This document shows positions 1-64,000 of a stretch of 64,000 bases of DNA, piece by piece. The stretch lies in the NCBI RefSeq assembly GCF_003574965.1, contig NZ_CP032317.1, positions 2,294,001 to 2,358,000 of the forward strand. The letters run 5' to 3'. The position numbers were made by a program, and so were the translations under genes. Below the pieces are notes generated by a model, which worked only from the letters and a program-made list of their open reading frames with translations, did no database searches and was not told the DNA's origin. Position 1 is the first letter of the stretch. Each line of letters starts with the position of its first letter. The stretch comes from Hymenobacter oligotrophus (GTDB taxonomy: Bacteria > Bacteroidota > Bacteroidia > Cytophagales > Hymenobacteraceae).

Positions 1-126
1 GCCTTCTTGTATCTGCACCCAGTGCGCCAGCAAGCACGCCGCCTCGATGGTACGGCCCTCGTGCATTGCTTCTTGCACGAGGGCCGCCGCCTGCAGCCCG
101 GCCATGGCAGAGTTAGAGGCGCTCAT
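1..126 (-). CDS. Hypothetical protein, 5' part only (runs off the window)
   Basis: An ATG on the minus strand at 124-126 opens a frame that stays open for 42 codons to the window edge. The peptide begins MSASNSAMAG and continues with an Ala- and Leu-rich, probably helical stretch. No signal peptide or known motif is visible. Codon composition resembles the neighbouring genes. I do not recognise the family, and the missing C-terminal part prevents a better call. The long gene-poor stretch upstream of it is compatible with a promoter, but I see no convincing box. Confidence 0.4.
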   Translation of the reverse strand, partial: MSASNSAMAGLQAAALVQEAMHEGRTIEAACLLAHWVQIQEG

Positions 127-407
127 CTTGTGGTTTGGTTATGGAAAAGGGCGGTTGGGTCTCAAATGTGCAACATTGCCCAGCCAACGGCAAGGAAAAA
201 GTTGCTGCGCTTGTGACGCCTCTAAACGCCTGTTTTGCCTCATGGCCGTGTGCGCTAATTCGCTCCTAAAGCGTTTGATAGCAGCTTTTATGCCCGCGCA
301 CCGACATTATTTTTGGCCTTTTGTGACATAGCGTGCGCCCTTTATTTCTCCTTTGCCCGTTTCGCCAGCCGAAATAGGCCCACAACAACCCAACCGCCAG
401 AACGCGC

Positions 408-440
408 AAAGACCCGGAGCACAGGGCACGCCGGGTCTTT
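408..440. terminator. Hairpin, possible bidirectional terminator
   Basis: A perfect 10-bp stem (AAAGACCCGG at 408-417 pairing with 431-440) encloses a 13-nt loop. The arms begin with AAA and end with TTT, so it could terminate either strand. There is no long T run, and the gene it would serve is not obvious. Confidence 0.5.
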
Positions 441-625
441 ATAATAGCAAAAAGGGAATTTGGGCTTTATACTGTCGAGCTTGCCAAAAGGTTTGGCGAG
501 CCGGGGATTTTCGTGATAATATTTTTTAACGCTATGACTGCGACTGTTGGGCTACCAGCCTCAGAGTAGGATTGGAATCCAGCTCCGAAGTTTACAACAC
601 CCATCAGTTTGTGCACAACCGCAGA

Positions 626-681
626 AAAAACTCGCTCTGTATCACACAAAGCGGGTTATTAGTGGAGCTGCCTGCTCGAAA
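626..681 (-). repeat. Decayed second copy of the ssrA 3' end and terminator
   Basis: This segment resembles 2652-2713, which holds the tmRNA terminator and the last bases of the tmRNA. The terminator stem region matches at 22 of 26 positions and all four differences are transitions. It is followed by 11 identical bases (AGTGGAGCTGC) and then a partial match to the T-arm. A displaced gene 3' end is what an integrase-type island leaves at its far end. No integrase is visible between the copies. The similarity is seen directly; the origin is inference. Confidence 0.55.
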
Positions 682-1084
682 TGATCTGGTACGCGGCCTA
701 TTTAAGGCCAAATCACCGGCTGCGCGTGTATCGCATTGTGCCTCAGAATGTAGGCCCAACTAAAGGCATATACCGCCGTCGCCAACTCTTTCTACTAGCA
801 CATCGGAAACGGGGCGGCGTAGCGCCTCAGCGCGGCGTGTTTGTTCAATTTTCAAGTACCCTGTGGCTTAACAGGTAGTGTCAATTGGTGTGCCAATACC
901 TCTGGCACCGCCCCCGCTACCGATGCTATTGAATGGGCTCTTTGTCGTCAATTTAAAATAAGGGGAAGGCTTTCGCGCTGGCCAAACTGGGCGGGACGTT
1001 AGGAATGGGCACAGTCTACATAATGATACTGTAGCATCGCCGTCCAATGGTACTTCAGCCGCGCCGCGTCACAAGAGCGGAGCT

Positions 1085-1092
1085 TATCTTTG
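1085..1092 (+). promoter_or_regulatory. Bacteroidota -7 box (TATCTTTG)
   Basis: An exact match to TAnnTTTG, 37 nt before the acyltransferase ATG at 1130. No clear -33 TTG box is visible at the usual distance. Confidence 0.5.
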
Positions 1093-1129
1093 CACGCCTC
1101 CTTAGTTTCCTATTCGCTTCCAACTGTAA

Positions 1130-2296
1130 ATGCAAGTTCAAGAGCCTGTCTTATCCGAAGCAATAGCCACGCCAACCGCGCGTCCCGCGAAGCCCTACTT
1201 CGGGGCGCTTACGGGCGTGCGGGCCGTGGCGGCGTACATGGTCTTTGTGCACCATTTCAATCCGTTCAAGGGGGCAACGTCAGCGGCTGGGCAGTTTTTT
1301 GAACGCCTTTGCGAAGAGCTGCACATCGGCGTGACGCTGTTCTTTGTGCTATCGGGGTTGTTGATCTGCGTGCGGTACATGGACCACGTCGAACTCAGCG
1401 GCCGCTGGGCGCTGCGCTACCTGCGCAACCGAGTGGCCCGCATCTACCCGTTGTACCTTCTGCTAACGCTGCTGACCTTCGCTGCCTTTGCCTTGCGCCC
1501 CGAGTTGGATAACCTCGAGCAGTGGAAGTGGTACGCTGCTCGGGATAAGCTGGCGGTCATCATATCGAACATCACCTTTCTGCGGGGCTTCTTTGACGAC
1601 CTAAAATTCTCCGGCATTGCCCAGGGCTGGTCGTTGACGGTGGAAGAGTGCTTCTACTTTACCGCGCCTTTTTTGCTGCTGGGGCTAACGCGCAGCCGCG
1701 GGCTCATCTGGCTTTACCCTCCGGTATTGGTTGGCCTGGGTCTGTTGCTGGTGCAAGTATTGGCTCCGCGCCAACTGCTCGGCTTGTTTGACTCGAACGA
1801 ATTTATGTTCATCTACACTTTCTTCGGTCGCAGCACCGAGTTTGTGGTGGGCATGGCGCTGGGCTTGCTAGTGAAGCGCCGCACGCGGCCGACGCAGCCC
1901 GGGTGGTTATGGACCGGCACCGGGCTGGTTTGGATATTTGGGTGCCTCCTCGTATTGATCAGCCTGCATTCGGAAACGCTAGGCGGCGGATTCGGCAGCC
2001 CTTGGCGCATTGTGGTCAATAACGCCGTGCTGCCGCTGGGCATTGCGTCCCTGTTTTATGGTCTGATTTACGAGCGGTCAGCAATGCAAGCGGTCCTTTC
2101 CACGCCGCTATTCGACACGCTGGGCAAAAGCTCGTACGCTTTCTACCTAGTGCACATGAGCGTTTTCAGCGTGGCCCTCGACATATGGATTTCCAATAAC
2201 GTGGGCTTAAAATTCGTGCTACTGAACCTGTTGGCTTATGGGCTGTACCGCGCGGTGGAAAAGCCCCTCCACCGAATTATTGCAGGCCGCGCTTGA
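1130..2296 (+). CDS. Acyltransferase 3 family membrane protein (OafA/YrhL-like)
   Basis: 388 residues. Members of this family move acyl groups (often acetyl) from the cytoplasmic side onto surface sugars or lipids. The N-terminal signature is clear: LTGVRAVAAYMVFVHHF at about residues 28-43, with the family Arg (R31) and the His pair H41/H42. About ten hydrophobic segments follow, including LFFVLSGLLI near 70-80 and QGWSLTVEECFYF near 165-177, both typical of the family. The length is normal and the gene intact. It stands alone between the decayed ssrA copy and ssrA, so no polysaccharide locus indicates its substrate. If the flanking repeat is an att remnant, this gene would be the cargo of the old insertion. 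Confidence 0.88.
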   Translation: MQVQEPVLSEAIATPTARPAKPYFGALTGVRAVAAYMVFVHHFNPFKGATSAAGQFFERLCEELHIGVTLFFVLSGLLICVRYMDHVELSGRWALRYLRNRVARIYPLYLLLTLLTFAAFALRPELDNLEQWKWYAARDKLAVIISNITFLRGFFDDLKFSGIAQGWSLTVEECFYFTAPFLLLGLTRSRGLIWLYPPVLVGLGLLLVQVLAPRQLLGLFDSNEFMFIYTFFGRSTEFVVGMALGLLVKRRTRPTQPGWLWTGTGLVWIFGCLLVLISLHSETLGGGFGSPWRIVVNNAVLPLGIASLFYGLIYERSAMQAVLSTPLFDTLGKSSYAFYLVHMSVFSVALDIWISNNVGLKFVLLNLLAYGLYRAVEKPLHRIIAGRA

Positions 2297-2651
2297 TCAA
2301 ACTTTTGTCTTTTCCATCTGCCATGCTATAACACTACCGGCAGAAGTGGGGCTTTCGATTTATACATAGCACCTCCTCGTTAAATACGGTTGTTGGGGTG
2401 CTGTCTGCACACCCATTAACTAAGGCCGCGCCTAACCCTATCTAGTTTACTACCCGGTGGCGTTGATAGAGCAAATAATTGTCGCAATGCCGGGGGCGGC
2501 GTGGTAAAACTAGGCGGCGCAATCTTGGGTATAGAGGCAACTGTGTAGCGTACCGTTGAAAAAGCGCAGCTGGACGGCGGTGGCGATGAACTTAACTAGC
2601 TTGATGCTGCCCATGACACGGTGGGAATATTGGCAGTGATTTGCCAAAAAC
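2297..2651. other. Intergenic stretch, nothing identified
   Basis: About 355 bp between the acyltransferase stop and the tmRNA terminator. The short open frames on both strands have no recognisable product. No CCTAGG word and no promoter box is evident. Confidence 0.4.
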
Positions 2652-2686
2652 AAAAAAACCCGCTCTGCATTACGCAAAGCGGGTTT
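2652..2686 (-). terminator. Rho-independent terminator of ssrA
   Basis: On the minus strand the arms AAACCCGCT and AGCGGGTTT form a stem followed by a run of seven T, starting 3 nt after the mature tmRNA end. This is a strong intrinsic terminator directly downstream of ssrA. Confidence 0.85.
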
Positions 2687-2689
2687 CAG

Positions 2690-3058
2690 TGGAGCTGCAG
2701 GGAGTCGAACCCTGGTCCAGACAAGGAGAGCGTCGAGCTTTCTACGTGTGTATCCGAGCTTGCTTTGTTCGAAGTAACCTAGGCGCCCGTCAGGCCTTTG
2801 AGTTACCCTTATCTGCTTGAGATTCACCTAGGCGTCGCAGCGCCACCTAGGCTATCCTTATTCTTTCGACACCCCGTGCTCACCCGTGATAAGGCAGACG
2901 GATGCGGGATGATGGCTATTGCTTAGTACCTAGACTAGGCAGCCATGGCGTAGCTATACTCGCCAGTTGTTGTTCGGATGATTTGTTGGCGAGAGATTCA
3001 CCCAACTCTCGACACGCTTACTCGCGACCTGCACGAGCTGTCAATTCCGGTCAGCCCC
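2690..3058 (-). ncRNA. ssrA: tmRNA (SsrA)
   Basis: tmRNA rescues ribosomes stalled on broken mRNAs and tags the unfinished protein for proteolysis. The 5' end GGGGCTG (3058-3052) pairs with CAGCTCC (2697-2691), giving a 7-bp acceptor stem with one G-U pair. The T-arm GGGTTCGACTCCC is intact near 2700-2715. The discriminator A is followed by CTG, so CCA is not encoded and must be added. An internal reading frame encodes the tag GEYSYAMAA followed by TAG. The length of about 369 nt is normal for a one-piece tmRNA. Three CCTAGG words lie in its 3' half. Boundaries come from stem pairing and should be good to 1-2 nt. Confidence 0.93.
2935..2964 (-). other. ssrA: tmRNA tag reading frame (GEYSYAMAA, stop TAG)
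   Basis: The resume codon is GGC at 2964-2962 and the stop is TAG at 2937-2935. The encoded tag GEYSYAMAA ends in the hydrophobic AMAA expected of a ClpXP-type degradation signal. It closely resembles tags I recall from Cytophagales, which start GE and end SYAMAA. Confidence 0.85.
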
Positions 3059-3096
3059 AATTGTGTAAGAACGACCCGCCGTGGTAAGCGGGGCTG

Positions 3097-3104
3097 CGAA
3101 GGTA
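3097..3104 (-). promoter_or_regulatory. Possible ssrA -7 box (TACCTTCG)
   Basis: On the minus strand TACCTTCG lies about 39 nt upstream of the mature tmRNA 5' end. A start 6-7 nt downstream of it would leave a leader of roughly 30 nt for RNase P to remove. A -33 box is not clear. Confidence 0.45.
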
Positions 3105-3136
3105 CGCAAGCAGATGAATAACGGATGAAACAGTGC

Positions 3137-3196
3137 AAAAAGTTTCGGGGCGCCGGCCTTCCGCTGCTTGCAGAAGCCGGCGCCCCGAAACTTTTT
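3137..3196. terminator. Strong bidirectional terminator
   Basis: A perfect 24-bp stem (3137-3160 with 3173-3196) with a 12-nt loop; both ends are A5/T5 runs. It follows the 3' end of the minus-strand membrane protein gene at 3216 and isolates it from the ssrA promoter. Confidence 0.9.
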
Positions 3197-3215
3197 GTCT
3201 TAGGCCCTACAAGGC

Positions 3216-3743
3216 TCAGCTCATGGCCGGCGTGTTGCCAGGCGTACGCAACAACGAAGCCGGACGGGTAGACCAGAAATGGGCACTGTACGCCCGGAAG
3301 GCCAGGTACAAGGCCAGCGGCGTTTCGATGAGCAGCGCGAGTTTGCGCACCCAGTCGCTTTGCAGCAGCAGGTTCACGAGTTCGTTTTCGCTGAAGGCAG
3401 CGGCCAACGGCACCCGCGCTAAGAAAAACGCTGCCCACACGGCTACGTGGCACAGCAACAATACCCACAGCACGCCCCTAGGTACGGCGGCAGGTTTGCT
3501 GCGCAGCAACGCCAACACCAGCACCGTAAGCACTACCGATGGCACCATGAGAAAGAGCGTTGTGGAAGGCGAGTTGGCCATGTTCCAGGCTGCAAAATCG
3601 GTCAGGCTCAGGTATGAGCTCATTTCCGACCAACTGCGGTACTCTTGCCACTCGGTGGTAGCCGAAGCCACCAGGCAGTACAACGTCAGCAATACATAGG
3701 CTGCCAGAAGCCACCGCGATTGTGAAGTAGAAGCTGTTTCCAT
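3216..3743 (-). CDS. Four-helix membrane protein of unknown function
   Basis: 175 residues starting METASTSQSRW. Four hydrophobic stretches are visible: WLLAAYVLLTLYCLVAS near the N-terminus, LFLMVPSVVLTVLVLALL, VLWVLLLCHVAVWAAFFLA and, more weakly, LALLIETPLALYLAF. The frame is open further upstream, but those codons fall in AT-rich promoter-like DNA, so the ATG at 3743 is preferred. A strong terminator follows the stop. I do not recognise a named family, and no neighbour suggests a role. It is probably an inner-membrane protein expressed on its own. Confidence 0.65.
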   Translation of the reverse strand: METASTSQSRWLLAAYVLLTLYCLVASATTEWQEYRSWSEMSSYLSLTDFAAWNMANSPSTTLFLMVPSVVLTVLVLALLRSKPAAVPRGVLWVLLLCHVAVWAAFFLARVPLAAAFSENELVNLLLQSDWVRKLALLIETPLALYLAFRAYSAHFWSTRPASLLRTPGNTPAMS

Positions 3744-4120
3744 AGAAGATGTTTTGGGTATGTGGATGGTTGTGGGCGCAAGCAACCGTATAGGCAGCTT
3801 GCAAGAGCGTATCAATATAATTACATTATTTAACAAACACAAGTAATTATTATAATAATTATAAACTCGTCAATAAATACCACAGTGCTTTATTAAGGAT
3901 TTAGAGCCGTGCATGCTGGCCAGAGCCCAAATTGACGTGTGCTTGAGGAGCGTATTCCCTCGTTATATAATAGCTTGTTAATTAATATTTTACATATACG
4001 CATGTAGCAGCAATTCGCTTCAGATCAAAGGTTAGTGCTACTGCCTGGTTGGTTCCGCCAAGGCTTTCGCACCTAGGGCTGGCGCCGGCGAAAAGCCGCG
4101 GAAGCGCGCCGCCGAATGCG
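3744..4120. other. AT-rich divergent intergenic region
   Basis: About 380 bp between the minus-strand membrane protein and dnaX. The part from 3815 to 4010 is clearly AT-rich and probably holds the minus-strand promoter. I see no gene or RNA here. Confidence 0.45.
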
Positions 4121-4128
4121 TATCTTTG
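4121..4128 (+). promoter_or_regulatory. dnaX -7 box (TATCTTTG), nearly leaderless
   Basis: An exact TAnnTTTG match ends 11 nt before the ATG at 4140. Transcription would start only about 5 nt before the start codon. It also argues against the upstream in-frame ATG at 4116, which lies before the box. Confidence 0.55.
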
Positions 4129-4139
4129 TGGAACTGGCT

Positions 4140-6161
4140 ATGGAGAATTTCGTCGTTTCGGCTCGTAAGTACCGCCCCGCTACTTTTCGGAGTGTAGTTG
4201 GGCAGCAGCACGTGACCACCACGCTGCAAAACGCCATTGTTACCGGCCACTTGGCCCAGGCGTTTCTGTTTTGCGGTCCGCGCGGTGTGGGCAAAACCAC
4301 CTGTGCCCGCATTCTGGCCAAAACCATCAACTGCACCAGCCTCACGCCCGAGGCCGAAGCCTGCAACGAGTGCGACTCGTGTCGGGCCTTCAACCAAAGC
4401 GCCTCGTTTAATGTGCACGAGCTCGACGCGGCCTCGAACAACTCCGTGGAGGACATCCGCTCCCTGGTGGAGCAGGTACGCTACGTCCCGCAGCAAGGCC
4501 GTTACAAGGTGTACATCATCGACGAGGTGCACATGCTCTCGAATGCGGCTTTCAATGCCTTCCTTAAAACGCTGGAAGAGCCGCCGGGCTACGCCATTTT
4601 TATTCTGGCCACCACCGAGCGCCACAAAATCATTCCCACGATTCTGTCGCGCTGCCAGATCTTCGACTTTAACCGCATCAAGCTCGACGACATCGTTGGG
4701 CACCTAGGCTACATTGCCGGCAAAGAGCAAGTAACTGCCGAAGACGACGCGCTGCACCTGATTGCCCAAAAAGCCGACGGCGGCCTGCGCGACGCGCTCA
4801 GCATTTTCGACCAGATGGTGACCTTCTCGGGCCATCAGCTGAGCTACCGCGCGGTGGTGCAAAACCTGCACGTGCTCGATTACGAGTACTATTTCCGCCT
4901 TACCGAAGCCTGCCTAACCCAAAACCTTTCGGCCACGCTGCTGCTGCTCGAGGAGGTGGTGCAGAACGGCTTCGACCTGCACCAGTTTGTGATTGGTGCC
5001 GCCGAGCACCTGCGCGGCCTGCTGGTGTGCAAAGACCCGCAAACCGTCCAGCTCCTGGAAGTATCGGAAGGCTTGCGCCAGCGCTACGCCGACCAAGCCC
5101 GCCAGGCCCCGCTTAGCTTCTTGGTAACGGGACTGAACCTGCTCAGCCAGTGCGACCGGGACTTTAAAGCTGCCAAAAACCAGCGCCTGCACGTGGAGTT
5201 GGCCCTGATGAAGCTGGCTTACCTGCGCAATGCCGTGCAACTCACCCACGATTTGGTGGCCGGTGCGCAGCTAGCTTCGTCGGGCAACGGCGAGGCTAAA
5301 AAAAAAACTGATGGTGTAGCCTCTGCTGCGCCTGCCGTGCCGGCCCCCATCGGCAACCCCACTGGGTACGCGCCCAACGGCCACGCGTCGGCCGTGCGCG
5401 AAACGGCGGCTCCCTCCTACCCCAAAGCCAACGGCGCGCCCGTGGCAGCGCCGGCCGCTCCGGAGCCCATTGTGCCGGTGCAAAGCGGCGTTGAGGAGTT
5501 GCACCCCACGCCCAGCATCGAAACGGAGCTGGAGGAAGTGCCCTCCACGCGCCGGCAGCTGGTGGATACCCTGCCGCACGTAGAAACCGGCCGCCCTAGC
5601 GTGGCCGGCCACGAGCCGGGCAGCCGGGCTTTGGTGGCCGAGCCCGTAGCGGCCGCTGCACCCGGCAGTGCCCGCCCCGCGCCCAAGCCCATTGCCATTC
5701 CGAAGCTAAACCTGCAGGCGGTGAAAGCCCAGGCCACGCAGCGCCAGGAAGCCGCGGCGGCCGTGCTGGAGGAAGAAGCCGCCGCACCGGTCACGGGCAC
5801 CGTCAACCAAGCTATGCTGCAGCAGGTGTGGCGCGAGTTGGCCGAAGCCCGCAAGCAAATCAGCATGAGCGAGTTTATGACGTTGAACCGGCCCATTCAG
5901 GCCGATGAACAGCACGTGATTCGCCTGCAGCTCGAAAACCCGGTGCAGCTTGACCAGTTCAACGCGTTCAAGCCCGAGTTTTTGTCGGCCTTGCGCCAGC
6001 GCACCGGCTACCGGTCGCTCACCATCCACACCGAAGTAACGGAGCAGGTGCAAACCGGCAAGCGCCTCTACACCTCGTCGGATAAGTTTGAGTACCTGGC
6101 CGAAAAGTTTCCGGTGCTGCACGAGATGAAGCACCGCCTAGGTCTGGACACCGACTTTTAA
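4140..6161 (+). CDS. dnaX: DNA polymerase III subunit gamma/tau
   Basis: 673 residues, the clamp-loader ATPase of the replicative polymerase. Residues 1-370 are the AAA+ part: Walker A GPRGVGKT at 46-53, four zinc cysteines C65, C75, C78 and C81, Walker B IIDEVH at 126-131, sensor LATTERHK, and the arginine-finger motif LSRCQIFDF. An Ala/Pro-rich linker spans about 385-540. The tail (about 545-673) would be the tau-specific part that binds the polymerase. At codons 387-389 lies a run of ten A; a slip in either direction reaches a stop within four codons, giving a gamma-length protein of about 390 residues. I chose the ATG at 4140 (MENFVVSARKYRP) because it matches the usual N-terminus and follows the promoter box. 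Confidence 0.96.
   Translation: MENFVVSARKYRPATFRSVVGQQHVTTTLQNAIVTGHLAQAFLFCGPRGVGKTTCARILAKTINCTSLTPEAEACNECDSCRAFNQSASFNVHELDAASNNSVEDIRSLVEQVRYVPQQGRYKVYIIDEVHMLSNAAFNAFLKTLEEPPGYAIFILATTERHKIIPTILSRCQIFDFNRIKLDDIVGHLGYIAGKEQVTAEDDALHLIAQKADGGLRDALSIFDQMVTFSGHQLSYRAVVQNLHVLDYEYYFRLTEACLTQNLSATLLLLEEVVQNGFDLHQFVIGAAEHLRGLLVCKDPQTVQLLEVSEGLRQRYADQARQAPLSFLVTGLNLLSQCDRDFKAAKNQRLHVELALMKLAYLRNAVQLTHDLVAGAQLASSGNGEAKKKTDGVASAAPAVPAPIGNPTGYAPNGHASAVRETAAPSYPKANGAPVAAPAAPEPIVPVQSGVEELHPTPSIETELEEVPSTRRQLVDTLPHVETGRPSVAGHEPGSRALVAEPVAAAAPGSARPAPKPIAIPKLNLQAVKAQATQRQEAAAAVLEEEAAAPVTGTVNQAMLQQVWRELAEARKQISMSEFMTLNRPIQADEQHVIRLQLENPVQLDQFNAFKPEFLSALRQRTGYRSLTIHTEVTEQVQTGKRLYTSSDKFEYLAEKFPVLHEMKHRLGLDTDF
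5298..5311 (+). promoter_or_regulatory. dnaX slippage site (A10) with -1 frame stop
   Basis: Ten consecutive A (5298-5307) encode Lys387-Lys389 in frame. One added A, or a -1 ribosome shift, makes AAC then TGA at 5309-5311. One lost A gives CTG ATG GTG TAG. Both alternatives end just after the AAA+ region, where E. coli and Thermus dnaX make gamma by programmed frameshifting or transcript slippage. The sequence is seen; the use of the site is inference. Confidence 0.65.
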
Positions 6162-6174
6162 CGGGGCAGCCGCC

Positions 6175-6250
6175 AACCCGTTCCCCTCCTTTTTGAAGGA
6201 GGGGACGCCGGGCCGCAGGCACGGCTGGGGTGGTTCTGTCGTTGCTGACG
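6175..6250 (+). repeat. R1 repeat, left arm of an inverted pair around the DUF559 gene
   Basis: 76 bp matching the reverse complement of 6719-6794 at 72 positions. It contains an internal hairpin (CCCCTCCTT ... AAGGAGGGG) and a GC-rich part, and ends inward with GGCTGGGGTGGTT followed by a 16-nt unique tail that is also conserved between the arms. It starts 14 bp after the dnaX stop and could also act as its terminator. Confidence 0.85.
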
Positions 6251-6267
6251 CCCGTGCCTTCTTTGCA

Positions 6268-6636
6268 TCATCCAGCTTGAAACTCCTGTCTGATGGCTTC
6301 AAGCACCCACTCTGGCTGCTCGAACACCAGCTTGTTTTAAAAGCGCAGCACCCGTATGCCCACGTGGCGTAGGTAAGCTGCGCGCGCCACATCGTGCGCT
6401 TCCCCGGCAACGTCGAAGTGCCCCTGCCCATCCAGTTCCACTGCCAGTCGCTCAGCTGGGCAGTAGAAATCCAAAATGTACGGCCCTACGCTGTGTTGCC
6501 GACGAAATTTGCGGTTGTCAAGCCTTCCGCCTTGCAGGGCCTTCCACAGCGCCGCTTCGGCAGGGGTGAGGTTTCCGCGGAGCTGTTTACGAGTCTGCTT
6601 TAGCTCTTGGCGGTTGTGGCGGAATGTGTTGGGCAT
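6268..6636 (-). pseudogene. DUF559 endonuclease-domain protein with an in-frame stop
   Basis: DUF559 proteins are small, Vsr-like predicted nucleases of the PD-(D/E)XK fold. The frame starts MPNTFRHNRQELKQTRK and carries LTPAEAALWKAL (about 24-35), KFRRQHSVGPYILDFYC (about 43-59) and the catalytic-looking LAVELDGQGH (about 64-73), then GIRVLRF at 93-99. TAA at 6339-6337 interrupts here, where relatives usually have an acidic residue followed by an aromatic or polar stretch. Reading continues in frame for 22 codons (NKLVFEQPEWVLEAIRQEFQ...) to TGA at 6268. One substitution (GAA to TAA) would explain it. The 99-residue product keeps the catalytic core and might still fold. R1 arms flank the gene. 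Confidence 0.75.
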
Positions 6637-6718
6637 GCCTAGGTGCTGATTTTATATTGCTACGCAACATCGATAATCCGCGGTGCCAGTAGTCTGCGCC
6701 GGTGCCCTAGGTGCTCAA

Positions 6719-6800
6719 CGTCAGCAACGACGGAACCACCCCAGCCGCGCCTGCGGCCCGGCGTCCCCTCCTTCAAAAAGGAGGGAAGCGGGTTGTTCTG
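6719..6800 (-). repeat. R1 repeat, right arm
   Basis: Inverted partner of 6175-6250 (95 % identical). Its outer end CAGAACAACC (reading 6800 to 6791) is shared with the R1 copy at 9831, so the M16 peptidase gene lies between two R1 units whose outer ends face it. Confidence 0.85.
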
Positions 6801-6810
6801 GCCGCATCGC

Positions 6811-6818
6811 TACCTTTG
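6811..6818 (+). promoter_or_regulatory. -7 box (TACCTTTG) of the M16 peptidase gene
   Basis: An exact TAnnTTTG match 38 nt before the GTG start at 6857, directly after the R1 repeat. A TTG at 6793-6795 is a possible -33 element but is rather close. Confidence 0.5.
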
Positions 6819-6856
6819 GTAGCTACCCATTACTTGTTTTTCACCTCATCTGCTCC

Positions 6857-9826
6857 GTGAAAAAACCAATCCTGCTCCTGCTGCCGGCCGCCGTGGCGCT
6901 TGGCCTGATGCAGTGCCAGCTCAGCAAAACGGCCGCTACCGCCACTAGCCCCCAGCCCCCGGCGGCAGCCGAGGCACCTAGGGCCAAAGAATACAAGTAC
7001 ACCACCGTGGAGGGCGACCCGCTGAAAACGCGCATCTACACCCTCGAGAACGGCCTGACGGTGTACCTCTCCGACTACGACGATGCGCCGCGCATCCAAA
7101 CGTACGTAGCGGTGCGGGCCGGCTCCAAAAACGACCCGGCCGATGCTACCGGCCTTGCGCACTACCTCGAGCACATGGTGTTTAAAGGTACCTCGCGCCT
7201 AGGTGCCCAGAACTTTGAGGCCGAACGAGCCGAGCTGCAGAAGATAGAAGGCCTGTACGAGAAGTACCGCGGCACCCGCGACGCGGCGCAGCGCAAAGCG
7301 TTGTACCACCAGATCGACTCCATCTCGAGCGTGGCGGCGAAGTACGCCGTGGCCAACGAGTACGACAAGCTGATGGGCGCCATTGGCGCGAAAGGCTCGA
7401 ACGCTTACACCTCGGTGGAGCAGACGGTGTACCAAGAGGATATTCCGTCGAACCAGATCGAGAAATGGGCCTCGGTGCAGGCCGAGCGGTTTGGCGAACT
7501 GGTGCCGCGCTTGTTCCACACCGAGCTGGAGGCTGTGTACGAGGAGAAAAACCGCGGCCTCGACAACGACTTCAACAAGGAGTTTGAGGCCATGAATGCT
7601 TCCCTTTTCAAGAAGCACCAATACGGCACCCAGACCACCATCGGCACGATTGAGCACCTGCAGAACCCGTCCATCACGGAGATTAAGCGGTATTTCAACA
7701 AGTACTACGTGCCCAACAACATGGCCGTGGCCATGAGCGGCGACCTGGACTTCGACCAGACCATCCGCATTGTTGACCAGTTCTTTGGCAAGCTGGAGCG
7801 CAAGCCCCTGCCCGACTTTGTGCCGGCCGGCGAGGAGCCCATTGCGGCGCCCATTGTAAAGGAGATAAAAGGCCCCAACGCCGAAAACGTGATGTTGGGC
7901 TTCCGCTTTCCGGGCACGGCTACCAAGGATGCGTTGGTGCTGCGCATGATCGACAAGATCCTGACGAACGGCCAGGCCGGCCTCATCGACCTGAACCTGA
8001 ACCAGAAGCAGGCTGTACTGGAAGCCGCTTCGTTTACCGACATCAACAACGACTACAGCACGCACGTGCTGTACGGCACGCCCCGCCAAGGCCAGAGCCT
8101 CGACCAAGTGCGCAACCTGCTGCTGGCCCAACTGGATAAGGTGAAGAAGGGCGACTTCCCGGAGTGGCTGATTCCGGCCATCATCAACAACGAGCAGTTG
8201 CAGCGCATCAAGAGCTACGAAAGCAACGAGGCACGCGCCGGCGCCTTTGTGGCGGCCTTTGTGGCCCGCGAAAACTGGAAAGACTACCTGCAGCAGTTCG
8301 AGGACTTCGGCAAGATTACCAAGGAGGATGTAATGCGCGTGGCCAACCAATACTACGGCCCCGGCTACGCCCTCGTGTACAAGCGCACCGGCAAAGACAC
8401 CAACACGCCCAAAGTAATTAAGCCGGCCATTACGCCCGTGCCCGTAAACCGCGACGCGGCTTCGGATTACTACAAGCAGGTAGTGGGCATGCCCTCGCCC
8501 GAGCTGCAGCCGGTGTTCGTCGATTACAAGAAGGACATTCAGCAAACGGAGCTGAAGCCCGGCCTGCCGCTGCACTACACCCAGAATAAGGAGAACGGCC
8601 TGTTCTCGCTGTACTACGTGCTCGACCTAGGCACCAACAACGACCCCAAGCTTGGCCTCGCGGCCGACTACCTGCAGTACTTGGGCACGGGCAAGTACTC
8701 GGCCGCCCAACTGCAGCAGGAGTTTTACAAGCTCGGCTGCTCGTTTGGCGTGCAAAGCGGCCCCGACCGCGTGTTCGTGAGCCTTTCGGGCCTCGATAAG
8801 AACTTGGAGCCGGCCTTGCAGCTGTTCGAGCAGTTGCTTGCCAACCCCACCCCCGACGCCGACGCCCTGAAAAACATGGTGGCCGGTGTGCTGAAAAACC
8901 GCCAGGATGCCAAGCTGAACAAAGGCGTGATTCTGCAGCAGGCCATGGTGAACTACGCCAAGTACGGCCCCAACAACCCCTTCACGAACATTGTAAGCGA
9001 GAAGGAGCTGAAGGCGCTGAAGCCGCAGGATTTGATCGGCCGCATCAAGCAGCTGCCCACCTACCAGCACCGCGTGCTGTACTATGGCCCGCGCGGCACC
9101 CAGGAGCTGCAAAGCACGTTGGTAACCCAGCACAAGGTTCCGGCTAAGCTAATTCCCACTCCGCCTACCAAGGAGTTTGGCGAGCAGCCGCTGAAAGACC
9201 GCCGCGTGTACTGGACCGACTACAACATGGTACAGGCCGAAATTCTGTTCCTGAGCAAGCGCGACGCCTACGACCCCAAGCTGGTGCCCACCGTAAGCCT
9301 CTACAACGAGTACTTCGGCGGCAACATGGGCTCCATCGTGTTTCAGGAGCTGCGCGAATCGAAGGCCCTGGCGTACTCGGCCACTTCGCGCTACGCCAAC
9401 GCCGACAAGCAGGGTCGCTCCAACTACCAGCTCAGCTACATTGGCACGCAAGCCGATAAGCTGCCCGAGGCCATGGCCGGCATGCAAACCCTGCTGAACG
9501 ACATGCCCATGGCCGAGGCCAACCTGAACATTGCCCGCCAGAGCATCCGCAACAGCATTGCCACGGAGCGCATCACCAAGTCGGATATTCTGTTCAGCTA
9601 CGAGCGGGCCCGGCGCCTAGGTCTTGACTACGACTTGCGCCGCGACATCTACGAGCAGACCCAAAACATGAGCCTCGCCGACCTCAAGAAGTTTCAGGAA
9701 GCCAAGGTGAAAGACCAGCCGCAAACCATCCTGGTTATCGGCTCGAAGGACCGTCTGAACTTTAAGGAACTAGCCAAATACGGCGAGGTGAAACAGCTCA
9801 CGCTAAAGGAAATTTTCGGGTACTAA
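6857..9826 (+). CDS. M16 family metallopeptidase, two-domain lipoprotein
   Basis: 989 residues from GTG 6857 (MKKPILLLLPAAVALGLMQC). The lipobox-like Cys20 suggests a lipoprotein facing the periplasm. The inverted zinc motif is HYLEH at 102-106, and the distal Glu lies in LEAVYEEKNRG about 75 residues later. A second, inactive-type M16 half follows after about residue 540. This is the usual two-half layout of periplasmic M16 peptidases, which degrade peptides inside a closed chamber. The longer frame upstream starts inside the R1 repeat and before the promoter box, so GTG with a clean signal peptide is preferred. It is a single-gene unit bounded on both sides by R1 repeats. Confidence 0.93.
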   Translation: MKKPILLLLPAAVALGLMQCQLSKTAATATSPQPPAAAEAPRAKEYKYTTVEGDPLKTRIYTLENGLTVYLSDYDDAPRIQTYVAVRAGSKNDPADATGLAHYLEHMVFKGTSRLGAQNFEAERAELQKIEGLYEKYRGTRDAAQRKALYHQIDSISSVAAKYAVANEYDKLMGAIGAKGSNAYTSVEQTVYQEDIPSNQIEKWASVQAERFGELVPRLFHTELEAVYEEKNRGLDNDFNKEFEAMNASLFKKHQYGTQTTIGTIEHLQNPSITEIKRYFNKYYVPNNMAVAMSGDLDFDQTIRIVDQFFGKLERKPLPDFVPAGEEPIAAPIVKEIKGPNAENVMLGFRFPGTATKDALVLRMIDKILTNGQAGLIDLNLNQKQAVLEAASFTDINNDYSTHVLYGTPRQGQSLDQVRNLLLAQLDKVKKGDFPEWLIPAIINNEQLQRIKSYESNEARAGAFVAAFVARENWKDYLQQFEDFGKITKEDVMRVANQYYGPGYALVYKRTGKDTNTPKVIKPAITPVPVNRDAASDYYKQVVGMPSPELQPVFVDYKKDIQQTELKPGLPLHYTQNKENGLFSLYYVLDLGTNNDPKLGLAADYLQYLGTGKYSAAQLQQEFYKLGCSFGVQSGPDRVFVSLSGLDKNLEPALQLFEQLLANPTPDADALKNMVAGVLKNRQDAKLNKGVILQQAMVNYAKYGPNNPFTNIVSEKELKALKPQDLIGRIKQLPTYQHRVLYYGPRGTQELQSTLVTQHKVPAKLIPTPPTKEFGEQPLKDRRVYWTDYNMVQAEILFLSKRDAYDPKLVPTVSLYNEYFGGNMGSIVFQELRESKALAYSATSRYANADKQGRSNYQLSYIGTQADKLPEAMAGMQTLLNDMPMAEANLNIARQSIRNSIATERITKSDILFSYERARRLGLDYDLRRDIYEQTQNMSLADLKKFQEAKVKDQPQTILVIGSKDRLNFKELAKYGEVKQLTLKEIFGY

Positions 9827-9830
9827 ACGA

Positions 9831-9900
9831 CAGAACAACCAGCTCCTCTCCTCAGATGAGGAGGGGACGCCGCAACGCAGTTGCGGCTGGGGTGGTTGAC
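9831..9900 (+). repeat. R1 repeat, left member of a second pair
   Basis: Starts CAGAACAACC like the R1 arm at 6800, continues with a hairpin around CTCAGATGAG, then a GCAAC-GTTGC stem, and ends inward with GGCTGGGGTGGTT. It is clearly the same family as 6175-6250 but diverged in the hairpin loops. It starts 4 nt after the M16 stop. Confidence 0.75.
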
Positions 9901-9927
9901 CTCGTGGCAGATAGTAACCTCAACCCA

Positions 9928-10032
9928 AAAGGAACGTCATGTCGAGCCCCGTCGAGACATCTCGCCGAATAGTAATTACTGTCTAGCGTTAGCACGTGAG
10001 ATGTCTCGACAAGCTCGACATGACGTTCCTTT
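9928..10032. repeat. R2 palindrome nested inside the second R1 pair
   Basis: Two inverted arms (9928-9963 and 9998-10032) match perfectly over 20 and 12 bases and differ only in a 3-4 nt centre. Each arm begins AAAGGAACGTCATGTCGAGC when read inward. About 34 nt separate them. This is a different repeat family from R1, lodged between the two R1 arms where the first pair carries a DUF559 gene. Confidence 0.8.
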
Positions 10033-10076
10033 ATCAGACGAGTTGGTCGCCCTAGGTGGCGTCAGTCCAACGATTG

Positions 10077-10131
10077 TCAACCACCCCGCCCTACGGGCAC
10101 CCCTCCTCATCTGAGGAGGGGAGTTTCGTTC
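10077..10131 (-). repeat. R1 repeat, right member of the second pair
   Basis: Reverse-complement partner of 9846-9900: the CTCATCTGAG hairpin flanked by CCCCTC/GAGGGG, then GGCGGGGTGGTTGAC pointing inward. Divergence from the left arm is larger than in the DUF559 pair. Confidence 0.75.
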
Positions 10132-10148
10132 AGCTTCGCTTTTACCGC

Positions 10149-10184
10149 AAAGGGCCGGCACCACCTGGGTGCCGGCCCTTTTGC
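10149..10184 (+). terminator. Rho-independent terminator
   Basis: A 14-bp stem (10149-10162 with 10168-10181), loop ACCTG, followed by TTTT. It lies just past the R1/R2 block and would stop readthrough from the M16 gene before icd. Confidence 0.85.
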
Positions 10185-10403
10185 TTGTGCGGGGGCACCT
10201 AAGGCAGCTGTGGTTGCCTAACCAAGCTGGGGGCGCAACGGCGCATATACGACATTTTTTTCAAACACTTGTTTGGGCCCAATTAATGTCGGTGCTTTGC
10301 ATCCGCTTAGGGCCAAACGCGCTGGCTGAGCCGGCTCTTTGGCCCGTTTAGTTTCTTCACCAAACACCCTTAACCCCGGCGTCATCTACTGACAACGTAA
10401 CAT

Positions 10404-11669
10404 ATGGCAGACCAGAAGATTACCATCAAGAACGGCAAACTCAACGTTCCTGACCGCCCCATCATCCCGTTCATCGAAGGCGACGGTACCGGTCCGGACA
10501 TCTGGGCTGCCTCGGTGCGCGTATTCGACGCCGCCGTTGAAAAGGCATACGGCGGACAGCGCAAGATTGAGTGGAAAGAGGTGCTGGCCGGCGAAAAGTC
10601 GTTCAAGCAACTCAACAACTGGCTGCCCAACGAAACCCTCGATGCCTTCCGCGAATACCTCGTGGGCATCAAAGGCCCCCTCACCACGCCCGTAGGCGGT
10701 GGCATTCGCTCGCTGAACGTGGCCCTGCGCCAGGAGCTCGACCTGTACGCCTGCGTACGCCCGGTGCGCTGGTTCCAGGGCGTGCCTTCGCCCGTGAAGC
10801 ACCCGGAGCTGACCGACATGGTCATCTTCCGCGAAAACACCGAAGACATCTACGCCGGCATTGAGTACATGAACGGCACGCCGCAGGCCCAGAAAATGCT
10901 GGAATTCCTGCAAGACGAGATGGGCGTAAAGAAAATTCGCTTCCCCGAGTCGTCGTCGTTCGGCATCAAGCCCGTTTCGAAGGAGGGCACCGAGCGCCTC
11001 GTGCGCGCTGCCATCCAGTACGCACTGGACAACAAGCGCGAGTCGGTGACGATTGTCCACAAGGGCAACATCATGAAGTTCACCGAGGGAGCCTTCAAGA
11101 CCTGGGGCTACGAGCTGGCCGAACGCGAGTTTGGCGACCGGGTATTCACCTGGGCGCAGTACGATAAGCTGGCCGCCAAGCACGGCCAGGACGCGGCCAA
11201 CACCCACATGAAGAACGAGCTGGCCTCGGGCAAGATCCTCATCAAGGACAGCATCGCCGATGCCTTCCTGCAGCAGATCCTGCTCCGCCCCTCCGACTAC
11301 GACGTGGTGGCCACCCTGAACTTGAACGGCGACTACATCTCCGACGCCCTCGCCGCTATCGTCGGCGGCATCGGCATCGCGCCGGGCGCCAACATCAACT
11401 ACGTTACCGGCCACGCCATCTTCGAAGCTACCCACGGCACCGCGCCCAAGTACGCCGGCCTCGACAAGGTGAACCCCGGTTCGGTAATCCTGTCGGGTGC
11501 CCTGATGCTGGAGCACATGGGCTGGCAGGAAGCCGCCGACCTGATCTACAAAGGTCTGGAAGCCGCCATTGCCGACAAGCGCGTTACCTACGACTTCGAA
11601 CGCCTGATGGAGGGTGCTACCTTGCTGAAGTGCTCGGAGTTCGGCGAGGAAATCGTGAAGAACATGTAA
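10404..11669 (+). CDS. icd: NADP-dependent isocitrate dehydrogenase
   Basis: 421 residues; oxidises isocitrate to 2-oxoglutarate and CO2 in the citric acid cycle, as a cytoplasmic dimer. The homodimeric bacterial type is recognisable from [16 protein letters not shown] near the N-terminus, [20 protein letters not shown] around 93-112 (the substrate serine and arginines), [14 protein letters not shown] around 142-155, and the cofactor region [23 protein letters not shown] around 353-375. The ATG is the only sensible start ([13 protein letters not shown]). It is monocistronic, with terminators on both sides. There is no CCTAGG in the gene. Confidence 0.97.
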
Positions 11670-11694
11670 TTCCGCTGACCTAAGTCAGTAACCC

Positions 11695-11732
11695 AAAAAC
11701 CCCGCGTTGGCTTCGGCCGGCGCGGGGTTTTT
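11695..11732 (+). terminator. icd terminator
   Basis: A 12-bp stem AAAAACCCCGCG / CGCGGGGTTTTT with a 14-nt loop, 25 nt after the icd stop, ending in a T run. Confidence 0.9.
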
Positions 11733-11917
11733 GTTTTCGGTTTTGAAGATAATCGGCCTGATCCAGCCAAGGGCTACCGGGAGGCCAAACCCAGCACGCC
11801 GACTATACTCTCAGGCTGTAATCGGCAGCTCCTACCTAGGGCGTTCTGCAACGGGCAGCTGCCCAGTTCGCGCTTCGGGCGCAAGGCACTTTGGTTTGCC
11901 AGGCAAGCGGGTTGTGC

Positions 11918-12649
11918 TTACTGATCCTCGATTACATCGAAGGCCAGCTGCTCGGTGGGGGCGGCACTGGCTTCGGTGGAGCCACGCAGCACCAAGGAAT
12001 ACGTTTTGCCCGGCTCGAGCGCGGCGCTTTGCACAAACAACGGTGCCTGTGGGTAGGCGGCGCGCGTTACGTTGAGCCGGTACGTGCGGGCATCCACGGC
12101 CTGGTAGCCGGTTACGGCACCCCAGGCCACCTCGGTGTAAAACGCCGTGCTGGTTTGCCGATCTTCGATGCGCACGGGCGTAGACTGCGAAGCAATGTTG
12201 ACAACCCGAATGTGCGCTTTGCCGGCTACCGGGGCGGGCACGGCAGTTGCTTCTTCTACCACCAACGCGGTATGGTGCAAGCTACCAGCAGTGCGCGTAA
12301 ACAAGGAGTAGCGCTTGCTCTCGGCAATGGGCAAAGCGCTGAACTGCACCCACTGCGTACCGCCGCCCGATGCCGAGGGCAGCATAATCTGCACGAAATG
12401 CTCGCCGGCCGCTACCGGCTGGTAAGGCGTGGCTTTGCCCACGGCCGCTCCGGGCCCTACGGTTTTGCCGCCTACGTACAGCTGTATTTCGCCCGCAACG
12501 GGCTGGCTGGCAGTGAGGTTGTTGACGATGCGCACGTAACCTTGCGGAGCGGGTTTGGGCGCGGGCGCATCCGATTTGTCGGAGGAGCAGGATTGGCCGA
12601 GCAAGGCAGCGGCACCGAGGGTAGTCAGGTACAGTAAACGAGTGTTCAT
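11918..12649 (-). CDS. DUF4397-domain lipoprotein
   Basis: 243 residues from the ATG at 12649. The N-terminus MNTRLLYLTTLGAAALLGQSC ends at a lipobox-like Cys21, followed by charged SSDKSD as in Bacteroidota surface lipoproteins. The rest matches the DUF4397 style: GYVRIVNNLTASQPVAGEIQLYVGGK, later HIRVVNIASQSTPVRIEDRQ and a closing GKTYSLVLRGS, i.e. Ig-like beta repeats with R(V/I)VN motifs. Function is unknown; such proteins are usually surface-exposed. Upstream codons in the same frame lack a signal peptide, so the later ATG is preferred. Confidence 0.8.
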   Translation of the reverse strand: MNTRLLYLTTLGAAALLGQSCSSDKSDAPAPKPAPQGYVRIVNNLTASQPVAGEIQLYVGGKTVGPGAAVGKATPYQPVAAGEHFVQIMLPSASGGGTQWVQFSALPIAESKRYSLFTRTAGSLHHTALVVEEATAVPAPVAGKAHIRVVNIASQSTPVRIEDRQTSTAFYTEVAWGAVTGYQAVDARTYRLNVTRAAYPQAPLFVQSAALEPGKTYSLVLRGSTEASAAPTEQLAFDVIEDQ

Positions 12650-13046
12650 AGCAAGTAAAAGGATAGAAACATGCATGGCTGGTAGCCGGCGTAAGGTTGG
12701 CAAGCACCGGGCCACAACCTCGGCTATGCGTAACCCAACGGCCAATGCCAAGCAAAAGCACCTGATTATGAAGCAATAATAATTTATATGCTATATAAGA
12801 TAAATCTACCCCGTAGTCCAACCTCTTGCCCCCCTGGTACCTAGGCAACCTTGGCGCGGGGCGATTTACCTAGGGCACCCGGCGTCGGTGAAGCTAGCCG
12901 ACAAATACACCTGCTACTCATGCACCGCGCGGCGCCCAGCCGACCCCTGTACCGCGTTCTGCCGTAGAACTACGCAACCGCGCCCCCGCACATTGCGGCG
13001 GCCACCACTCGCGGCACCCTACTCCCACAACCTTTCACCCATCATT
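12650..13046. other. Divergent intergenic region
   Basis: About 400 bp between two divergent lipoprotein genes. An AT-rich core at about 12765-12810 is the likely promoter zone for one or both. The 240 nt before the plus-strand gene are open in its frame but give no coherent N-terminus. No RNA or other gene is seen. Confidence 0.45.
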
Positions 13047-13457
13047 ATGAAGAAGACCCTTTTCCTTGCGCTGGCCGCCGCTGCGTTCAGCTTTGCCTCG
13101 TGCACGCAAAACGAGAACTCGGCCGAGCAGCGCACCGTGCAAGACAACACCGACGGCACCGCCGAGGGCGCCCAGCCCGCGCCCGGAACCACCGCCGACC
13201 AATCGGGCGACGGACCGGCCAGCATCGAGGGCACCGACCAGACCACTACCAACAACGGCTCTTCTATTTACGGCGGGCCCACGTCGCGGGCATCTACCCC
13301 AGGCAGTGCCACCTCTACCACGGGCCGCACGGCTACTACTACCAGTGGCTCGGCTACCTCGGGCAGCACCGCCAGCGGTAGCGCAACCGGTACGGGCAGC
13401 GGCACAACATCGGGCACCACTACGGCGGGTACTGGCACGGCCACTACGGCTCAGTAA
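13047..13457 (+). CDS. Low-complexity Ser/Thr/Gly-rich lipoprotein
   Basis: 136 residues from MKKTLFLALAAAAFSFASC, a clean lipoprotein signal with Cys19 followed by TQNENSAEQ. The mature part is disordered: first an acidic segment (DNTDGTAEGAQPAPGTTADQ), then from about residue 75 a tail almost entirely of Ser, Thr, Gly and Ala. There is no domain. It may be a surface or envelope spacer or glycosylation substrate, but that is speculation. The frame is open upstream, yet only this Met gives a signal peptide. Confidence 0.65.
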   Translation: MKKTLFLALAAAAFSFASCTQNENSAEQRTVQDNTDGTAEGAQPAPGTTADQSGDGPASIEGTDQTTTNNGSSIYGGPTSRASTPGSATSTTGRTATTTSGSATSGSTASGSATGTGSGTTSGTTTAGTGTATTAQ

Positions 13458-13480
13458 CCAAGCGGCTACGGGCATTAGCC

Positions 13481-13549
13481 AAGCGCAACACCGCAACAGC
13501 CAAAGCGTCTTCCTAACCGAAGCGCCTTTGCTGTTGCAGTGTTGCGCTT
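13481..13549. terminator. Long hairpin between convergent genes
   Basis: A stem of about 27 bp (13481-13507 with 13523-13549) with one mismatch and one bulge. Its outer 10 bp (AAGCGCAACA/TGTTGCGCTT) are perfect. It abuts the stop codon of the minus-strand DinB-like gene and probably terminates both convergent genes. Confidence 0.7.
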
Positions 13550-14092
13550 CTAATGGATACTCTCATGCCCGGCGCTGGCTTGCAGCACCCGCGCCGTAAC
13601 GAGCAGTTGCCCTAGGTGGCGCATGGTGTGCTCGGCGGCGTGCACCAACAGGCCCAGTACCGTGGAGGGTAGTTGCGCCCGCCCCACGCCGCGCGTTTCT
13701 GTGAGGGTGGCGGGGTCGGTAGCCTGTAGCTGCTGCAGGGCCAGCTTTACTTGCTCATCGAACGCTTGCAGCAGCTCGGCGGTGCTGGCGGTGGCTTGCT
13801 CAGGGTTGCCTTCGGCCCTTAGGTAGGCAAGCTGGGCAGGGCTAAGCTGCTCGGCGCGGGCGTAGGTAAGCAGGCGGTCGAGCACGCCGGCGAGGTGCTG
13901 CAAATGAAAACCTACCGAGGCCACGCCGGCGGGCCGGTGCCACAGCAGCGCATCAGGAAAATTCAGTAACGCCGCTTCAAGCTCTTCGCGGGCTTGCAGC
14001 AGGGCGTGCGCCACGGGTTGAAGCAGCGCAGGCATATTGGGCAAAGGGCCGCGCAGCCAGACTTCGGGCGGGGTAGCAGCAGGAGTATTCAT
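13550..14092 (-). CDS. DinB-like (YfiT-superfamily) metal-binding protein
   Basis: 180 residues from MNTPAATPPEVWL. The four-helix bundle pattern of DinB/YfiT proteins is visible: VGFHLQHLAGVLDRLLTYA at about residues 60-78 gives the first histidines, and HAAEHTMRHLGQLLVTARVL near 150-170 gives HxxxH followed by GQ. The histidines would bind a divalent metal. Relatives are thiol transferases or stress-induced proteins; which one applies here cannot be told. The frame extends upstream without a coherent start. It faces away from the aminotransferase gene. Confidence 0.8.
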   Translation of the reverse strand: MNTPAATPPEVWLRGPLPNMPALLQPVAHALLQAREELEAALLNFPDALLWHRPAGVASVGFHLQHLAGVLDRLLTYARAEQLSPAQLAYLRAEGNPEQATASTAELLQAFDEQVKLALQQLQATDPATLTETRGVGRAQLPSTVLGLLVHAAEHTMRHLGQLLVTARVLQASAGHESIH

Positions 14093-14301
14093 GGGGCGTA
14101 ACCGGTAAGTGATGCGCTTGTTACCGCGCTTGCAGCACCAGAGTTGCACCTTAGCTGGTACCCCAAAAAAGCATTCAAACCGGTTGTTCCTTTTCTTGTG
14201 CGGCCAAACCAAGCCATGTAAAGGCAAACTTCGGAGGGGCATTCTGAAGCAAACATGAAGACATAGCTGCCGTTGGGCTTTCGGTGCGGGTGGTGGCGCT
14301 G

Positions 14302-14309
14302 TATTTTTG
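14302..14309 (+). promoter_or_regulatory. -7 box (TATTTTTG) directly before an ATG
   Basis: A TAnnTTTG match ending 5 nt before the ATG at 14315. Initiation 5-7 nt downstream of the box would make a leaderless transcript. It fixes the start codon. Confidence 0.5.
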
Positions 14310-14314
14310 TGGTT

Positions 14315-15514
14315 ATGCTCCAAGTTTCTTCGCGCGGCGTGGCCATGCCCATGTCGCCTTACCGCAAGCTTACGCCCTACGCCGATGCCGCCAAGGCCCG
14401 TGGCACCAAGGTATACCACCTCAACATTGGCCAGCCCGACATCGAAACGCCGCCTGAGGTAATGGCCGCGGTGCAGCAAGCCAATATTCGGGTGCTGGAG
14501 TACAGCCACGGCGCGGGCAACCTGAGCTACCGACACAAGCTGGCGCAGTATTACCAGCGGGTTGGCATCGAGGTAGCGGCTTCAGAAATCATCGTAACGG
14601 CGGGCGGCTCGGAGGCTATTTTGTTTGCCTTCCTGAGCTGCCTGAACCCCGGCGACGAGGTGATTGTACCGGAGCCCTACTACGGCGCCTATACAGCGTT
14701 TGCCATTGCGGCCGGCGTGCACATCGTGCCCGTTACGGCGCACATCGAAACCGGCTTTGCCCTGCCGCCCATTGCTGAGCTGGAGGCCCGCGTTACCGAA
14801 CGCACCAAAGCCGTGCTGCTCTGCAACCCCAACAACCCTACCGGCTACGTGTACACGCGCCGCGAGCTGGAGGAGCTGCTGGCATTGTGCGAACGGCACC
14901 ACCTGTTTCTGCTTTCCGACGAAGCTTACCGCGAGTTTTGCTACGACGCGCCCTACGTTAGCGCCTTGCACCTAGGGCCGGCTGCCGAGGAGCACGTGGT
15001 GCTGCTCGATACCATTTCGAAGCGCTACAGCGCCTGCGGGGCGCGCATTGGCGCGTTGGTAACAAAAAACAAAGCCGTGTACGATGCGGCCTTCAAGTTT
15101 GCGCAAATGCGCGTGAGCCCGCCCGGCCTGGCGCAACTGCTGGGCGAAGCCGCCGCCGAGCTGCCCGAGACGTACTTCGACCACACCAAAGCCGAGTACC
15201 AAACCCGCCGCGACCGAATGGTGCAGCGCCTGCAAGCCATGCCCGGCGTGCAGTGCCCCGTACCGGGCGGCGCGTTCTACGTAATGCCCAGCCTGCCCAT
15301 CGACGATGCCGAACGCTTTGCCAAGTGGCTACTCGAGGAGTTTGAATACCTAGGCCAGACGGTTATGCTTTCGCCGGCTACCGGTTTCTACGCCACGCCC
15401 GGCATCGGCCGGCAAGAGGTACGCTTGGCCTACGTGCTGAATTTGGAGGCCATTGATGCCGCCATGGAATGCCTGGCCAAGGCGCTGGAGGTATACCCTG
15501 GCCGGCAGCAGTAG
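14315..15514 (+). CDS. Pyridoxal-phosphate aminotransferase, class I/II
   Basis: 399 residues, cytoplasmic. Fold-type I aminotransferase features: YHLNIGQPDIETP near 37-49, the PLP-phosphate-binding VTAGGSEAILFAF near 105-117, NPNNPTGYV near 172-180, the Asp-containing LLSDEAYREF near 202-211, and the Schiff-base lysine K236 in TISKRYSACGARIG. The C-terminal Arg that binds the substrate carboxylate fits in GRQEVRLAYV. It resembles the aspartate/aromatic subgroup; the substrate cannot be fixed by eye. Translation starts at the ATG right after a promoter box, so the 14 residues encoded upstream in frame are excluded. Confidence 0.9.
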   Translation: MLQVSSRGVAMPMSPYRKLTPYADAAKARGTKVYHLNIGQPDIETPPEVMAAVQQANIRVLEYSHGAGNLSYRHKLAQYYQRVGIEVAASEIIVTAGGSEAILFAFLSCLNPGDEVIVPEPYYGAYTAFAIAAGVHIVPVTAHIETGFALPPIAELEARVTERTKAVLLCNPNNPTGYVYTRRELEELLALCERHHLFLLSDEAYREFCYDAPYVSALHLGPAAEEHVVLLDTISKRYSACGARIGALVTKNKAVYDAAFKFAQMRVSPPGLAQLLGEAAAELPETYFDHTKAEYQTRRDRMVQRLQAMPGVQCPVPGGAFYVMPSLPIDDAERFAKWLLEEFEYLGQTVMLSPATGFYATPGIGRQEVRLAYVLNLEAIDAAMECLAKALEVYPGRQQ

Positions 15515-15575
15515 CCAGCCACCTAGGCGCACAAAGAATTGCGTGCTTATGCGCCCGAAGCCCATGCGTGCGTTG

Positions 15576-15583
15576 TAACTTCG
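15576..15583 (+). promoter_or_regulatory. -7-like box (TAACTTCG)
   Basis: A TAnnTT(T/C)G variant 25 nt before the ATG at 15609. The same variant lies 26 nt before the ATG at 17344. Confidence 0.4.
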
Positions 15584-15608
15584 GATGCTCCCCTACTTAC
15601 CGCTTTCC

Positions 15609-16121
15609 ATGCCGTTGGCTCGTTTCGCTTTCCTTCTTCCGTTGGGCCTAGGTCTGCTGCTCAGCAGCGCCACTTTGCCCACGCCGCCTGCTTCCCGCTA
15701 CCAACTCACGATGCGCCTCAACGGCGGGGCCATCGTTACCGATTCAATCGGCTCGCGCTTTACGGCCTCCAGCGGGGCCGGCAAGGTGCTCACGCTGTCC
15801 ATCGTGCGGGCTGATTTTCCGGACGATGTTGGCTTGTCAATCCTCGTTGATGAGTTTAAGCCGCAGCCCGGCGTTTACCGGTTCAAGGAAATCCTAAGCG
15901 GGCACGTGCGCGAGGCCTATTACCGCGCCGACGACGTAACCGCCGAATCGAAAGCCTGCGGGGTAAACGACGGCGAAGTGCGCATCACGGCCGTGGATAC
16001 CAAAGCCCACACCCTCACCGGCACGTACCGCGCGGTGCTGTGCCAAACCAACAGCAGCCGGGCCAAAGCCAAGCGGCTAACCTTGGAGGGAAATTTTCAT
16101 TTTCCTTACGAAGTGCGCTAG
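15609..16121 (+). CDS. Secreted hypothetical protein
   Basis: 170 residues from MPLARFAFLLPLGLGLLLSS, a plausible Sec signal peptide. The mature protein is beta-rich: YQLTMRLNGGAIVTDSIGS, VLTLSIVRADFPDD, and a C-terminal TYRAVLCQTNSSRAKAKRLTLEGNFHFPY that looks like the last strand of a beta sandwich. Two cysteines could form a disulfide in the periplasm. I do not recognise a family; similar small proteins in Bacteroidota carry DUF6252-like domains, but this is not firm. A promoter-like box and a terminator make it a one-gene unit. Confidence 0.65.
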   Translation: MPLARFAFLLPLGLGLLLSSATLPTPPASRYQLTMRLNGGAIVTDSIGSRFTASSGAGKVLTLSIVRADFPDDVGLSILVDEFKPQPGVYRFKEILSGHVREAYYRADDVTAESKACGVNDGEVRITAVDTKAHTLTGTYRAVLCQTNSSRAKAKRLTLEGNFHFPYEVR

Positions 16122-16143
16122 CCTTTTCGGTATTCGAAAAAAC

Positions 16144-16183
16144 AAAACGGGCGGCTCCCTGATCTAGGGAGCCGCCCGTTTTT
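16144..16183. terminator. Bidirectional terminator between convergent genes
   Basis: A perfect 17-bp stem (16144-16160 with 16166-16182), loop GATCT, A4 and T5 at the ends. It serves the secreted protein gene and the convergent dehydrogenase. Confidence 0.92.
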
Positions 16184-16202
16184 GCATAGGCCATCCGAGA
16201 GC

Positions 16203-17246
16203 TTACAACGTAGCCAAGTCTATCACGAAGCGGTACTTCACGTCGGCTTTCAGCATGCGTTCGTAGGCTTCGTTGATGTAGTCCATCGAAATTACCTCTA
16301 CATCGGCCGCAATGTTGTGCTCGGCGCAGAAATCGAGCATTTCCTGCGTTTCCTCAATGCCGCCAATCAGCGAGCCGGCAATGCGGCGGCGCTTGGCAAT
16401 GAGGTTGAAGGCATGGAGCTGCGGCGCTTCGGGCGGCACGCCGAGCAAAATCATGGTACCGTCGCGGCGAAGCAGGTTTACGTACATGCCCATATCCAGC
16501 GGCGCCGATACGGTGTTCAGGATGAAGTCGAAGTAGTTCGACACGCCCTTGAGCGCGGCCGGGTCTTTGGTCACCACAAACTTGTGGGCACCTAGGGCTT
16601 CGGCATCGGCTTGCTTGTTGGGCGAGGTGCTGAGCACCGTAACCTCGGCGCCCATGGCGGCCGCCAGCTTCACGGCCATGTGGCCCAGGCCGCCCAGGCC
16701 CATTACGCCAACGCGGTGGCCCTGGCCTACCTTCCACTGGCGCAGCGGCGAGTAGGTGGTAATGCCGGCGCACAGCAGCGGCGCCACGCCCTCGAGCGGC
16801 AACGATTCGGGCACGCGCAGGGTGTAAGCTTCGTCCACCACAATCAGCTTGGAGTAGCCGCCGTAGGTGGGCGCGCCGGTGTTTCGTTCGCGGCCGTTGT
16901 AGGTGCCCACAAAGCCTACTTCGCAGTACTGCTCGAGGCCCTCTTTGCAGCTTGGGCAAGTGCGGCACGAATCGACCATGCAGCCCACGCCGGCCAGGTC
17001 GCCGGGCTTAAACTGGCGCACGTGTTCCCCTACTTTGGTTACGCGGCCCACAATTTCGTGGCCGGGCACCATCGGGAAGATGGAGCCGCCCCATTCGTCG
17101 CGCACCTGGTGCAAATCGGAGTGGCATACGCCGCAGTACAGAATATCGATCTGCACATCGTGCGGGCCCACTTCGCGGCGCTCAAACTCAAACGGCGCGA
17201 GCGGAATATTAACCGCCGGCGCTGCGTAGGCTTTGGTTGGTTGCAT
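16203..17246 (-). CDS. Zinc-dependent NAD(P) alcohol dehydrogenase (YahK/CAD type)
   Basis: 347 residues, medium-chain dehydrogenase. Catalytic zinc ligands: Cys in YCGVCHSDLHQVRDEW (about 38-53) and His-Glu in VPGHEIVGRV (about 60-69). The structural zinc is held by four Cys in DSCRTCPSCKEGLEQYC (about 92-108). The Rossmann motif is VGVMGLGGLGHMAVKLA near 180-196. The closest described relatives are broad aldehyde reductases of the YahK/cinnamyl-alcohol type that reduce aldehydes with NADPH. The start MQPTKAYAAP fits the family. It diverges from the DUF3817 gene, with about 95 bp of shared upstream DNA. Confidence 0.92.
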   Translation of the reverse strand: MQPTKAYAAPAVNIPLAPFEFERREVGPHDVQIDILYCGVCHSDLHQVRDEWGGSIFPMVPGHEIVGRVTKVGEHVRQFKPGDLAGVGCMVDSCRTCPSCKEGLEQYCEVGFVGTYNGRERNTGAPTYGGYSKLIVVDEAYTLRVPESLPLEGVAPLLCAGITTYSPLRQWKVGQGHRVGVMGLGGLGHMAVKLAAAMGAEVTVLSTSPNKQADAEALGAHKFVVTKDPAALKGVSNYFDFILNTVSAPLDMGMYVNLLRRDGTMILLGVPPEAPQLHAFNLIAKRRRIAGSLIGGIEETQEMLDFCAEHNIAADVEVISMDYINEAYERMLKADVKYRFVIDLATL

Positions 17247-17309
17247 TGCTTGGAATAAGAAGTTGATCGAGGTCTGTCAAAAGTCAGCCACAAAGGAAAG
17301 GGAAGACGG

Positions 17310-17317
17310 TAACTTCG
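17310..17317 (+). promoter_or_regulatory. -7-like box (TAACTTCG)
   Basis: TAnnTTCG 26 nt before the ATG of the DUF3817 gene, in the region divergent from the dehydrogenase. Confidence 0.4.
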
Positions 17318-17343
17318 CGGCTTGGGTTATTGTTGGCCTTGAT

Positions 17344-17646
17344 ATGCAGAACTCCGGTTTGTTTTCTTCTACCCTAGGTCGCCTGCGCGTGGCGGGCTTC
17401 CTCGAAGGTTTGTCGTTTTTGGTGCTGTTGGGCATTGCCATGCCCCTCAAGTACCTCATGGGCCAGCCCGAAGCAGTTAAGCACGTGGGCATGGCGCACG
17501 GCCTGCTGTTTGTGCTCTACGTGTTGCTGCTGATTATGGCCACTATTGAGCACAGCTGGTCGGTGCGCAAAGCTGCGCTGGGCTTCGTGGCCTCGCTGGT
17601 GCCTTTCGGCACGTTTTGGGCCGATAAGAAGCTCTTTCGGGAATAG
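17344..17646 (+). CDS. DUF3817 small membrane protein
   Basis: 100 residues from MQNSGLFSSTLGRLRVAGF. The DUF3817 pattern is seen: RVAGFLEGLSFLVLLGIAMPLKYLMG, then VGMAHGLLFVLYVLLLIMATIEH with the conserved HG, and ASLVPFGTFWADKKL at the end. Three transmembrane helices. The function of this family is not established. Codons upstream in frame lie over the promoter region, so this Met is preferred. An R3 repeat follows immediately. Confidence 0.85.
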   Translation: MQNSGLFSSTLGRLRVAGFLEGLSFLVLLGIAMPLKYLMGQPEAVKHVGMAHGLLFVLYVLLLIMATIEHSWSVRKAALGFVASLVPFGTFWADKKLFRE

Positions 17647-17663
17647 CCGATTGGTGGCGGATA

Positions 17664-17780
17664 GTAGCGCGGACTTTGGCTACGCCGACCTTCGGTTGTA
17701 GTTCGCGTCCCCGGATAGTAATTTCTAATCGTTGTGGATGATTGAGTTTACTATCTGCGGACGCGGACTACAAAGTTCGC
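17664..17780. repeat. R3 repeat copy a, with an extended palindrome
   Basis: The core at 17664-17707 matches 28139-28182 (inverted) and 33221-33264 at nearly every position. Here it is part of a larger inverted repeat: about 17699-17724 pairs with 17745-17772, with ATAGTAA near the centre of both arms. It lies between convergent genes and overlaps the last codons of the DUF1990 gene at 17768. Confidence 0.8.
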
Positions 17781-18451
17781 ACTACGGCTGTTTCGGATGC
17801 ACCTTGCCGCAACTGCGCAATTACCTGCTCGCGCATGCGCCGCATCGACTCACGGGCAAACTTGCGCTGCAACATGCGCCCGAACAGCTTGAAGCCGATG
17901 CGGTAGAAGAAGTTTTGGATGCGGTCGGGCTGCGAGTAGGCTTTCACCTGAAACCGCACGCGGCCGGTGCGCAGCTGCTTGTGCACGGTAAAGGTGATTT
18001 CGCCCTTTTCGAAGTGGCCCTCGAGGGTGCGGTAGTTGTAGCCCCACACCTGCTCGGGGCCGTCGTCGGGCGAAGGAGTGCGCTGCTCGTCGATGACGCC
18101 GCCAATGCGCACGCCAAACCAAAACGTGAACCCCAGAAACTGCCCGCGCAGCAGCATCACGCGCTCGGCCAACGGCTGCTCCGGCACGAAGATGCCGGTA
18201 ATCAGATCGGGCGGCGGAAAAGAGTAGTTCAGCAGCACTTGCTTGGCCGCCTCAAAGCTGCCGCCGGCCACGGGCGGGCCCGGCGGCTCGGCAGGTAAGT
18301 CAGTGCCGTAGTCATCGAGCTGCCAACCGGTTTCGGAGGTGTACTCGTGTACGCGCTCCAAGTCGTAGTTTACTTTGGCCTTGCCGTAGGCCTCGAGCTG
18401 CGTGCGGTACTGGTGCCAGGCCGGTACGCCCGTGGGGTTAGCTGCGCTCAT
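17768..18451 (-). CDS. DUF1990 family protein (second of a pair)
   Basis: 227 residues from MSAANPTGVPAWHQYRTQLE. DUF1990 features: LNYSFPPPDLITGIF near 80-95, ERVMLLRGQFLGFTFWFGVRI near 103-124, VWGYNYRTLEGHFEKGEITFTVHK near 142-166, and a C-terminal basic helix RMLQRKFARESMRRMREQV. The domain is a START/SRPBCC-like beta fold of unknown ligand. Its ATG lies inside the end of the upstream DUF1990 gene (14-bp overlap), so the two are translationally coupled. Its stop falls in the R3 repeat, which could affect mRNA stability. Confidence 0.8.
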   Translation of the reverse strand: MSAANPTGVPAWHQYRTQLEAYGKAKVNYDLERVHEYTSETGWQLDDYGTDLPAEPPGPPVAGGSFEAAKQVLLNYSFPPPDLITGIFVPEQPLAERVMLLRGQFLGFTFWFGVRIGGVIDEQRTPSPDDGPEQVWGYNYRTLEGHFEKGEITFTVHKQLRTGRVRFQVKAYSQPDRIQNFFYRIGFKLFGRMLQRKFARESMRRMREQVIAQLRQGASETAVVRTL

Positions 18452-19013
18452 GGTGCTCCTTGCGCTTTTCGGCACCGTCGTGCTCGGTGGTATCTACTTG
18501 CACCGGACCTAGGGCTTGGCCGCCGCTCTCTTCGGCTACGCGCTGGCAAAACGTAACCCAGGTTTGCTCCTGCACCTGCTTGCCCACGCCGAGGGTGCCG
18601 TAGGCAAAGGCCACCAGCCCATCGCGCGCGCGGGCTTTGGAGTGAATTTCGAAACGCAACACATCGGGCTGGTTGGGCAATTGGCGCAACGAAAACCGAA
18701 TGTGGCCGGCTTCGGGGTGGCCTTCGAGGGTCAGCAGCTCGAAGTGCTGTTTGCCTGCTTCGGTTACGCGCACCGAGCCATTCCAAGGGCCCAGAATTTT
18801 GATGTGAAATTCGTCGCCCACGTGCAGGCCGTGCTTTTCGCCCTTTTCCTTGTGAAACTCGGCCAGCAGGCCCGGCGAGTATCGCTCAATGTTGCACTGA
18901 ATGTCGTGCATGAGGGCGGCGGCGGATTGCTTCGGATGGGCTATATCGATGTAGTAGCGCCGCTCTGTAAAAGGCCCGGCGCCCTGTTCGGCGGTTTGCG
19001 GATTCTGAGACAT
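18438..19013 (-). CDS. DUF1990-like/SRPBCC family protein (first of a pair)
   Basis: 191 residues from MSQNPQTAEQGAGPF. The fold pattern resembles its neighbour: VGDEFHIKILGPWNGSVRV, HFELLTLEGHPEAGHIRFSLRQ and DVLRFEIHSKARARDGLVAFAYGTLGVGKQVQEQTWVTFCQRVAEE. EGHPEAGHI parallels EGHFEKGEI of the neighbour, so the pair probably arose by duplication and together may form a heterodimer. The first 10 codons of the longer frame give no better start. The C-terminus KEHHERS overlaps the next gene. Confidence 0.7.
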   Translation of the reverse strand: MSQNPQTAEQGAGPFTERRYYIDIAHPKQSAAALMHDIQCNIERYSPGLLAEFHKEKGEKHGLHVGDEFHIKILGPWNGSVRVTEAGKQHFELLTLEGHPEAGHIRFSLRQLPNQPDVLRFEIHSKARARDGLVAFAYGTLGVGKQVQEQTWVTFCQRVAEESGGQALGPVQVDTTEHDGAEKRKEHHERS

Positions 19014-19208
19014 ATGTGCAGCCCCTGCCCGGGGAAGGAACACGGCAGGTGCTTTGCTGAAAACGATGCCCGCCAGCCGGAGGTTAGCTCGGGCGCCGGC
19101 GCGGCGGCTACACCTAGGTGCTGTAGTTGCTGAGCAGGCAAGTGGGCCGCCTCCGATTGATTTTCGAACCGAGAAGTCTCGGGCCCTACCAAGATTGTGC
19201 GCCGTTGC

Positions 19209-19862
19209 TCAGCGCAGGTAACGCGTACACCAATTCACGGCCAAATCGGCTACTTCCTCGAGGGCGCCGGGCTCCTCAAACAAGTGCCCCGCGCCTTGCA
19301 CCACCCGCATTTGGCACGGGCCACCTAGGGCATCCATGGCTTGTTCGTTCAGCCCAATTACGGGCCAATCCTGCCCGCCCACAATCAGCAGCGACGGCGC
19401 CGAAACGCGGTGCAGGGCGGGCAGCACCAAATCGGGGCGGCCACCGCGCGAGATTACCGCGTGCACCTGCGAGCCGAGCTCGGCCGCCGCGCGCATGGCT
19501 GAAGCCGCGCCCGTGCTGGCCCCAAAGAAGCCCAACCGCAAATCGTGAAGGCGCTGCTCGCGGCGCACCCAGCTGGTGGCACCTAGCAGGCGGCGCGTCA
19601 GCAAATCAATGTCAAACCGAGCCTCAAAGTGCTGGTCTTCTTCGGGCGTCAGCAAGTCGAAAAGCAACGTAGCAAAGCCGGCTTTTTGCAGGCGCTGGGC
19701 TACAAATCGGTTGCGCGAGCTAAGGCGGCTGCTGCCGCTGCCGTGCGAAAACACGACAATGCCGGAGGCGCGAGCGGGTACCGTCAGGTCGCCGAGCAAG
19801 GTAGCTTGCGGCAGCTCCAGCCGTACTGCCGTGGTAGTCGGCGTAACTACTGATGAATTCAT
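19209..19862 (-). CDS. Alpha/beta hydrolase (dienelactone hydrolase-like)
   Basis: 217 residues from MNSSVVTPTTTAVRLELP. IVVFSHGSGSSRLSSRN (about 34-50) is the oxyanion-hole strand; the nucleophile Ser is in LGFFGASTGAASAM (about 108-121). The acid is Asp in LIVGGQDWPVIG and the His is in VQGAGHLFEEPG near the end. Such proteins are often fused or linked to a phosphoribosyltransferase, which is absent here. It is a cytoplasmic esterase-like enzyme of unknown substrate. It diverges from the gene at 20021. Confidence 0.87.
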   Translation of the reverse strand: MNSSVVTPTTTAVRLELPQATLLGDLTVPARASGIVVFSHGSGSSRLSSRNRFVAQRLQKAGFATLLFDLLTPEEDQHFEARFDIDLLTRRLLGATSWVRREQRLHDLRLGFFGASTGAASAMRAAAELGSQVHAVISRGGRPDLVLPALHRVSAPSLLIVGGQDWPVIGLNEQAMDALGGPCQMRVVQGAGHLFEEPGALEEVADLAVNWCTRYLR

Positions 19863-20020
19863 GCGTGCAGAGAGAAGGTACCCGGCTTTACGCAACGGCC
19901 GCCAAAAGGTGCCGGGCCGCGGCAGAGCAAGTGCGTTTCGAAACGCGGTTTTTCCGAAGTCAGAGCGCAATAGCGCGGCGCCACTTTTTCAGCTATTTTT
20001 CCGGAGTAAAGCCCGCCGCA

Positions 20021-20560
20021 GTGCCTCGTTATACCTCCTTCGACGCCAATGCCACCATCAACGGCGAGAGCATACGCTCGTTGCTGGCCGGCTTGCGCGT
20101 GGCCAACCACGGCCCGGAGCTGCTGGCGCGCCACGGCATTGCCGAAAACCCCGAGCCCGGCAAGTGGTACCCCATGCAAGCCTGGCTCGATGTGCTGGCC
20201 GATGTAGAAGCCAAATTTGGCGCCGAAACGCTTTACAGCATCGGGCTGCAGGTCGTCGACCACAGCCAATTTCCGGCTTCGCTGCACACGCTTGCGCAAG
20301 CCATGCGCGGGCTCGACCTCACCTACCGCACCAACGTGCACGGCCACAACATGGGCTACTACCACGTGGCGCGCGAGGCCGAGCGCGAGCTGGTGCTGCA
20401 CTGCCGCACGCCCAACCCCGTGCCGTTCGACCTAGGGATTATTACCGGGCTGGCCCGCCGTTTTAAACCCGCCGATGCCGTGCGCGTGAAGGTGGAGGTG
20501 GAGCCCGAGCGCCCCGTACCCACCGATCCGCACCTCACCGCTTTCAGCATTCGGTGGTAA
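20021..20560 (+). CDS. Hypothetical protein, about 179 residues
   Basis: Soluble, no signal peptide. Visible segments: NATINGESIRSLLAGLRV, KWYPMQAWLDVLADVEAKFGAETLYSIGLQVVD and RGLDLTYRTNVHGHNMGYYHV, then a polar strand-rich end with HCRTPNPVPFDLGIITGLARRF, a Cys in a sensor-like position. The shape recalls heme-NO/4-vinyl-reductase-type small-molecule binding domains, but I cannot place it firmly. The start is uncertain: GTG at 20021 gives VPRYTSFDAN, with GGAG some 15 nt upstream; the frame is also open back to 19853, but that DNA encodes an unlikely basic leader. Confidence 0.6.
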   Translation: MPRYTSFDANATINGESIRSLLAGLRVANHGPELLARHGIAENPEPGKWYPMQAWLDVLADVEAKFGAETLYSIGLQVVDHSQFPASLHTLAQAMRGLDLTYRTNVHGHNMGYYHVAREAERELVLHCRTPNPVPFDLGIITGLARRFKPADAVRVKVEVEPERPVPTDPHLTAFSIRW

Positions 20561-20661
20561 CGCGGCGGCCATCCGAACCCGGGCCTTATTTTTACCTGCG
20601 GCAGTTCTGTTGCGCAAGCGCTGCAGTGCTGCTGCCACACCTCTTTTTTACCTTCTTCCTG

Positions 20662-22212
20662 ATGCGTACTCGCTTTATCAAGCCACTACTCGGCGGCTTG
20701 TTTGCCCTGGCCCTAGGTGGCGCGGCACCGGCCACGGCCCAAACCGCTTCGGCCCCCAACCGCTTCGTTGCCGATTCGCTCGATCGGTACATTCAGCGCG
20801 GCATGCGCCAATGGCAAATTCCGGGGCTGGCCGTGGTGGTGGTGAAAGATGGGCAAGTGGTGGTCAGCAAAGGCTACGGCGTGCGCGACCTTGCCAAGAA
20901 AGAGCCCGTTGACGACAAGACGCTGTTTTTGATTGCCTCGAACAGCAAGCTGTTTACCGGCACGGCCCTGGCCAACCTCGAGCAGCAAAAGAAACTCTCG
21001 CTCAACGACGCAGCCACCAAGTACCTGCCCGGTTTTCAGCTCTACGACCCCACGAGCACGCAGCTTACCACCGTGCGCGACTTGATGGGCCACCACCTCG
21101 GCACCAAAACCTTCCAGGGCGATTTCGCTTTCTGGGATTCCAACTTCACGCGGGAGGAAATCATCGAGCGCATGCGCACGCTGAAACCCGTGTACCAGTT
21201 TCGGCAGGATTACGGCTACTGCAACGCCGGTTTTCTGGCCGCCGGCGAGATTATCCCGAAGGTAACGGGCGGCACCACCTGGGAGAATTACGTGGAGCAA
21301 ACCATGCTGAAGCCCTTGGGCATGAGCAACACTTACATGCTGACGGCCGGCTTTGCGCAGCGCCCCAACATTGCCCTGCCCTACTCCAATGCCTACGGCC
21401 CGCTGGCCGTGCTGCCCATCGACCAGATCGACAACCTAGGGCCGGCGGGCAGCATGGTATCGAGCGTGAGCGACTTGGCCAAGTGGCTGCAGTGCCAACT
21501 CGACAGCGGCAAGTACCAAGGCCAGCAGGTGCTGCCCTGGGCCGCTGTGCGCCGCACCCGCGACCCCAACACCCTGATTTCGACGCGCAAATCCTCGTTG
21601 TTGCCCGAGCACTTCCGCACCTACGGCCTCGGCGTGTTTGCCGCCGACTACAACGGCCGGCAGGTGTACTGGCACACGGGCGGCGCCACCGGCTACGTGA
21701 GCAATACTTGCTTTGTGCCCGAGGAGCGCCTGGGTATTGCCGTGCTCACCAACCAAGATAACCACAGCTTCTTCGAGGCCCTGCGCTACCAACTGCTCGA
21801 TGCCTACTTGGGCATGCCGTACGTCGACCGCAGCCGCCAGCTGTGGAACCGCAGCCAAGCCGCCCGCGACGAAACCCGCCAAAACATTGCCCAGCTGAAC
21901 GCCCGCGTAGCCAAGAAAAATAAGCCTGCTGTGGCGCTGAAAAACTACGCCGGCCAGTACACGCACCCGGTTTATGGGCCCATCACCATCGAGGCCAAAG
22001 GCAAGCAGCTAATGCTCCGCTTCAGCCGCCACCCCGAGCTGCGCGCCACCCTCGACTACATGGATGCGCAGGATTTCCGGGCCACGTACTCCAACCTCAC
22101 CTATGGCATTTACCCGGCTACGTTCGTGGTTGATAACGGCCAGGTGAAATCGGTGGAGCTGCGCGTAAACGACGGCATCGACCAAGACCCGTACGTGTTC
22201 ACGAGGGGGTAA
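20662..22212 (+). CDS. Serine hydrolase (class C beta-lactamase/PBP family)
   Basis: 516 residues, exported by an N-terminal signal peptide ending about APATAQ. Serine beta-lactamase fold: SxxK is SNSK (S93, K96), the YxN-like motif is YGYCNAG (YCN), and the KTG-like motif is WHTGGATG. A C-terminal DUF3471-like domain (KNYAGQYTHPVYGPITIEAKGKQLMLRFSRHP) begins near residue 430. Members are usually D-aminopeptidases or esterases rather than true beta-lactamases. The ATG at 20662 gives MRTRFIKPLLGGLF; the 36 codons upstream lie within the end of the preceding gene and are not signal-like. Confidence 0.9.
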   Translation: MRTRFIKPLLGGLFALALGGAAPATAQTASAPNRFVADSLDRYIQRGMRQWQIPGLAVVVVKDGQVVVSKGYGVRDLAKKEPVDDKTLFLIASNSKLFTGTALANLEQQKKLSLNDAATKYLPGFQLYDPTSTQLTTVRDLMGHHLGTKTFQGDFAFWDSNFTREEIIERMRTLKPVYQFRQDYGYCNAGFLAAGEIIPKVTGGTTWENYVEQTMLKPLGMSNTYMLTAGFAQRPNIALPYSNAYGPLAVLPIDQIDNLGPAGSMVSSVSDLAKWLQCQLDSGKYQGQQVLPWAAVRRTRDPNTLISTRKSSLLPEHFRTYGLGVFAADYNGRQVYWHTGGATGYVSNTCFVPEERLGIAVLTNQDNHSFFEALRYQLLDAYLGMPYVDRSRQLWNRSQAARDETRQNIAQLNARVAKKNKPAVALKNYAGQYTHPVYGPITIEAKGKQLMLRFSRHPELRATLDYMDAQDFRATYSNLTYGIYPATFVVDNGQVKSVELRVNDGIDQDPYVFTRG

Positions 22213-22242
22213 TTAGCCTCTGCTTCACAGGCAACAACAACC

Positions 22243-22281
22243 AACCTAGGGCCGGTAGCAACACGCTGCCGGCCCTAGTTG
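22243..22281. terminator. Hairpin after the serine hydrolase gene
   Basis: CTAGGGCCGG and CCGGCCCTAG are the core arms of a stem of about 16 bp with a short AACAC loop. It is followed by TTGCG, so the T run is weak. It separates the hydrolase from endonuclease V. One arm contains a CCTAGG. Confidence 0.6.
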
Positions 22282-22310
22282 CGTATAGCCGCGTACCAAC
22301 CGCTCCGCTT

Positions 22311-23000
22311 ATGGCTTACTACCGCCCCTACCACCCGCCCGCCGACCCTGCTTTGGTACGCCAGCTCACGCAGCAGCAAAACGAAATGCGTGCGCGGCAA
22401 CGTATCGAGCCGCTGGCTACGCCGCCAAAGCTTATTGCCGGGCTCGACTCATCGTTTCCGACCGAGGACACAATTCTGTCGGTGATTGTGGTGCTCACGT
22501 ACCCGGGGCTGGAGCTGGTAGAAAAGGCGTACAACTACGGGCCCGTGGATATGCCTTACGTGCCGGGCTTCTTGTCCTTCCGCGAAGCGCCCAATCTTAT
22601 TCATGCCTTTGCCAAGCTGCAGCACCAACCCGATGTGCTGATGGTAGACGGCCACGGCTATGCTCACCCGCGCCGCATGGGCATCGGCGCGCACATTGGT
22701 ATTTTGCTCGACAAGCCCAGCCTAGGCGTAGCCAAACAGGTGCTTACTGGCCAGTACCCCGAACCCGCGCCCGAAAAGGGCAACGTAACGCCGCTTACCG
22801 ACAAGAAAACCGGCGAACTGATTGGCGAAGTGGTGCGCATGAAAGACCGCGTACAACCCGTGTTTGTGTCGCCGGGCCACCGCCTGGACCAAGCCGGTGC
22901 CACTGCCCTGGCCCTAGGTTGCGCAGGCGGTTACAAGCTGCCCGAGCCCACCCGCCTTGCCGATTTGTGGGCGGCTAAGTTTAAAAGCGAGGTACTGTAA
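22311..23000 (+). CDS. nfi: Endonuclease V (deoxyinosine 3' endonuclease)
   Basis: 229 residues; cuts DNA one base 3' of deoxyinosine, starting repair of deaminated adenine. IAGLDSSFP (about 43-51) carries the first catalytic Asp; PYVPGFLSFREAP (about 83-95) is the family signature with the Glu; VDGHGYAHPRRMGIGAHIG (about 112-130) has the second Asp and the His motif; LGVAKQVLTG follows and PGHRLDQAGA lies near the C-terminus. The length is normal and the start MAYYRPYHPP is the first Met. Single gene. Confidence 0.95.
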   Translation: MAYYRPYHPPADPALVRQLTQQQNEMRARQRIEPLATPPKLIAGLDSSFPTEDTILSVIVVLTYPGLELVEKAYNYGPVDMPYVPGFLSFREAPNLIHAFAKLQHQPDVLMVDGHGYAHPRRMGIGAHIGILLDKPSLGVAKQVLTGQYPEPAPEKGNVTPLTDKKTGELIGEVVRMKDRVQPVFVSPGHRLDQAGATALALGCAGGYKLPEPTRLADLWAAKFKSEVL

Positions 23001-23452
23001 TTAACTACTTGCTGCTGATGCGCCGCGGCGCAGCCCCGCCTGTTGCCGGTGGGCCTGCGCAGTCTGCGGGCCCGTTACCGCTTTAGCCCTAGGTGAAACG
23101 CCCTATTGCGCTACCCAAGAGCATGCCTCTGGGGTGCCGAAGCGAAGCTTTGCAAAAAAATATTGCAGCAGCCTGTAACCTTGGTGCCGAGGCGAAGTTT
23201 CCACCGCCGAATTACAAAACACCCTGTTTTGCTTGCCGCACCTACCAGTAGCCGCGGCCGCATGTGGTGGTATTTTCTAGCTCCCGACGCTGCCACCCCG
23301 GCAAGTGGCGCCGCCGGCTGTAGTACCTAGCTCAGGTACATGTTTGCTCCACCTTTCTGGTCGTTTTTCAGCGCAGCTATGCTGTTGCAGGGCAGCGCCT
23401 TGCCTTTGCCCTACCTCTTGCCAACCCTTCTCTCACCCGAACCCTGAGTGCT
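23001..23452. other. Intergenic stretch, 450 bp, no gene seen
   Basis: Open frames here are short and overlapping. A short near-repeat GGTGCCGA(A/G)GCGAAG occurs at about 23133 and 23183. There is one AT-rich A7 run near 23153. It presumably holds the promoter of the DUF5916 gene, but I find no convincing box. Confidence 0.4.
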
Positions 23453-25990
23453 ATGTCTTTTACCTCTACGCTGCGCGTTGCCTGTTTGCTTTTGGTGCTG
23501 GGCCTAGGTGCCCGGCAAGCTGCTGCGCAAACAGCGGCCACCACGGCGGCGCCTAAGCGGCAGCTGCAAGCCGTGCGCATCAGCGAAGCCCTGAAAATGG
23601 ATGGCGTGCTCGATGAAGCGGTGTGGCAGCAGGCACCCGTGGCTACCGACTTTGTGCAGCAACGGCCCAACCCCGGCGTGCCCGAAAAGCAGAAAACCGA
23701 GGTGCGCGTGCTCTACGACGACGCCAACCTGTACGTGGGCGCCATCATGCACGACGTATCGCCCGACTCCATTCTGCGCGAAATGACCGCGCGCGACCAG
23801 TTCGGCAACTCCGATATCTTCTCGATGTTTCTCGACACCTACCACGACCAGATCAACGGCTACAACTTCACGGTAACGCCCACCGGCGTGCAGCTCGATG
23901 CGCGCTACTCGCCGGCCGTGGGCGAAGACTGGAACTGGAACGCCGTGTGGGAAAGCCGCACCGCCATCCGAGGTACCGACTGGGTGGCTGAAATCCGAAT
24001 TCCGTACTCGGCCATTCGCTTCAGCAACATGCCCGAGCAGCTGTGGGGCCTCAACTTTGCCCGCCAGCGCAAGCGCGACAACGCACAGTTTTTTTGGAAC
24101 GAGGTAAAGCCCGCCATCAACGGCTTTGTAAACCAGTGGGGCACCTTGCACGGCGTGCGCGACGTGAAGCCGCCGCTGCGCCTCTCGCTGACGCCCTACG
24201 TGTCGGGCTACGTGAACGACAACCCCTTGAACGCGGAGGGGCAACGGCGCACCACGACTTCGTTCAACGGCGGGGCCGACGTGAAGTGGGGCATCAACGA
24301 GAGCTTTACCCTGGACGCTACGCTGGTGCCGGACTTCGGGCAGGTGCAGAGCGACAACCAGGTGCTCAACCTCTCGCCCTTCGAGGTACAGTTCGCCGAA
24401 AACCGGCAGTTCTTCACCGAAGGCACCGAGCTCTTCAACAAAGGCAACTTGTTCTACTCGCGCCGAGTGGGCGCCACGCCCATCGGCTTCTACGACGTGC
24501 AGGCGGGCGACAACGAGAAGATCCTCCGCAACCCGGCCGAAACGCGCCTGCTCAACGCCACGAAGATTTCGGGCCGCACGCGCCAAGGCTTGGGCATTGG
24601 TGTGTTCAACGCCCTAAGCAACGACGTGTACGCTACCGTGCGCAACGAGGAAACGGGCGAAGAACGGCAGGTGAAAACCCAACCCTTCAGCAACTACAAC
24701 ATTGCTGTGCTCGATCAGTCGCTGAAAAACAACTCCTACGTTTCGCTCATTAATACCAACGTAACGCGCTGGGGCCAAACCTACGACGCCAACGTAACGG
24801 GCGGCTTGTTCCGCTTCAACGACAAAACCAACACCTACGCACTCGATGGCGGCGTGGTGTACTCGCGGCGGCGCGGCAACCGTTTCGGCTCCGAGGAGCA
24901 AATCGACGACCGCGACGGGTTTAAGTACGAAATCGGCGTTGGTAAAATCAGCGGTACCTGGACGTGGGGCCTCAACCACCGCATCGAATCGGACCGCTAC
25001 AACCCCAATGACTTGGGCATCTTGTTCGGCAACAACAACATTACGCAGTCGTTCGATTGGGGCTACCACAAGTACAAGCCTTTCTGGAAGGTCAACAACT
25101 TCCACATCTTCGGCCAAGCCCGCTACTCGCTGCTCTACAAGCCCACCCGCTACCAAAACCACAGCTACTACCTAGGGGCCAACACGGTATTCACGAAGAG
25201 CTTCCTGCAAGTGGGCTTTGATATGAGTGTCGACCCGAAAAATCACGACTTCTACGAGCCGCGGGTGTTTCCGCTGGGCAAGTACTACGTGCAGGTGCCC
25301 GGCAGCACGTTCTTTCTCGCCTTCTTCAACTCCGATACGCGCAAGAAATTTGCCTTGGGCATGAACGCCGGCATCCGCGGCTATGCCCTCGACGACCACC
25401 TCGCCCGCCCGCGCCGGGCCCGCTACCAGTTTGGCGCTTACCCGCGCTACCGCGTCAACGACCACCTCACCTTCCGCTACTCGCTCGATTGGAGCCTGGG
25501 CCAAAACGAGATTGGCTACGTGAACGGGGGCATGGACGCGGGCGAGCCGCTGGACGAGCCGTTCGTGGGGCAGGTGGTGCTGGGGCGGCGCAACGTGGTG
25601 ACGGTGTCGAACGTGGTGCAGATGGCCTACACCTTCAACAACCGCATGTCGTTTACGCTGCGCACGCGCCACTACACCAGCAACGTGCGCTACCGCGATT
25701 TTGCGCGGCTAGGAGAAGGCGGGCAGGAGAAGCTCATCGACTACCGCCGCAACCGCGACAACACCTACAACGCCTTCAACGTGGATGCGGTGTACTCCTG
25801 GTGGTTCGCGCCCGGCTCGCAGGTGAGCTTGGTTTGGAAAAACGCCGGCAACACCTTTTTGCAAGCTGAGCAAGCCACGCCGCTGTACTTCGACAACCTG
25901 AACAACACCATCAATACCCCGCACAACAACTCCGTCTCCATCAAGGTGCTGTACTACCTCGATTACCTTACGCTGCGCAAGGGCCGCTAG
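23453..25990 (+). CDS. DUF5916 outer-membrane protein with N-terminal CBM9-like domain
   Basis: 845 residues. The signal peptide MSFTSTLRVACLLLVLGLGARQAAAQ is followed by a CBM9-like domain at about 40-230: ALKMDGVLDEAVWQQAPVATDF, LYDDANLYVGAIMHD, and FARQRKRDNAQFFW. The rest (DUF5916) is an array of amphipathic strands typical of an outer-membrane beta barrel (YVSGYVNDNPL, FSLDWSLGQNE-like segments, and a closing strand SIKVLYYLDYLTLRKGR). These proteins are common in Bacteroidota; their substrate is unknown. Single gene, convergent with gluQ, which ends 6 bp away. Confidence 0.9.
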   Translation: MSFTSTLRVACLLLVLGLGARQAAAQTAATTAAPKRQLQAVRISEALKMDGVLDEAVWQQAPVATDFVQQRPNPGVPEKQKTEVRVLYDDANLYVGAIMHDVSPDSILREMTARDQFGNSDIFSMFLDTYHDQINGYNFTVTPTGVQLDARYSPAVGEDWNWNAVWESRTAIRGTDWVAEIRIPYSAIRFSNMPEQLWGLNFARQRKRDNAQFFWNEVKPAINGFVNQWGTLHGVRDVKPPLRLSLTPYVSGYVNDNPLNAEGQRRTTTSFNGGADVKWGINESFTLDATLVPDFGQVQSDNQVLNLSPFEVQFAENRQFFTEGTELFNKGNLFYSRRVGATPIGFYDVQAGDNEKILRNPAETRLLNATKISGRTRQGLGIGVFNALSNDVYATVRNEETGEERQVKTQPFSNYNIAVLDQSLKNNSYVSLINTNVTRWGQTYDANVTGGLFRFNDKTNTYALDGGVVYSRRRGNRFGSEEQIDDRDGFKYEIGVGKISGTWTWGLNHRIESDRYNPNDLGILFGNNNITQSFDWGYHKYKPFWKVNNFHIFGQARYSLLYKPTRYQNHSYYLGANTVFTKSFLQVGFDMSVDPKNHDFYEPRVFPLGKYYVQVPGSTFFLAFFNSDTRKKFALGMNAGIRGYALDDHLARPRRARYQFGAYPRYRVNDHLTFRYSLDWSLGQNEIGYVNGGMDAGEPLDEPFVGQVVLGRRNVVTVSNVVQMAYTFNNRMSFTLRTRHYTSNVRYRDFARLGEGGQEKLIDYRRNRDNTYNAFNVDAVYSWWFAPGSQVSLVWKNAGNTFLQAEQATPLYFDNLNNTINTPHNNSVSIKVLYYLDYLTLRKGR

Positions 25991-25996
25991 CACTGC

Positions 25997-26896
25997 CTAA
26001 CCCAAAGCCTGCTGCAGCGCTTTTAACGACTCGCCGGCCCCGGCGGGCAACTGGAGCAACCGGGCCACTGCCTCGTACACGGGCTGTGGCCCGGTTGCCG
26101 CGTTTAGCACACCGCGGTCGAGGGGTTGCTGCTGCGACTTGCTGAGTTTACGGCCTTCGGAGTCGGTTAGCAGTGGGTGGTGCAAAAACTGAATGCGCGC
26201 GGCGCTGAAAGCGGTGGTTTCGGGCAGTTGTTGGGCTAACCACAATTGCGCGGCAGTGCTGGGCAGCAGGTCTTGGCCGCGCACAATGAGCGTGGTACCT
26301 AGGCGCAGATCGTCGGCAATAGAGGCCAGTTGATACGCCACCACCGCATCTTTCTTGCGCAGCACAAAATCGGGCATGGCGGCGCCTAAGTCGAGGCTGC
26401 TGGTACCTTGCCAGCCATCGGCAAAACTTACGGTGGTACCAGGCGGCACTTGCGCCCGCCACGCCGCGCCGGGTTGGTCGAGGTCGACCGGGATTTCGAG
26501 GCCGTTGGTGCGCGAGCGGGTGCTGGCGTGCAACAAGCCGGGCACCAGGCGCAGGCGCCGGAGCAGGTAGTTGTACGCGGGTTGGTGCAGCAGCTGCGAG
26601 TAGTGGCGCAGAAAGTCGTCGGGGCCGGTGGGGCCGTGGTCGTAGTCGAGGCCAAGCCACTCGATAGTGCGGAAGATGCTCTCGAGGTACGCGCGGCGCA
26701 GGCGGTTGCGGTCGAGGTCGTCGATGCGCAGGTGCAACGTGCCGCCGGCGCGCCGCACGAGCAGCCACGTCAGCACAAAATTTACGGCATTGCCTAGGTG
26801 CAAATAGCCGCTTGGCGTGGGTGCCAGGCGCGACACCACCTTCCGCGTTTCGGCGGAGTTTGGCGCAACAACAAATGGCAAACGAGCAGCCCTCAT
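25997..26896 (-). CDS. gluQ: Glutamyl-Q tRNA(Asp) synthetase-like protein
   Basis: 299 residues, resembling the catalytic half of glutamyl-tRNA synthetase without an anticodon domain. The HIGH-type motif is APTPSGYLHLGN (about 26-37), LRIDDLDRNR (about 56-65) replaces the usual DLDPPR, and KMSKS is GRKLSKSQQQ near 247. GluQ charges queuosine in tRNA(Asp) with Glu. The zinc-binding cysteines found after the Rossmann half in E. coli GluQ are absent (GLLHASTRSR in their place). It starts 20 nt after the stop of the efflux adaptor gene, so it is probably the last gene of that transcript. Confidence 0.85.
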   Translation of the reverse strand: MRAARLPFVVAPNSAETRKVVSRLAPTPSGYLHLGNAVNFVLTWLLVRRAGGTLHLRIDDLDRNRLRRAYLESIFRTIEWLGLDYDHGPTGPDDFLRHYSQLLHQPAYNYLLRRLRLVPGLLHASTRSRTNGLEIPVDLDQPGAAWRAQVPPGTTVSFADGWQGTSSLDLGAAMPDFVLRKKDAVVAYQLASIADDLRLGTTLIVRGQDLLPSTAAQLWLAQQLPETTAFSAARIQFLHHPLLTDSEGRKLSKSQQQPLDRGVLNAATGPQPVYEAVARLLQLPAGAGESLKALQQALG

Positions 26897-26915
26897 GCCC
26901 CGAACTTACGCAGCA

Positions 26916-28100
26916 CTACTCTTCGGCCGTGTTTTTCAGCTTACCCAGTAGGCTGTAGGCGCCCGTGGTTACCACTTGCGTTTCGGCCGTAACGGTAGCG
27001 GGCAGTACTACCGGCACCGTACCGTTTTCGACGGCGCCAGCACGGCGCACCTCCACCATGCGGTAGCGGGCTTGGGCCGGATTGGGCTGTACGAAAATGT
27101 AGCTCCGGCCTTCGAAATCGACTACGGCCGCCTCGGGCAACGCGGGCGTGGTGGCTTTTGGTTGGCCGGTTTCGGTTTGGATGGCGGCGCGCACAAACAT
27201 GCCCGGCAACAAGGCCGGGTTGTCTTCCACGTCGGGGTGGGCGTGCACTGTTACGGTGCGGGCTTCGGGGTCGACGGCACGGCTTACCAGCGTAATACGG
27301 GCCGTGTGTTCGGCACCGGCTGAGTCGGACGCGAGCGTGAAGCGCAAGGGCTGGCCCATCTTGACCCTAGGTGCGTCTTTCTCAAACACCGTCAGTTCTA
27401 CGTGCAGGTGGGTAGGGTCAACGAGTTCGGCCACCGGCTCGGTGGAGGTTACGGTTTGGCCCGTGGTGGCGCGCACGTGGCGCACAAACCCGCTAATGGG
27501 CGCCCGCAACTCGGCCGTAGTAGCCATGGCCCCGCTAGCCCGAACCGGCAAGCCCGCTAGGCGCAGCCGTGCGGCCAACGCATCGCGCTGCGCCTGCAAA
27601 CTGCGGTATTCGGCTTGGGCACGTTGGTAGTTTTTGGCCGGAGCTACTTCTTCCTGCACCAATTGGCGTTGGCGCTCCATCTCGGCGCGGGCGTACTCGA
27701 GTTGGCTAAGCACTTGGCGGTAATCCTGCTGCACCTGAATAAACTCGGGGTTGCGCACCACGGCCACGGCCTCGCCTTTGCGCACGTGGGCACCCGGCAA
27801 CAACGGCAGCCGCTCGATATAGCCGCCCAAGGGCGCACTCAGCACCACTAGGCTTTGCGGCGGTGCCTCCAACGAGCCGTTTACGCGCAGCACACCCGCC
27901 GCCGATTGGTAGCTGACACGGCCCGTGCGCACGCCCGCTACGCGCAGCTCATCGGCGCTGAGATGCACTTCTTTTTCGGCAACGGGAGCAGCTTCGGTGG
28001 TAGCAGCTTGCTCCTGCGGCTGCTCGGCCGGCGCGGAGTTGCAGGCACCTAGGGCTGCAAGCAGCAAGTAGCGGAAGTATGAAGTTGAGCGGTGAAGCAT
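26916..28100 (-). CDS. Metal efflux RND periplasmic adaptor (CusB/CzcB family)
   Basis: 394 residues; links the inner-membrane pump to the outer-membrane channel. A lipoprotein signal, YFRYLLLAALGAC, with lipid-bearing Cys20. Barrel-sandwich halves: LVVLSAPLGGYIERLPLLPGAHVRKGEAVAVV (about 83-114) and TAELRAPISGFVRHVRATTGQTV (about 195-217), separated by a coiled coil (QVQQDYRQVLSQLEYARAEMERQRQLV to about 180). Beta-barrel and membrane-proximal domains follow. There is no metal-binding N-terminal extension like that in CusB. Gene order pump-channel fusion, adaptor, gluQ on one strand; an R3 hairpin sits in the 97-bp gap to the pump gene. Confidence 0.92.
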   Translation of the reverse strand: MLHRSTSYFRYLLLAALGACNSAPAEQPQEQAATTEAAPVAEKEVHLSADELRVAGVRTGRVSYQSAAGVLRVNGSLEAPPQSLVVLSAPLGGYIERLPLLPGAHVRKGEAVAVVRNPEFIQVQQDYRQVLSQLEYARAEMERQRQLVQEEVAPAKNYQRAQAEYRSLQAQRDALAARLRLAGLPVRASGAMATTAELRAPISGFVRHVRATTGQTVTSTEPVAELVDPTHLHVELTVFEKDAPRVKMGQPLRFTLASDSAGAEHTARITLVSRAVDPEARTVTVHAHPDVEDNPALLPGMFVRAAIQTETGQPKATTPALPEAAVVDFEGRSYIFVQPNPAQARYRMVEVRRAGAVENGTVPVVLPATVTAETQVVTTGAYSLLGKLKNTAEE

Positions 28101-28128
28101 GGAAAGTTGATGAAATGTTGTGCGATGC

Positions 28129-28188
28129 AGCGCCGTAGCGCGGACTACAACCGAAGGTCGGCGTAGCCAAAGTCCGCGCTACGGCGCT
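28129..28188. repeat. R3 repeat copy b inside the metal efflux operon
   Basis: An 18-bp perfect stem (28129-28146 with 28171-28188) whose centre carries the R3 core in inverted orientation (28139-28182), nearly identical to copy a. It occupies most of the intergenic gap between the pump-channel gene and its adaptor. It could attenuate transcription or protect the upstream mRNA. Confidence 0.85.
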
Positions 28189-28197
28189 ACAGTAAGC

Positions 28198-31100
28198 CTA
28201 ATCAGTGCGGCCTAGTAAGTACTCTAGTTCGAGCACCGTTTGGTTGTAAGCCAATATGGCATCGAGATAATCTGCGCGCAGTCGTTGTGCGCGTTCGGCG
28301 TGCAGCAAGTACTCGGCAAAATCCATCTCGCCGGCGCGCCAGCCTTTGCCGGCCAACCGCAAAATGAGCGCCGCCTGCGGCAAGCCCGTTTGCTGGTAGA
28401 AAGCCATGCGCTGCTGCTGCTCGCGCAACCTAGCCAACAACGACGCTTGGTTAGCCGCGACTTCGGCTACGCGGCGACGGTATGCCTCTTGCGCGGCGAG
28501 CTGCTGCAGCCGAGCAGCTTCTTCGCGGGCTTTGTGCGGGCGCGTCCAGAGGGGTACGTTTAGGCTGAGTTGCGCCGCCTGAAAGCGGTTGCCGGGGCCG
28601 TAGAAACGCTCGGTGCCTTTGTAGAGGATATTGCCGCGCAACGACTGATTGAGGTACGTAAGGCCCAACTCGGGGCGACGGCTGCGCCGCAGCACCAAAG
28701 CTTCGGCCTGGCGCTCGGCAGCTTGCCGGTTTAGCAGGCGGGCCGTGGGGTCGGTAGCCTTGGTGGTGTCGGTCGTGGCCTGCAACGAATCACCTAGGAG
28801 GCTTACCACCTCAATGGGCAGCGGCAAAGGCTGCAGCAAGCTGTCGGCGGGCACGGGCAGGCTGGGCCACTGCAGCAAGGCTTGCAATTGGCGGCGGGCC
28901 GCGAGGTAGTCGGTGCGGGTGCGGGCAGTGGCAAGCTGCGTTTCGCCTTGCTGCACCAAGGCCGTGGCGGGTTCGATGCGGGCCGCCTCGCCGGTTTTAA
29001 AACGCAGCTCGGCCGCCCGGCGAAAAGCGCGGCTTAGGCTATCCTGGCTGCGCAACAAAACCAACCGGTGCCGGGCATACACGGCCTGTTGGTAGGTGGT
29101 GCGCACCTGCCGGCGAAGCTCGGCGCGGCGCACATCCAGCTCGGTTTCGGCTACGGCTACCTGCGCCGCTGCCAGGCCCATGAGCGCGCGGTACTGACCT
29201 AGGGCAGGCAGCGGCTGCGCAATGGAAAACTGATTATCCATATACGGCGAGTTGAACTGCCCGTAGCCCGCTTGCACCGTGGTGCGCGGCAGCTCCCAAA
29301 CCGCCCCGCGCACCGCAGTACGGGCCGAAAGCTGATAGCTGGCCGCGCGCACGTCGCCGCTTCTACCTAGGGCAGCTTCTACGGCGCCGGCCGCGGTAAG
29401 CGGTGCCGGCGCGGCGCGGCGGTCGGCAGCAGGCGTTTGAGCCGAAGCCGCAGCGGGGAGCAACAGCACCAACCCTGCTCCTACTGCGGCTACTGTTTTC
29501 GCCCTAGGTGCGCGCCCCAGCAGGTTGCGCCAAAAACCGCCTTCGGCCTCGCTGAGGTAATACAGCACCGGCAGCACCAGCAGCGTAAGCAGCGTAGCCG
29601 ATACCAGCCCGCCGATTACCACCGTAGCCAGCGGCCGTTGCACCTCGGCACCAGCGGTGCCGGCCAAGGCCATCGGCAAGAAACCTAGGGACGCCACCGT
29701 GGCCGTCATCAGCACGGGGCGCAGGCGCTCCTCGGTGCCGCGCAGCACCCGTTCGCGCACATCGCGCACCCCAAAATCGCGCAGCGTGTTGAAGGCGCTC
29801 AGCAGCACAATGCCGTTGAGCACCGCTACCCCAAACAGCGCAATAAAGCCCACCCCCGCCGAAATACTGAACGGCAAGCCGCGCAGCCACAAAGCCGCTA
29901 CGCCGCCCACCGCCGCCAGCGGAATAGCCGTGAAGATGAGCACCGCTTGCTTGAGCGAGCCGAACGTGAGGAACAGCAAACCAAAAATCATGAGCAGCGC
30001 CACCGGCACCGCAATGCCCAGCCGTTCGTTGGCCTGGCGAAGGTTCTCAAACTGCCCGCCGTAGGTTACGTTGTAGCCCGGGCTCAGCTTTACGTTGCGT
30101 TGCACCAGCGCCTGCACCTCCTCCACCACGCGCTGCACGTCGCGGCCGCGTACGTTGAAGCCCACCGTAATGCGGCGCTGGGCGTTGTCGCGCTGAATCT
30201 GGCTGGGGCCAACTTGGTACTCGACTTTGGCTACTTGCTCGAGGGGCACTTGCCCGCCCGCGGGTAGCGGCACGTTGAGGGCGCGCACCTGGCTAATGTC
30301 GTGGCGGTACTGGTCGGCGAGGCGCACCACTAGGTCGAAGCGCCGGTCGCCCTCAAACACTTGGCCAGCTCCCGCACCCGCAAAGGCCGCGGCAATGCTT
30401 TGGTTGAGGTCATCGACGCTCAAGCCAAACTGCGCCAGCCGTTCGCGGTCGGGGCGCACCACAATTTGGGCCAGGCCGGTAGCCTGCTCCACGTAAAGGT
30501 CGGCCGCGCCGGGTACTTGCTTCACGAGGTTGCCTACTTGCCGGGCGTAACCCGCAAGCTGGTCGAGGTCTTCGCCGTAAATCTTCACCACCACATCTTG
30601 CCGCGCGCCGCTGATCAGCTCATTGAAGCGCATTTGGATGGGCTGCTGGAAACCGAACGTAACGCCGGGAAGCACGCGCAGGGCGTGGGCCATTTTGGCG
30701 GCCAAATCCTCGCGGTTGTCAGCCGACGACCATTCCTTGCGGTCCTTCAGCACCACAATCAGGTCGCAGGCTTCGAGCGGCATTGGGTCGATGGGAATTT
30801 CGGAAGACCCGATTTTGGCCACTACTTCCTTCACCTCCGGAAACTGCTGCTTGAGCAAATCCGAGGCTTGTTGGGCTTGCTTGATGGTGTAATCGAGCGA
30901 CGAGCCGGGCAGCACGCGGGTTTCCACGGCAAAGTCGCCCTCCTCCAGCGTCGGGATGAACTCGCCACCTAGGGTGCCAAGCAGCAGCACTGCGCCCACC
31001 AGCAGCGCCACGGCCGCGCCCAACACCAATTGCGGCACGGTCAATACCTGCTGCACCAGCGCCCGGTACCGAGCCGCTAGGCGGGCCAGCACCTTATCCG

Positions 31101-32673
31101 ACCAACCGCCGTGCACGCCCTTGCGCAGCAGCAGCGCCGACATTACCGGCACGTACGTCAGCGACAGGATAAAGGCGCCCAGGATGGCGAAGGCCACCGT
31201 CTCAGCCATGGGCCGGAACATTTTGCCTTCGATGCCGGTGAGGGCCAAAATGGGCAAATACACCATCAGGATAATAAACTGCCCGAAAGAAGCCGACTGC
31301 TGAATGCGGGAGGCGGCATCGTACACTTCTGCGTCCATCTCCTGCGGCGAGAGGTCGTCGTTGGTGAGGGGCAATTCGCCGCTGCCGTGGGCCTGCCCGA
31401 AACGCGTGCTGAGCCGGTGCATGGTAGCCTCCACGATAATAACAGCGCCGTCCACGATCAGGCCAAAGTCGATAGCACCTAGGCTCATTAGGTTGCCCGA
31501 TACGCCGAACACGTGCATCATGCCAATGGCAAACAACATGGCCAGCGGGATAACCGACGCCACCAGCAAGCCGGCCCGCCAATTGCCCAAAAACAGCACC
31601 AGCACGAAAATCACAATCAGGGCGCCCTCGGCGAGGTTTTTGGCTACGGTGCTGATGGCCTGATCGACAAGCTTGGTACGGTCGAGGAAGGGCGTTATCT
31701 CCAGGCCTTCGGGCAAGGTTTTTTGGATGGCGGCCATCTTGGTTTTCACGGCCGCAACCACTTCCGAGGAGTTGGCGCCGCGCAGCATCAGCACCAAGCC
31801 GCCTACGGTTTCGCCGTGGTGGTTGCGCGTCATGGCACCAAAGCGCGGCGCGGCACCGGCGCGCACATCGGCCACGTCGCGGATGAGGATGGGCCCGCGG
31901 CTTTCGGTGGCGGGGCGCACCACTGCCCGGCCAATATCGGCTTCGGATTGCGCCAAGCCCTCGGTGCGGATAAACCACGCCTGCGGACCGCGCACGAGGT
32001 AGCCCCCGCCGGCGTTGCCGTTGTTGCGGCTCAGGGCTTCTTGCAAATCGGCCACGGTAAGCCCCAGGCTGCGCAGCCGCGCCGGCTCAACGGCCACCTC
32101 GTACTGGCGCATGTAGCCGCCAAACGACGATACATCGGCCACGCCGGGCGTGCCCAGCAACTGGCGGCGCACTACCCAATCTTGCAACGTGCGCAGTTCG
32201 GATAGCGAGTACTTCTTCTCGAAGCCCGGCTTGGTGCGAATGGTGTACTGGTATATCTCGCCCAAGCCGGTGGTAGGCGGCCCCATCTCGGGCTGCCCTA
32301 GGCCGGGCGGTATTTGCGCTTCGGCCGCGCGCAATCGTTCGGCCACTTGCTGCCGTGCCCAGTAATTGTCGATGGCGTCGCCGAACACAATGGTAACCAC
32401 CGAGAGGCCCGCGCGCGAAAACGAGCGCACCTCTTCGCGGCCCGGAATGGTGGCCACGCTTTGCTCGACGGGGAAGGTTACCAGGCGTTCTACATCGGCC
32501 GCGCTGAGCGAGGGCGACACCGTGTAAACGATAACCTGGTTGTTGGTGATGTCGGGCACGGCATCAATGGGCAGATGCCGCAACGCGTAGAGGCCCCACA
32601 CCAACAGGGCTACTACTCCGACGCCTACCCCCAGCTTGTGCCGGAGGCTTAGCGCAATAAGCTTGTTGAACAT
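28198..32673 (-). CDS. CzcA-type heavy-metal RND pump fused to a TolC-like channel
   Basis: 1491 residues in one frame. Residues 1-1040 are a CusA/CzcA pump: MFNKLIALSLRHKLGVG opens with TM1, AVPDITNNQVIVYT is the porter start, GAIDFGLIVDGAVIIVEATMHR near 410 carries the proton-relay acidic pair in TM4, and the last helices end at LTLLVLPVLYYLSEAE. Residues from about 1070 are an outer-membrane efflux protein (AAGAVEAALGRSGDVRAASYQ to LEYLLGRTD) with the long helical hairpins. Between them KTVAAVGAGLVLLLPAAASAQT looks like a signal peptide. Substrate: a divalent or monovalent metal ion, unspecified. The start at 32673 matches the family; the 33 codons upstream do not. Confidence 0.93.
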   Translation of the reverse strand: MFNKLIALSLRHKLGVGVGVVALLVWGLYALRHLPIDAVPDITNNQVIVYTVSPSLSAADVERLVTFPVEQSVATIPGREEVRSFSRAGLSVVTIVFGDAIDNYWARQQVAERLRAAEAQIPPGLGQPEMGPPTTGLGEIYQYTIRTKPGFEKKYSLSELRTLQDWVVRRQLLGTPGVADVSSFGGYMRQYEVAVEPARLRSLGLTVADLQEALSRNNGNAGGGYLVRGPQAWFIRTEGLAQSEADIGRAVVRPATESRGPILIRDVADVRAGAAPRFGAMTRNHHGETVGGLVLMLRGANSSEVVAAVKTKMAAIQKTLPEGLEITPFLDRTKLVDQAISTVAKNLAEGALIVIFVLVLFLGNWRAGLLVASVIPLAMLFAIGMMHVFGVSGNLMSLGAIDFGLIVDGAVIIVEATMHRLSTRFGQAHGSGELPLTNDDLSPQEMDAEVYDAASRIQQSASFGQFIILMVYLPILALTGIEGKMFRPMAETVAFAILGAFILSLTYVPVMSALLLRKGVHGGWSDKVLARLAARYRALVQQVLTVPQLVLGAAVALLVGAVLLLGTLGGEFIPTLEEGDFAVETRVLPGSSLDYTIKQAQQASDLLKQQFPEVKEVVAKIGSSEIPIDPMPLEACDLIVVLKDRKEWSSADNREDLAAKMAHALRVLPGVTFGFQQPIQMRFNELISGARQDVVVKIYGEDLDQLAGYARQVGNLVKQVPGAADLYVEQATGLAQIVVRPDRERLAQFGLSVDDLNQSIAAAFAGAGAGQVFEGDRRFDLVVRLADQYRHDISQVRALNVPLPAGGQVPLEQVAKVEYQVGPSQIQRDNAQRRITVGFNVRGRDVQRVVEEVQALVQRNVKLSPGYNVTYGGQFENLRQANERLGIAVPVALLMIFGLLFLTFGSLKQAVLIFTAIPLAAVGGVAALWLRGLPFSISAGVGFIALFGVAVLNGIVLLSAFNTLRDFGVRDVRERVLRGTEERLRPVLMTATVASLGFLPMALAGTAGAEVQRPLATVVIGGLVSATLLTLLVLPVLYYLSEAEGGFWRNLLGRAPRAKTVAAVGAGLVLLLPAAASAQTPAADRRAAPAPLTAAGAVEAALGRSGDVRAASYQLSARTAVRGAVWELPRTTVQAGYGQFNSPYMDNQFSIAQPLPALGQYRALMGLAAAQVAVAETELDVRRAELRRQVRTTYQQAVYARHRLVLLRSQDSLSRAFRRAAELRFKTGEAARIEPATALVQQGETQLATARTRTDYLAARRQLQALLQWPSLPVPADSLLQPLPLPIEVVSLLGDSLQATTDTTKATDPTARLLNRQAAERQAEALVLRRSRRPELGLTYLNQSLRGNILYKGTERFYGPGNRFQAAQLSLNVPLWTRPHKAREEAARLQQLAAQEAYRRRVAEVAANQASLLARLREQQQRMAFYQQTGLPQAALILRLAGKGWRAGEMDFAEYLLHAERAQRLRADYLDAILAYNQTVLELEYLLGRTD

Positions 32674-32787
32674 GAAGGGCACGTTGCCACCTAGGGCAAC
32701 TTTCATGTGGAGGCTGACTGTACTGCAACGGGCGGCCGGTGCACCTAGTGTGCACCGCGCTGCCTCGCCCAAGCCAGGGCCGCTAGC

Positions 32788-33192
32788 CTACGCCCGGCTT
32801 GCCACAGGGGCGGCTACCGAGCGCGGGGGCTGAAAGTACGTGCGCGACACGCCCCGCGGGGCCGAAACCACGTACTCGCCGCCGTACTGCTGCGCCTCCG
32901 GGAACTCCAGCGGCTGGGGCAGTACTAAGCGCAGCACCGGCGGCAAAGCCAGCGCGGTGGCTTGGTGCAGGCAGGTGTGCAGGGGCAGCGACTCGTGGTC
33001 TTGCTGGCGCTGCTGGTTATGCAGGCCGGCGTAGTGATCGTAGAGGAAGCGCAGAACAGAGCTACCAGCGTGCTGCTGGTAATGATCAACCAATTGCGGA
33101 ATCTTCAGCAACTCCAGCGCATTGCCAGCGGGCACAAGGCTCACGGCAAACAAGTGCCAGCTCAACAGCGCTATAATCAACCGCTTCGTCAT
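32788..33192 (-). CDS. Small exported His-containing protein upstream of the metal pump
   Basis: 134 residues. MTKRLIIALLSWHLFAVSLVPAGNA is a plausible signal peptide. The mature part has scattered histidines (DHYQQHAGSS, DHYAGLHNQQRQQDHESLPLHTCLHQ) with one Cys, followed by a Pro-rich tail. It lies 114 bp before the pump gene on the same strand. Small His-rich proteins commonly precede metal efflux genes in Bacteroidota, so a periplasmic metal-binding or sensing role is plausible, but inferred from context only. Confidence 0.65.
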   Translation of the reverse strand: MTKRLIIALLSWHLFAVSLVPAGNALELLKIPQLVDHYQQHAGSSVLRFLYDHYAGLHNQQRQQDHESLPLHTCLHQATALALPPVLRLVLPQPLEFPEAQQYGGEYVVSAPRGVSRTYFQPPRSVAAPVASRA

Positions 33193-33220
33193 CCTGCGTG
33201 TAAAGATAGGAAGTAGCTCT

Positions 33221-33264
33221 GTAGCGCGGACTTTGGCTACGCCGACCTGCGGTTGCAGTCCGCG
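33221..33264. repeat. R3 repeat copy c
   Basis: 44 bp starting GTAGCGCGGACTTTGGCTAC, matching copy a (17664-17707) at about 41 positions. A second short hairpin, GCGGGCT/AGCCCGC, lies nearby at about 33321-33336. It sits just upstream of the metal efflux unit and downstream of the quinone-oxidoreductase-like gene. Confidence 0.8.
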
Positions 33265-33348
33265 TTTGTCAGAGCGAAATCGTTAAGCGTTTGCCGTTCA
33301 ACGGTAGCCGTTCACGCCAACGCGGGCTGAAGCCCGCGCTACACCGCG

Positions 33349-34359
33349 CTACTGACGGTCGGCCACTTTCACCATGGCCTTGCCGGTGTTTTCGCCGCTA
33401 AATAAACCCAGGAACGCCTGCGGAATTTGCTCGAAGCCTTCGGTTACGGTTTCCTCAAACTTCAGCTTGCCTTGCTGGTACCACTCCGTCAGGGCTTTTA
33501 CGCCTTCGGGCCAGCGCGGCAGGTAGTCGCTCACGATAAAGCCTTTGAGCAGCGCACTTGTTTTGAGCAGCTTGGGTTCGGGCCTAGGCCCGGTGGGCTG
33601 CTCGGTGGCGTTGTACATCGATATCTGCCCACACAAGGCAATGCGCGCGTGCTTGTTCAGCAGGTCGTACACGGCATCGGTAATGGCACCGCCCACGTTG
33701 TCGAAGTAGCAGTCGACGCCGTTGGGGCAGGCGGCACCTAGGGCCTGGGCTAGATTGCCGGCAGTTTTGTAGTTGATGGCCTCGTCGAAACCCAACTCAT
33801 TTTTCAGGTAAGCCACTTTCTCATCCGAGCCGGCGGTACCCACCACCCGCGCACCCTGGATTTTGGCCAATTGGCCCACTACCATGCCCACAGCGCCGGC
33901 CGCGCCCGATATCACCACGGTTTCGCCAGCTTTGGGTTGGCAAATATCGAGCAAGCCGAAGTAGGCGGTAAGGCCCGTCATGCCAAGCAGCCCTAGGTAG
34001 TAGCTGATGGGTGCAGCATTGGCAGGCACTGCTTGCAGCCCCCGGCTGCCCGCAAGCTGGTACTCGCTCCAGGCCAAGTTGCCTACCACCACGGTGCCTA
34101 CCGGCAGCTGCGCCACGCGGCTTTCTACCACTTGCGCCACCACCCCACCGCTGATGGGCTGCCCCACCTCGAAGGGCGGCACGTACGACTTTGCGTCGCT
34201 CATGCGGCCGCGCATGTAGGGGTCGACCGACACGTACAGGGTTTTCAGCAGCACTTGGCCATCGGCGGGCGCAGCTACCTCGCTGATTTCGTAGCGGAAC
34301 GTGTCGGACGTGGGTTTGCCTTGGGGCCGGTGGTCGAGGACGATGGTGCGAGTGGTCAT
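33349..34359 (-). CDS. NADP-dependent medium-chain oxidoreductase (CurA/leukotriene B4 reductase-like)
   Basis: 336 residues, cytoplasmic, without zinc ligands. Family features: YVSVDPYMRGRMSDAKSYVPPFEVGQPISGGVV (about 47-80), the Rossmann motif ETVVISGAAGAVGMVVGQLAKIQGARVVGTAGSDEK (about 143-178), DCYFDNVGGAITDAVYDLL and CGQISMYN. Members reduce the C=C bond of alpha,beta-unsaturated carbonyls with NADPH. The neighbouring ohr-ohrR genes on the same strand fit a role in removing products of lipid peroxidation, though a terminator separates them. Confidence 0.92.
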   Translation of the reverse strand: MTTRTIVLDHRPQGKPTSDTFRYEISEVAAPADGQVLLKTLYVSVDPYMRGRMSDAKSYVPPFEVGQPISGGVVAQVVESRVAQLPVGTVVVGNLAWSEYQLAGSRGLQAVPANAAPISYYLGLLGMTGLTAYFGLLDICQPKAGETVVISGAAGAVGMVVGQLAKIQGARVVGTAGSDEKVAYLKNELGFDEAINYKTAGNLAQALGAACPNGVDCYFDNVGGAITDAVYDLLNKHARIALCGQISMYNATEQPTGPRPEPKLLKTSALLKGFIVSDYLPRWPEGVKALTEWYQQGKLKFEETVTEGFEQIPQAFLGLFSGENTGKAMVKVADRQ

Positions 34360-34390
34360 GGCAGGCAGCTCAGCAATGCGTGAAAAAACA

Positions 34391-34425
34391 ACACCGGCGC
34401 CTCCTGCTGCAGGAGGCGCCGGTGT
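34391..34425 (-). terminator. Terminator of the ohrR-ohr unit
   Basis: A perfect 15-bp stem (34391-34405 with 34411-34425). On the minus strand a T run with six T in a row follows. It lies 34 nt after the ohr stop. Confidence 0.9.
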
Positions 34426-34458
34426 GCTATAACTGCTAAATCCGGTGCGGGGTTAAGC

Positions 34459-34893
34459 TTAGTTGTTGGTGGTGGTGCGCAGGTTCACCTCGATGTTGCC
34501 GCGGGTAGCGCGCGAGTAAGGGCAAATTTGGTGCGCCTGGGCTACCAGCTCTTCGGCTTGGCCTTGCTCCACGCCGGGGATGTTTACGTGCAGATCGGCC
34601 GCAATACCAAAGCCGCCGTCCTCGGCTTTGCCAAAGTGCACAAAGCTTTCGATGGTTACGCCTTGTAGGGCCACCTTGGCCTGGCGGGCAGCCACACCTA
34701 GGGCACCCTCGAAGCAGGCAGCGTAGCCGGCGGCAAACAGCTGCTCGGGGTTGGTGGCGCCTTCTTTGCCCGTGCCGCCCATGGCTTTGGGCGTGCTGAG
34801 CTCCAGGTTCAGGGCGTTGTCCTGGCTGGTAACTTGGCCGTTGCGGCCGCCTTTTACGTGGGCTTGCGCCGTGTACACTTTCTCGATTTTCAT
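34459..34893 (-). CDS. ohr: Organic hydroperoxide resistance protein (Ohr/OsmC family)
   Basis: 144 residues. Reduces organic hydroperoxides with a reactive Cys pair: C60 in YAACFEGAL and C124 in QICPYSRATRGN, both in the Ohr-specific context (rather than OsmC). GGRNGQVTSQDNALNLELSTPKAMGG is the usual N-terminal dimer region. It lies 30 nt downstream of ohrR on the same strand and ends before a strong terminator, so the two form a unit induced by peroxides. The start MKIEKVYTAQAH is standard. Confidence 0.95.
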   Translation of the reverse strand: MKIEKVYTAQAHVKGGRNGQVTSQDNALNLELSTPKAMGGTGKEGATNPEQLFAAGYAACFEGALGVAARQAKVALQGVTIESFVHFGKAEDGGFGIAADLHVNIPGVEQGQAEELVAQAHQICPYSRATRGNIEVNLRTTTNN

Positions 34894-34923
34894 CGCAAAC
34901 AGAGGAATGAAGCTTTCGGTGTT

Positions 34924-35373
34924 TTACGAAAGCTGGGTTAACAAACGGGTGAGCTGGCTGCGCAGCTGATTGAACTCATCGGGGCTGAGCTGCAGCTTGG
35001 CAAACAGCGCCTCGGGTATGCACTCGGCGCGGTGCTGCAGCGCCTGGCCGGCCGGCGCCAAGGCAATAATTACAGAGCGTTCGTCGCGCGGATCGCGGCG
35101 GCGGCTTACCAACTGGCGCTGTTCCATGCGCTTTAGGAGCGGCGTGAGGGTACCCGAGTCGAGCAGCAGTTTTTCACCTAGGGCTTTTACCGTAAGCTCC
35201 GGGTGTTCCCAGAGCAGCAGCAGCACCAAGTACTGCGGGTAAGTTAAGTCGAGCTCGTGCAGCAGCGGCTGGTAGGCCTTCGTGAACAGGCGCGACACAG
35301 CATAGAGCGGGAAGCACAGCTGGTTATCCAGCTTCAGCAGCTCGCTGGGGGTGGGAGTGGCTGGTTTGCTCAT
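34924..35373 (-). CDS. ohrR: MarR-family peroxide sensor OhrR
   Basis: 149 residues. Winged-helix MarR fold with the redox Cys at position 20 (LDNQLCFPLYAVSRLF), the site at which OhrR proteins are oxidised and leave DNA. The recognition region is LTVKALGEKLLLDSGTLTPLLKRMEQRQLVSRRRDPRDERSVII (about 60-103). There is no second C-terminal Cys, so it would be the one-Cys type that forms a mixed disulfide. It probably represses itself and ohr through the palindrome upstream. Confidence 0.93.
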   Translation of the reverse strand: MSKPATPTPSELLKLDNQLCFPLYAVSRLFTKAYQPLLHELDLTYPQYLVLLLLWEHPELTVKALGEKLLLDSGTLTPLLKRMEQRQLVSRRRDPRDERSVIIALAPAGQALQHRAECIPEALFAKLQLSPDEFNQLRSQLTRLLTQLS

Positions 35374-35399
35374 GATGGTTTAACGCTGTATTCAAGATG

Positions 35400-35437
35400 A
35401 CAATGCAACATTACATTGTGCACAATCAAATAGCAAA
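35400..35437 (-). promoter_or_regulatory. ohrR promoter with overlapping OhrR operator
   Basis: On the minus strand TTTG (35437-35434) and TAATGTTG (35413-35406) are spaced by 20 nt like -33/-7 boxes. Between them lies the perfect 12-bp palindrome ATTGTGCACAAT (35415-35426). An overlapping pair ACAATG...CATTGT spans 35400-35419. The position is ideal for repression. Known OhrR sites are AT-rich palindromes with a similar ACAAT/ATTGT core. Confidence 0.65.
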
Positions 35438-35559
35438 CAACTATTATTACTTAACTGGCTTTCAGACCTAATAATTTCTGAGGCCGCGGAAATTAATGCT
35501 ACCTGCAGCTAAACCTTGAGGAGGTGTCGCCATCCAAGCAGCTACATTAGATACTTACT

Positions 35560-36891
35560 ATGTTTGCACATCTACGCCTGGGGTTACTGCTTGTGCTGCT
35601 GTTGGCTGCAGCTTTGCCGCTTGCTGCTCAAAACCCGCAGTACTTTCCGCCTACTTCGGGTACCACTTGGGCAGCCACTACGCCCCAAAGCTTAGGCTGG
35701 TGCCAACCGCAACTCGATACCTTGCTGAACTACCTAGCCAGCAAGCGCACCAAGTCGTTGATCGTGCTGAAGGACGGCCGCATGGTGGTGGAACAGTACT
35801 ACGGCACCTACACCCGCGACTCGCTGTGGTACTGGGCCTCGGCGGGCAAGTCGCTGACGGCAACGCTGGTTGGCATTGCGCAGCAAGAGGGCTTGCTGAG
35901 CCTATCCGATAGCACCTCCAAGTACCTAGGGCGCGGCTGGTCGGCGGCGCCGGCCTCAAAGGAGCGGCTGATTACCGTGCGGCATCAGCTGAGCATGACC
36001 ACTGGCCTCGACGATACCCCACCCCCACCCTGTGATAACGAAACTACCTCGGCCGGCTGCTTGCGTTACTTAGCCGATGCCGGTACACGTTGGGCTTACC
36101 ACACGGGGCCCTACCGCTTGCTGCAGGATGTAATTGCCCGGGCGAGCGGGCTCAGCATCAACCAATACACCAACCAGCGTCTGGCCTCGCGCATCGGCAT
36201 GAGCGGGCTGTGGTACAACGACGTGTACTACAGCCGCGCCCGCGACATGGCCCGGTTTGGCCTGCTGATTTTGAACCGCGGCACCTGGGAGCAAACCCCT
36301 GTTCTGAGCGACGCTGCCTACTTCCAGGCCATGACCACGCCTTCGCAGGCCCATAACCGCTCCTACGGCTATTTGTGGTGGCTGAATGGTCAACAGTCGC
36401 ACATGCTGCCTACCTCGCAGCTGGTGTTCAACGGGCCTATGGTGCCCACCGCTCCCACCGATATGATTGCCGCCCTAGGCAAAAACGACCAGAAGATTTA
36501 CGTGGTGCCAAGCTTAGGGCTGGTAGTGGTGCGCCAAGGCCAATCGGCGGGTGCCAGCAAACTGGCCGTATCGTCGTTCGATGCGGAGTTGTGGCGGCGC
36601 CTGATGGCAGCCATGCAGTGCCGCCCGCTGGGCTCGCGCGCCGGCTTGGCGGCAATTAGCATCGAGGCGTACCCGCAGCCCGCGGCCGAGCAACTCACGG
36701 TAAACCTGCCCGCCGGCCTGGGCGCTTGCTCGCTGCAGCTGCGCAACTCGCTGGGCCAAGTAGTGCAAACGCAAGCGAGCAGCGGATCTACCGCACACAT
36801 CGGCCTAAACCACCTGCCAAACGGCGTGTATGTGCTGCAAGTGCGAGGTTCCAAGGGGCAGTTGTTTGCCACCCGCCGCATTGTGCACTAG
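35560..36891 (+). CDS. Secreted serine hydrolase with type IX secretion C-terminal domain
   Basis: 443 residues. Signal peptide MFAHLRLGLLLVLLLAAALPLAAQ; beta-lactamase-related domain with SAGK (S94, K97), YHTGPYRLLQDVIARASG carrying the second motif, and a SYGYLWWLNGQ segment. From about residue 365 comes a type A sorting domain: ISIEAYPQPAAEQLTVNLPAG, LRNSLGQVVQTQ and HLPNGVYVLQVRGSKGQLFATRRIVH. It would be exported through the outer membrane by the type IX system and left on the surface or released. Substrate unknown; 6-aminohexanoate-dimer hydrolase relatives share the layout. AGGAGG at about 35519 is too distant to be its ribosome site. Confidence 0.92.
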   Translation: MFAHLRLGLLLVLLLAAALPLAAQNPQYFPPTSGTTWAATTPQSLGWCQPQLDTLLNYLASKRTKSLIVLKDGRMVVEQYYGTYTRDSLWYWASAGKSLTATLVGIAQQEGLLSLSDSTSKYLGRGWSAAPASKERLITVRHQLSMTTGLDDTPPPPCDNETTSAGCLRYLADAGTRWAYHTGPYRLLQDVIARASGLSINQYTNQRLASRIGMSGLWYNDVYYSRARDMARFGLLILNRGTWEQTPVLSDAAYFQAMTTPSQAHNRSYGYLWWLNGQQSHMLPTSQLVFNGPMVPTAPTDMIAALGKNDQKIYVVPSLGLVVVRQGQSAGASKLAVSSFDAELWRRLMAAMQCRPLGSRAGLAAISIEAYPQPAAEQLTVNLPAGLGACSLQLRNSLGQVVQTQASSGSTAHIGLNHLPNGVYVLQVRGSKGQLFATRRIVH

Positions 36892-36910
36892 CCCAAAATA
36901 GCATTTTGGG
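36892..36910 (+). terminator. Short hairpin directly after the stop
   Basis: CCCAAAAT AGC ATTTTGGG, an 8-bp stem with a 3-nt loop immediately after TAG, followed by GGTAGTTTTA. A modest terminator. Confidence 0.55.
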
Positions 36911-37131
36911 GGTAGTTTTAGGCTTCGCGGGGGCGCCTCTACGTGCTAGCCACATGAAAGGTTGCGCGAAAAACCCGTGCCGACACGGATTGCGCTACCC
37001 CCTGGCCGTAGGCTTACTTTGCAAGCACCAAACCGATGTATTGCTATCCACTCGCTCACTTACACTGCTACCAAAATCGAGCGCCCCATCCCGTACCTAC
37101 CCAGCCGGGCGCTGCTGGAAATTAGCTAACT

Positions 37132-37145
37132 TGTGATACATCACA
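37132..37145. promoter_or_regulatory. Palindromic operator-like site (TGTGATACATCACA)
   Basis: Half sites TGTGAT and ATCACA around a 2-nt centre. The half sites resemble those of CRP/FNR regulators, but the spacing is shorter than the CRP site. It lies 143 nt before the MBL lipoprotein start and next to a hairpin (37155-37182). Confidence 0.35.
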
Positions 37146-37154
37146 GTGCACTAC

Positions 37155-37182
37155 AAGCCCTTCCGCTACCACGGAGGGGCTT
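37155..37182 (+). terminator. Hairpin in a 400-bp intergenic region
   Basis: AAGCCCTTCCG pairs with CGGAGGGGCTT around a 6-nt loop (one G-U pair), followed by ATTGCTTTTA. It has terminator shape but follows no gene closely, so it might end a short transcript starting near 37140. No gene is visible in 36911-37288. Confidence 0.45.
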
Positions 37183-37288
37183 ATTGCTTTTATAGGCTGG
37201 GCCTCTCGCAGCTTTCGGGCAAACATTTGCCTAGGCCGCGAGGTACTACCGAGCAAGTCACCACTTGGCTACTTTACCCACTACCGCT

Positions 37289-38347
37289 ATGGCTCGCCCC
37301 CGCCGCATTTGGTTGCCCTTGCTGGCTGCAGTACTCGTGTTGGCCGCAGGCGCCGTGCTGGTGGGCTGTTCGCTCTCGGCGCCCCGTTACACGGGCCCGC
37401 GCTCCGAGCACTTCAACGGCAAGCAATTCATAAATCAGCCGCCCGTTGAGCAGCACGGCTTTGGCGGAGTGCTGAAGTGGATGTTCAACCGCGACAAAGA
37501 CGAGTGGCCCGCGCAGCCCACTCCCTTTGTGGGGCCGCCTCCGTCCCGGCAAGTGGCCGCCGGCGAGGTACGCCTCACGTTTGTGGGCCACGGCACGTTT
37601 TTGCTGCAGGTTGACGGGCTGAATATCCTCACCGACCCCATCTGGAGCGAGCGGTGCAGCCCCTTTAGCTGGGTTGGCCCCAAGCGCATGCGCCCGCCGG
37701 GCTTGCGCTTCGAGCAGCTGCCGCGCATCGATGCTGTTGTCATTAGTCACAACCACTACGACCACCTCGATTTGCCCACCTTGCAGCGCCTGGCCGAGCG
37801 CGATAAACCGCTTATTCTGGTACCCCTAGGTGTAAAAAAGCTGCTCGACGAAGAAGGCATTGCTAACGCGGCCGAGCTGGATTGGTGGCAGCAGCGCGAC
37901 CTAGGCCAATCCGTGCAAGCCGTGTGCGTACCGGCGCAGCACTTTTCGGGCCGCGGCCTCTCCGACCGCGACGCCACGCTGTGGGCCGGCTGGGTGTTGC
38001 GCACCAAAGCGGGCAAGCTGTACTACGCCGGCGACACGGGCTACGGCCCCTTTTTGCAGGAAATTGCCCGCCGCGAAGGCCCCATCCGGTTGGCCATTCT
38101 GCCCATCGGAGCCTACAAGCCGCAGTGGTTTATGGAGCCCATTCACATGTCGCCGGCCCAAGCCGTGCAGGCCCACCGCGACCTAGGCGCCGCCCGCAGC
38201 GTGGCCACGCACTTCGGCACCTTTCAGATGGCCGACGACGGCCTGACCGAACCCGTATCCGATTTGCGCCAAGCCCAGCGGGCCCAGCATGTCCCCGATT
38301 CGGCGTTTGTGGTGCCGCGCGAGGGCGTGGCGTGGCGCATGCCTTAG
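37289..38347 (+). CDS. MBL-fold hydrolase lipoprotein (NAPE-PLD/UlaG-like)
   Basis: 352 residues. The lipoprotein signal ends LAAGAVLVGC with Cys27. Metallo-beta-lactamase fold: LTFVGHGTFLLQVDGLNILTDP (about 96-117), the metal motif SHNHYDHLD (H154, H156, D158, H159), GLSDRDATLWAGWVL, YYAGDTGYG with the bridging Asp, and THFGTFQMADD near the C-terminus. Proteins of this arrangement resemble N-acyl-phosphatidylethanolamine phospholipase D and are phosphodiesterase-like; the substrate is probably a lipid but this is inference. The ATG at 37289 gives the lipoprotein leader; the longer frame does not. Confidence 0.9.
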   Translation: MARPRRIWLPLLAAVLVLAAGAVLVGCSLSAPRYTGPRSEHFNGKQFINQPPVEQHGFGGVLKWMFNRDKDEWPAQPTPFVGPPPSRQVAAGEVRLTFVGHGTFLLQVDGLNILTDPIWSERCSPFSWVGPKRMRPPGLRFEQLPRIDAVVISHNHYDHLDLPTLQRLAERDKPLILVPLGVKKLLDEEGIANAAELDWWQQRDLGQSVQAVCVPAQHFSGRGLSDRDATLWAGWVLRTKAGKLYYAGDTGYGPFLQEIARREGPIRLAILPIGAYKPQWFMEPIHMSPAQAVQAHRDLGAARSVATHFGTFQMADDGLTEPVSDLRQAQRAQHVPDSAFVVPREGVAWRMP

Positions 38348-38463
38348 GTAGCGCTGCTACTTTTTGGGGCGGGCACTTGCAACCTTGGGGCACTTGCCTG
38401 GCTCTTGCCTAAGCCTACCGCTTGCACAAGCAGCTACAGGCTTACTGGCCAACGCCTTACTCT

Positions 38464-38982
38464 ATGCGCCAACTTTACGCACCGCTTCTTACCGCAGGCT
38501 TGCTACTGGGCCTGTCGGGCTGTTTTATTGACGTAGACGAACGCCCCGTGCTGCCGCCCTACCGGCCCATTCTTATGTCGCGCGCAACGCTGGAGCAATC
38601 GGTGGCGCTGGTGCCCGCCCGCACCATGCGCAACACCGGCAAAATCTACCTCAAGGATAAATACGTGTTCATCAACGAGCGGTACGAGGGCATTCACATC
38701 ATCGATAACCACGACCCCGCGCAGCCGCGCAACGTGGGCTTTTTGCGCATTCCGGGCAACGTTGATGTGGCCATGCGCGGCGCCTTGCTCTACGCCGACA
38801 ATGCCGTGGACTTGGTTACCGTAAACCTGGCCGACCCCGCCAATGCGCGCGTGGTGGGCCGCACCCGCAACGCGTTTCCGGAGCTGGCCCCGCCCGAGCC
38901 GGCCAGCATCGAGCCCGAGTACCGCCCCGAAAACCGCCCCGCCGACGCCGTGGTAGTGGGCTGGCAAAAAGTAAACAAATAG
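38464..38982 (+). CDS. LVIVD-repeat lipoprotein (operon gene 1)
   Basis: 172 residues. Lipoprotein leader MRQLYAPLLTAGLLLGLSGC with Cys20. The body has LVIVD-like repeats: GKIYLKDKYVFINERYEGIHIIDNHDPAQPRNVGFLRIPGNVDVAMRGALLYADNAVDLVTVNLADP, the pattern of a partial beta propeller. Function unknown. It is followed after 4 nt by a second LVIVD lipoprotein and then by an outer-membrane protein, so the three probably form one surface assembly. Confidence 0.78.
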   Translation: MRQLYAPLLTAGLLLGLSGCFIDVDERPVLPPYRPILMSRATLEQSVALVPARTMRNTGKIYLKDKYVFINERYEGIHIIDNHDPAQPRNVGFLRIPGNVDVAMRGALLYADNAVDLVTVNLADPANARVVGRTRNAFPELAPPEPASIEPEYRPENRPADAVVVGWQKVNK

Positions 38983-38986
38983 CCCC

Positions 38987-39751
38987 ATGCTGCACTCCTA
39001 CTTTGCCCGCCTAAGCGCCCTAGGTGCCTTGTTGCTCGGCCTGTGCGCGGGCCTTAGCGGCTGTTCTTCCGACTCGCTGGATAGTGCCCCCCGTGGCTCC
39101 GACACGGGGCAGGGCGGCTCCATGGCCCGCTTTACCATCATGGGCAACACGCTCTATACCGTCGACGACCACAGCCTGCGTGTGTTCGACCTGGGCAACT
39201 CCACCAACGCCGCTGCCGTGCGCGTCATCAACCTAGGCGTGGGCATCGAAACGATTTTTCCGAAGGAGCCCTACTTGTTCATTGGTACGCAGCAGGGCAT
39301 GTTCATTTTCGACGCCACCAATCCGCAAAGCCCCCGGCAGCTCAGCTATTTTCAGCACGTAGTCAGCTGCGACCCGGTGGTGGTGCAAGGCCGTTATGCC
39401 TACCTTACCTTACGGCAGGGGCGCACGTGCGGCGGCGGCGTCAACCAACTGCAGGTAGTTGATTTGCAGAACCTGCAACAGCCCCGTTTGGCCCAGGTTT
39501 ACCCCATGACCAAGCCCTACGGCCTGGGCGCCGACTCCACGCAGCTGTACGTATGCGACGACGGCCTGAAGGTGTTTGACCTGCGTCGCTCGCCCACGCT
39601 CACCCAGCGCGAGCATCACCGCATCGAGGCGTTCGATGTTATCCCCAACCAGGACTTGCTGCTGGTAATCGGGGCCGATGGCTTGTACCAGTACCGCCGC
39701 GGCAACAACACCCTTACGCAGCTAAGCATGCTGCCCATTGCCCGCCCCTGA
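38987..39751 (+). CDS. LVIVD-repeat lipoprotein (operon gene 2)
   Basis: 254 residues. The leader ends LLLGLCAGLSGC with a lipobox Cys. Repeats: NTLYTVDDHSLRVFDLGNS, EPYLFIGTQQGMFIFDATNPQSPRQLSY, GRYAYLTLRQGR, LQVVDLQNLQQPRLAQVY and QLYVCDDGLKVFDLRRSPT; a 5-6 bladed propeller is likely. A Gly/Ser-rich acidic stretch follows the Cys, as in surface-exposed lipoproteins. It starts 4 nt after the previous gene, and its TGA overlaps the next ATG. Confidence 0.82.
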   Translation: MLHSYFARLSALGALLLGLCAGLSGCSSDSLDSAPRGSDTGQGGSMARFTIMGNTLYTVDDHSLRVFDLGNSTNAAAVRVINLGVGIETIFPKEPYLFIGTQQGMFIFDATNPQSPRQLSYFQHVVSCDPVVVQGRYAYLTLRQGRTCGGGVNQLQVVDLQNLQQPRLAQVYPMTKPYGLGADSTQLYVCDDGLKVFDLRRSPTLTQREHHRIEAFDVIPNQDLLLVIGADGLYQYRRGNNTLTQLSMLPIARP

Positions 39752-40452
39752 TGCTGCCGCCCCGCCCCCACCGCTCCCTGGCCAGCTGGCGCCCCCTAGG
39801 TGCCGGGTTGCTTTTGCTCGGTTGCCTGCCGGCCCGTGCCCAAACCGAGGAGGCGCCGGTGCGGCCGCGCACTGCCATGCTAAAGGTCAACGCCTTTCAG
39901 CCGCTGGCCCGCAGCTACCAGATGGAGTTCGAAAAGCAACTGCCCGGCCACCCCAAACACAGCCTGAGCCTTACCCCCCAGCTGTTTCGCGGGCGCGTAA
40001 CCCAGCTCACCTCCGACCACGAGGTGCAACCCGACGAACGCCTGAGCGGCTGGGGCTTGGAGTTGCTGCACCGCGCCTACCTTATTCCCAACACCGACGC
40101 GGCGCTGTCGGGTTTTTACCTCGCCTACGGCCCGCAGTACCAACGGCTCGAGATGCAGTTTAAGGCCAACGGCTGGCAGCAGTTGCTGGCCAACGATGGC
40201 CTTACGTACTACCAATTTGGCCCCATCGACTACACCGAAACCATCCGGCGCTACGGCGCCACCGCTGTATTGGGCTATCAAAGCCCCCTCGACCTAGGGC
40301 GCGTGTACTTGGATTTTTACCTCGGCGTGGGCTACCGCAATACCCGATTTAGCTCGGCGCTTCCGGAAAGCCGGTACCGCACGGGCACGCTCGACTACGC
40401 CTACCAAGGCTTCTATTTACCGGCCGGTTTTAAAATAGGGTTTTCGCTATAA
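39751..40452 (+). CDS. Outer-membrane beta-barrel protein (operon gene 3)
   Basis: 233 residues. Signal peptide up to LLLLGCLPARAQ, then short amphipathic strands: MLKVNAFQPLARSYQMEFEKQL, SLSLTPQLFRGRVTQL, GFYLAYGPQYQRLEMQF, TAVLGYQSPLDLGRVYLDFYLGVGYRN and the closing GFYLPAGFKIGFSL. This is the look of an 8-10 stranded porin-like barrel (DUF3575-like). Translationally coupled (TGATG) to the second LVIVD lipoprotein, so the barrel may anchor or assemble with it. The Cys in the leader is followed by LPARAQ, so signal peptidase I cleavage is more likely than lipidation. Confidence 0.78.
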   Translation: MLPPRPHRSLASWRPLGAGLLLLGCLPARAQTEEAPVRPRTAMLKVNAFQPLARSYQMEFEKQLPGHPKHSLSLTPQLFRGRVTQLTSDHEVQPDERLSGWGLELLHRAYLIPNTDAALSGFYLAYGPQYQRLEMQFKANGWQQLLANDGLTYYQFGPIDYTETIRRYGATAVLGYQSPLDLGRVYLDFYLGVGYRNTRFSSALPESRYRTGTLDYAYQGFYLPAGFKIGFSL

Positions 40453-40689
40453 ATACCGGTAGCACAGTGCCCCGCTGGGCCAACTTAGCTGGCCGGGCGG
40501 GCAGCGCAACCGGTGCAAAAGCTAACTAGCTGCCACCGGCCTCAACTGGTTTGCGCACCCAGGCAAATAGGGCTTTTCTTATAATACGTGCGTTTTGTGC
40601 CCTAACTAAACCCAGGTCATCAGGAATTTAACAAACTATAATTCATGGTTTTGCCGAGTGGCTGTTGGCAAAACTGCGGGTTTGGATAG

Positions 40690-40697
40690 TATCTTCG
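40690..40697 (+). promoter_or_regulatory. -7-like box (TATCTTCG)
   Basis: TAnnTTCG 36 nt before the S9 peptidase ATG; TTG at 40664-40666 is a possible -33 element about 23 nt upstream. The 230 bp before it show no gene. Confidence 0.4.
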
Positions 40698-40733
40698 TAG
40701 CTAATACGCCGCCTTAGCTGCACCAATTGCTAC

Positions 40734-43169
40734 ATGAAACACTTTTTACTCGCTGGCTTTTTGAGCTTGACTGCCGTTGCACAAGCCCAAAACGTTGCGT
40801 ACCAGACGCCGCCCCGGGCCATTGCCGATATCGTTGAGGCGCCGGTAACGCCCCGCATCAGCCTATCGTCGGATGGCAAGTGGATGGCCATGCTGGCTGT
40901 GCAAGATATGCCCTCGATTGCCGACCTCTCGCAGCCCGAGCTGCGCCTGGCCGGCCTGCGCATCAACCCACGCACCAACGGCCCCAGCCGCATCAGCTAC
41001 TCCACCGGCCTGATGCTCCGCCGCCTCGAAGACGGCAAGGACATGGGCGTGCTAAACCTGCCTACGCAGGCCCGCATCAGCGACGTAAGCTGGTCGCCCG
41101 ACAACAGCAAGCTGGCCTTTTGCCACACCACCGGCAGCGGCGCCGAAGGCCGCATCGAGCTGTGGGTAGTTGATGTAAACACTTTTGCGGCCCGCCGCAT
41201 ACCCGGCATTACGCTAAACGCCACGCTGGGCACGCCCTACGAGTGGGTTTCCGATAACCAGACCCTGATCGTACGCGCCCTGGTAGCAGGCCGCGGCGCG
41301 GCGCCCAGCGCTACGGCCCCTCCTACCGGCCCGGCCGTGCAGGAAAACAACGGCAAAGCCGCCGGTGCCCGCACCTACCAGGATTTGCTTCGCAACCCTA
41401 CCGACGAGCGGCTGTTCGAGCACTACGCTACCTCGCAAATGGTGCGCGTAACGCTCGAGGGCAAGCTGCAGCCCATCAGCCAGCCCGGCCTGATTCAGTC
41501 GGCGGTGCCTTCGCCCAACGGCAAATACATTCTCGTAAAAACCCGCCACCGGCCCTATTCCTACAACCTGCCCATCAGCAGCTTTCCGCTGAAAGTGGAG
41601 GTGTACGACCTGACCACCGGCGACCCGGTTAAAATGCTGGCCGACCTGCCCCTGGCCGACAACGTGCCCACGGCGTTCGACGCGGTGCCCACCGGCCAGC
41701 GCAGCCACGGCTGGCGCGCCGATGCTCCGGCTACCCTGTACTGGGCCGAAGCGCAGGACGGCGGCAACCCCAAAACGGAGGCGGCCATTCGCGACAAAGT
41801 ATTTACCCTTACCGCGCCCTTTACCGGCCAAGCCGAAGAATTTGCTGCCTTGCCGCTGCGCTACGACGGCGTAACCTGGGGAAACAACTCGGTGGCACTG
41901 GTGTACGGCAGCCGCTGGGCCGACCGCAAGGAGGTTACCTGGCGCGTAACGCCGGGGGCCCTGCCTTCGCTGGCTGTGCTCTACGAACGTTCGTCGCAGG
42001 ATAAGTACACCGACCCGGGCTCGGCCTACACCAAGCGCAACGCCCAGGGCCAACCGGTGCTGCTTACCGATGTCGCCAACAAAACCATCTACTTTACAGG
42101 GCTTGGCGCCTCGCCCGAAGGCGACCGTCCGTTTGTAGACGAGCTGGACCTCGCCACCAAAAAAACCACCCGCTGGTGGCGCTCCGAAGCCCCGTACTAC
42201 GAGGTGCCGCTGGCCATTCTCGACGCCGAGAAGCGCCGCATTCTTACCCGCCGCGAAGCCGTCGACCAGGCTCCCAACTATTACGTGCGCGATACCCGCG
42301 GCGGCAAGCTTACGGCCATTACGAAATTCCCGAACCCCTACGCGGCCTTTGGCGGCTCCTTTAAAAAGCAGGTGCTCCGCTACAAGCGCGCCGATGGCGT
42401 GGAGCTAACCGCCAACCTGTACTTGCCGCCCAACTACAAACCCACCGACGGCCCGCTGCCTACGCTGATGGAGGCTTACCCTGTGGAGTTTAAGGACAAG
42501 AAAAACGCTGGCCAGGTATCGGGTTCGCCGTACACCTTCACGCGCGTTGGCTACGGTTCGCCCATTTTCTGGGTAACGCAGGGCTACGCCGTGTTGCAGG
42601 GCACGAGCATTCCGATTGTGGGCGAGGGCACCAAAGAGCCCAACGACACTTACATTGAGCAGCTGGTGAGCAGCGCCAAAGCCGCCATCGACGAGGGCAA
42701 GCGCATGGGCGTGGTCGATCCGAACCGTGTGGCCGTAATGGGCCACTCGTACGGCGCTTTCATGACGGCCAACCTGCTGGCGCACTCCAACCTATTCCGG
42801 GCCGGTATTGCCCGCAGCGGCGCCTACAACCGCACCCTCACGCCGTTCGGCTTCCAGGGCGAGGAGCGCACGTTCTGGCAAGCGCCGGAGGTATACAACG
42901 CCATGTCGCCGTTCAACTACGCCAACAAGATCAAGACCCCGATTCTGTTGATTCACGGCGAATTGGACAACAACTCGGGTACTTTCCCCATTCAGAGCGA
43001 GCGTTTTTACTCGGCTCTGAAAGGCCACGGCGCTACCACCCGCTACGTGGTACTGCCCTTCGAATCGCACGGCTACGCGGCCCGCGAAAACATCATGCAC
43101 ATGCTGTGGGAGATGAACGCGTGGCTGGATAAGTACGTGAAGAACCCCACTACTGCCGCGGCCAACTAA
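40734..43169 (+). CDS. S9 family prolyl oligopeptidase-like peptidase
   Basis: 811 residues, exported (MKHFLLAGFLSLTAVAQAQ). Residues about 30-560 form the beta-propeller; the alpha/beta hydrolase domain follows. The catalytic triad is readable: S672 in VMGHSYGAFMTANLL, D745 in IHGELDNNSGTFP, and H779 in FESHGYAARENIMHML. The D-N-N instead of D-D at the Asp and the long propeller resemble the glutamyl endopeptidase-like S9D group. Periplasmic peptide degradation is the likely role. Single gene with its own terminator. No CCTAGG in its 2.4 kb. Confidence 0.94.
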   Translation: MKHFLLAGFLSLTAVAQAQNVAYQTPPRAIADIVEAPVTPRISLSSDGKWMAMLAVQDMPSIADLSQPELRLAGLRINPRTNGPSRISYSTGLMLRRLEDGKDMGVLNLPTQARISDVSWSPDNSKLAFCHTTGSGAEGRIELWVVDVNTFAARRIPGITLNATLGTPYEWVSDNQTLIVRALVAGRGAAPSATAPPTGPAVQENNGKAAGARTYQDLLRNPTDERLFEHYATSQMVRVTLEGKLQPISQPGLIQSAVPSPNGKYILVKTRHRPYSYNLPISSFPLKVEVYDLTTGDPVKMLADLPLADNVPTAFDAVPTGQRSHGWRADAPATLYWAEAQDGGNPKTEAAIRDKVFTLTAPFTGQAEEFAALPLRYDGVTWGNNSVALVYGSRWADRKEVTWRVTPGALPSLAVLYERSSQDKYTDPGSAYTKRNAQGQPVLLTDVANKTIYFTGLGASPEGDRPFVDELDLATKKTTRWWRSEAPYYEVPLAILDAEKRRILTRREAVDQAPNYYVRDTRGGKLTAITKFPNPYAAFGGSFKKQVLRYKRADGVELTANLYLPPNYKPTDGPLPTLMEAYPVEFKDKKNAGQVSGSPYTFTRVGYGSPIFWVTQGYAVLQGTSIPIVGEGTKEPNDTYIEQLVSSAKAAIDEGKRMGVVDPNRVAVMGHSYGAFMTANLLAHSNLFRAGIARSGAYNRTLTPFGFQGEERTFWQAPEVYNAMSPFNYANKIKTPILLIHGELDNNSGTFPIQSERFYSALKGHGATTRYVVLPFESHGYAARENIMHMLWEMNAWLDKYVKNPTTAAAN

Positions 43170-43193
43170 TAACCGGCCACGATGCCAGTACCC

Positions 43194-43230
43194 GAAACGC
43201 CAGACCTACAGGTCTGGCGTTTCTGTTTTT
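43194..43230 (+). terminator. Terminator of the S9 peptidase gene
   Basis: A 13-bp stem GAAACGCCAGACC / GGTCTGGCGTTTC with loop TACA, followed by TGTTTTT, 24 nt after the stop. The rest of the gap to 43492 holds three CCTAGG words within about 50 bp and no gene. Confidence 0.92.
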
Positions 43231-43492
43231 AGGGCCTTGGCGTGTGTTGTTAACACAGCTAGCGTAGCGTTCTGGTGCCTGCACCTTTGCGCTTGCCGGC
43301 CGGACCACATTCCTAGTTGGCTTGCCGATGGCGACTGCTGAGTAATTCATCTGTGGAGCAGCGTGCCTGGCTGTTGCAGGTGACCAATGCTTGTCCGATT
43401 CACTAAGCCCTTATGGGTACCTCCAAAAATCGAAACGGCGCCAATGACCTAGGCCTAGCCTAGGTGCCCGCGCCGCCGTATGGGCCGGGCAC

Positions 43493-45505
43493 CTAGGCAA
43501 ACGTTTCATCAGCATGAAGCTCGTGGGCCAAACGCTCTACTTGGTCGGGCTTGCCGAACACGTACAGCGTATCGTGGCCGTGGATGATGGTATCGGGGCG
43601 CATTTGATCGAGCATGTGGCCGTTGCGCCGAATGGCCAGCAGATTGATGCCGTAGTGCTGGCGCATTTCCGACTCCGACAGGGTTTTGCCCACCAGCACG
43701 GCCTCGTCGGGCACGGGTACGGTAGCCAGCTCCAGGCCGGCCAGCCCTACGTGCATGCCCGACCACTCGGCCCCGGTAAGCGAGCTGGGCCGCACAATAT
43801 TGCCCCCGCGCAGTTGCCGCACCAGGGCATCGATTTCGTGCAGCGGTACTAGGTAGCGGGCCAGTACGCGCGCCAGTATCTCGATGGAAGTTTCCATTTC
43901 TTCGGCAATTACCTCGGTAGCGCCCAGCTGGTACAGCTCTTTGCGCTCGTGCAAGTACAGGCTGCGCACGATAATGCACGCCTCGGGGTTGAGGCGCCGC
44001 ACGGCGGCCACCACGCGCAAGCTGCCGGCCGGGTCGGAAATGGCCACCACCACCACCCGGGCGCGCTCGATGCGCACGTGCTCGAGCACGTGCGCGTGAG
44101 TGGCGTCGCCGTACAAAATAGGCTCGCCGCGCTTAAGCTGCCGGTGCACGGTGTCGGCGTCGGTATCGACGATGACGTAGGGGATGTGCGCGTGCTTGGC
44201 GGCCCGCACCAGGTTGCGCCCGTTTAGTCCGTAGCCAATTACAACCAGGTGGTTGTCGAGCACGCTTTCGCCTAAGGAAGTGGCCGGCTCGGCGTTGGGC
44301 GGCTCGGGGTGCAGGTGTTCTTGCAGGGCCTGCGGCAGGGGCACGCGCATCATGTGCGACACCACCGGCTCGGCCACCAGCATTACCACCGGCGTGAGGC
44401 ACATGGTAAGAATGGAAATGGCCAGAAACAGCTGGTAGCTGCTGTGGCTGATAAGGCCCGCCTCGAGGCCTGCCAACGACAGGATAAACGAAAACTCGCC
44501 CACTTGGCACAGCGCCAACCCAGCCAGCAGCACCGCCCGCACCGGCACGCGCAAAAACGCCGCCGCCGCGGGTGTCAGCAGCACTTTCAGCGCCATAACG
44601 CCTAACGTAAGCAGCAAAATGCGCACGGGGTACTCGAGCAGCACCTGCACATCGAACAGCATACCGATGGACACGAAAAAGAAGCTGGCAAACACCTCCC
44701 GAAAGGGCATCACGTTGCTGACGGCCTCGTAGCTGTACTCCGATTCGGAGATGATAAGCCCGGCTAAAAACGCCCCGAGGGCCATCGACAAGCCCGCCTC
44801 GGCCGTGAGCCACGCCACGCCAACGCACGTGCCGATGATGGTTAGCAGAAACAATTCGCGACTGCGCGTACGGGCCACCAGCAGCAGCAGCCGGGGCATA
44901 AGGTACTTAGCCCCCAACACCACCAGCACCAGCACGCCCAGCATTTTGGCCAGCATTATGCTGACGGTAAGCCACGGACTGCCAATAATTTGCCCGCTCA
45001 GGAGCGGCACCAGCAGCATCATGGGCACCACAATCAGGTCCTGAAAGATGAGAATGGCCAAAATAACCTGCCCGTGCACCGACTCCACCTGCGACTGCTC
45101 CTGCAAAAGCTTCAGCACAATGGCGGTACTGCTTAGGGCAATCAGAAAACCCCAGAACACGGCCGTGGCCGGCGGGCTGCCCATGCCGCGGGCCAGCACG
45201 TACACGGCGGCAATGGTGAGGCCCACTTGCAGCGCGCCGCCCAAAAATACCGCCCGCTTAATGCGGCTGAGGCTGTGCAGCGAAAACTCGAGCCCGATGA
45301 TGAACATCAGCAGCATCACGCCCAGCTCGGCCAGCTGATTGACCTTGGCCGGCGCGTGCACCAGCCCCAGTGCGTAAGGCCCGGCTACCATGCCGGTAAC
45401 CAGGTACCCGATGATGGATGGCAGCTTGACGCGGTTGAAAAGCAAGATTACGCCCACCGAAAGCAGCAGGATAATCAACAAATCGGAAAGCATGGGAACG
45501 TGCAT
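43493..45505 (-). CDS. Kef-type K+/H+ antiporter with TrkA-N and TrkA-C domains
   Basis: 670 residues. Residues 1-395 are the CPA2 membrane part with about 12 helices; conserved LGVMLLMFIIGLEFSL (about 61-76), GFLIALSSTAIVLKLL, ILIFQDLIVVPMM (Q-D motif, about 152-164) and CQVGEFSFIL near 339. Then a RCK domain: HLVVIGYGLNGRNLVRAAKHAHIPYVIVDTD (GYGLNG nucleotide site, about 425-455) and, from about 590, a TrkA-C ligand-binding domain (GKTLSESEMRQHYGINLLAIRRNG). It exchanges K+ for H+, gated by nucleotides. Either MHVPML or the Met five codons later could start translation. Confidence 0.95.
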   Translation of the reverse strand: MHVPMLSDLLIILLLSVGVILLFNRVKLPSIIGYLVTGMVAGPYALGLVHAPAKVNQLAELGVMLLMFIIGLEFSLHSLSRIKRAVFLGGALQVGLTIAAVYVLARGMGSPPATAVFWGFLIALSSTAIVLKLLQEQSQVESVHGQVILAILIFQDLIVVPMMLLVPLLSGQIIGSPWLTVSIMLAKMLGVLVLVVLGAKYLMPRLLLLVARTRSRELFLLTIIGTCVGVAWLTAEAGLSMALGAFLAGLIISESEYSYEAVSNVMPFREVFASFFFVSIGMLFDVQVLLEYPVRILLLTLGVMALKVLLTPAAAAFLRVPVRAVLLAGLALCQVGEFSFILSLAGLEAGLISHSSYQLFLAISILTMCLTPVVMLVAEPVVSHMMRVPLPQALQEHLHPEPPNAEPATSLGESVLDNHLVVIGYGLNGRNLVRAAKHAHIPYVIVDTDADTVHRQLKRGEPILYGDATHAHVLEHVRIERARVVVVAISDPAGSLRVVAAVRRLNPEACIIVRSLYLHERKELYQLGATEVIAEEMETSIEILARVLARYLVPLHEIDALVRQLRGGNIVRPSSLTGAEWSGMHVGLAGLELATVPVPDEAVLVGKTLSESEMRQHYGINLLAIRRNGHMLDQMRPDTIIHGHDTLYVFGKPDQVERLAHELHADETFA

Positions 45506-45705
45506 ATGCGCGGGTGCTGGCCATTGCCAACAACTGGTTAATGGCCGCGCCGTTGTGCTTGGCGCAGCTCCATCAAGTCCAGCAAGAGAGTATTCACGAC
45601 CCCGCCATGGGCCTCTTCTCGTCTGTACCCAAGCCTGTACGCCCGGGCTCCTCCTTCACGCAATCAGGCCTAAAATACAACATCCATTGGCCGGATACCA
45701 GCTCG

Positions 45706-45755
45706 GCAAGGCCTGGCGGGCATCACATGAAGATGTGATGCCCGCCAGGCCTTGC
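45706..45755. repeat. Perfect 23-bp hairpin
   Basis: 45706-45728 pairs without mismatch with 45733-45755 around a GAAG tetraloop. No T run follows on either strand, so it is not a textbook terminator. It could be a REP-type palindrome or a stable RNA stem upstream of the Kef gene. Confidence 0.8.
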
Positions 45756-45938
45756 TCGGTTGCCTGCGGCGGCGCGTGGCGCAATGGGCCGAACGAGGCC
45801 ACTGCCCCGGCGCCACATGCCAAAGGGCGATGGGCGTTACAACTTTTTCGGGTACCTAGGGTATACAGGCCCACTTAACTGGGCGTACCGGCCTTCTGCA
45901 CCAGCGGGCTGGGCAGCCGAAACAACCGCTCACATAAC

Positions 45939-45974
45939 CCACGGGGGCCAATTGCTTGCAGTTGGCCCCCGTGG
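45939..45974 (-). terminator. Hairpin, possible terminator of the efflux operon
   Basis: A perfect 13-bp stem (45939-45951 with 45962-45974), 10-nt loop. It is the first strong hairpin downstream of the RND gene, 240 nt after its stop; no T run. Confidence 0.45.
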
Positions 45975-46216
45975 CGTTGTTTGCCGAGCCGGTACCTAGG
46001 GCGCTGCTCCTGACAAGCAGAGCATTGCGACCTGAGTTAGGGCTGTACGCAACCAAGCTGATAGGCACCAACCAAGGTGCCAGCGCTTGGCTACTTAACC
46101 TAGGCAGGGTGCACTGTTGGGCGCCACGCAGCTGCAACGGTTGCTCGTGCTGGTCTGGCTCTGCGCCGGACTTTTGCCGCTAGCCGAGCAGCACTGAGCA
46201 CCGGAGCAGGAAGGCT

Positions 46217-49200
46217 TTAACTCCGTGAGTCGGGGCGGGGCGGTGGCTGTTTGGGGGCAGAGTCGTCGTTGGAGCTGTCTTGGTTTTCCCTAGGTGCCAA
46301 TGGCTGGTCAGCGGGCTTGGCACCTAGGGCAGCGGGATGTTGATCTTGTGAAGTGTTCTGCGGCTTGGCTTCTTGCTTGTCGGCTTCTTCGCGCTCTTTG
46401 CCTTGCTGCTCCAGCTGCTCTAGTTTTTGCTTGCCGTAGGCTTTGCGCGTGATGAACACGTAGCACACCGCCACGATAAACGTGGCTACGGTAGTGGCCA
46501 GCAGCATGCCGCCGAAAATCGTCCAGCCGATGGTTTTGCGGCTTTCGGCACCGGCGCCCGAGGCAATCATCAGGGGCACCACGCCCAGCAAGCACGACAT
46601 CGACGTCATGACGATGGGCCGAAAACGCAGGCGCACGGCCTCGAGCGTGGCCTTCACCAGCTCGGTGCCGGCATCAACGCGCTCCTTGGCATATTCCACA
46701 ATCAGAATGGCGTTTTTGCCGGCCAGGCCCACCAGCGTAACCAGCCCAATTTGGGCGTACACGTTGTTGGTGAGGTTGGCCAGCAAACTCAGGGTAAGAA
46801 TGGCACCTAGGGCGCTAATGGGCACCGATACAAGCACCGCAAACGGCACCGACCAGCTTTCGTACAGCGCGGCCAGCACCAGAAACACGAACACCAACGA
46901 CAACCCGAAGATGTAAAGCGACTGGGAGCCGGCCAGCTTTTCCTCGCGGCTTAGGCCCGAAAACTCGTAGCCGTAGCCCGGCGGCAAATTTTCGGCGGCA
47001 ACTTCTTCCAGGGCCTTAATGGCGTCGCCGGTGCTGTAGCCCTCGCCGGGGTCGCCGTTGATGTCGGCCGAGCGGAACAGGTTGTAGTGCGATACCAGCG
47101 GGGCACTCTCGGCCAGGGTGTAGCTCACGAGCGTGCTCAGGGGCACCATGCCGCCGTTTTGGTTGCGCACGTAGTACTGATTCAGGTTTTGAATGTCGCC
47201 GCGGTAGCTGGTATCGGCCTGCGCCACCACCCTGAACGTGCGGCCGTACAGGGTAAAATCGTTCACGTAGGCCGAGCCCAGGTAGGTTTGCAGTGCCTGC
47301 CCCACCGCCGATACCTGTACGCCCAACTTCTTGCACTTTTCGCGGTCGATTTCGAGCTTGTAGCCGGGCGTATTGGTGGTGAAGAACGAGAAGCCCTTGG
47401 CTATTTCGGGTCGTTGCCGAATGGCCCCCAGAAAGCGCTGCAGCGTGCGGTCGAATTCCTTGATATCGGTCGTCGACTCGCGCTGCTGCAGAATAAACGA
47501 GAAACCCGAGGTGTTGCCCAAGCCCGGAATGGCCGGCGGCGGAATTACTACCACGCGCGCCTCCTTAAACCTGGCAAAGCGCCGCTGCAGCGTGTCTACC
47601 AAAGCCTGCGCACTAAGCTCTTTGTCTTTGCGCTCGTCCCAGGGCTTCAGCTGGCAGAAGATGGTGCCGCTATTCGATTTGGAAGAAAAGTTTACCGCGT
47701 TCAAGCCCGCCAGCCCCGAAAAGTGATTCACGCCCGGCGTGCGTTGCAGCTCCTTCATCATGCCTTGCAGCACGGCCACGGTGCGGCCGGTAGAGGCCGC
47801 CTCGGGCAGCGTAAAGGTGATGATTAGGCGGCCTTCGTCTTCCGTCGGGATGAATCCTGAAGGCTTTGTGCGGTACAGCAGCACGGTGCCTACCAGTATG
47901 ACCACCACCCCTACCAACACCCAGCGCGGGTAGTGCAGCCCTTTCTCAACGCCGTTGGTATAGCGGTTGGTAAGGTTGCCAAACCAGCGGTTAAACCAAT
48001 CGAAAAAGTGCCGGAGGTAGCCTTTGGCTTTTTGCTTGGGTGCTGCTTGCTCGCTGGTTTCGGCGGTTGGGTGTCGCGCTTGCTCGCCTTCGGCGGGTTG
48101 ATTTTCGGCTTGTTTGCGCGGCTTCAGGATAAGAGCGCACAGAGCTGGCGTAAACGACAGCGCTGCAAACGTGGAAAGCAGCACCGAAACGGCAATGGTG
48201 AGGGCAAATTGCTGGTACAGCCGCCCCGTAATGCCCGGAATAAACGCCACCGGCACAAACACCGCAATCAGGATAAGCGAGGTGGTAACTACCGGCGTCG
48301 AGATTTCGCGCATGGCCTCCAAGGTGGCCTCGCGGGCGTTCATGCCTTTCTCGTCCATGTTCAGCTGCACGGCCTCCACCACCACAATCGCGTCGTCGAT
48401 TACGATGCCGATGGCCAGCACCAGCCCGAACAACGTGAGCGTATTGATGGTAAAATCGAGCGGCACAAAGGCCATGAACGGGCCCACCACCGCTACCGGA
48501 ATTACCAGTGCCGGAATAAGCGTGGCGCGCCAGCTCTGCAAAAACAAGTACACCACCAGCACCACCAGCACCAAGCACTCCAGCATGGTTTTGAATACTT
48601 CCTTGATGGACACCTTCACCACCGAAGCCGCCTCAAAAGGTATCATGTAGTCGAGGTCGGCCGGGAACTGCTTTTTCAGCTGCTCCATGGTTTCCTCCAC
48701 GTTCTGGTAGGTTTCGAGGGCGTTGGAGCCGGGGGCTTGGTACACCAGCAGGTAAGCCGCGCGCTTGCCATCCACAAACGACACGTTGTTGTAGTTGTAT
48801 TTGCCGAGCTCCACGCGGGCCACATCGCGCAAATACACCACCGAGCCATCCTCGGGGCGGGTTTTCACGATTACATCGCTGAACTCCTCGGGCGTAACCA
48901 GGCGGCCGCGCACCGTAACAGCGTACTCAAAGCTTTGGCCCGGCTGCTGCGGCATGGCCCCTACCGAGCCGGCCGCAATTTGGGCGTTTTGCTCTTGCAG
49001 GGCAGCCGTAACCTCGGCGGCCGTTACGCCCAGCTGCGCCAGCTTATCGGGCTTCAGCCAAATGCGCATCGAAAAGTCGTCGGCGCGGGCGTTGATGTCG
49101 CCAACGCCCTTGGTGCGCAGCAGCGCGTCTTTGATGTAGATGTTGGCGTAGTTATCGAGAAAGGTGATGTTGTGGGTGCCTTTTGGGGCGTACAGCGCCA

Positions 49201-49621
49201 CTAGCATCAGGATGCTGGGGTTGCGCTTACGAACCGTAAGCCCCAGGCGCTGCACCTCCTGCGGCAAGCGCGGCAGGGCAATGCCCACGCGGTTTTGCAC
49301 ATCGAGGGCGGCTACGTCGATGTCGGTATCCACATCGAAGTTCACCGACATGCTCATCTGCCCGTTGTTGGCCGAGGTGCTGGTGAGGTAGGTCATGCCC
49401 GGTGTGCCGTTTACTTGCACTTCCACGGGCGTAGCCACCGTTTGCTCCACGGTTTCGGCATCGGCGCCCACGTACGTCCCCGACACCGACACCGTGGGCG
49501 GCGTGATTTGCGGGTACTGCGTGATGGGCAGGTTAAGAATGGCCAGCGCCCCAATCAGCACAATAACAACCGAGCAAACGATGGCCGTAACGGGACGGCG
49601 GATAAAGGTTTCGGCTATCAT
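46217..49621 (-). CDS. Multidrug efflux RND permease (AcrB/MexB-type, HAE-1)
   Basis: 1134 residues; inner-membrane proton-driven pump. Starts MIAETFIRRPVTAIVCSVVIVLIGALAIL (TM1) with porter sequence LPITQYPQITPPTVSVSGTYVGADAETV. The proton relay in TM4 is VLAIGIVIDDAIVVVEAVQLNMDEKG near 400-425, with the Asp-Asp pair. NPSILMLVALYAPKG and a GFSFILQQRESTTDI segment fit the hydrophobe/amphiphile class. A charged Gln/Glu/Pro tail of about 80 residues after the last helix is longer than in AcrB. Its ATG overlaps the adaptor stop (ATGA). Confidence 0.95.
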   Translation of the reverse strand: MIAETFIRRPVTAIVCSVVIVLIGALAILNLPITQYPQITPPTVSVSGTYVGADAETVEQTVATPVEVQVNGTPGMTYLTSTSANNGQMSMSVNFDVDTDIDVAALDVQNRVGIALPRLPQEVQRLGLTVRKRNPSILMLVALYAPKGTHNITFLDNYANIYIKDALLRTKGVGDINARADDFSMRIWLKPDKLAQLGVTAAEVTAALQEQNAQIAAGSVGAMPQQPGQSFEYAVTVRGRLVTPEEFSDVIVKTRPEDGSVVYLRDVARVELGKYNYNNVSFVDGKRAAYLLVYQAPGSNALETYQNVEETMEQLKKQFPADLDYMIPFEAASVVKVSIKEVFKTMLECLVLVVLVVYLFLQSWRATLIPALVIPVAVVGPFMAFVPLDFTINTLTLFGLVLAIGIVIDDAIVVVEAVQLNMDEKGMNAREATLEAMREISTPVVTTSLILIAVFVPVAFIPGITGRLYQQFALTIAVSVLLSTFAALSFTPALCALILKPRKQAENQPAEGEQARHPTAETSEQAAPKQKAKGYLRHFFDWFNRWFGNLTNRYTNGVEKGLHYPRWVLVGVVVILVGTVLLYRTKPSGFIPTEDEGRLIITFTLPEAASTGRTVAVLQGMMKELQRTPGVNHFSGLAGLNAVNFSSKSNSGTIFCQLKPWDERKDKELSAQALVDTLQRRFARFKEARVVVIPPPAIPGLGNTSGFSFILQQRESTTDIKEFDRTLQRFLGAIRQRPEIAKGFSFFTTNTPGYKLEIDREKCKKLGVQVSAVGQALQTYLGSAYVNDFTLYGRTFRVVAQADTSYRGDIQNLNQYYVRNQNGGMVPLSTLVSYTLAESAPLVSHYNLFRSADINGDPGEGYSTGDAIKALEEVAAENLPPGYGYEFSGLSREEKLAGSQSLYIFGLSLVFVFLVLAALYESWSVPFAVLVSVPISALGAILTLSLLANLTNNVYAQIGLVTLVGLAGKNAILIVEYAKERVDAGTELVKATLEAVRLRFRPIVMTSMSCLLGVVPLMIASGAGAESRKTIGWTIFGGMLLATTVATFIVAVCYVFITRKAYGKQKLEQLEQQGKEREEADKQEAKPQNTSQDQHPAALGAKPADQPLAPRENQDSSNDDSAPKQPPPRPDSRS

Positions 49622-50913
49622 GGCTGGCCTGCTTGTTTTCGGCCGCCACCTTTTTGGGCTGCTTTGTCGGCGCCGGAGCCGCCCTTGCCGCCACCTTGTT
49701 TAGGTGCACCTAGGGTTACCACGGCACTGTCGCGCAGCTGCTGCAAGCCTTCCGTTACAATCTTTTCGCCCTCCTTCAGGCCCTTCAGCACCACTATCTG
49801 GTCGCGCAGGCGGGGCCCCAGCTCTACTTTGCGTTGCAGGGCTACGGTGTCGCGCACCACAAACACGAAACTCTCGCCCATTTGGTCGAGAATGGCTTTG
49901 TGCGGTACCACCACCTGCACGCCCGAAGCGCGGTTGAGCACCCGCAGTACCGTGCTCATGCCGTCCTTAAGCAGGCGCTGCTGGTTACCGAACTGCACGC
50001 GCACCTGCGTGGTACCGGTTTGGTTATCGACTCCCCGATCAATAGCCAGAATGCGGCCGCCATCGGCGTAGAGCTTGCCATCGGGCAGCAGCAGCCGGAA
50101 GGTGGTATCAGCCCCGGTACCACGTTGCTGCTCCTGCTGCAAGGCCACATAGCGGCCCAACTCCTTTTCGTTGATGACGAAATCGACGCCAATCGGGTCT
50201 TCGCTCGATAAGGTGTTCAGCAGCGTGGTGCCGGGGCTCACCTGCGCGCCTAGGCGCACCTGCGAAATGCCAATGCGGCCCGTAAACGGCGCATTTATCA
50301 GCGAGTAGTCGAGGTCGGTGCGGGCAGTGGCTACAGCGGCGCGGGCCACCTCCACCTGGGCGCGGGCGCTGGCTTGGGTGGTTACGGCGTTGTCGAGTAT
50401 TTGCCGGGCCACGGCATCCTGCTCGGCCAGCCGCTGGTAGCGCTGCAGGTTTACGTTGGCGTTTTTCAGCTCGGCCTGGGCACTGAGCAGGTTGGCCTGC
50501 GCCTGGCTGAGCGCAGCCTGGTACTTGCGGCGGTCGATTTCGTACAGCGGCTTGCCTTTGGGCACCAGCTCGCCTTCCTTGAAAAAGATGCCCGTGATAA
50601 ACCCGGCCACTTGGCTGCGCAGCTCCACGTTGTTCAGGGCTACCACGGTGGCGGGGTACTCGTCGTAGTACACGGCGGAGCGCTTTTGGGCGGCCACCAG
50701 GCTTACGGGCGTAGGGCCAGCCTCTTTGCCGCTGGCGCCTTGGCCTTCGGCTTCTTTCTCCTTATCGCCGCAGGCCGCAAGCAGCAGCAACCCGCCTACT
50801 GCCAGCACGCGCCCTAGGTGCACTACCCTGCGTTGCTGGCCAGGCAGGCAGCGGCTGCAGCGGCGAAGCCATTGCCAGATAAAAAAAGCCTTTGGTGTGT
50901 GGTATAGCGGCAT
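49618..50913 (-). CDS. Drug efflux RND periplasmic adaptor (AcrA/MexA-like)
   Basis: 431 residues from MPLYHTPKAFFIWQWL. A signal region ends LAVGGLLLLAACGDKEKE (lipobox Cys), so a lipoprotein as in AcrA. Barrel-sandwich: VALNNVELRSQVAGFITGIFFKEGELVPKGKPLYEID and DLDYSLINAPFTGRIGISQVRLGAQVSPG, with a coiled coil between (QAALSQAQANLLSAQAELKNANVNLQRYQRLAEQ). A Gly/Lys-rich tail ends the protein. The longer frame upstream overlaps the tolC gene and is not signal-like. It starts 16 nt after tolC and overlaps the pump gene. Confidence 0.93.
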   Translation of the reverse strand: MPLYHTPKAFFIWQWLRRCSRCLPGQQRRVVHLGRVLAVGGLLLLAACGDKEKEAEGQGASGKEAGPTPVSLVAAQKRSAVYYDEYPATVVALNNVELRSQVAGFITGIFFKEGELVPKGKPLYEIDRRKYQAALSQAQANLLSAQAELKNANVNLQRYQRLAEQDAVARQILDNAVTTQASARAQVEVARAAVATARTDLDYSLINAPFTGRIGISQVRLGAQVSPGTTLLNTLSSEDPIGVDFVINEKELGRYVALQQEQQRGTGADTTFRLLLPDGKLYADGGRILAIDRGVDNQTGTTQVRVQFGNQQRLLKDGMSTVLRVLNRASGVQVVVPHKAILDQMGESFVFVVRDTVALQRKVELGPRLRDQIVVLKGLKEGEKIVTEGLQQLRDSAVVTLGAPKQGGGKGGSGADKAAQKGGGRKQAGQP

Positions 50914-50929
50914 GGTGGATAGAGGCGGC

Positions 50930-52336
50930 TTAGTAGTTGATGGGCAGCTCGCCCCGGGCCCGCTGCAAATCGACTTTGCTGCTGAGCACCTGAAACAAGG
51001 CCACGTAGTAGTTGAGCTGGGCGGTGCGCAGCGTGGTTTGGGCCACCAGCACATCGAGGTAGGGCTTAATGCCTTCGCGGTACTGCAGGTTTACCACGTC
51101 GTACACCTCCTGCGACAAGGCCAGGTTGCGCTTGCCCAGCTGGTAATCGGCGAAGTAGCCTTTGTAGGTGGCCAAGGCCTGCTCGTACTCGGTGGTAATG
51201 AGGTTGCGGGTGGCTACCAGGTCTTCGTCGAGGCGTTCGTCGAGCAGGCGGGCGCGGCGCAGGTTTTGCAGCCGCCGCGTGCCCGTAAACACCGGCAAGG
51301 CCAGCTGCACACCCGCAAACGAGCTCGGGAAGCGGCGGCTGTACAACCGCGAGAATTCGTTGTTCTGAAATACCGTGTTGTAGTTGCCGTAGGCCGAAAG
51401 CGCCGGCAAAAAGGCCCAGCGGTAGTAGCCAATTTGCGCGGCCTGCAGGGCTTTTTCGGTTTGCAGTTGCTGGTACTCGAGGCGGTTGGTGGGGTTTACC
51501 CCTAGGGTAGTATCAGCCAACGCATCCTGCTCGAGGCGTAGCGTATCGTAGCGGAGTTGCAGGGCTTGCTCGTTGGGCAGGCCCATCAGCTGTTTTAGAA
51601 ACGCCGTTTTGGCCTTGATGCTTTCGGCTACCTGCTTGCGTGCGGCCAACGAGGTATTCAGCGAAATTTCAGCTTGTTTGAAGTCGATTTTATCCGACAC
51701 ACCGGCGTCGTAGCGGGCGCGGGCGTCTTTCAGGGCGCGCTGCAGCCGGGTAATGTCGGCCTGGTACACGCCCAGCTGGCGTTGCGAGAGCAGCACATCA
51801 AAAAAGGCCTTGCTCACATCGGCCACCACGTTGGTTTGGGCGGTTTGGGTGATTTGCCGGTAGAGCACGCGCGAGGGCCGGGCGCTGCGCAAGGCCAGCC
51901 ACACCTCGTTGTTGTAGAGGGCCTGCGTGCCGGCCAGCGAAAACGTGGAGGTGTTGCGCAAACCAATTTGGCGCGGCACCTGCTGGCCTTGCTCGTTCGG
52001 GAAAACCGTAAAGGGCAGCTGAAAATAGTGCTGCGCGTTGCCCGTGAGGTTTACCTGCGGCAGCCAGCCCGCCAACCCAATCCGGATGTCGGCCTCGTTG
52101 GTTTGCTCATCGAGCCGCGCCTGCCGGATGAGGGGCTGATTGCTGAGCGCGTACTGCAGGCATTGCTCCAGCGAGAAGTCGGGGCTGGGCGGCACCGGCC
52201 GGGCAGGTGCCTGCTGACCTAGGGCCGGCACCGCGCGCAGCAGCCATACCAGCAAGGCCACGGGCAGCAAGGCACGCCGCCGGTGCGGAGTGGCTGGGCA
52301 CAGCAATAACAAGAACAGCGCTGGGTGCATGGGCAA
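50930..52336 (-). CDS. TolC-family outer-membrane channel
   Basis: 468 residues, first gene of the tolC-adaptor-pump operon. Signal peptide about 1-41 (ending AVPALGQQ), then two OEP repeats with long helices: FSLEQCLQYALSNQPLIRQARLDEQTNEADIRIGLAGWLPQVNLTGN (about 54-100) and TNRLEYQQLQTEKALQAAQIGYYRWAFLPALSAYGNYN (about 285-322). The strand regions are Tyr/Phe-rich. It provides the outer-membrane exit for the pump downstream. The promoter should lie in 52337-52534, where no other gene is seen. Confidence 0.94.
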   Translation of the reverse strand: MPMHPALFLLLLCPATPHRRRALLPVALLVWLLRAVPALGQQAPARPVPPSPDFSLEQCLQYALSNQPLIRQARLDEQTNEADIRIGLAGWLPQVNLTGNAQHYFQLPFTVFPNEQGQQVPRQIGLRNTSTFSLAGTQALYNNEVWLALRSARPSRVLYRQITQTAQTNVVADVSKAFFDVLLSQRQLGVYQADITRLQRALKDARARYDAGVSDKIDFKQAEISLNTSLAARKQVAESIKAKTAFLKQLMGLPNEQALQLRYDTLRLEQDALADTTLGVNPTNRLEYQQLQTEKALQAAQIGYYRWAFLPALSAYGNYNTVFQNNEFSRLYSRRFPSSFAGVQLALPVFTGTRRLQNLRRARLLDERLDEDLVATRNLITTEYEQALATYKGYFADYQLGKRNLALSQEVYDVVNLQYREGIKPYLDVLVAQTTLRTAQLNYYVALFQVLSSKVDLQRARGELPINY

Positions 52337-52534
52337 CTAATGCGTAGGCTGCGTAACAAGAACACCGGCATCCGGCTCCGAGGCTTACCGCCCGCAGCCC
52401 CTTGGGGTTACAAACTACCCTCCGCTAGCCTGCTTACCAGCCAGACACCGTGCACCTCAGCAGCAGCTGCATACCTAGGCGCCAGCAGCTTTAACTTCTT
52501 CAGCCTGCAAAAGTTATGTAATCGCGTCAGCGTC

Positions 52535-53266
52535 CTAGGTGCCGGGGGCGGCTAGGGCTTGCATGTGCCGGGCATCGGCAATGGCCGAGGCGTCGATGTC
52601 GTTGTTGAAGTACAAATACGCCTGCTCTACCTGCGGGGCAGCAGCAACCTCGGCGTGCACGCGCTGCAGAAACTCCGGGCTATAGGGCGACTGATACAAG
52701 CGCGGCACCCCGTGAAAGCGGTAGTAAAGCACCGGCCCGGTGGCCACCACGGCATCGGGCAGCTCGGGGTGGCTTTGGCCACAAAAGCTGATGCCGCGCT
52801 CGGCTAGCGCCGCGTACACGGCCGGGTGCCACCAACTCGGGTGCCGAAACTCCAACACATTCTGGAAAGCCGGATCGAGGTAATTCAGGATGCGCTGCAG
52901 ACGCTCGGCGGTGTAGGCCGCCCTAGGTGGCAGCTGAAACAGCACCGGCCCAAGCTTTTCTTGCAAGCCCTCTTGCACCGTGCCATAAAAATCGAGCAGC
53001 AACTCTCCTACCCCGTTGAATTGCTTGTAGTGGGTAATCAGACGCGGCGCTTTCACGGCAAACACAAACGCGGGTGGGCTGATTTGGTACCAGTTCTGCA
53101 GAAACGAGAGCTGCGGAAAGCGGTAAAACGTCACGTTCAGCTCGAGCGTGGCAAAGTGCTCGGCATAGTACTCGAACCACCGCCGCATGGGCAGCTTTTC
53201 GGGGTAAAACAGGCCGCGCCAGTGGCGGTAGTGATAACCAGAGCAGCCAATGTTGTAGGTGGGCAT
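52535..53266 (-). CDS. DUF72 domain protein, copy 1
   Basis: 243 residues, TIM-barrel-like DUF72 (YecE) family. Motifs: YNIGCSGYHYRHWRGLFYPEKLP at the N-terminus, FATLELNVTFYRFP, FVFAVKAPRLITHYKQF, GPVLFQLPPRAAYT, NVLEFRHPSWW and YYRFHGVPRLYQSPY (R-F-H-G motif). Biochemical role unknown; phosphodiesterase or glycosidase-like activities have only been suggested for this fold. Roughly 60 % identical by eye to the copy at 55661; the two flank an S41 peptidase and an unknown gene in the opposite orientation. Confidence 0.9.
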   Translation of the reverse strand: MPTYNIGCSGYHYRHWRGLFYPEKLPMRRWFEYYAEHFATLELNVTFYRFPQLSFLQNWYQISPPAFVFAVKAPRLITHYKQFNGVGELLLDFYGTVQEGLQEKLGPVLFQLPPRAAYTAERLQRILNYLDPAFQNVLEFRHPSWWHPAVYAALAERGISFCGQSHPELPDAVVATGPVLYYRFHGVPRLYQSPYSPEFLQRVHAEVAAAPQVEQAYLYFNNDIDASAIADARHMQALAAPGT

Positions 53267-53506
53267 AGAGGTAGCAAATGGCAGGGCTTAGGATGTACGT
53301 AACGGTCCGTTTCGTTGCCCATAAGCCTTGGGTAGTTTGCAACATTGCAGAGGCAAACACCCGACAACAGGCAACCTTTTAGCCTATTGCTCACCTTATT
53401 ATGTGGCTGCGCGGCTTGCGGCCAGCTGCTATTTTTGCTTACCCCGGCGTTGCTGCAGGCAGCGGCGGGTACTCCGCTCCCTCACTCCCGCATCCGGTTT
53501 CCGGCT

Positions 53507-54967
53507 ATGAAAGCACTCCTAGGTTTTGTATGCTTGCTCGTTGGCGTGGCGCAGGCCGCGTGGGCGCAGCAGCAGCCCGCTCCGCTTCCGGCGGCCCCCG
53601 CTTCCAGCCTCACGTTGCTCGAGCCGCCGCAGCTGCAACAAGACCTGGATAGCCTGCACGCCTGGCTGCACGCTACGCACCCCAACCTGCACCTGCGCCT
53701 TAGCCACGAGGCCGACGAGCGACAGTGGCAACGCGTGCGGGCGCAGCTCAATCAGCCGCTCACGGCCGGCGAGTTTGCGCAGCTGGTAATGCCCCTTACC
53801 ACGCAGTACGCCGACGGCCACACCGGCCTGAGCTACGACTTCTCGGATGCGGCTTTTCAGGCCTACAGCCAGCGCGGGGGCTTGTTTTTTCCGCTGAATG
53901 TAACGCTGCAAAAAGGCAAGCTCTACGTTGCCGAGTCGGCCGCGCAGAGCGAGGTGCGTCCCGGGGCCCTCATTCGCCGGATAAATGGCGAAAGCGCCGA
54001 TGCGTTGGTGCAAAACATGCTGCGCTACTGGCCCGCCGACCATCAGAAAAACCGCGAAGCCACCACGGCCCGACTGTTCGGCTTCACGCTCTGGAGCCTC
54101 TACGGCTGGGGCGAGAGCGTGCAGCTGGAGTTTCAGAACTACGGCCAGCGCCAAAAGCAAACCACGACATTGCGCGGCATTCCGGCCGAGCGGCTGATGC
54201 AGCTCATGAACGTGGGGCCGCGCAAGTACAAGCTCACCTTGCACGAGCCCGAAAGCTTGGCCGTGCTGGAGTTTTTCGGCTTCCAGCAAAACAAAGCCAC
54301 CACCGCTTTTCTCGATTCGGCCTTCACCGTCATCAAGCAAAAAGGCATTCGGCACCTAGCCGTGGATATTCGGCGCAACGGCGGCGGCAACTCGGCGGTG
54401 GGCGCTCAGCTGCTGCAATACCTCACCACCAAGCCCTACCTGCAGGGCGCGGCCAAGGAGCTGCGCTACTCGCAGGCCTTGCCCCAGCAGCCCTACAATA
54501 AGTGGTTTAAGGATCTGCTCGCGGCCAACCAAGGCAATGCCAATGGCCGCTACCGCCACAGCAGCACGCCGCAACCGCCTGCGCCGCTGGCCAAGCCCGA
54601 GCTGTTTTTCAGCGGCAAGTTTTACCTGCTTACGGGGCCGCGCACGTTCTCCTCGGCCCACATGCTGGCCGCAGCCGTGAAGGCCTACCACCTAGGCACC
54701 ATTGTGGGCGAAGAAACCGGCAACGCCATGCGCTTTTTTGGCGAGCCGCTGAGCTTTCAGCTGCCCAATACCAAGCTGTGGGGCATGTGTGCGGGCGCCG
54801 AGTGGTGGGCAGCGGACTATACCTCCCAAACCCAAGACACTGGCGTGCAGCCCGACGTGGAGGTAAAGCCCACCCCCAAAGACCTGGCCGAGGGCACCGA
54901 TGCCGTGCTGCAGTACCTCAAGCAAGCTATTGCCGCGCAAGACGCTACCGCCTCGGCGCAACCCTAG
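53507..54967 (+). CDS. S41 family peptidase, secreted
   Basis: 486 residues from MKALLGFVCLLVGVAQAAWAQ (signal peptide). It has a helical N-terminal region (QQDLDSLHAWLHATHPNLHLRLS, as in Bacteroidota S41 proteins that begin with a four-helix domain), a central PDZ-less linker, then the crotonase-like protease core: KGIRHLAVDIRRNGGGNSAVGAQLLQYL and LLTGPRTFSSAHMLAAAVKAYHLGTIVGEETG, with the nucleophile among S382/S383. Periplasmic or surface processing is likely. The frame is open back to 53345, but only this Met gives a signal peptide. Promoter region shared with DUF72 copy 1. Confidence 0.88.
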   Translation: MKALLGFVCLLVGVAQAAWAQQQPAPLPAAPASSLTLLEPPQLQQDLDSLHAWLHATHPNLHLRLSHEADERQWQRVRAQLNQPLTAGEFAQLVMPLTTQYADGHTGLSYDFSDAAFQAYSQRGGLFFPLNVTLQKGKLYVAESAAQSEVRPGALIRRINGESADALVQNMLRYWPADHQKNREATTARLFGFTLWSLYGWGESVQLEFQNYGQRQKQTTTLRGIPAERLMQLMNVGPRKYKLTLHEPESLAVLEFFGFQQNKATTAFLDSAFTVIKQKGIRHLAVDIRRNGGGNSAVGAQLLQYLTTKPYLQGAAKELRYSQALPQQPYNKWFKDLLAANQGNANGRYRHSSTPQPPAPLAKPELFFSGKFYLLTGPRTFSSAHMLAAAVKAYHLGTIVGEETGNAMRFFGEPLSFQLPNTKLWGMCAGAEWWAADYTSQTQDTGVQPDVEVKPTPKDLAEGTDAVLQYLKQAIAAQDATASAQP

Positions 54968-55069
54968 GTGGGGCGCCGGCCATAACCAACGGCAGCTAAT
55001 GTAAGTAAGCTCCTCTGCGGGCTGCCCTTTGGCGGCTTGCTTAGCCACACACCAAACTGCCGCTTATTT

Positions 55070-55645
55070 ATGGAAACTACCCGCGTCTTCAGCGCCCAAA
55101 CCGAAGCCGAACTATGGCGCCAAGTTGCCGCCGACATGGCCCGCGAAACCGACTTGCTAGAGTACTCGGCCCAACTAAACCTCGGCGGCTACCAGCTCCT
55201 GCTCGATATTGACATTGACCTGGGCGGCGGGTTTGAGGGCGGCTACGAGTTTACCACCCTTACGGCCGCCGTGCCCGATAACGTGGCGCTGCGCTTTGTG
55301 CTGCACGAGCAGGATTTGCTGCACGAGCTGGGCAAGCTTTTGGGCACCGAAGACGTGGAATTGGGCGTACAGGACATCGACGACGCTTTCATCATCCGGA
55401 CCAACGACCCGGCCGCACTGCAAACCCTGTTTGCCTCGCCCGACATCCACGACACGCTGCTGAAGTACCACGAGTGCCGCCTTTCGCTTGGCCCCGCCTC
55501 TACCGACGGCGACGCCGCGCTGCAGCTCAGCTTCAGCAAGGATGCCGGCGTGGTGGAGCCCGCGCAGCTGCAGGAAATCGGCCACATGCTGTTTTACCTG
55601 CTGCGCCAGATTGCCCCGCTGCCTACCGCTGCTCCTACCCTGTAG
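55070..55645 (+). CDS. Hypothetical protein, 191 residues
   Basis: Soluble, acidic, no signal peptide (METTRVFSAQTEAELWRQVAADM). Alternating strands and helices: YQLLLDIDIDLGGGFEGGYEFTTLTAAV, FVLHEQDLLHELGKLLGTEDVELGVQDIDDAFIIRTNDPAALQTLFASPDIHDTLL, and LQLSFSKDAG. The DIDDAFIIRTND part with a following short helix is a pattern seen in several small Bacteroidota hypotheticals of the DUF3137-like type, but I cannot assign it. It lies downstream of the S41 gene on the same strand, about 100 bp away. Confidence 0.7.
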   Translation: METTRVFSAQTEAELWRQVAADMARETDLLEYSAQLNLGGYQLLLDIDIDLGGGFEGGYEFTTLTAAVPDNVALRFVLHEQDLLHELGKLLGTEDVELGVQDIDDAFIIRTNDPAALQTLFASPDIHDTLLKYHECRLSLGPASTDGDAALQLSFSKDAGVVEPAQLQEIGHMLFYLLRQIAPLPTAAPTL

Positions 55646-55660
55646 GCTGGCACCCCGCAC

Positions 55661-56413
55661 CTAGGGCTGCCCGGCCGGTGTGGCTGGCAACAACTGCTGC
55701 ATTTGCCGGGCATTTACGGCGCCCACGCCGCCGATGCCGTTGTTGAAAAACAAGTACACCTCCTTTGCCTGCTTGGCGGCTTGCACCTCGGCGGCAATGC
55801 GTTGCAGAAAAGCCTTGTCGTAGGCCGATTTGTACAGCTCGGGCACGCCATGGAAGCGGTAGTACAGCAGCGGCGTGTTGGCCACTACCTCGTCGGGCAG
55901 GGGCTGCGGGTGGCTTTGCCCGCAAAAGCTGATGTTGTGCCGGGCCAGCTCCCGAAACACCTCGCCGCTCCACCAGCTCGGATGCCGAAACTCGAGCACG
56001 TTTCGGAAAGCCGGGTCTAGGCTATCGAGCAGGCGGTGCAGCAGCTCGTCGGAGTAGGCGGCTTTGGGTGGCAGCTGAAACAATACCGGCCCCAGCTTGT
56101 CGCGCAAGCCCTCTTGCACCGTACCGTAGAAATCGGCCAGAATGGGCTGCGCTTCGGGCCCAAACTTTTTGTAGTGCGTAACGGCCCGCGGGGCTTTCAC
56201 GGCAAAACGAAAGTGCTCGGGGCTGCGGTGGTACCAGCCCTCAAACGCCTCCGGCTCGGGCATGCGGTAAAAGGTCACGTTCAGCTCGAGCGTGCTGAAC
56301 TGCGTGCAGTAGTACTCAAACCACTTGCGCGGCGGCAAGCCCTCGGGGTAGAACACGCCCTTCCAATCGCGAAACGAAAAGCCCGAGCAGCCAATGTAGT
56401 GGGTAGCAGCCAT
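55661..56413 (-). CDS. DUF72 domain protein, copy 2
   Basis: 250 residues. The same motifs as copy 1: YIGCSGFSFRDWKGVFYPEGLPPRKWFEYY, FSTLELNVTFYRMPE, FRFAVKAPRAVTHYKKFG, LGPVLFQLPPKAAYSDE, NVLEFRHPSWW and YYRFHGVPELYKSAYD. It ends near LFFNNGIGGVGAVNARQMQQLLP, aligning with YFNNDIDASAIADARHMQALA of copy 1. An internal duplication of the locus, or independent capture of a paralogue, is likely. Gene order is DUF72-S41-unknown-DUF72. Confidence 0.9.
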   Translation of the reverse strand: MAATHYIGCSGFSFRDWKGVFYPEGLPPRKWFEYYCTQFSTLELNVTFYRMPEPEAFEGWYHRSPEHFRFAVKAPRAVTHYKKFGPEAQPILADFYGTVQEGLRDKLGPVLFQLPPKAAYSDELLHRLLDSLDPAFRNVLEFRHPSWWSGEVFRELARHNISFCGQSHPQPLPDEVVANTPLLYYRFHGVPELYKSAYDKAFLQRIAAEVQAAKQAKEVYLFFNNGIGGVGAVNARQMQQLLPATPAGQP

Positions 56414-56598
56414 GCCAAACCAATGGTAAAGCTACCCTCTACGCATTCGGTGCGGCAACGGGCATGGCTCCGCGCCACCTAGGCGCAAGGTGTGCTACAG
56501 CGCCGCCAGCGCACAACAAAGCCTTGCGCAGCCCATGCCTGGGCTGCAGCACCGGTGCTTGCCTGTGCACCCAGTCCCCTCAAAAGTGTCCTGATTCC

Positions 56599-56739
56599 CT
56601 AATGACTCGGAATGATGCCCACCAGGTGCAGCACCCAACCGAACAGGTAAAAGCCGAAGAGCATCAGGATATAAGCCCACCAAGGCAGGCCTTTGCGCAT
56701 ACCTGCGTAGCCTTGGTATCTTCTTGGTTTCGCTTCCAT
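56599..56739 (-). CDS. 46-residue single-helix membrane protein
   Basis: A short minus-strand frame: MEAKPRRYQGYAGMRKGLPW, then a hydrophobic helix (WAYILMLFGFYLFGWVLHLVG) and IIPSH before TAG. The basic N-terminus with KPRR followed by one transmembrane segment is typical of small inner-membrane proteins such as those named Lmo0937-like. A Met five codons upstream (56754) is a possible alternative start. It lies alone in the gap between DUF72 copy 2 and the DUF4394 gene. Confidence 0.55.
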   Translation of the reverse strand: MEAKPRRYQGYAGMRKGLPWWAYILMLFGFYLFGWVLHLVGIIPSH

Positions 56740-56942
56740 GGCTTTGGGTGGCATTAGTGCGCCACCTCTTTAATATACCACATTTTATCATCAATTGTAA
56801 ATAATAACCTTCCGTGCTTTCAAGCTGAAGCGTAGTGGAAGCACTCGATCCGGCATCAAATTAATTACACTTAATATCAATCCGAGCCACAATTCGGGTT
56901 CGTAGCTCTTGCCTCGTTCACTTCAACCAAAACCCTTGCAAG

Positions 56943-58496
56943 ATGAAACAGGCATTTTACTTAGGCCGGCTTACCGCGTGCGCTTTGCTGCTGTTGGGTG
57001 CAACTAGCTGCGAGAAAGCGTTGGAAACGGAGTTGCAAAACCGCTTTGGCAAGGGCAACCCGCCGCGCAGCAACCCCAATGCCCCTGCCGCTACTACCTT
57101 CTACGCGTTGGCCGGCGGAGTGCGCCTGGATGCTTATTCCACGCAACGCCCCGAAACCGTGCTTAGCTCGGTTTCGATTACGGGCCTGCAACCCGCCGAA
57201 ACCATCTTGGCAATAGACTTCAGGCCGGCTACGGGCCAACTCTACGGCGTGGGCAGCACCAGCCGCCTCTACGTCATCAACCCGCAGTCGGGCACGGCCC
57301 GGGCCATTGGCAGCGGCCCCTTTACGCCGGCGCTTACGGGCGAGCTGGCCGGTTTCGATTTCAACCCTACCGTCGACCGCATTCGGCTGGTAACTGATGC
57401 GGGCCAGAACCTGCGCCTCAACCCCGAAACGGGCACTGTGGCGATGGTCGATGGGGCCATCAACGGCGCACCGGGGGCTATGCTGGCGGGCGCCGCCTAC
57501 ACCAACAACGTAGCCGGGGCCACCACCACTACCCTGTACGACATTGATGTGGCTGCCCAAATGCTCTACAAGCAAGTGCCGCCCAACGATGGCACCTTGG
57601 TGCCGGTAGGCTCGCTTAAGCTGAGAATAACCGGCGAAGGAGGTTTTGATATTTCCCCTGCCGGCGACGTGGCCCTGGGTATGTTCGAGGTGAACAAGAA
57701 GTCGACGCTCTTCAGCATCGACCTGGCAACCGGCGACACGCGCATTATCGCCAAGTACGACAAGGACTTGATGTACACGGGCCTGGCCATACCCACGCAG
57801 CCCGTTGCTTATGCAGTGGGCGCCGATAACAGCCTGCTCATTTTTAACCCGCAAAATCCGGCGGCCAACAGCGTAAGCAAACCCATTTCGGGCCTGCAAC
57901 CGGGCGAGGCCATCCTGGGCATTGATTTCCGGCCCGCCAACGGGCAGCTTTACGCCTTGGGCAGCACCAGCCGCCTCTACACGCTCAACGCCGCTTCTGG
58001 CGCGGCCGCAGCGGTGGGCACGCTTAGCACGCCTCTTTCGGGCACGGCTTTCGGCTTCGACTTCAACCCCACCGTCGACCGCATCCGCATCGTCAGCAAT
58101 ACGGGCCAAAACCTGCGCGTGAACCCTGCCAATGGTGCTGCCTTGGTTGATGGCCCGCTGAACCCCGGCACGCCCGCCGTAACGGCTGCGGCCTACACCA
58201 ACAACTTTGCGGGCACTACCTCCACCGCGCTTTTCGACATCGACTCGAGCACCGATAAGCTCTACCGCCAAGACCCGCCCAATGCCGGCACGCTGGTGGA
58301 GGTTGGCGACCTAGGGCTGAACGTGGAGGCCGCCAACGGCTTTGATATTGGCGGCACCAGCAACGTGCCCTATGCCCTGCTTACCGCAAATGGCACCACG
58401 CGCCTGTTTCGCATCAACACCACCACCGGCGCAGCTACGCCTATCGGCAACTTCAACGGTCCTGCCAATGGCTTGGCCGTTGGGTTGGGCTTTTAA
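56943..58496 (+). CDS. Lipoprotein with tandem DUF4394 domains
   Basis: 517 residues. Lipoprotein leader ending CALLLLGATSC (Cys23). Two homologous halves: TTFYALAGGVRLDAYSTQRPETVLSSVSITGLQPAETILAIDFRPATGQLYGVGSTSRLYVINPQSGTA (about 50-120) is repeated as VAYAVGADNSLLIFNPQNPAANSVSKPISGLQPGEAILGIDFRPANGQLYALGSTSRLYTLNAASGAA (about 280-350). FDFNPTVDRIR(L/I)V occurs once in each. DUF4394 repeats form propeller-like beta domains; role unknown, probably surface-exposed. A terminator follows. The AT-rich upstream region (56760-56942) holds its promoter. Confidence 0.9.
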   Translation: MKQAFYLGRLTACALLLLGATSCEKALETELQNRFGKGNPPRSNPNAPAATTFYALAGGVRLDAYSTQRPETVLSSVSITGLQPAETILAIDFRPATGQLYGVGSTSRLYVINPQSGTARAIGSGPFTPALTGELAGFDFNPTVDRIRLVTDAGQNLRLNPETGTVAMVDGAINGAPGAMLAGAAYTNNVAGATTTTLYDIDVAAQMLYKQVPPNDGTLVPVGSLKLRITGEGGFDISPAGDVALGMFEVNKKSTLFSIDLATGDTRIIAKYDKDLMYTGLAIPTQPVAYAVGADNSLLIFNPQNPAANSVSKPISGLQPGEAILGIDFRPANGQLYALGSTSRLYTLNAASGAAAAVGTLSTPLSGTAFGFDFNPTVDRIRIVSNTGQNLRVNPANGAALVDGPLNPGTPAVTAAAYTNNFAGTTSTALFDIDSSTDKLYRQDPPNAGTLVEVGDLGLNVEAANGFDIGGTSNVPYALLTANGTTRLFRINTTTGAATPIGNFNGPANGLAVGLGF

Positions 58497-58518
58497 ACGG
58501 CCCTGCCCGCTGCTTTGC

Positions 58519-58550
58519 AAAACCGCCCCACCTAGGGCGGTTTTGTTTTT
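58519..58550 (+). terminator. Terminator of the DUF4394 gene
   Basis: A 10-bp stem AAAACCGCCC / GGGCGGTTTT followed by GTTTTTT, 23 nt after the stop; a CCTAGG lies across the loop. Confidence 0.9.
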
Positions 58551-58701
58551 TAGCGCCAGCTACAAAGCATGAAGCTCATCGTCTCAAAACAGGCATTTAT
58601 AATATCTATTTATCCTAATATTTTCGGCGGAGGCCAAGCAAGCTTACTTAACTTGGTGCAGCCCGAGTTGTACTTCGTTTCGCTTCTCCTTCCCCACTTC
58701 C

Positions 58702-59724
58702 ATGTTTCCTTTCCTTCGTTCGGCCACGGCGGCGTTGTTCGGCGCGGTGTTGCTGTCGGCGTGTGGCCGCAGCGCAGTGGCGCCGCCCGTTGCAACTGCG
58801 GCTTCAGCACCAACTGCCGCCCAACCTGCCGCCCCGTACCAGGTCATCAACCTGATGCCAGCTTTCGATGCGTTCTGGCAAAAGGCTCAGGCGCAAGACG
58901 AAGCCGCCCAAGTGAAGCTGTTTCAGCAGATGCTGGCCGACCGCTACCCCGAGGTGTACAACAACAACGTGCTGGGCGGCCCCACCGACAAAACCTTTGC
59001 CGAGGTGCTGCCCATGCGCTACCCCAAAGTGCAGAAAATGGTGCTGCCCAAAATGGAATTGGTGCTGCGCCTAGGCAAGCAAATCGGCCAGGAGCTGCCG
59101 CGCTACGAGGCCAGCTTCCGCCAAACCTTCCCCGACCTCGACTACCGCGGCCGCATCTACTTCATCTATTCCCTAGGTGGTTTCGATGGCGGCACGCGCA
59201 CCATCGGGGGCCAGCAGGCGCTGCTCTTCGGCCTCGATATGATTGCCTACGTGTACGGGCAGGAAGCTGACCCCGCGCCGTTCTTTCACCACGAGTTCTT
59301 TCACGTCTACCACAGCCAGTTTTTCGACCGCAACGAGTCGGTGGCCTCGGCGCTGTGGCGCGAGGGCCTGGCTACCTACGTAGCCAAAGCCCTGAACCCT
59401 TCGGCCGACGGCGTAAACCTGTTTGGCCTGCCGCTCAACACGCCCGCTCGCACGCAAGCCGATTTGCCGCGCTACGCCCGCGAGCTGCGCGCCGTGCTCG
59501 ATTCGGAAAAGCAGGAAGATTACGCCCGCTATTTCCTAGGTAGCATGGATGAGCAAGCTGCTACGCCCGCCCGCTCGGGCTACTACCTAGGCTATTTGGT
59601 TGCCGAAAAGCTGGCCAAGCGCCACTCCTTGCAAGAGCTGGCCCACGCCAAACTAGCGCAGCTACGCCCCGAAATCGAGCAAGCCTTGCGCGAGCTCGAA
59701 ACCTCCCCAGCCGCCAAACCTTAG
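58702..59724 (+). CDS. Lipoprotein with HEXXH zinc-protease motif (DUF2268-like)
   Basis: 340 residues from MFPFLRSATAALFGAVLLSAC (lipobox Cys21), then an Ala/Pro-rich linker. The predicted metal site is HHEFFHVYH, with HEFFH at 197-201, followed by LWREGLATYVAKAL carrying the likely third ligand Glu. This matches DUF2268-type predicted zinc proteases in Bacteroidota; the substrate is unknown. The 57 bp before the start include AT-rich DNA with TACTTCG. It is transcribed in the same direction as the metallo-beta-lactamase gene about 115 bp downstream. Confidence 0.82.
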   Translation: MFPFLRSATAALFGAVLLSACGRSAVAPPVATAASAPTAAQPAAPYQVINLMPAFDAFWQKAQAQDEAAQVKLFQQMLADRYPEVYNNNVLGGPTDKTFAEVLPMRYPKVQKMVLPKMELVLRLGKQIGQELPRYEASFRQTFPDLDYRGRIYFIYSLGGFDGGTRTIGGQQALLFGLDMIAYVYGQEADPAPFFHHEFFHVYHSQFFDRNESVASALWREGLATYVAKALNPSADGVNLFGLPLNTPARTQADLPRYARELRAVLDSEKQEDYARYFLGSMDEQAATPARSGYYLGYLVAEKLAKRHSLQELAHAKLAQLRPEIEQALRELETSPAAKP

Positions 59725-59838
59725 CCTGCTGGCCCCGCAAGCAGCCCTAGGCTTCCGCTACCCCAACGCACCAATTGCCGCCCCGCCAGCGCAGCTTGGC
59801 GCGGTACGCTACGGCCCCTGGCCTTACTTTCGCTCATC

Positions 59839-60585
59839 ATGAAATTCCTTCTTGCCTCGATCTGGTTGGTGGTCGTTGCCGCCCAGGCCAATGGCCAAAC
59901 CAGCAGCCCCACCGCCGGCCAGGTCGTGTACCAATCCGGCGACCTGACCATTACGCAGGTGGCCCCGAACACCTTTGTGCACACCTCCTTCCTGAATACC
60001 CAATCGTTTGGGCGGGTGGCCTGCAACGGCATGGTGGTGCGCAGCGGCGCCGAAACCGTGGTGTTCGATACGCCCACCTCCGACAAAGAATCGAAGGAGC
60101 TGATCCGTTGGATTACCACCACGCTGCACTGCAAAGTAAACGCCGTGGTGCCCACTCATTTTCACGAAGATTGCGTGGGCGGCTTACCGGAGTTTGCGCG
60201 GAACAACATTCCCTCCTACGCCAACCAAAAAACGATTACCTACGCCAAGCAGCGCAAATTCAACGTGCCCCAGCGCGGGTTTGCCAACAGCCTCACGCTC
60301 GACCTAGGCGGCGCGAAAGTGTACGCCCGGTTCTTCGGCGAAGGCCACACTCGCGACAACATTGTTGGGTATTTTCCGGCCGACGAAGTGCTGTTTGGTG
60401 GGTGCTTGATTAAAGAGCTAAACGCCACCAAAGGAAACCTCGCCGATGCCAACTTGCAGGCGTGGCCCGCTACGGTAACCAAGCTGAAGAAAGCTTGCCC
60501 AAATTTGAGGGTTGTTATTCCGGGCCACGGCCAAGTAGGTGATACTAGCCTGCTTGATTATACAATCCGTTTGTTTCAGCAATAA
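59839..60585 (+). CDS. Subclass B1 metallo-beta-lactamase homologue
   Basis: 248 residues. Signal peptide MKFLLASIWLVVVAAQANGQ. The complete B1 zinc site is readable: H107, H109 and D111 (THFHEDCVGG), H170 (GEGHTRDN), C189 (FGGCLIKE, with K192 at the position that binds the beta-lactam carboxylate) and H230 (PGHGQVGD). The length, the DNIVGYFP segment and the periplasmic location match chromosomal B1 enzymes of other Bacteroidota such as BlaB and IND. A carbapenem-hydrolysing activity is plausible but not shown by sequence alone. No mobile element is next to it. Confidence 0.88.
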   Translation: MKFLLASIWLVVVAAQANGQTSSPTAGQVVYQSGDLTITQVAPNTFVHTSFLNTQSFGRVACNGMVVRSGAETVVFDTPTSDKESKELIRWITTTLHCKVNAVVPTHFHEDCVGGLPEFARNNIPSYANQKTITYAKQRKFNVPQRGFANSLTLDLGGAKVYARFFGEGHTRDNIVGYFPADEVLFGGCLIKELNATKGNLADANLQAWPATVTKLKKACPNLRVVIPGHGQVGDTSLLDYTIRLFQQ

Positions 60586-60771
60586 TGATTATAGTGTAAC
60601 ATAACCAATATTTTTATATACAGCTACAACTCACAGAGACATATACTTGAAACATAAATTGATATTATTTCATCCGAATGCATCTAGCAAAAGCTTTACA
60701 AAGCGTTTTGAGTATCACAATACAGCTCAACCAACAACAATCAAAAGCCCTTCATTAAAAAAACAAAATAA
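60586..60771. promoter_or_regulatory. AT-rich leader region of the DUF4062 gene
   Basis: About 185 bp, well below the G+C of the surrounding DNA, with no gene. The G+C shift begins right after the beta-lactamase stop, marking the left border of the acquired segment. No exact TAnnTTTG is seen; no ribosome site. Confidence 0.4.
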
Positions 60772-61992
60772 ATGGCAAAACAAATTACACATGTAAGTTT
60801 ATTCCTCGCTTCACCTTCCGATCTATCAGAAGAAAGGCAATCAGTTCAACAAGTCGTAGATGAGCTGAATACCCTTATGAGGACAACCATGAGTATTCAT
60901 CTTGATCTACTAACATGGGAAACCGACGCTTACCCATCAGCAGGAATAGATGCTCAAGATGTTATTAACAATCAGATTGGCAGTGATTACGATATTTTTA
61001 TTGGAATGATGTGGCAAAGATTTGGCACCCCAACGGGTAGAGCTGGCTCAGGAACAGAAGAAGAGTTCGAAAGAGCTTACTCAAGATTTGTCGAAACCAA
61101 AGGCAAAACAAAGATTATGCTATATTTTAGTTCTAAACCAATACCACCAGATGATATCAATTTCGATGAATTATCTAAAGTAAGATCTTTTAAATTACGT
61201 GCCCAAGAACTAGGAATACTACATTGGGCTTTCAATGACAATGATTCTTTTCAGAAAATGTTAAAAATACATCTCGCTAATCAAATTAAAGATGTAGTTG
61301 AAAGCTTACACACTAATATAAATCCTAACAAATATAACAACGATTCAAATATCGAATCCCACTCTCCAGAAGACATAGATAATACTGAGGATGAAAACGG
61401 ATATTTCGATTTGTTAGAGATATTTTTAGACAATTTCTCCCAAATAGAGACAACTCTCACTAAAATGGGTGAACACATAGAGGATTTAGGACAACAAATT
61501 AGCAGAAAAGCAAATAAGTTAGATACACTGAATAAGTCACCTAATAAATCTCCTAATAGCTACAGGATACTATTTGAAAGCACATCGTCTGACATAATAA
61601 ATTATGTTAATTTAACCAGCATTGAATTACCAAGATTTCATGACCTATTCACAAATGGCATAGATGCTTTTTCTGATGCACTTACCATTCACGAAAGCTC
61701 TGGCAATAAAATGGAACCCCAAGAATTAGAAGAGCTCATAGAGAGCATCATAGGAACTAAAGTGAACATATACTTTGCCTCAAATTCAATGGTTGGTTTT
61801 CGAGATAATGTCAGCCAGATACCTTCAGCTGCAAAAAGCTTGAATAGAGCAACCAGACTTTTAAAGAATACACTAAATAACGTTATTACAGAATTCAACA
61901 ACTCAACCATATTATTAGATGAATTAGAAAAAACAGTGCATTCCATGCTAATAAGAACCCAAGATGGTGATTCTGAAGCTACTCTTATTTAG
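60772..61992 (+). CDS. Stand-alone DUF4062 protein with helical C-terminal half
   Basis: 406 residues. Residues 1-115 are DUF4062: VSLFLASPSDLSEERQSVQQVVDELNTLM, then YDIFIGMMWQRFGTPTGRAGSGTEEEFERAYSRF, the signature of a Rossmann-like fold related to TIR/SEFIR domains. This domain is often the N-terminal effector of NLR-like (STAND) proteins; here there is no NTPase. From about 215 the protein is mainly helical (LLEIFLDNFSQIETTLTKMGEHIEDLGQQISRKANKLD, a coiled coil), then an AT-rich helical tail to ILLDELEKTVHSMLIRTQD. Base use is far more AT-rich than its neighbours (33-35 % G+C in most lines counted), signalling transfer. It sits between the beta-lactamase and clpB. Confidence 0.85.
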   Translation: MAKQITHVSLFLASPSDLSEERQSVQQVVDELNTLMRTTMSIHLDLLTWETDAYPSAGIDAQDVINNQIGSDYDIFIGMMWQRFGTPTGRAGSGTEEEFERAYSRFVETKGKTKIMLYFSSKPIPPDDINFDELSKVRSFKLRAQELGILHWAFNDNDSFQKMLKIHLANQIKDVVESLHTNINPNKYNNDSNIESHSPEDIDNTEDENGYFDLLEIFLDNFSQIETTLTKMGEHIEDLGQQISRKANKLDTLNKSPNKSPNSYRILFESTSSDIINYVNLTSIELPRFHDLFTNGIDAFSDALTIHESSGNKMEPQELEELIESIIGTKVNIYFASNSMVGFRDNVSQIPSAAKSLNRATRLLKNTLNNVITEFNNSTILLDELEKTVHSMLIRTQDGDSEATLI

Positions 61993-62023
61993 ATAAGTAT
62001 TAAGAACATGAAGCTTTAGTTGT

Positions 62024-62072
62024 AAACGCGACGGGAGAATCTAGAATCTGATCAGGTGCTTTCGTCGCGTTT
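62024..62072 (+). terminator. Terminator-like hairpin after the DUF4062 gene
   Basis: AAACGCGACG (62024-62033) pairs perfectly with CGTCGCGTTT (62063-62072) across a 29-nt loop and is followed by TAATT. It is about 30 nt after the stop. The remaining gap to clpB shows no gene. Confidence 0.55.
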
Positions 62073-62221
62073 TAATTCATAACGTACGTTTTGCGCCAAA
62101 ATTTCATGCTAGTCATTCATCTGCAAGCTAGATTCGGCCAAAAAGTCCGCTTTCTCCAAGTAGCCCACCATTTGCTAAGACCGTATCAGCTTAACCAAGC
62201 ACCTGAAACAGACTTAGCAAT

Positions 62222-64000
<1,779 letters not shown>

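Follow-up and report, generated by a model that had tools for sequence, protein, structure and literature searches.

Inverted hairpin arms around DUF559 nuclease genes suggest a nuclease-driven mobile element

Short palindromes are dispersed through many genomes, and outside the RAYT-REP systems we know of few whose mover has been recognized. In Hymenobacter oligotrophus (genome, 4.19 Mb), a small nuclease gene of the DUF559 family lies between two inverted repeats, which raises the question of whether the enzyme spreads the repeats that enclose it. If it does, a domain of unknown function would gain a function, and many orphan repeats would gain an engine. We addressed this question with a 64,000-nt stretch of this genome, referred to below as the window, for which an earlier note had proposed such an engine in Bacteroidota.

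The window locus has dnaX and an M16-type peptidase gene on either side (names read from translations). Its two inverted arms are 77 nt long, 95% complementary, and spaced 468 nt apart, and the inverted match between the upstream and downstream flanks of the gene reaches a score of 134, whereas 440 random placements gave no more than 39. Each arm runs from a hairpin (CCCCTCC..GGAGGGG) through a short linker or a second hairpin to a tail, GGGGTGGTT. The features of the locus are as follows.

6174-6250, plus strand: left arm, comprising hairpin 1, hairpin 2, tail, and flank; 77 nt, 95% complementary to 6719-6795
6183-6204, plus strand: hairpin 1 of the left arm, CCCCTCCTT-TTTG-AAGGAGGGG, from the sequence
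6206-6225, plus strand: hairpin 2 of the left arm, a variable stem that replaces a 2- to 3-nt linker, from comparison with other copies
6227-6235, plus strand: tail of the left arm, GGGGTGGTT, the mirror of stem strand AAGGAGGGG with A changed to T, from the sequence
6268-6636, minus strand: DUF559 gene remnant with ATG at 6636, TAA at 6337-6339, and a domain that runs on to a stop at 6268, from the ORF and Pfam
6719-6795, minus strand: right arm, inverted, with hairpin 1 at 6765-6786, from complementarity to the left arm

The sole gene recognized between the arms encodes DUF559 on the minus strand (Pfam PF04480, E = 1e-24; 86.9 bits versus a Pfam cut-off of 20.6). No classical transposase was recognized between them, and the enclosed gene is not a Y1 HUH transposase; genes of that type (Y1_Tnp) sit elsewhere. 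Both the closely matching arms and the single DUF559 gene had been described from the sequence in the earlier note, and both descriptions held. Since an in-frame TAA at 6337-6339 splits the frame while the domain carries on past it in a whole-genome search, the window copy is probably dead; a sequencing error may be an alternative cause of the TAA. At the arms, an Rfam search of window positions 1-20000 found no family above its gathering score; two sub-threshold matches, both to one sRNA family, overlap a nuclease-less pair of arms described below. That search also placed a tmRNA gene at 2687-3058 on the minus strand (RF00023, E = 1e-47). The window further contains diverged duplications, 72 to 76% identical, at 52762-53260/55903-56404 and 57177-57424/57885-58126.

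The arms are dispersed across the genome. The pattern AGGAGGGGN{1,30}GGGGTGG has 51 exact units and its reversed control 0, and a looser short-linker pattern has 19 matches. A hand calculation predicts ~0.016 units at a distance of up to 500 bp from any one gene; the only two DUF559 genes found in the genome have two and three. The second gene is intact and has one arm on one side and two on the other. Each of the two genes is flanked by its own arm type, with a second hairpin at the window gene and a three-base linker at the other gene, and both types are dispersed.

We then asked how general this flanking is. Among 38 genomes (the H. oligotrophus genome and relatives), 29 carry DUF559, with 85 matches, of which the 70 strongest were used and the other 15, all with E values of 1e-14 or worse, were left out. 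Since a first contig scan with a wide alignment proved too variable, a narrower alignment was used, and 80 further loci were taken as the best 80 of at least 569 contig matches to a Bacteroidota query; these are best matches and not a random sample, and they come from Bacteroidota, other bacterial phyla, and one archaeal metagenome-assembled genome (MAG). The flank test scored how well the 400 nt upstream of a locus matched, in inverted orientation, the 400 nt downstream of it, and compared the best match with random placements (440 for the 70 loci and 800 for the 80 loci). The 99th percentile of the controls was reached by 59/70 and 42/80 loci, and their maximum was exceeded by 55/70 and 35/80 loci, respectively. 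Scores above 35 were obtained for 57/70 and 36/80 DUF559 loci versus 3/598 size-matched control ORFs (100 to 200 amino acids). Purine-rich hairpins occur on both sides of 97 of the 150 DUF559 loci, on one side of 42, and on neither side of 11, compared with 0, 51, and 563 of 614 control ORFs.

The contig loci above the control maximum include members of the Acidobacteria (L187), Verrucomicrobia (L156), Planctomycetes (L183), Cyanobacteria (L185), Chloroflexi (L177), and Desulfobacterota (L163). The archaeal locus (L161) scores 24, below the maximum, but hairpins lie on one or both of its sides. DUF559 genes without arms are few, since only the 11 of 150 loci lack a hairpin on both sides by this strict test, and among these, some (G022:68203 and L181) do carry arms whose stem contains a mismatch. 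The partnership between DUF559 and the arms is well supported, and we hold it with high confidence. The earlier note had anticipated that arms flank DUF559 genes above chance, and the counts of two-sided loci bear this out (97/150 versus 0/614); its restriction of the association to Bacteroidota, however, was too narrow.

Arm type also follows the lineage of the nuclease. Over the 94 of 150 loci that score at least 35 (87 after deduplication at 90%), the more alike the DUF559 proteins of two genomes are, the more similar their arms tend to be (Mantel r = 0.44, P = 0.0005; the maximum in 2,000 permutations was 0.145), and tail direction, inward or outward, likewise goes with lineage by eye. Arm copy number was surveyed in 296 Bacteroidota genomes with the pattern GGRGGGGN{1,4}GGGGWGG, with strong DUF559 matches defined by an E value below 1e-10. 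A strong DUF559 match is present in every one of the 17 genomes that hold 10 copies or more, relative to a baseline of 126/296 (Fisher P = 2.6e-7, uncorrected for kinship), and in 20 of the 21 that hold 8 or more, the exception being G274 (8 copies, no match). At a threshold of at least 5 copies, 28/37 genomes have a strong match and 9/37 have none (P = 2.4e-5, uncorrected for kinship). Five genomes contain about as many copies of the reversed control pattern as of the pattern itself (G215, 15/15; G090, 9/9; G328, 9/9; G265, 10/9; and G214, 10/8), partly because A/A variants match both readings. Pattern copy number tracks the presence of DUF559 (17/17 versus 126/296).

The tail of the arm mirrors its stem. 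Tails were anchored on G positions only, which placed 168 of 485 distinct candidate hairpins (flanks scanned on both strands) and left out 317. Opposite stem A, the 168 anchored arms have T at 267, A at 136, G at 15, and C at 16 of 434 positions. Collapsing these arms to 131 distinct types (63 distinct stems) gives T or A opposite stem A at 313/344 positions, and the maximum with shuffled tails of equal length was 53% (1,000 rounds). Real tails anchored in 181/504 cases, compared with an average of 79 and a maximum of 97 when tails were swapped between arms (200 swaps). Qualifying purine hairpins are ~38 times denser near DUF559 (475 in 88.9 kb versus 111 in 789 kb); the mirrored tail is not commoner among the near hairpins (129/475) than among those over 1 kb away (35/111), and the far hairpins that have it may be solo arms.

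The antiparallel purine-motif triplex code places G over G and T or A over A. We infer from this base pattern that the tail can fold into the groove of its own hairpin, as an intramolecular fold-back purine-motif DNA triplex; the mirror rule between stem and tail thus predicts a triplex-type DNA end. The G-tracts could instead be used in a G-quadruplex, but the rule at A positions, including A-runs that face T-runs (L163), fits a triplex better.

The earlier note had also placed a nuclease-less pair of the same repeat family near the window gene. This pair is real, and its features are as follows.

9826-10148, no strand: stretch without a counterpart in sister species G007, which has ~22 bp between the flanks, from cross-species comparison
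9836-9897, plus strand: left arm of the nuclease-less pair, from the inverted match
10079-10121, minus strand: right arm of the nuclease-less pair (tail, 10079-10087; hairpin, 10100-10121), from the sequence

Beyond the pair, at about 10152, lies another GC hairpin, which has a T-run and is retained in G007 even though the pair is missing there; the pair is not simply the terminator. An inverted repeat, CGTCATGTCGAGC..GCTCGACATGACG, lies within the spacer of the pair (window 9949-10029). Its ends begin with CGTC, and similar repeats occur in the spacers of other arm pairs; the CGTC ends recall the CGTC-tagged REPs described in PMC3733652.

Arms and gene turn over between species. By eye, the site 3' of dnaX holds arm-DUF559-arm in G000 and G004, a gene-less arm pair in G003, and neither arms nor gene in G001, G002, G005, G006, and G007. 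At another pair site, the outer ends are common to three species and the G005 spacer differs, which could reflect gene conversion between pairs. Inspection of 17 pairs by eye revealed no clear duplication of the target, a trace of movement that the earlier note had proposed to look for, nor was an insertion caught within one species. Candidate empty sites in other taxa did not hold up. The one in Sinorhizobium (H99) turned out to be a deletion within the gene and its 3' flank, and seven matched Azospirillum records all cover 99 to 100% of the tested stretch. In Escherichia coli, the stretch around ycjD, the DUF559 gene, is at least 80% present in 3,362/5,426 genomes, and in two genomes that were read and lack the stretch, an efflux operon occupies the position, a replacement that PMC12817139 also describes.

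DUF559 genes are found either between genes or within one continuous open frame (host ORFs checked by Pfam). Many DUF559 frames run on into a host protein, and among the matches listed, at least 34 sit in frames of at least 600 amino acids. In 10/10 ORFs scanned by Pfam, which were picked for their long frames, DUF559 shares its frame with LeuRS (2 genomes), MetH (2), HsdR (2), HsdM (1), or another methylase-type protein (3). Since the search favors open frames, we give no rate of in-frame insertion. In both LeuRS genomes, leuS was detected at a single locus. The arms adjoining the leuS DUF559 look worn, and the leuS genes of two Flavobacteriia-like genomes (L344 and L346) contain further arm-like in-frame stretches besides the DUF559 insert.

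For MetH and a helicase (UvrD-like by eye), relatives have uninterrupted homologues, and the insert sits in a variable linker or loop. These homologues have no arms at the site, and the arms and the gene therefore seem to arrive together. Given that the DUF559 proteins of the three MetH inserts are only 42 to 46% identical to each other, these insertions are probably independent. The G010 insert disrupts the reading frame of MetH, whose downstream half is left out of frame. Across bacteria and the archaeal MAG, the hsdR and hsdM inserts mainly form one lineage (mostly 53 to 79% identical), and the HsdM insert of G060 stands apart from it (42 to 53% identical). Members of this lineage (L161, L183, L154, L321, L323, L328, L336, L156, L170, and L184) occupy different positions in their host genes.

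The predicted fold of the enzyme resembles that of a homing nuclease. An AlphaFold model of the DUF559 protein of a Hymenobacter record (L147; mean pLDDT, 92.1) was matched by Foldseek to 3hrl at the top, then to the homing endonuclease I-Bth0305I (E = 7e-4); Vsr ranked 11th (E = 0.06). The Neisseria endonuclease-like protein 3hrl was also found by the DUF559 profile (hmmsearch, E = 5e-32), as was I-Bth0305I (3r3p, E = 4.4e-5). Judging from the predicted model, the closest solved fold besides DUF559 itself is that of I-Bth0305I. Five DUF559 proteins, the window copy not among them, did not reach the Vsr family cut-off: four had no match to TIGR00632, and the E. coli DUF559 protein scored 16.3 bits against TIGR00632 (cut-off, 97.85). 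E. coli YcjD has been described as a PD-(D/E)XK nuclease related to Vsr since 2005 (PMC1189080), and in 2026 a Caulobacter DUF559 protein was tied to DNA damage in cells that lack a methyltransferase (PMC12907096). A scan of five DUF559 proteins against the PADLOC defense families gave weak matches only (best E = 8e-5). On cyanobacterial plasmids, two DUF559 genes (L266 and L268) adjoin DUF1156 or PglX methylase genes of likely defense systems.

Taken together, these observations are explained best, and we think probably, by a mobile element that DUF559 drives, with the arms as its ends and the nuclease-less pairs as its dependants. At its core, a single gene for a PD-(D/E)XK nuclease would be enclosed by a pair of inverted arms. 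Each arm consists of a hairpin and a G-rich tail, and the tail would fold onto the stem to give a purine-motif triplex. DUF559 would recognize its own folded arms as ends, and a nick or break made by the enzyme would start copying of the arm-gene-arm unit; cutting of the arms and movement by the enzyme are thus the predicted steps. Gene-less arm pairs would be dependants moved in trans, or remnants. The unit would settle in frame within protein genes wherever a loop or linker tolerates insertion, a residence made possible by the many arms that read through without stop codons, and the outcome would be a mobile nuclease with in-frame insertions in leuS, metH, and restriction genes. More tentatively, DUF559 and its arms may constitute a new class of mobile element in bacteria and probably archaea, in which triplex-closed hairpin ends are read by a Vsr/homing-type nuclease, many orphan palindromes (perhaps including E. 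coli BoxC) are dependants, and insertion occurs in frame in essential genes. We are about as ready to doubt this wider proposal as to accept it.

DUF559 could instead be cargo, caught between arm repeats that some other enzyme moves. Most of the arm pairs that we read are gene-less, spacers differ between species at one site, and a DUF559 gene inherited along with its arms would also produce the matching of arm type to lineage. However, similar arms flank DUF559 across many phyla, with DUF559 as the gene in common, and the genomes rich in the arm pattern have DUF559. RAYT as the mover of these arms was rejected on the evidence of Y1_Tnp genes in the same genomes (30 loci fetched, 29 usable, with one incomplete): 20/29 are flanked by inverted repeats, but these are of nonarm sequence, and the Y1_Tnp flanks contain only 4 qualifying purine hairpins, 0 of which have a mirrored tail. 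We therefore regard the cargo explanation as unlikely. The same control makes the RAYT-REP comparison of the earlier note apt as a parallel with a different enzyme, because Y1_Tnp genes carry repeats of their own.

A rather poorer prospect is that the arms are preexisting dispersed targets and that DUF559 copies itself into pairs of them by cutting, as a homing nuclease would. The gene-less pair of G003 at the dnaX site, opposite the gene-bearing pairs of G000 and G004, would suit this explanation, as would the fold close to I-Bth0305I and the swap of spacer between arms. Uninterrupted MetH and UvrD-like homologues, however, have no arms, and the arms and the gene seem to come together. It is very improbable that the arms are ordinary bidirectional terminators or folded intergenic elements, with the nuclease adjacent by chance or regulated by them. 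Many copies do resemble GC hairpins and directly follow stop codons, but in-frame copies inside leuS, metH, and hsdR do not fit such a role, which also leaves the tail and the lineage matching unexplained and does not account for two-sided hairpins at 97/150 DUF559 loci versus 0/614 controls. We accordingly retain the DUF559-driven element as the preferred explanation.

In its logic, the element resembles both RAYT-REP systems and freestanding homing endonucleases; the enzyme and the repeat tag that define RAYT-REP are absent. As with RAYT (TnpA-REP) and its GTAG REPs and REPINs, a small enzyme gene lies between palindromes that are also dispersed as gene-less inverted pairs, so that DUF559 is, by analogy, an enzyme gene flanked by its own dispersed palindromes. 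RAYT, however, is an HUH tyrosine enzyme with GTAG-tagged repeats, whereas the DUF559 element combines a PD-(D/E)XK nuclease with a C/G-strand hairpin and a mirrored tail. GTAG occurs within 6 nt after the stem in only 2/168 arms and is thus no constant tag. GACG (CGTC on the other strand) follows the stem in 14/28 own-genome units that were read and in 1/168 arms, the latter an undercount where the stem takes in A. Repeats of a different family, GTAGCGCGGACTT.., which resemble RAYT-type REPs, lie at window positions 17664-17708, 28139-28190, and 33213-33265.

Short dispersed palindromes that also occur within genes are known from a 2013 survey (PMC3733652), which reports a CGTC class of REPs without a known transposase and intragenic REPs that include Rickettsia palindromic elements, some in frame in likely functional genes. 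Those REPs differ from the arms in sequence and have short CCA-type tails, and the sections of the survey consulted name neither DUF559 nor another nuclease. With I-Bth0305I, a Vsr-like homing endonuclease, DUF559 shares a catalytic fold and a sequence relation, and both the profile and Foldseek matches point to the fold of the homing family; in contrast, DUF559 here probably does not lie in an intron, and it has its own multicopy arms at many sites. Caulobacter VsrA is likewise a DUF559 protein connected to DNA damage in vivo, but it is interpreted as part of methyltransferase-linked mismatch repair, and the portions consulted do not mention flanking repeats (PMC12907096). Among the titles and abstract openings searched, with subscription papers and bioRxiv outside the scope, no DUF559 paper on flanking repeats was found.

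In E. coli, ycjD encodes DUF559 and is followed by arms, GGAGAGGG-TTA-GGGTGAGG, that have the stem-tail mirror pattern (L265, 4001-4580). We take these arms to resemble BoxC repeats. BoxC is a known repeat family of E. coli (PMC2267715).
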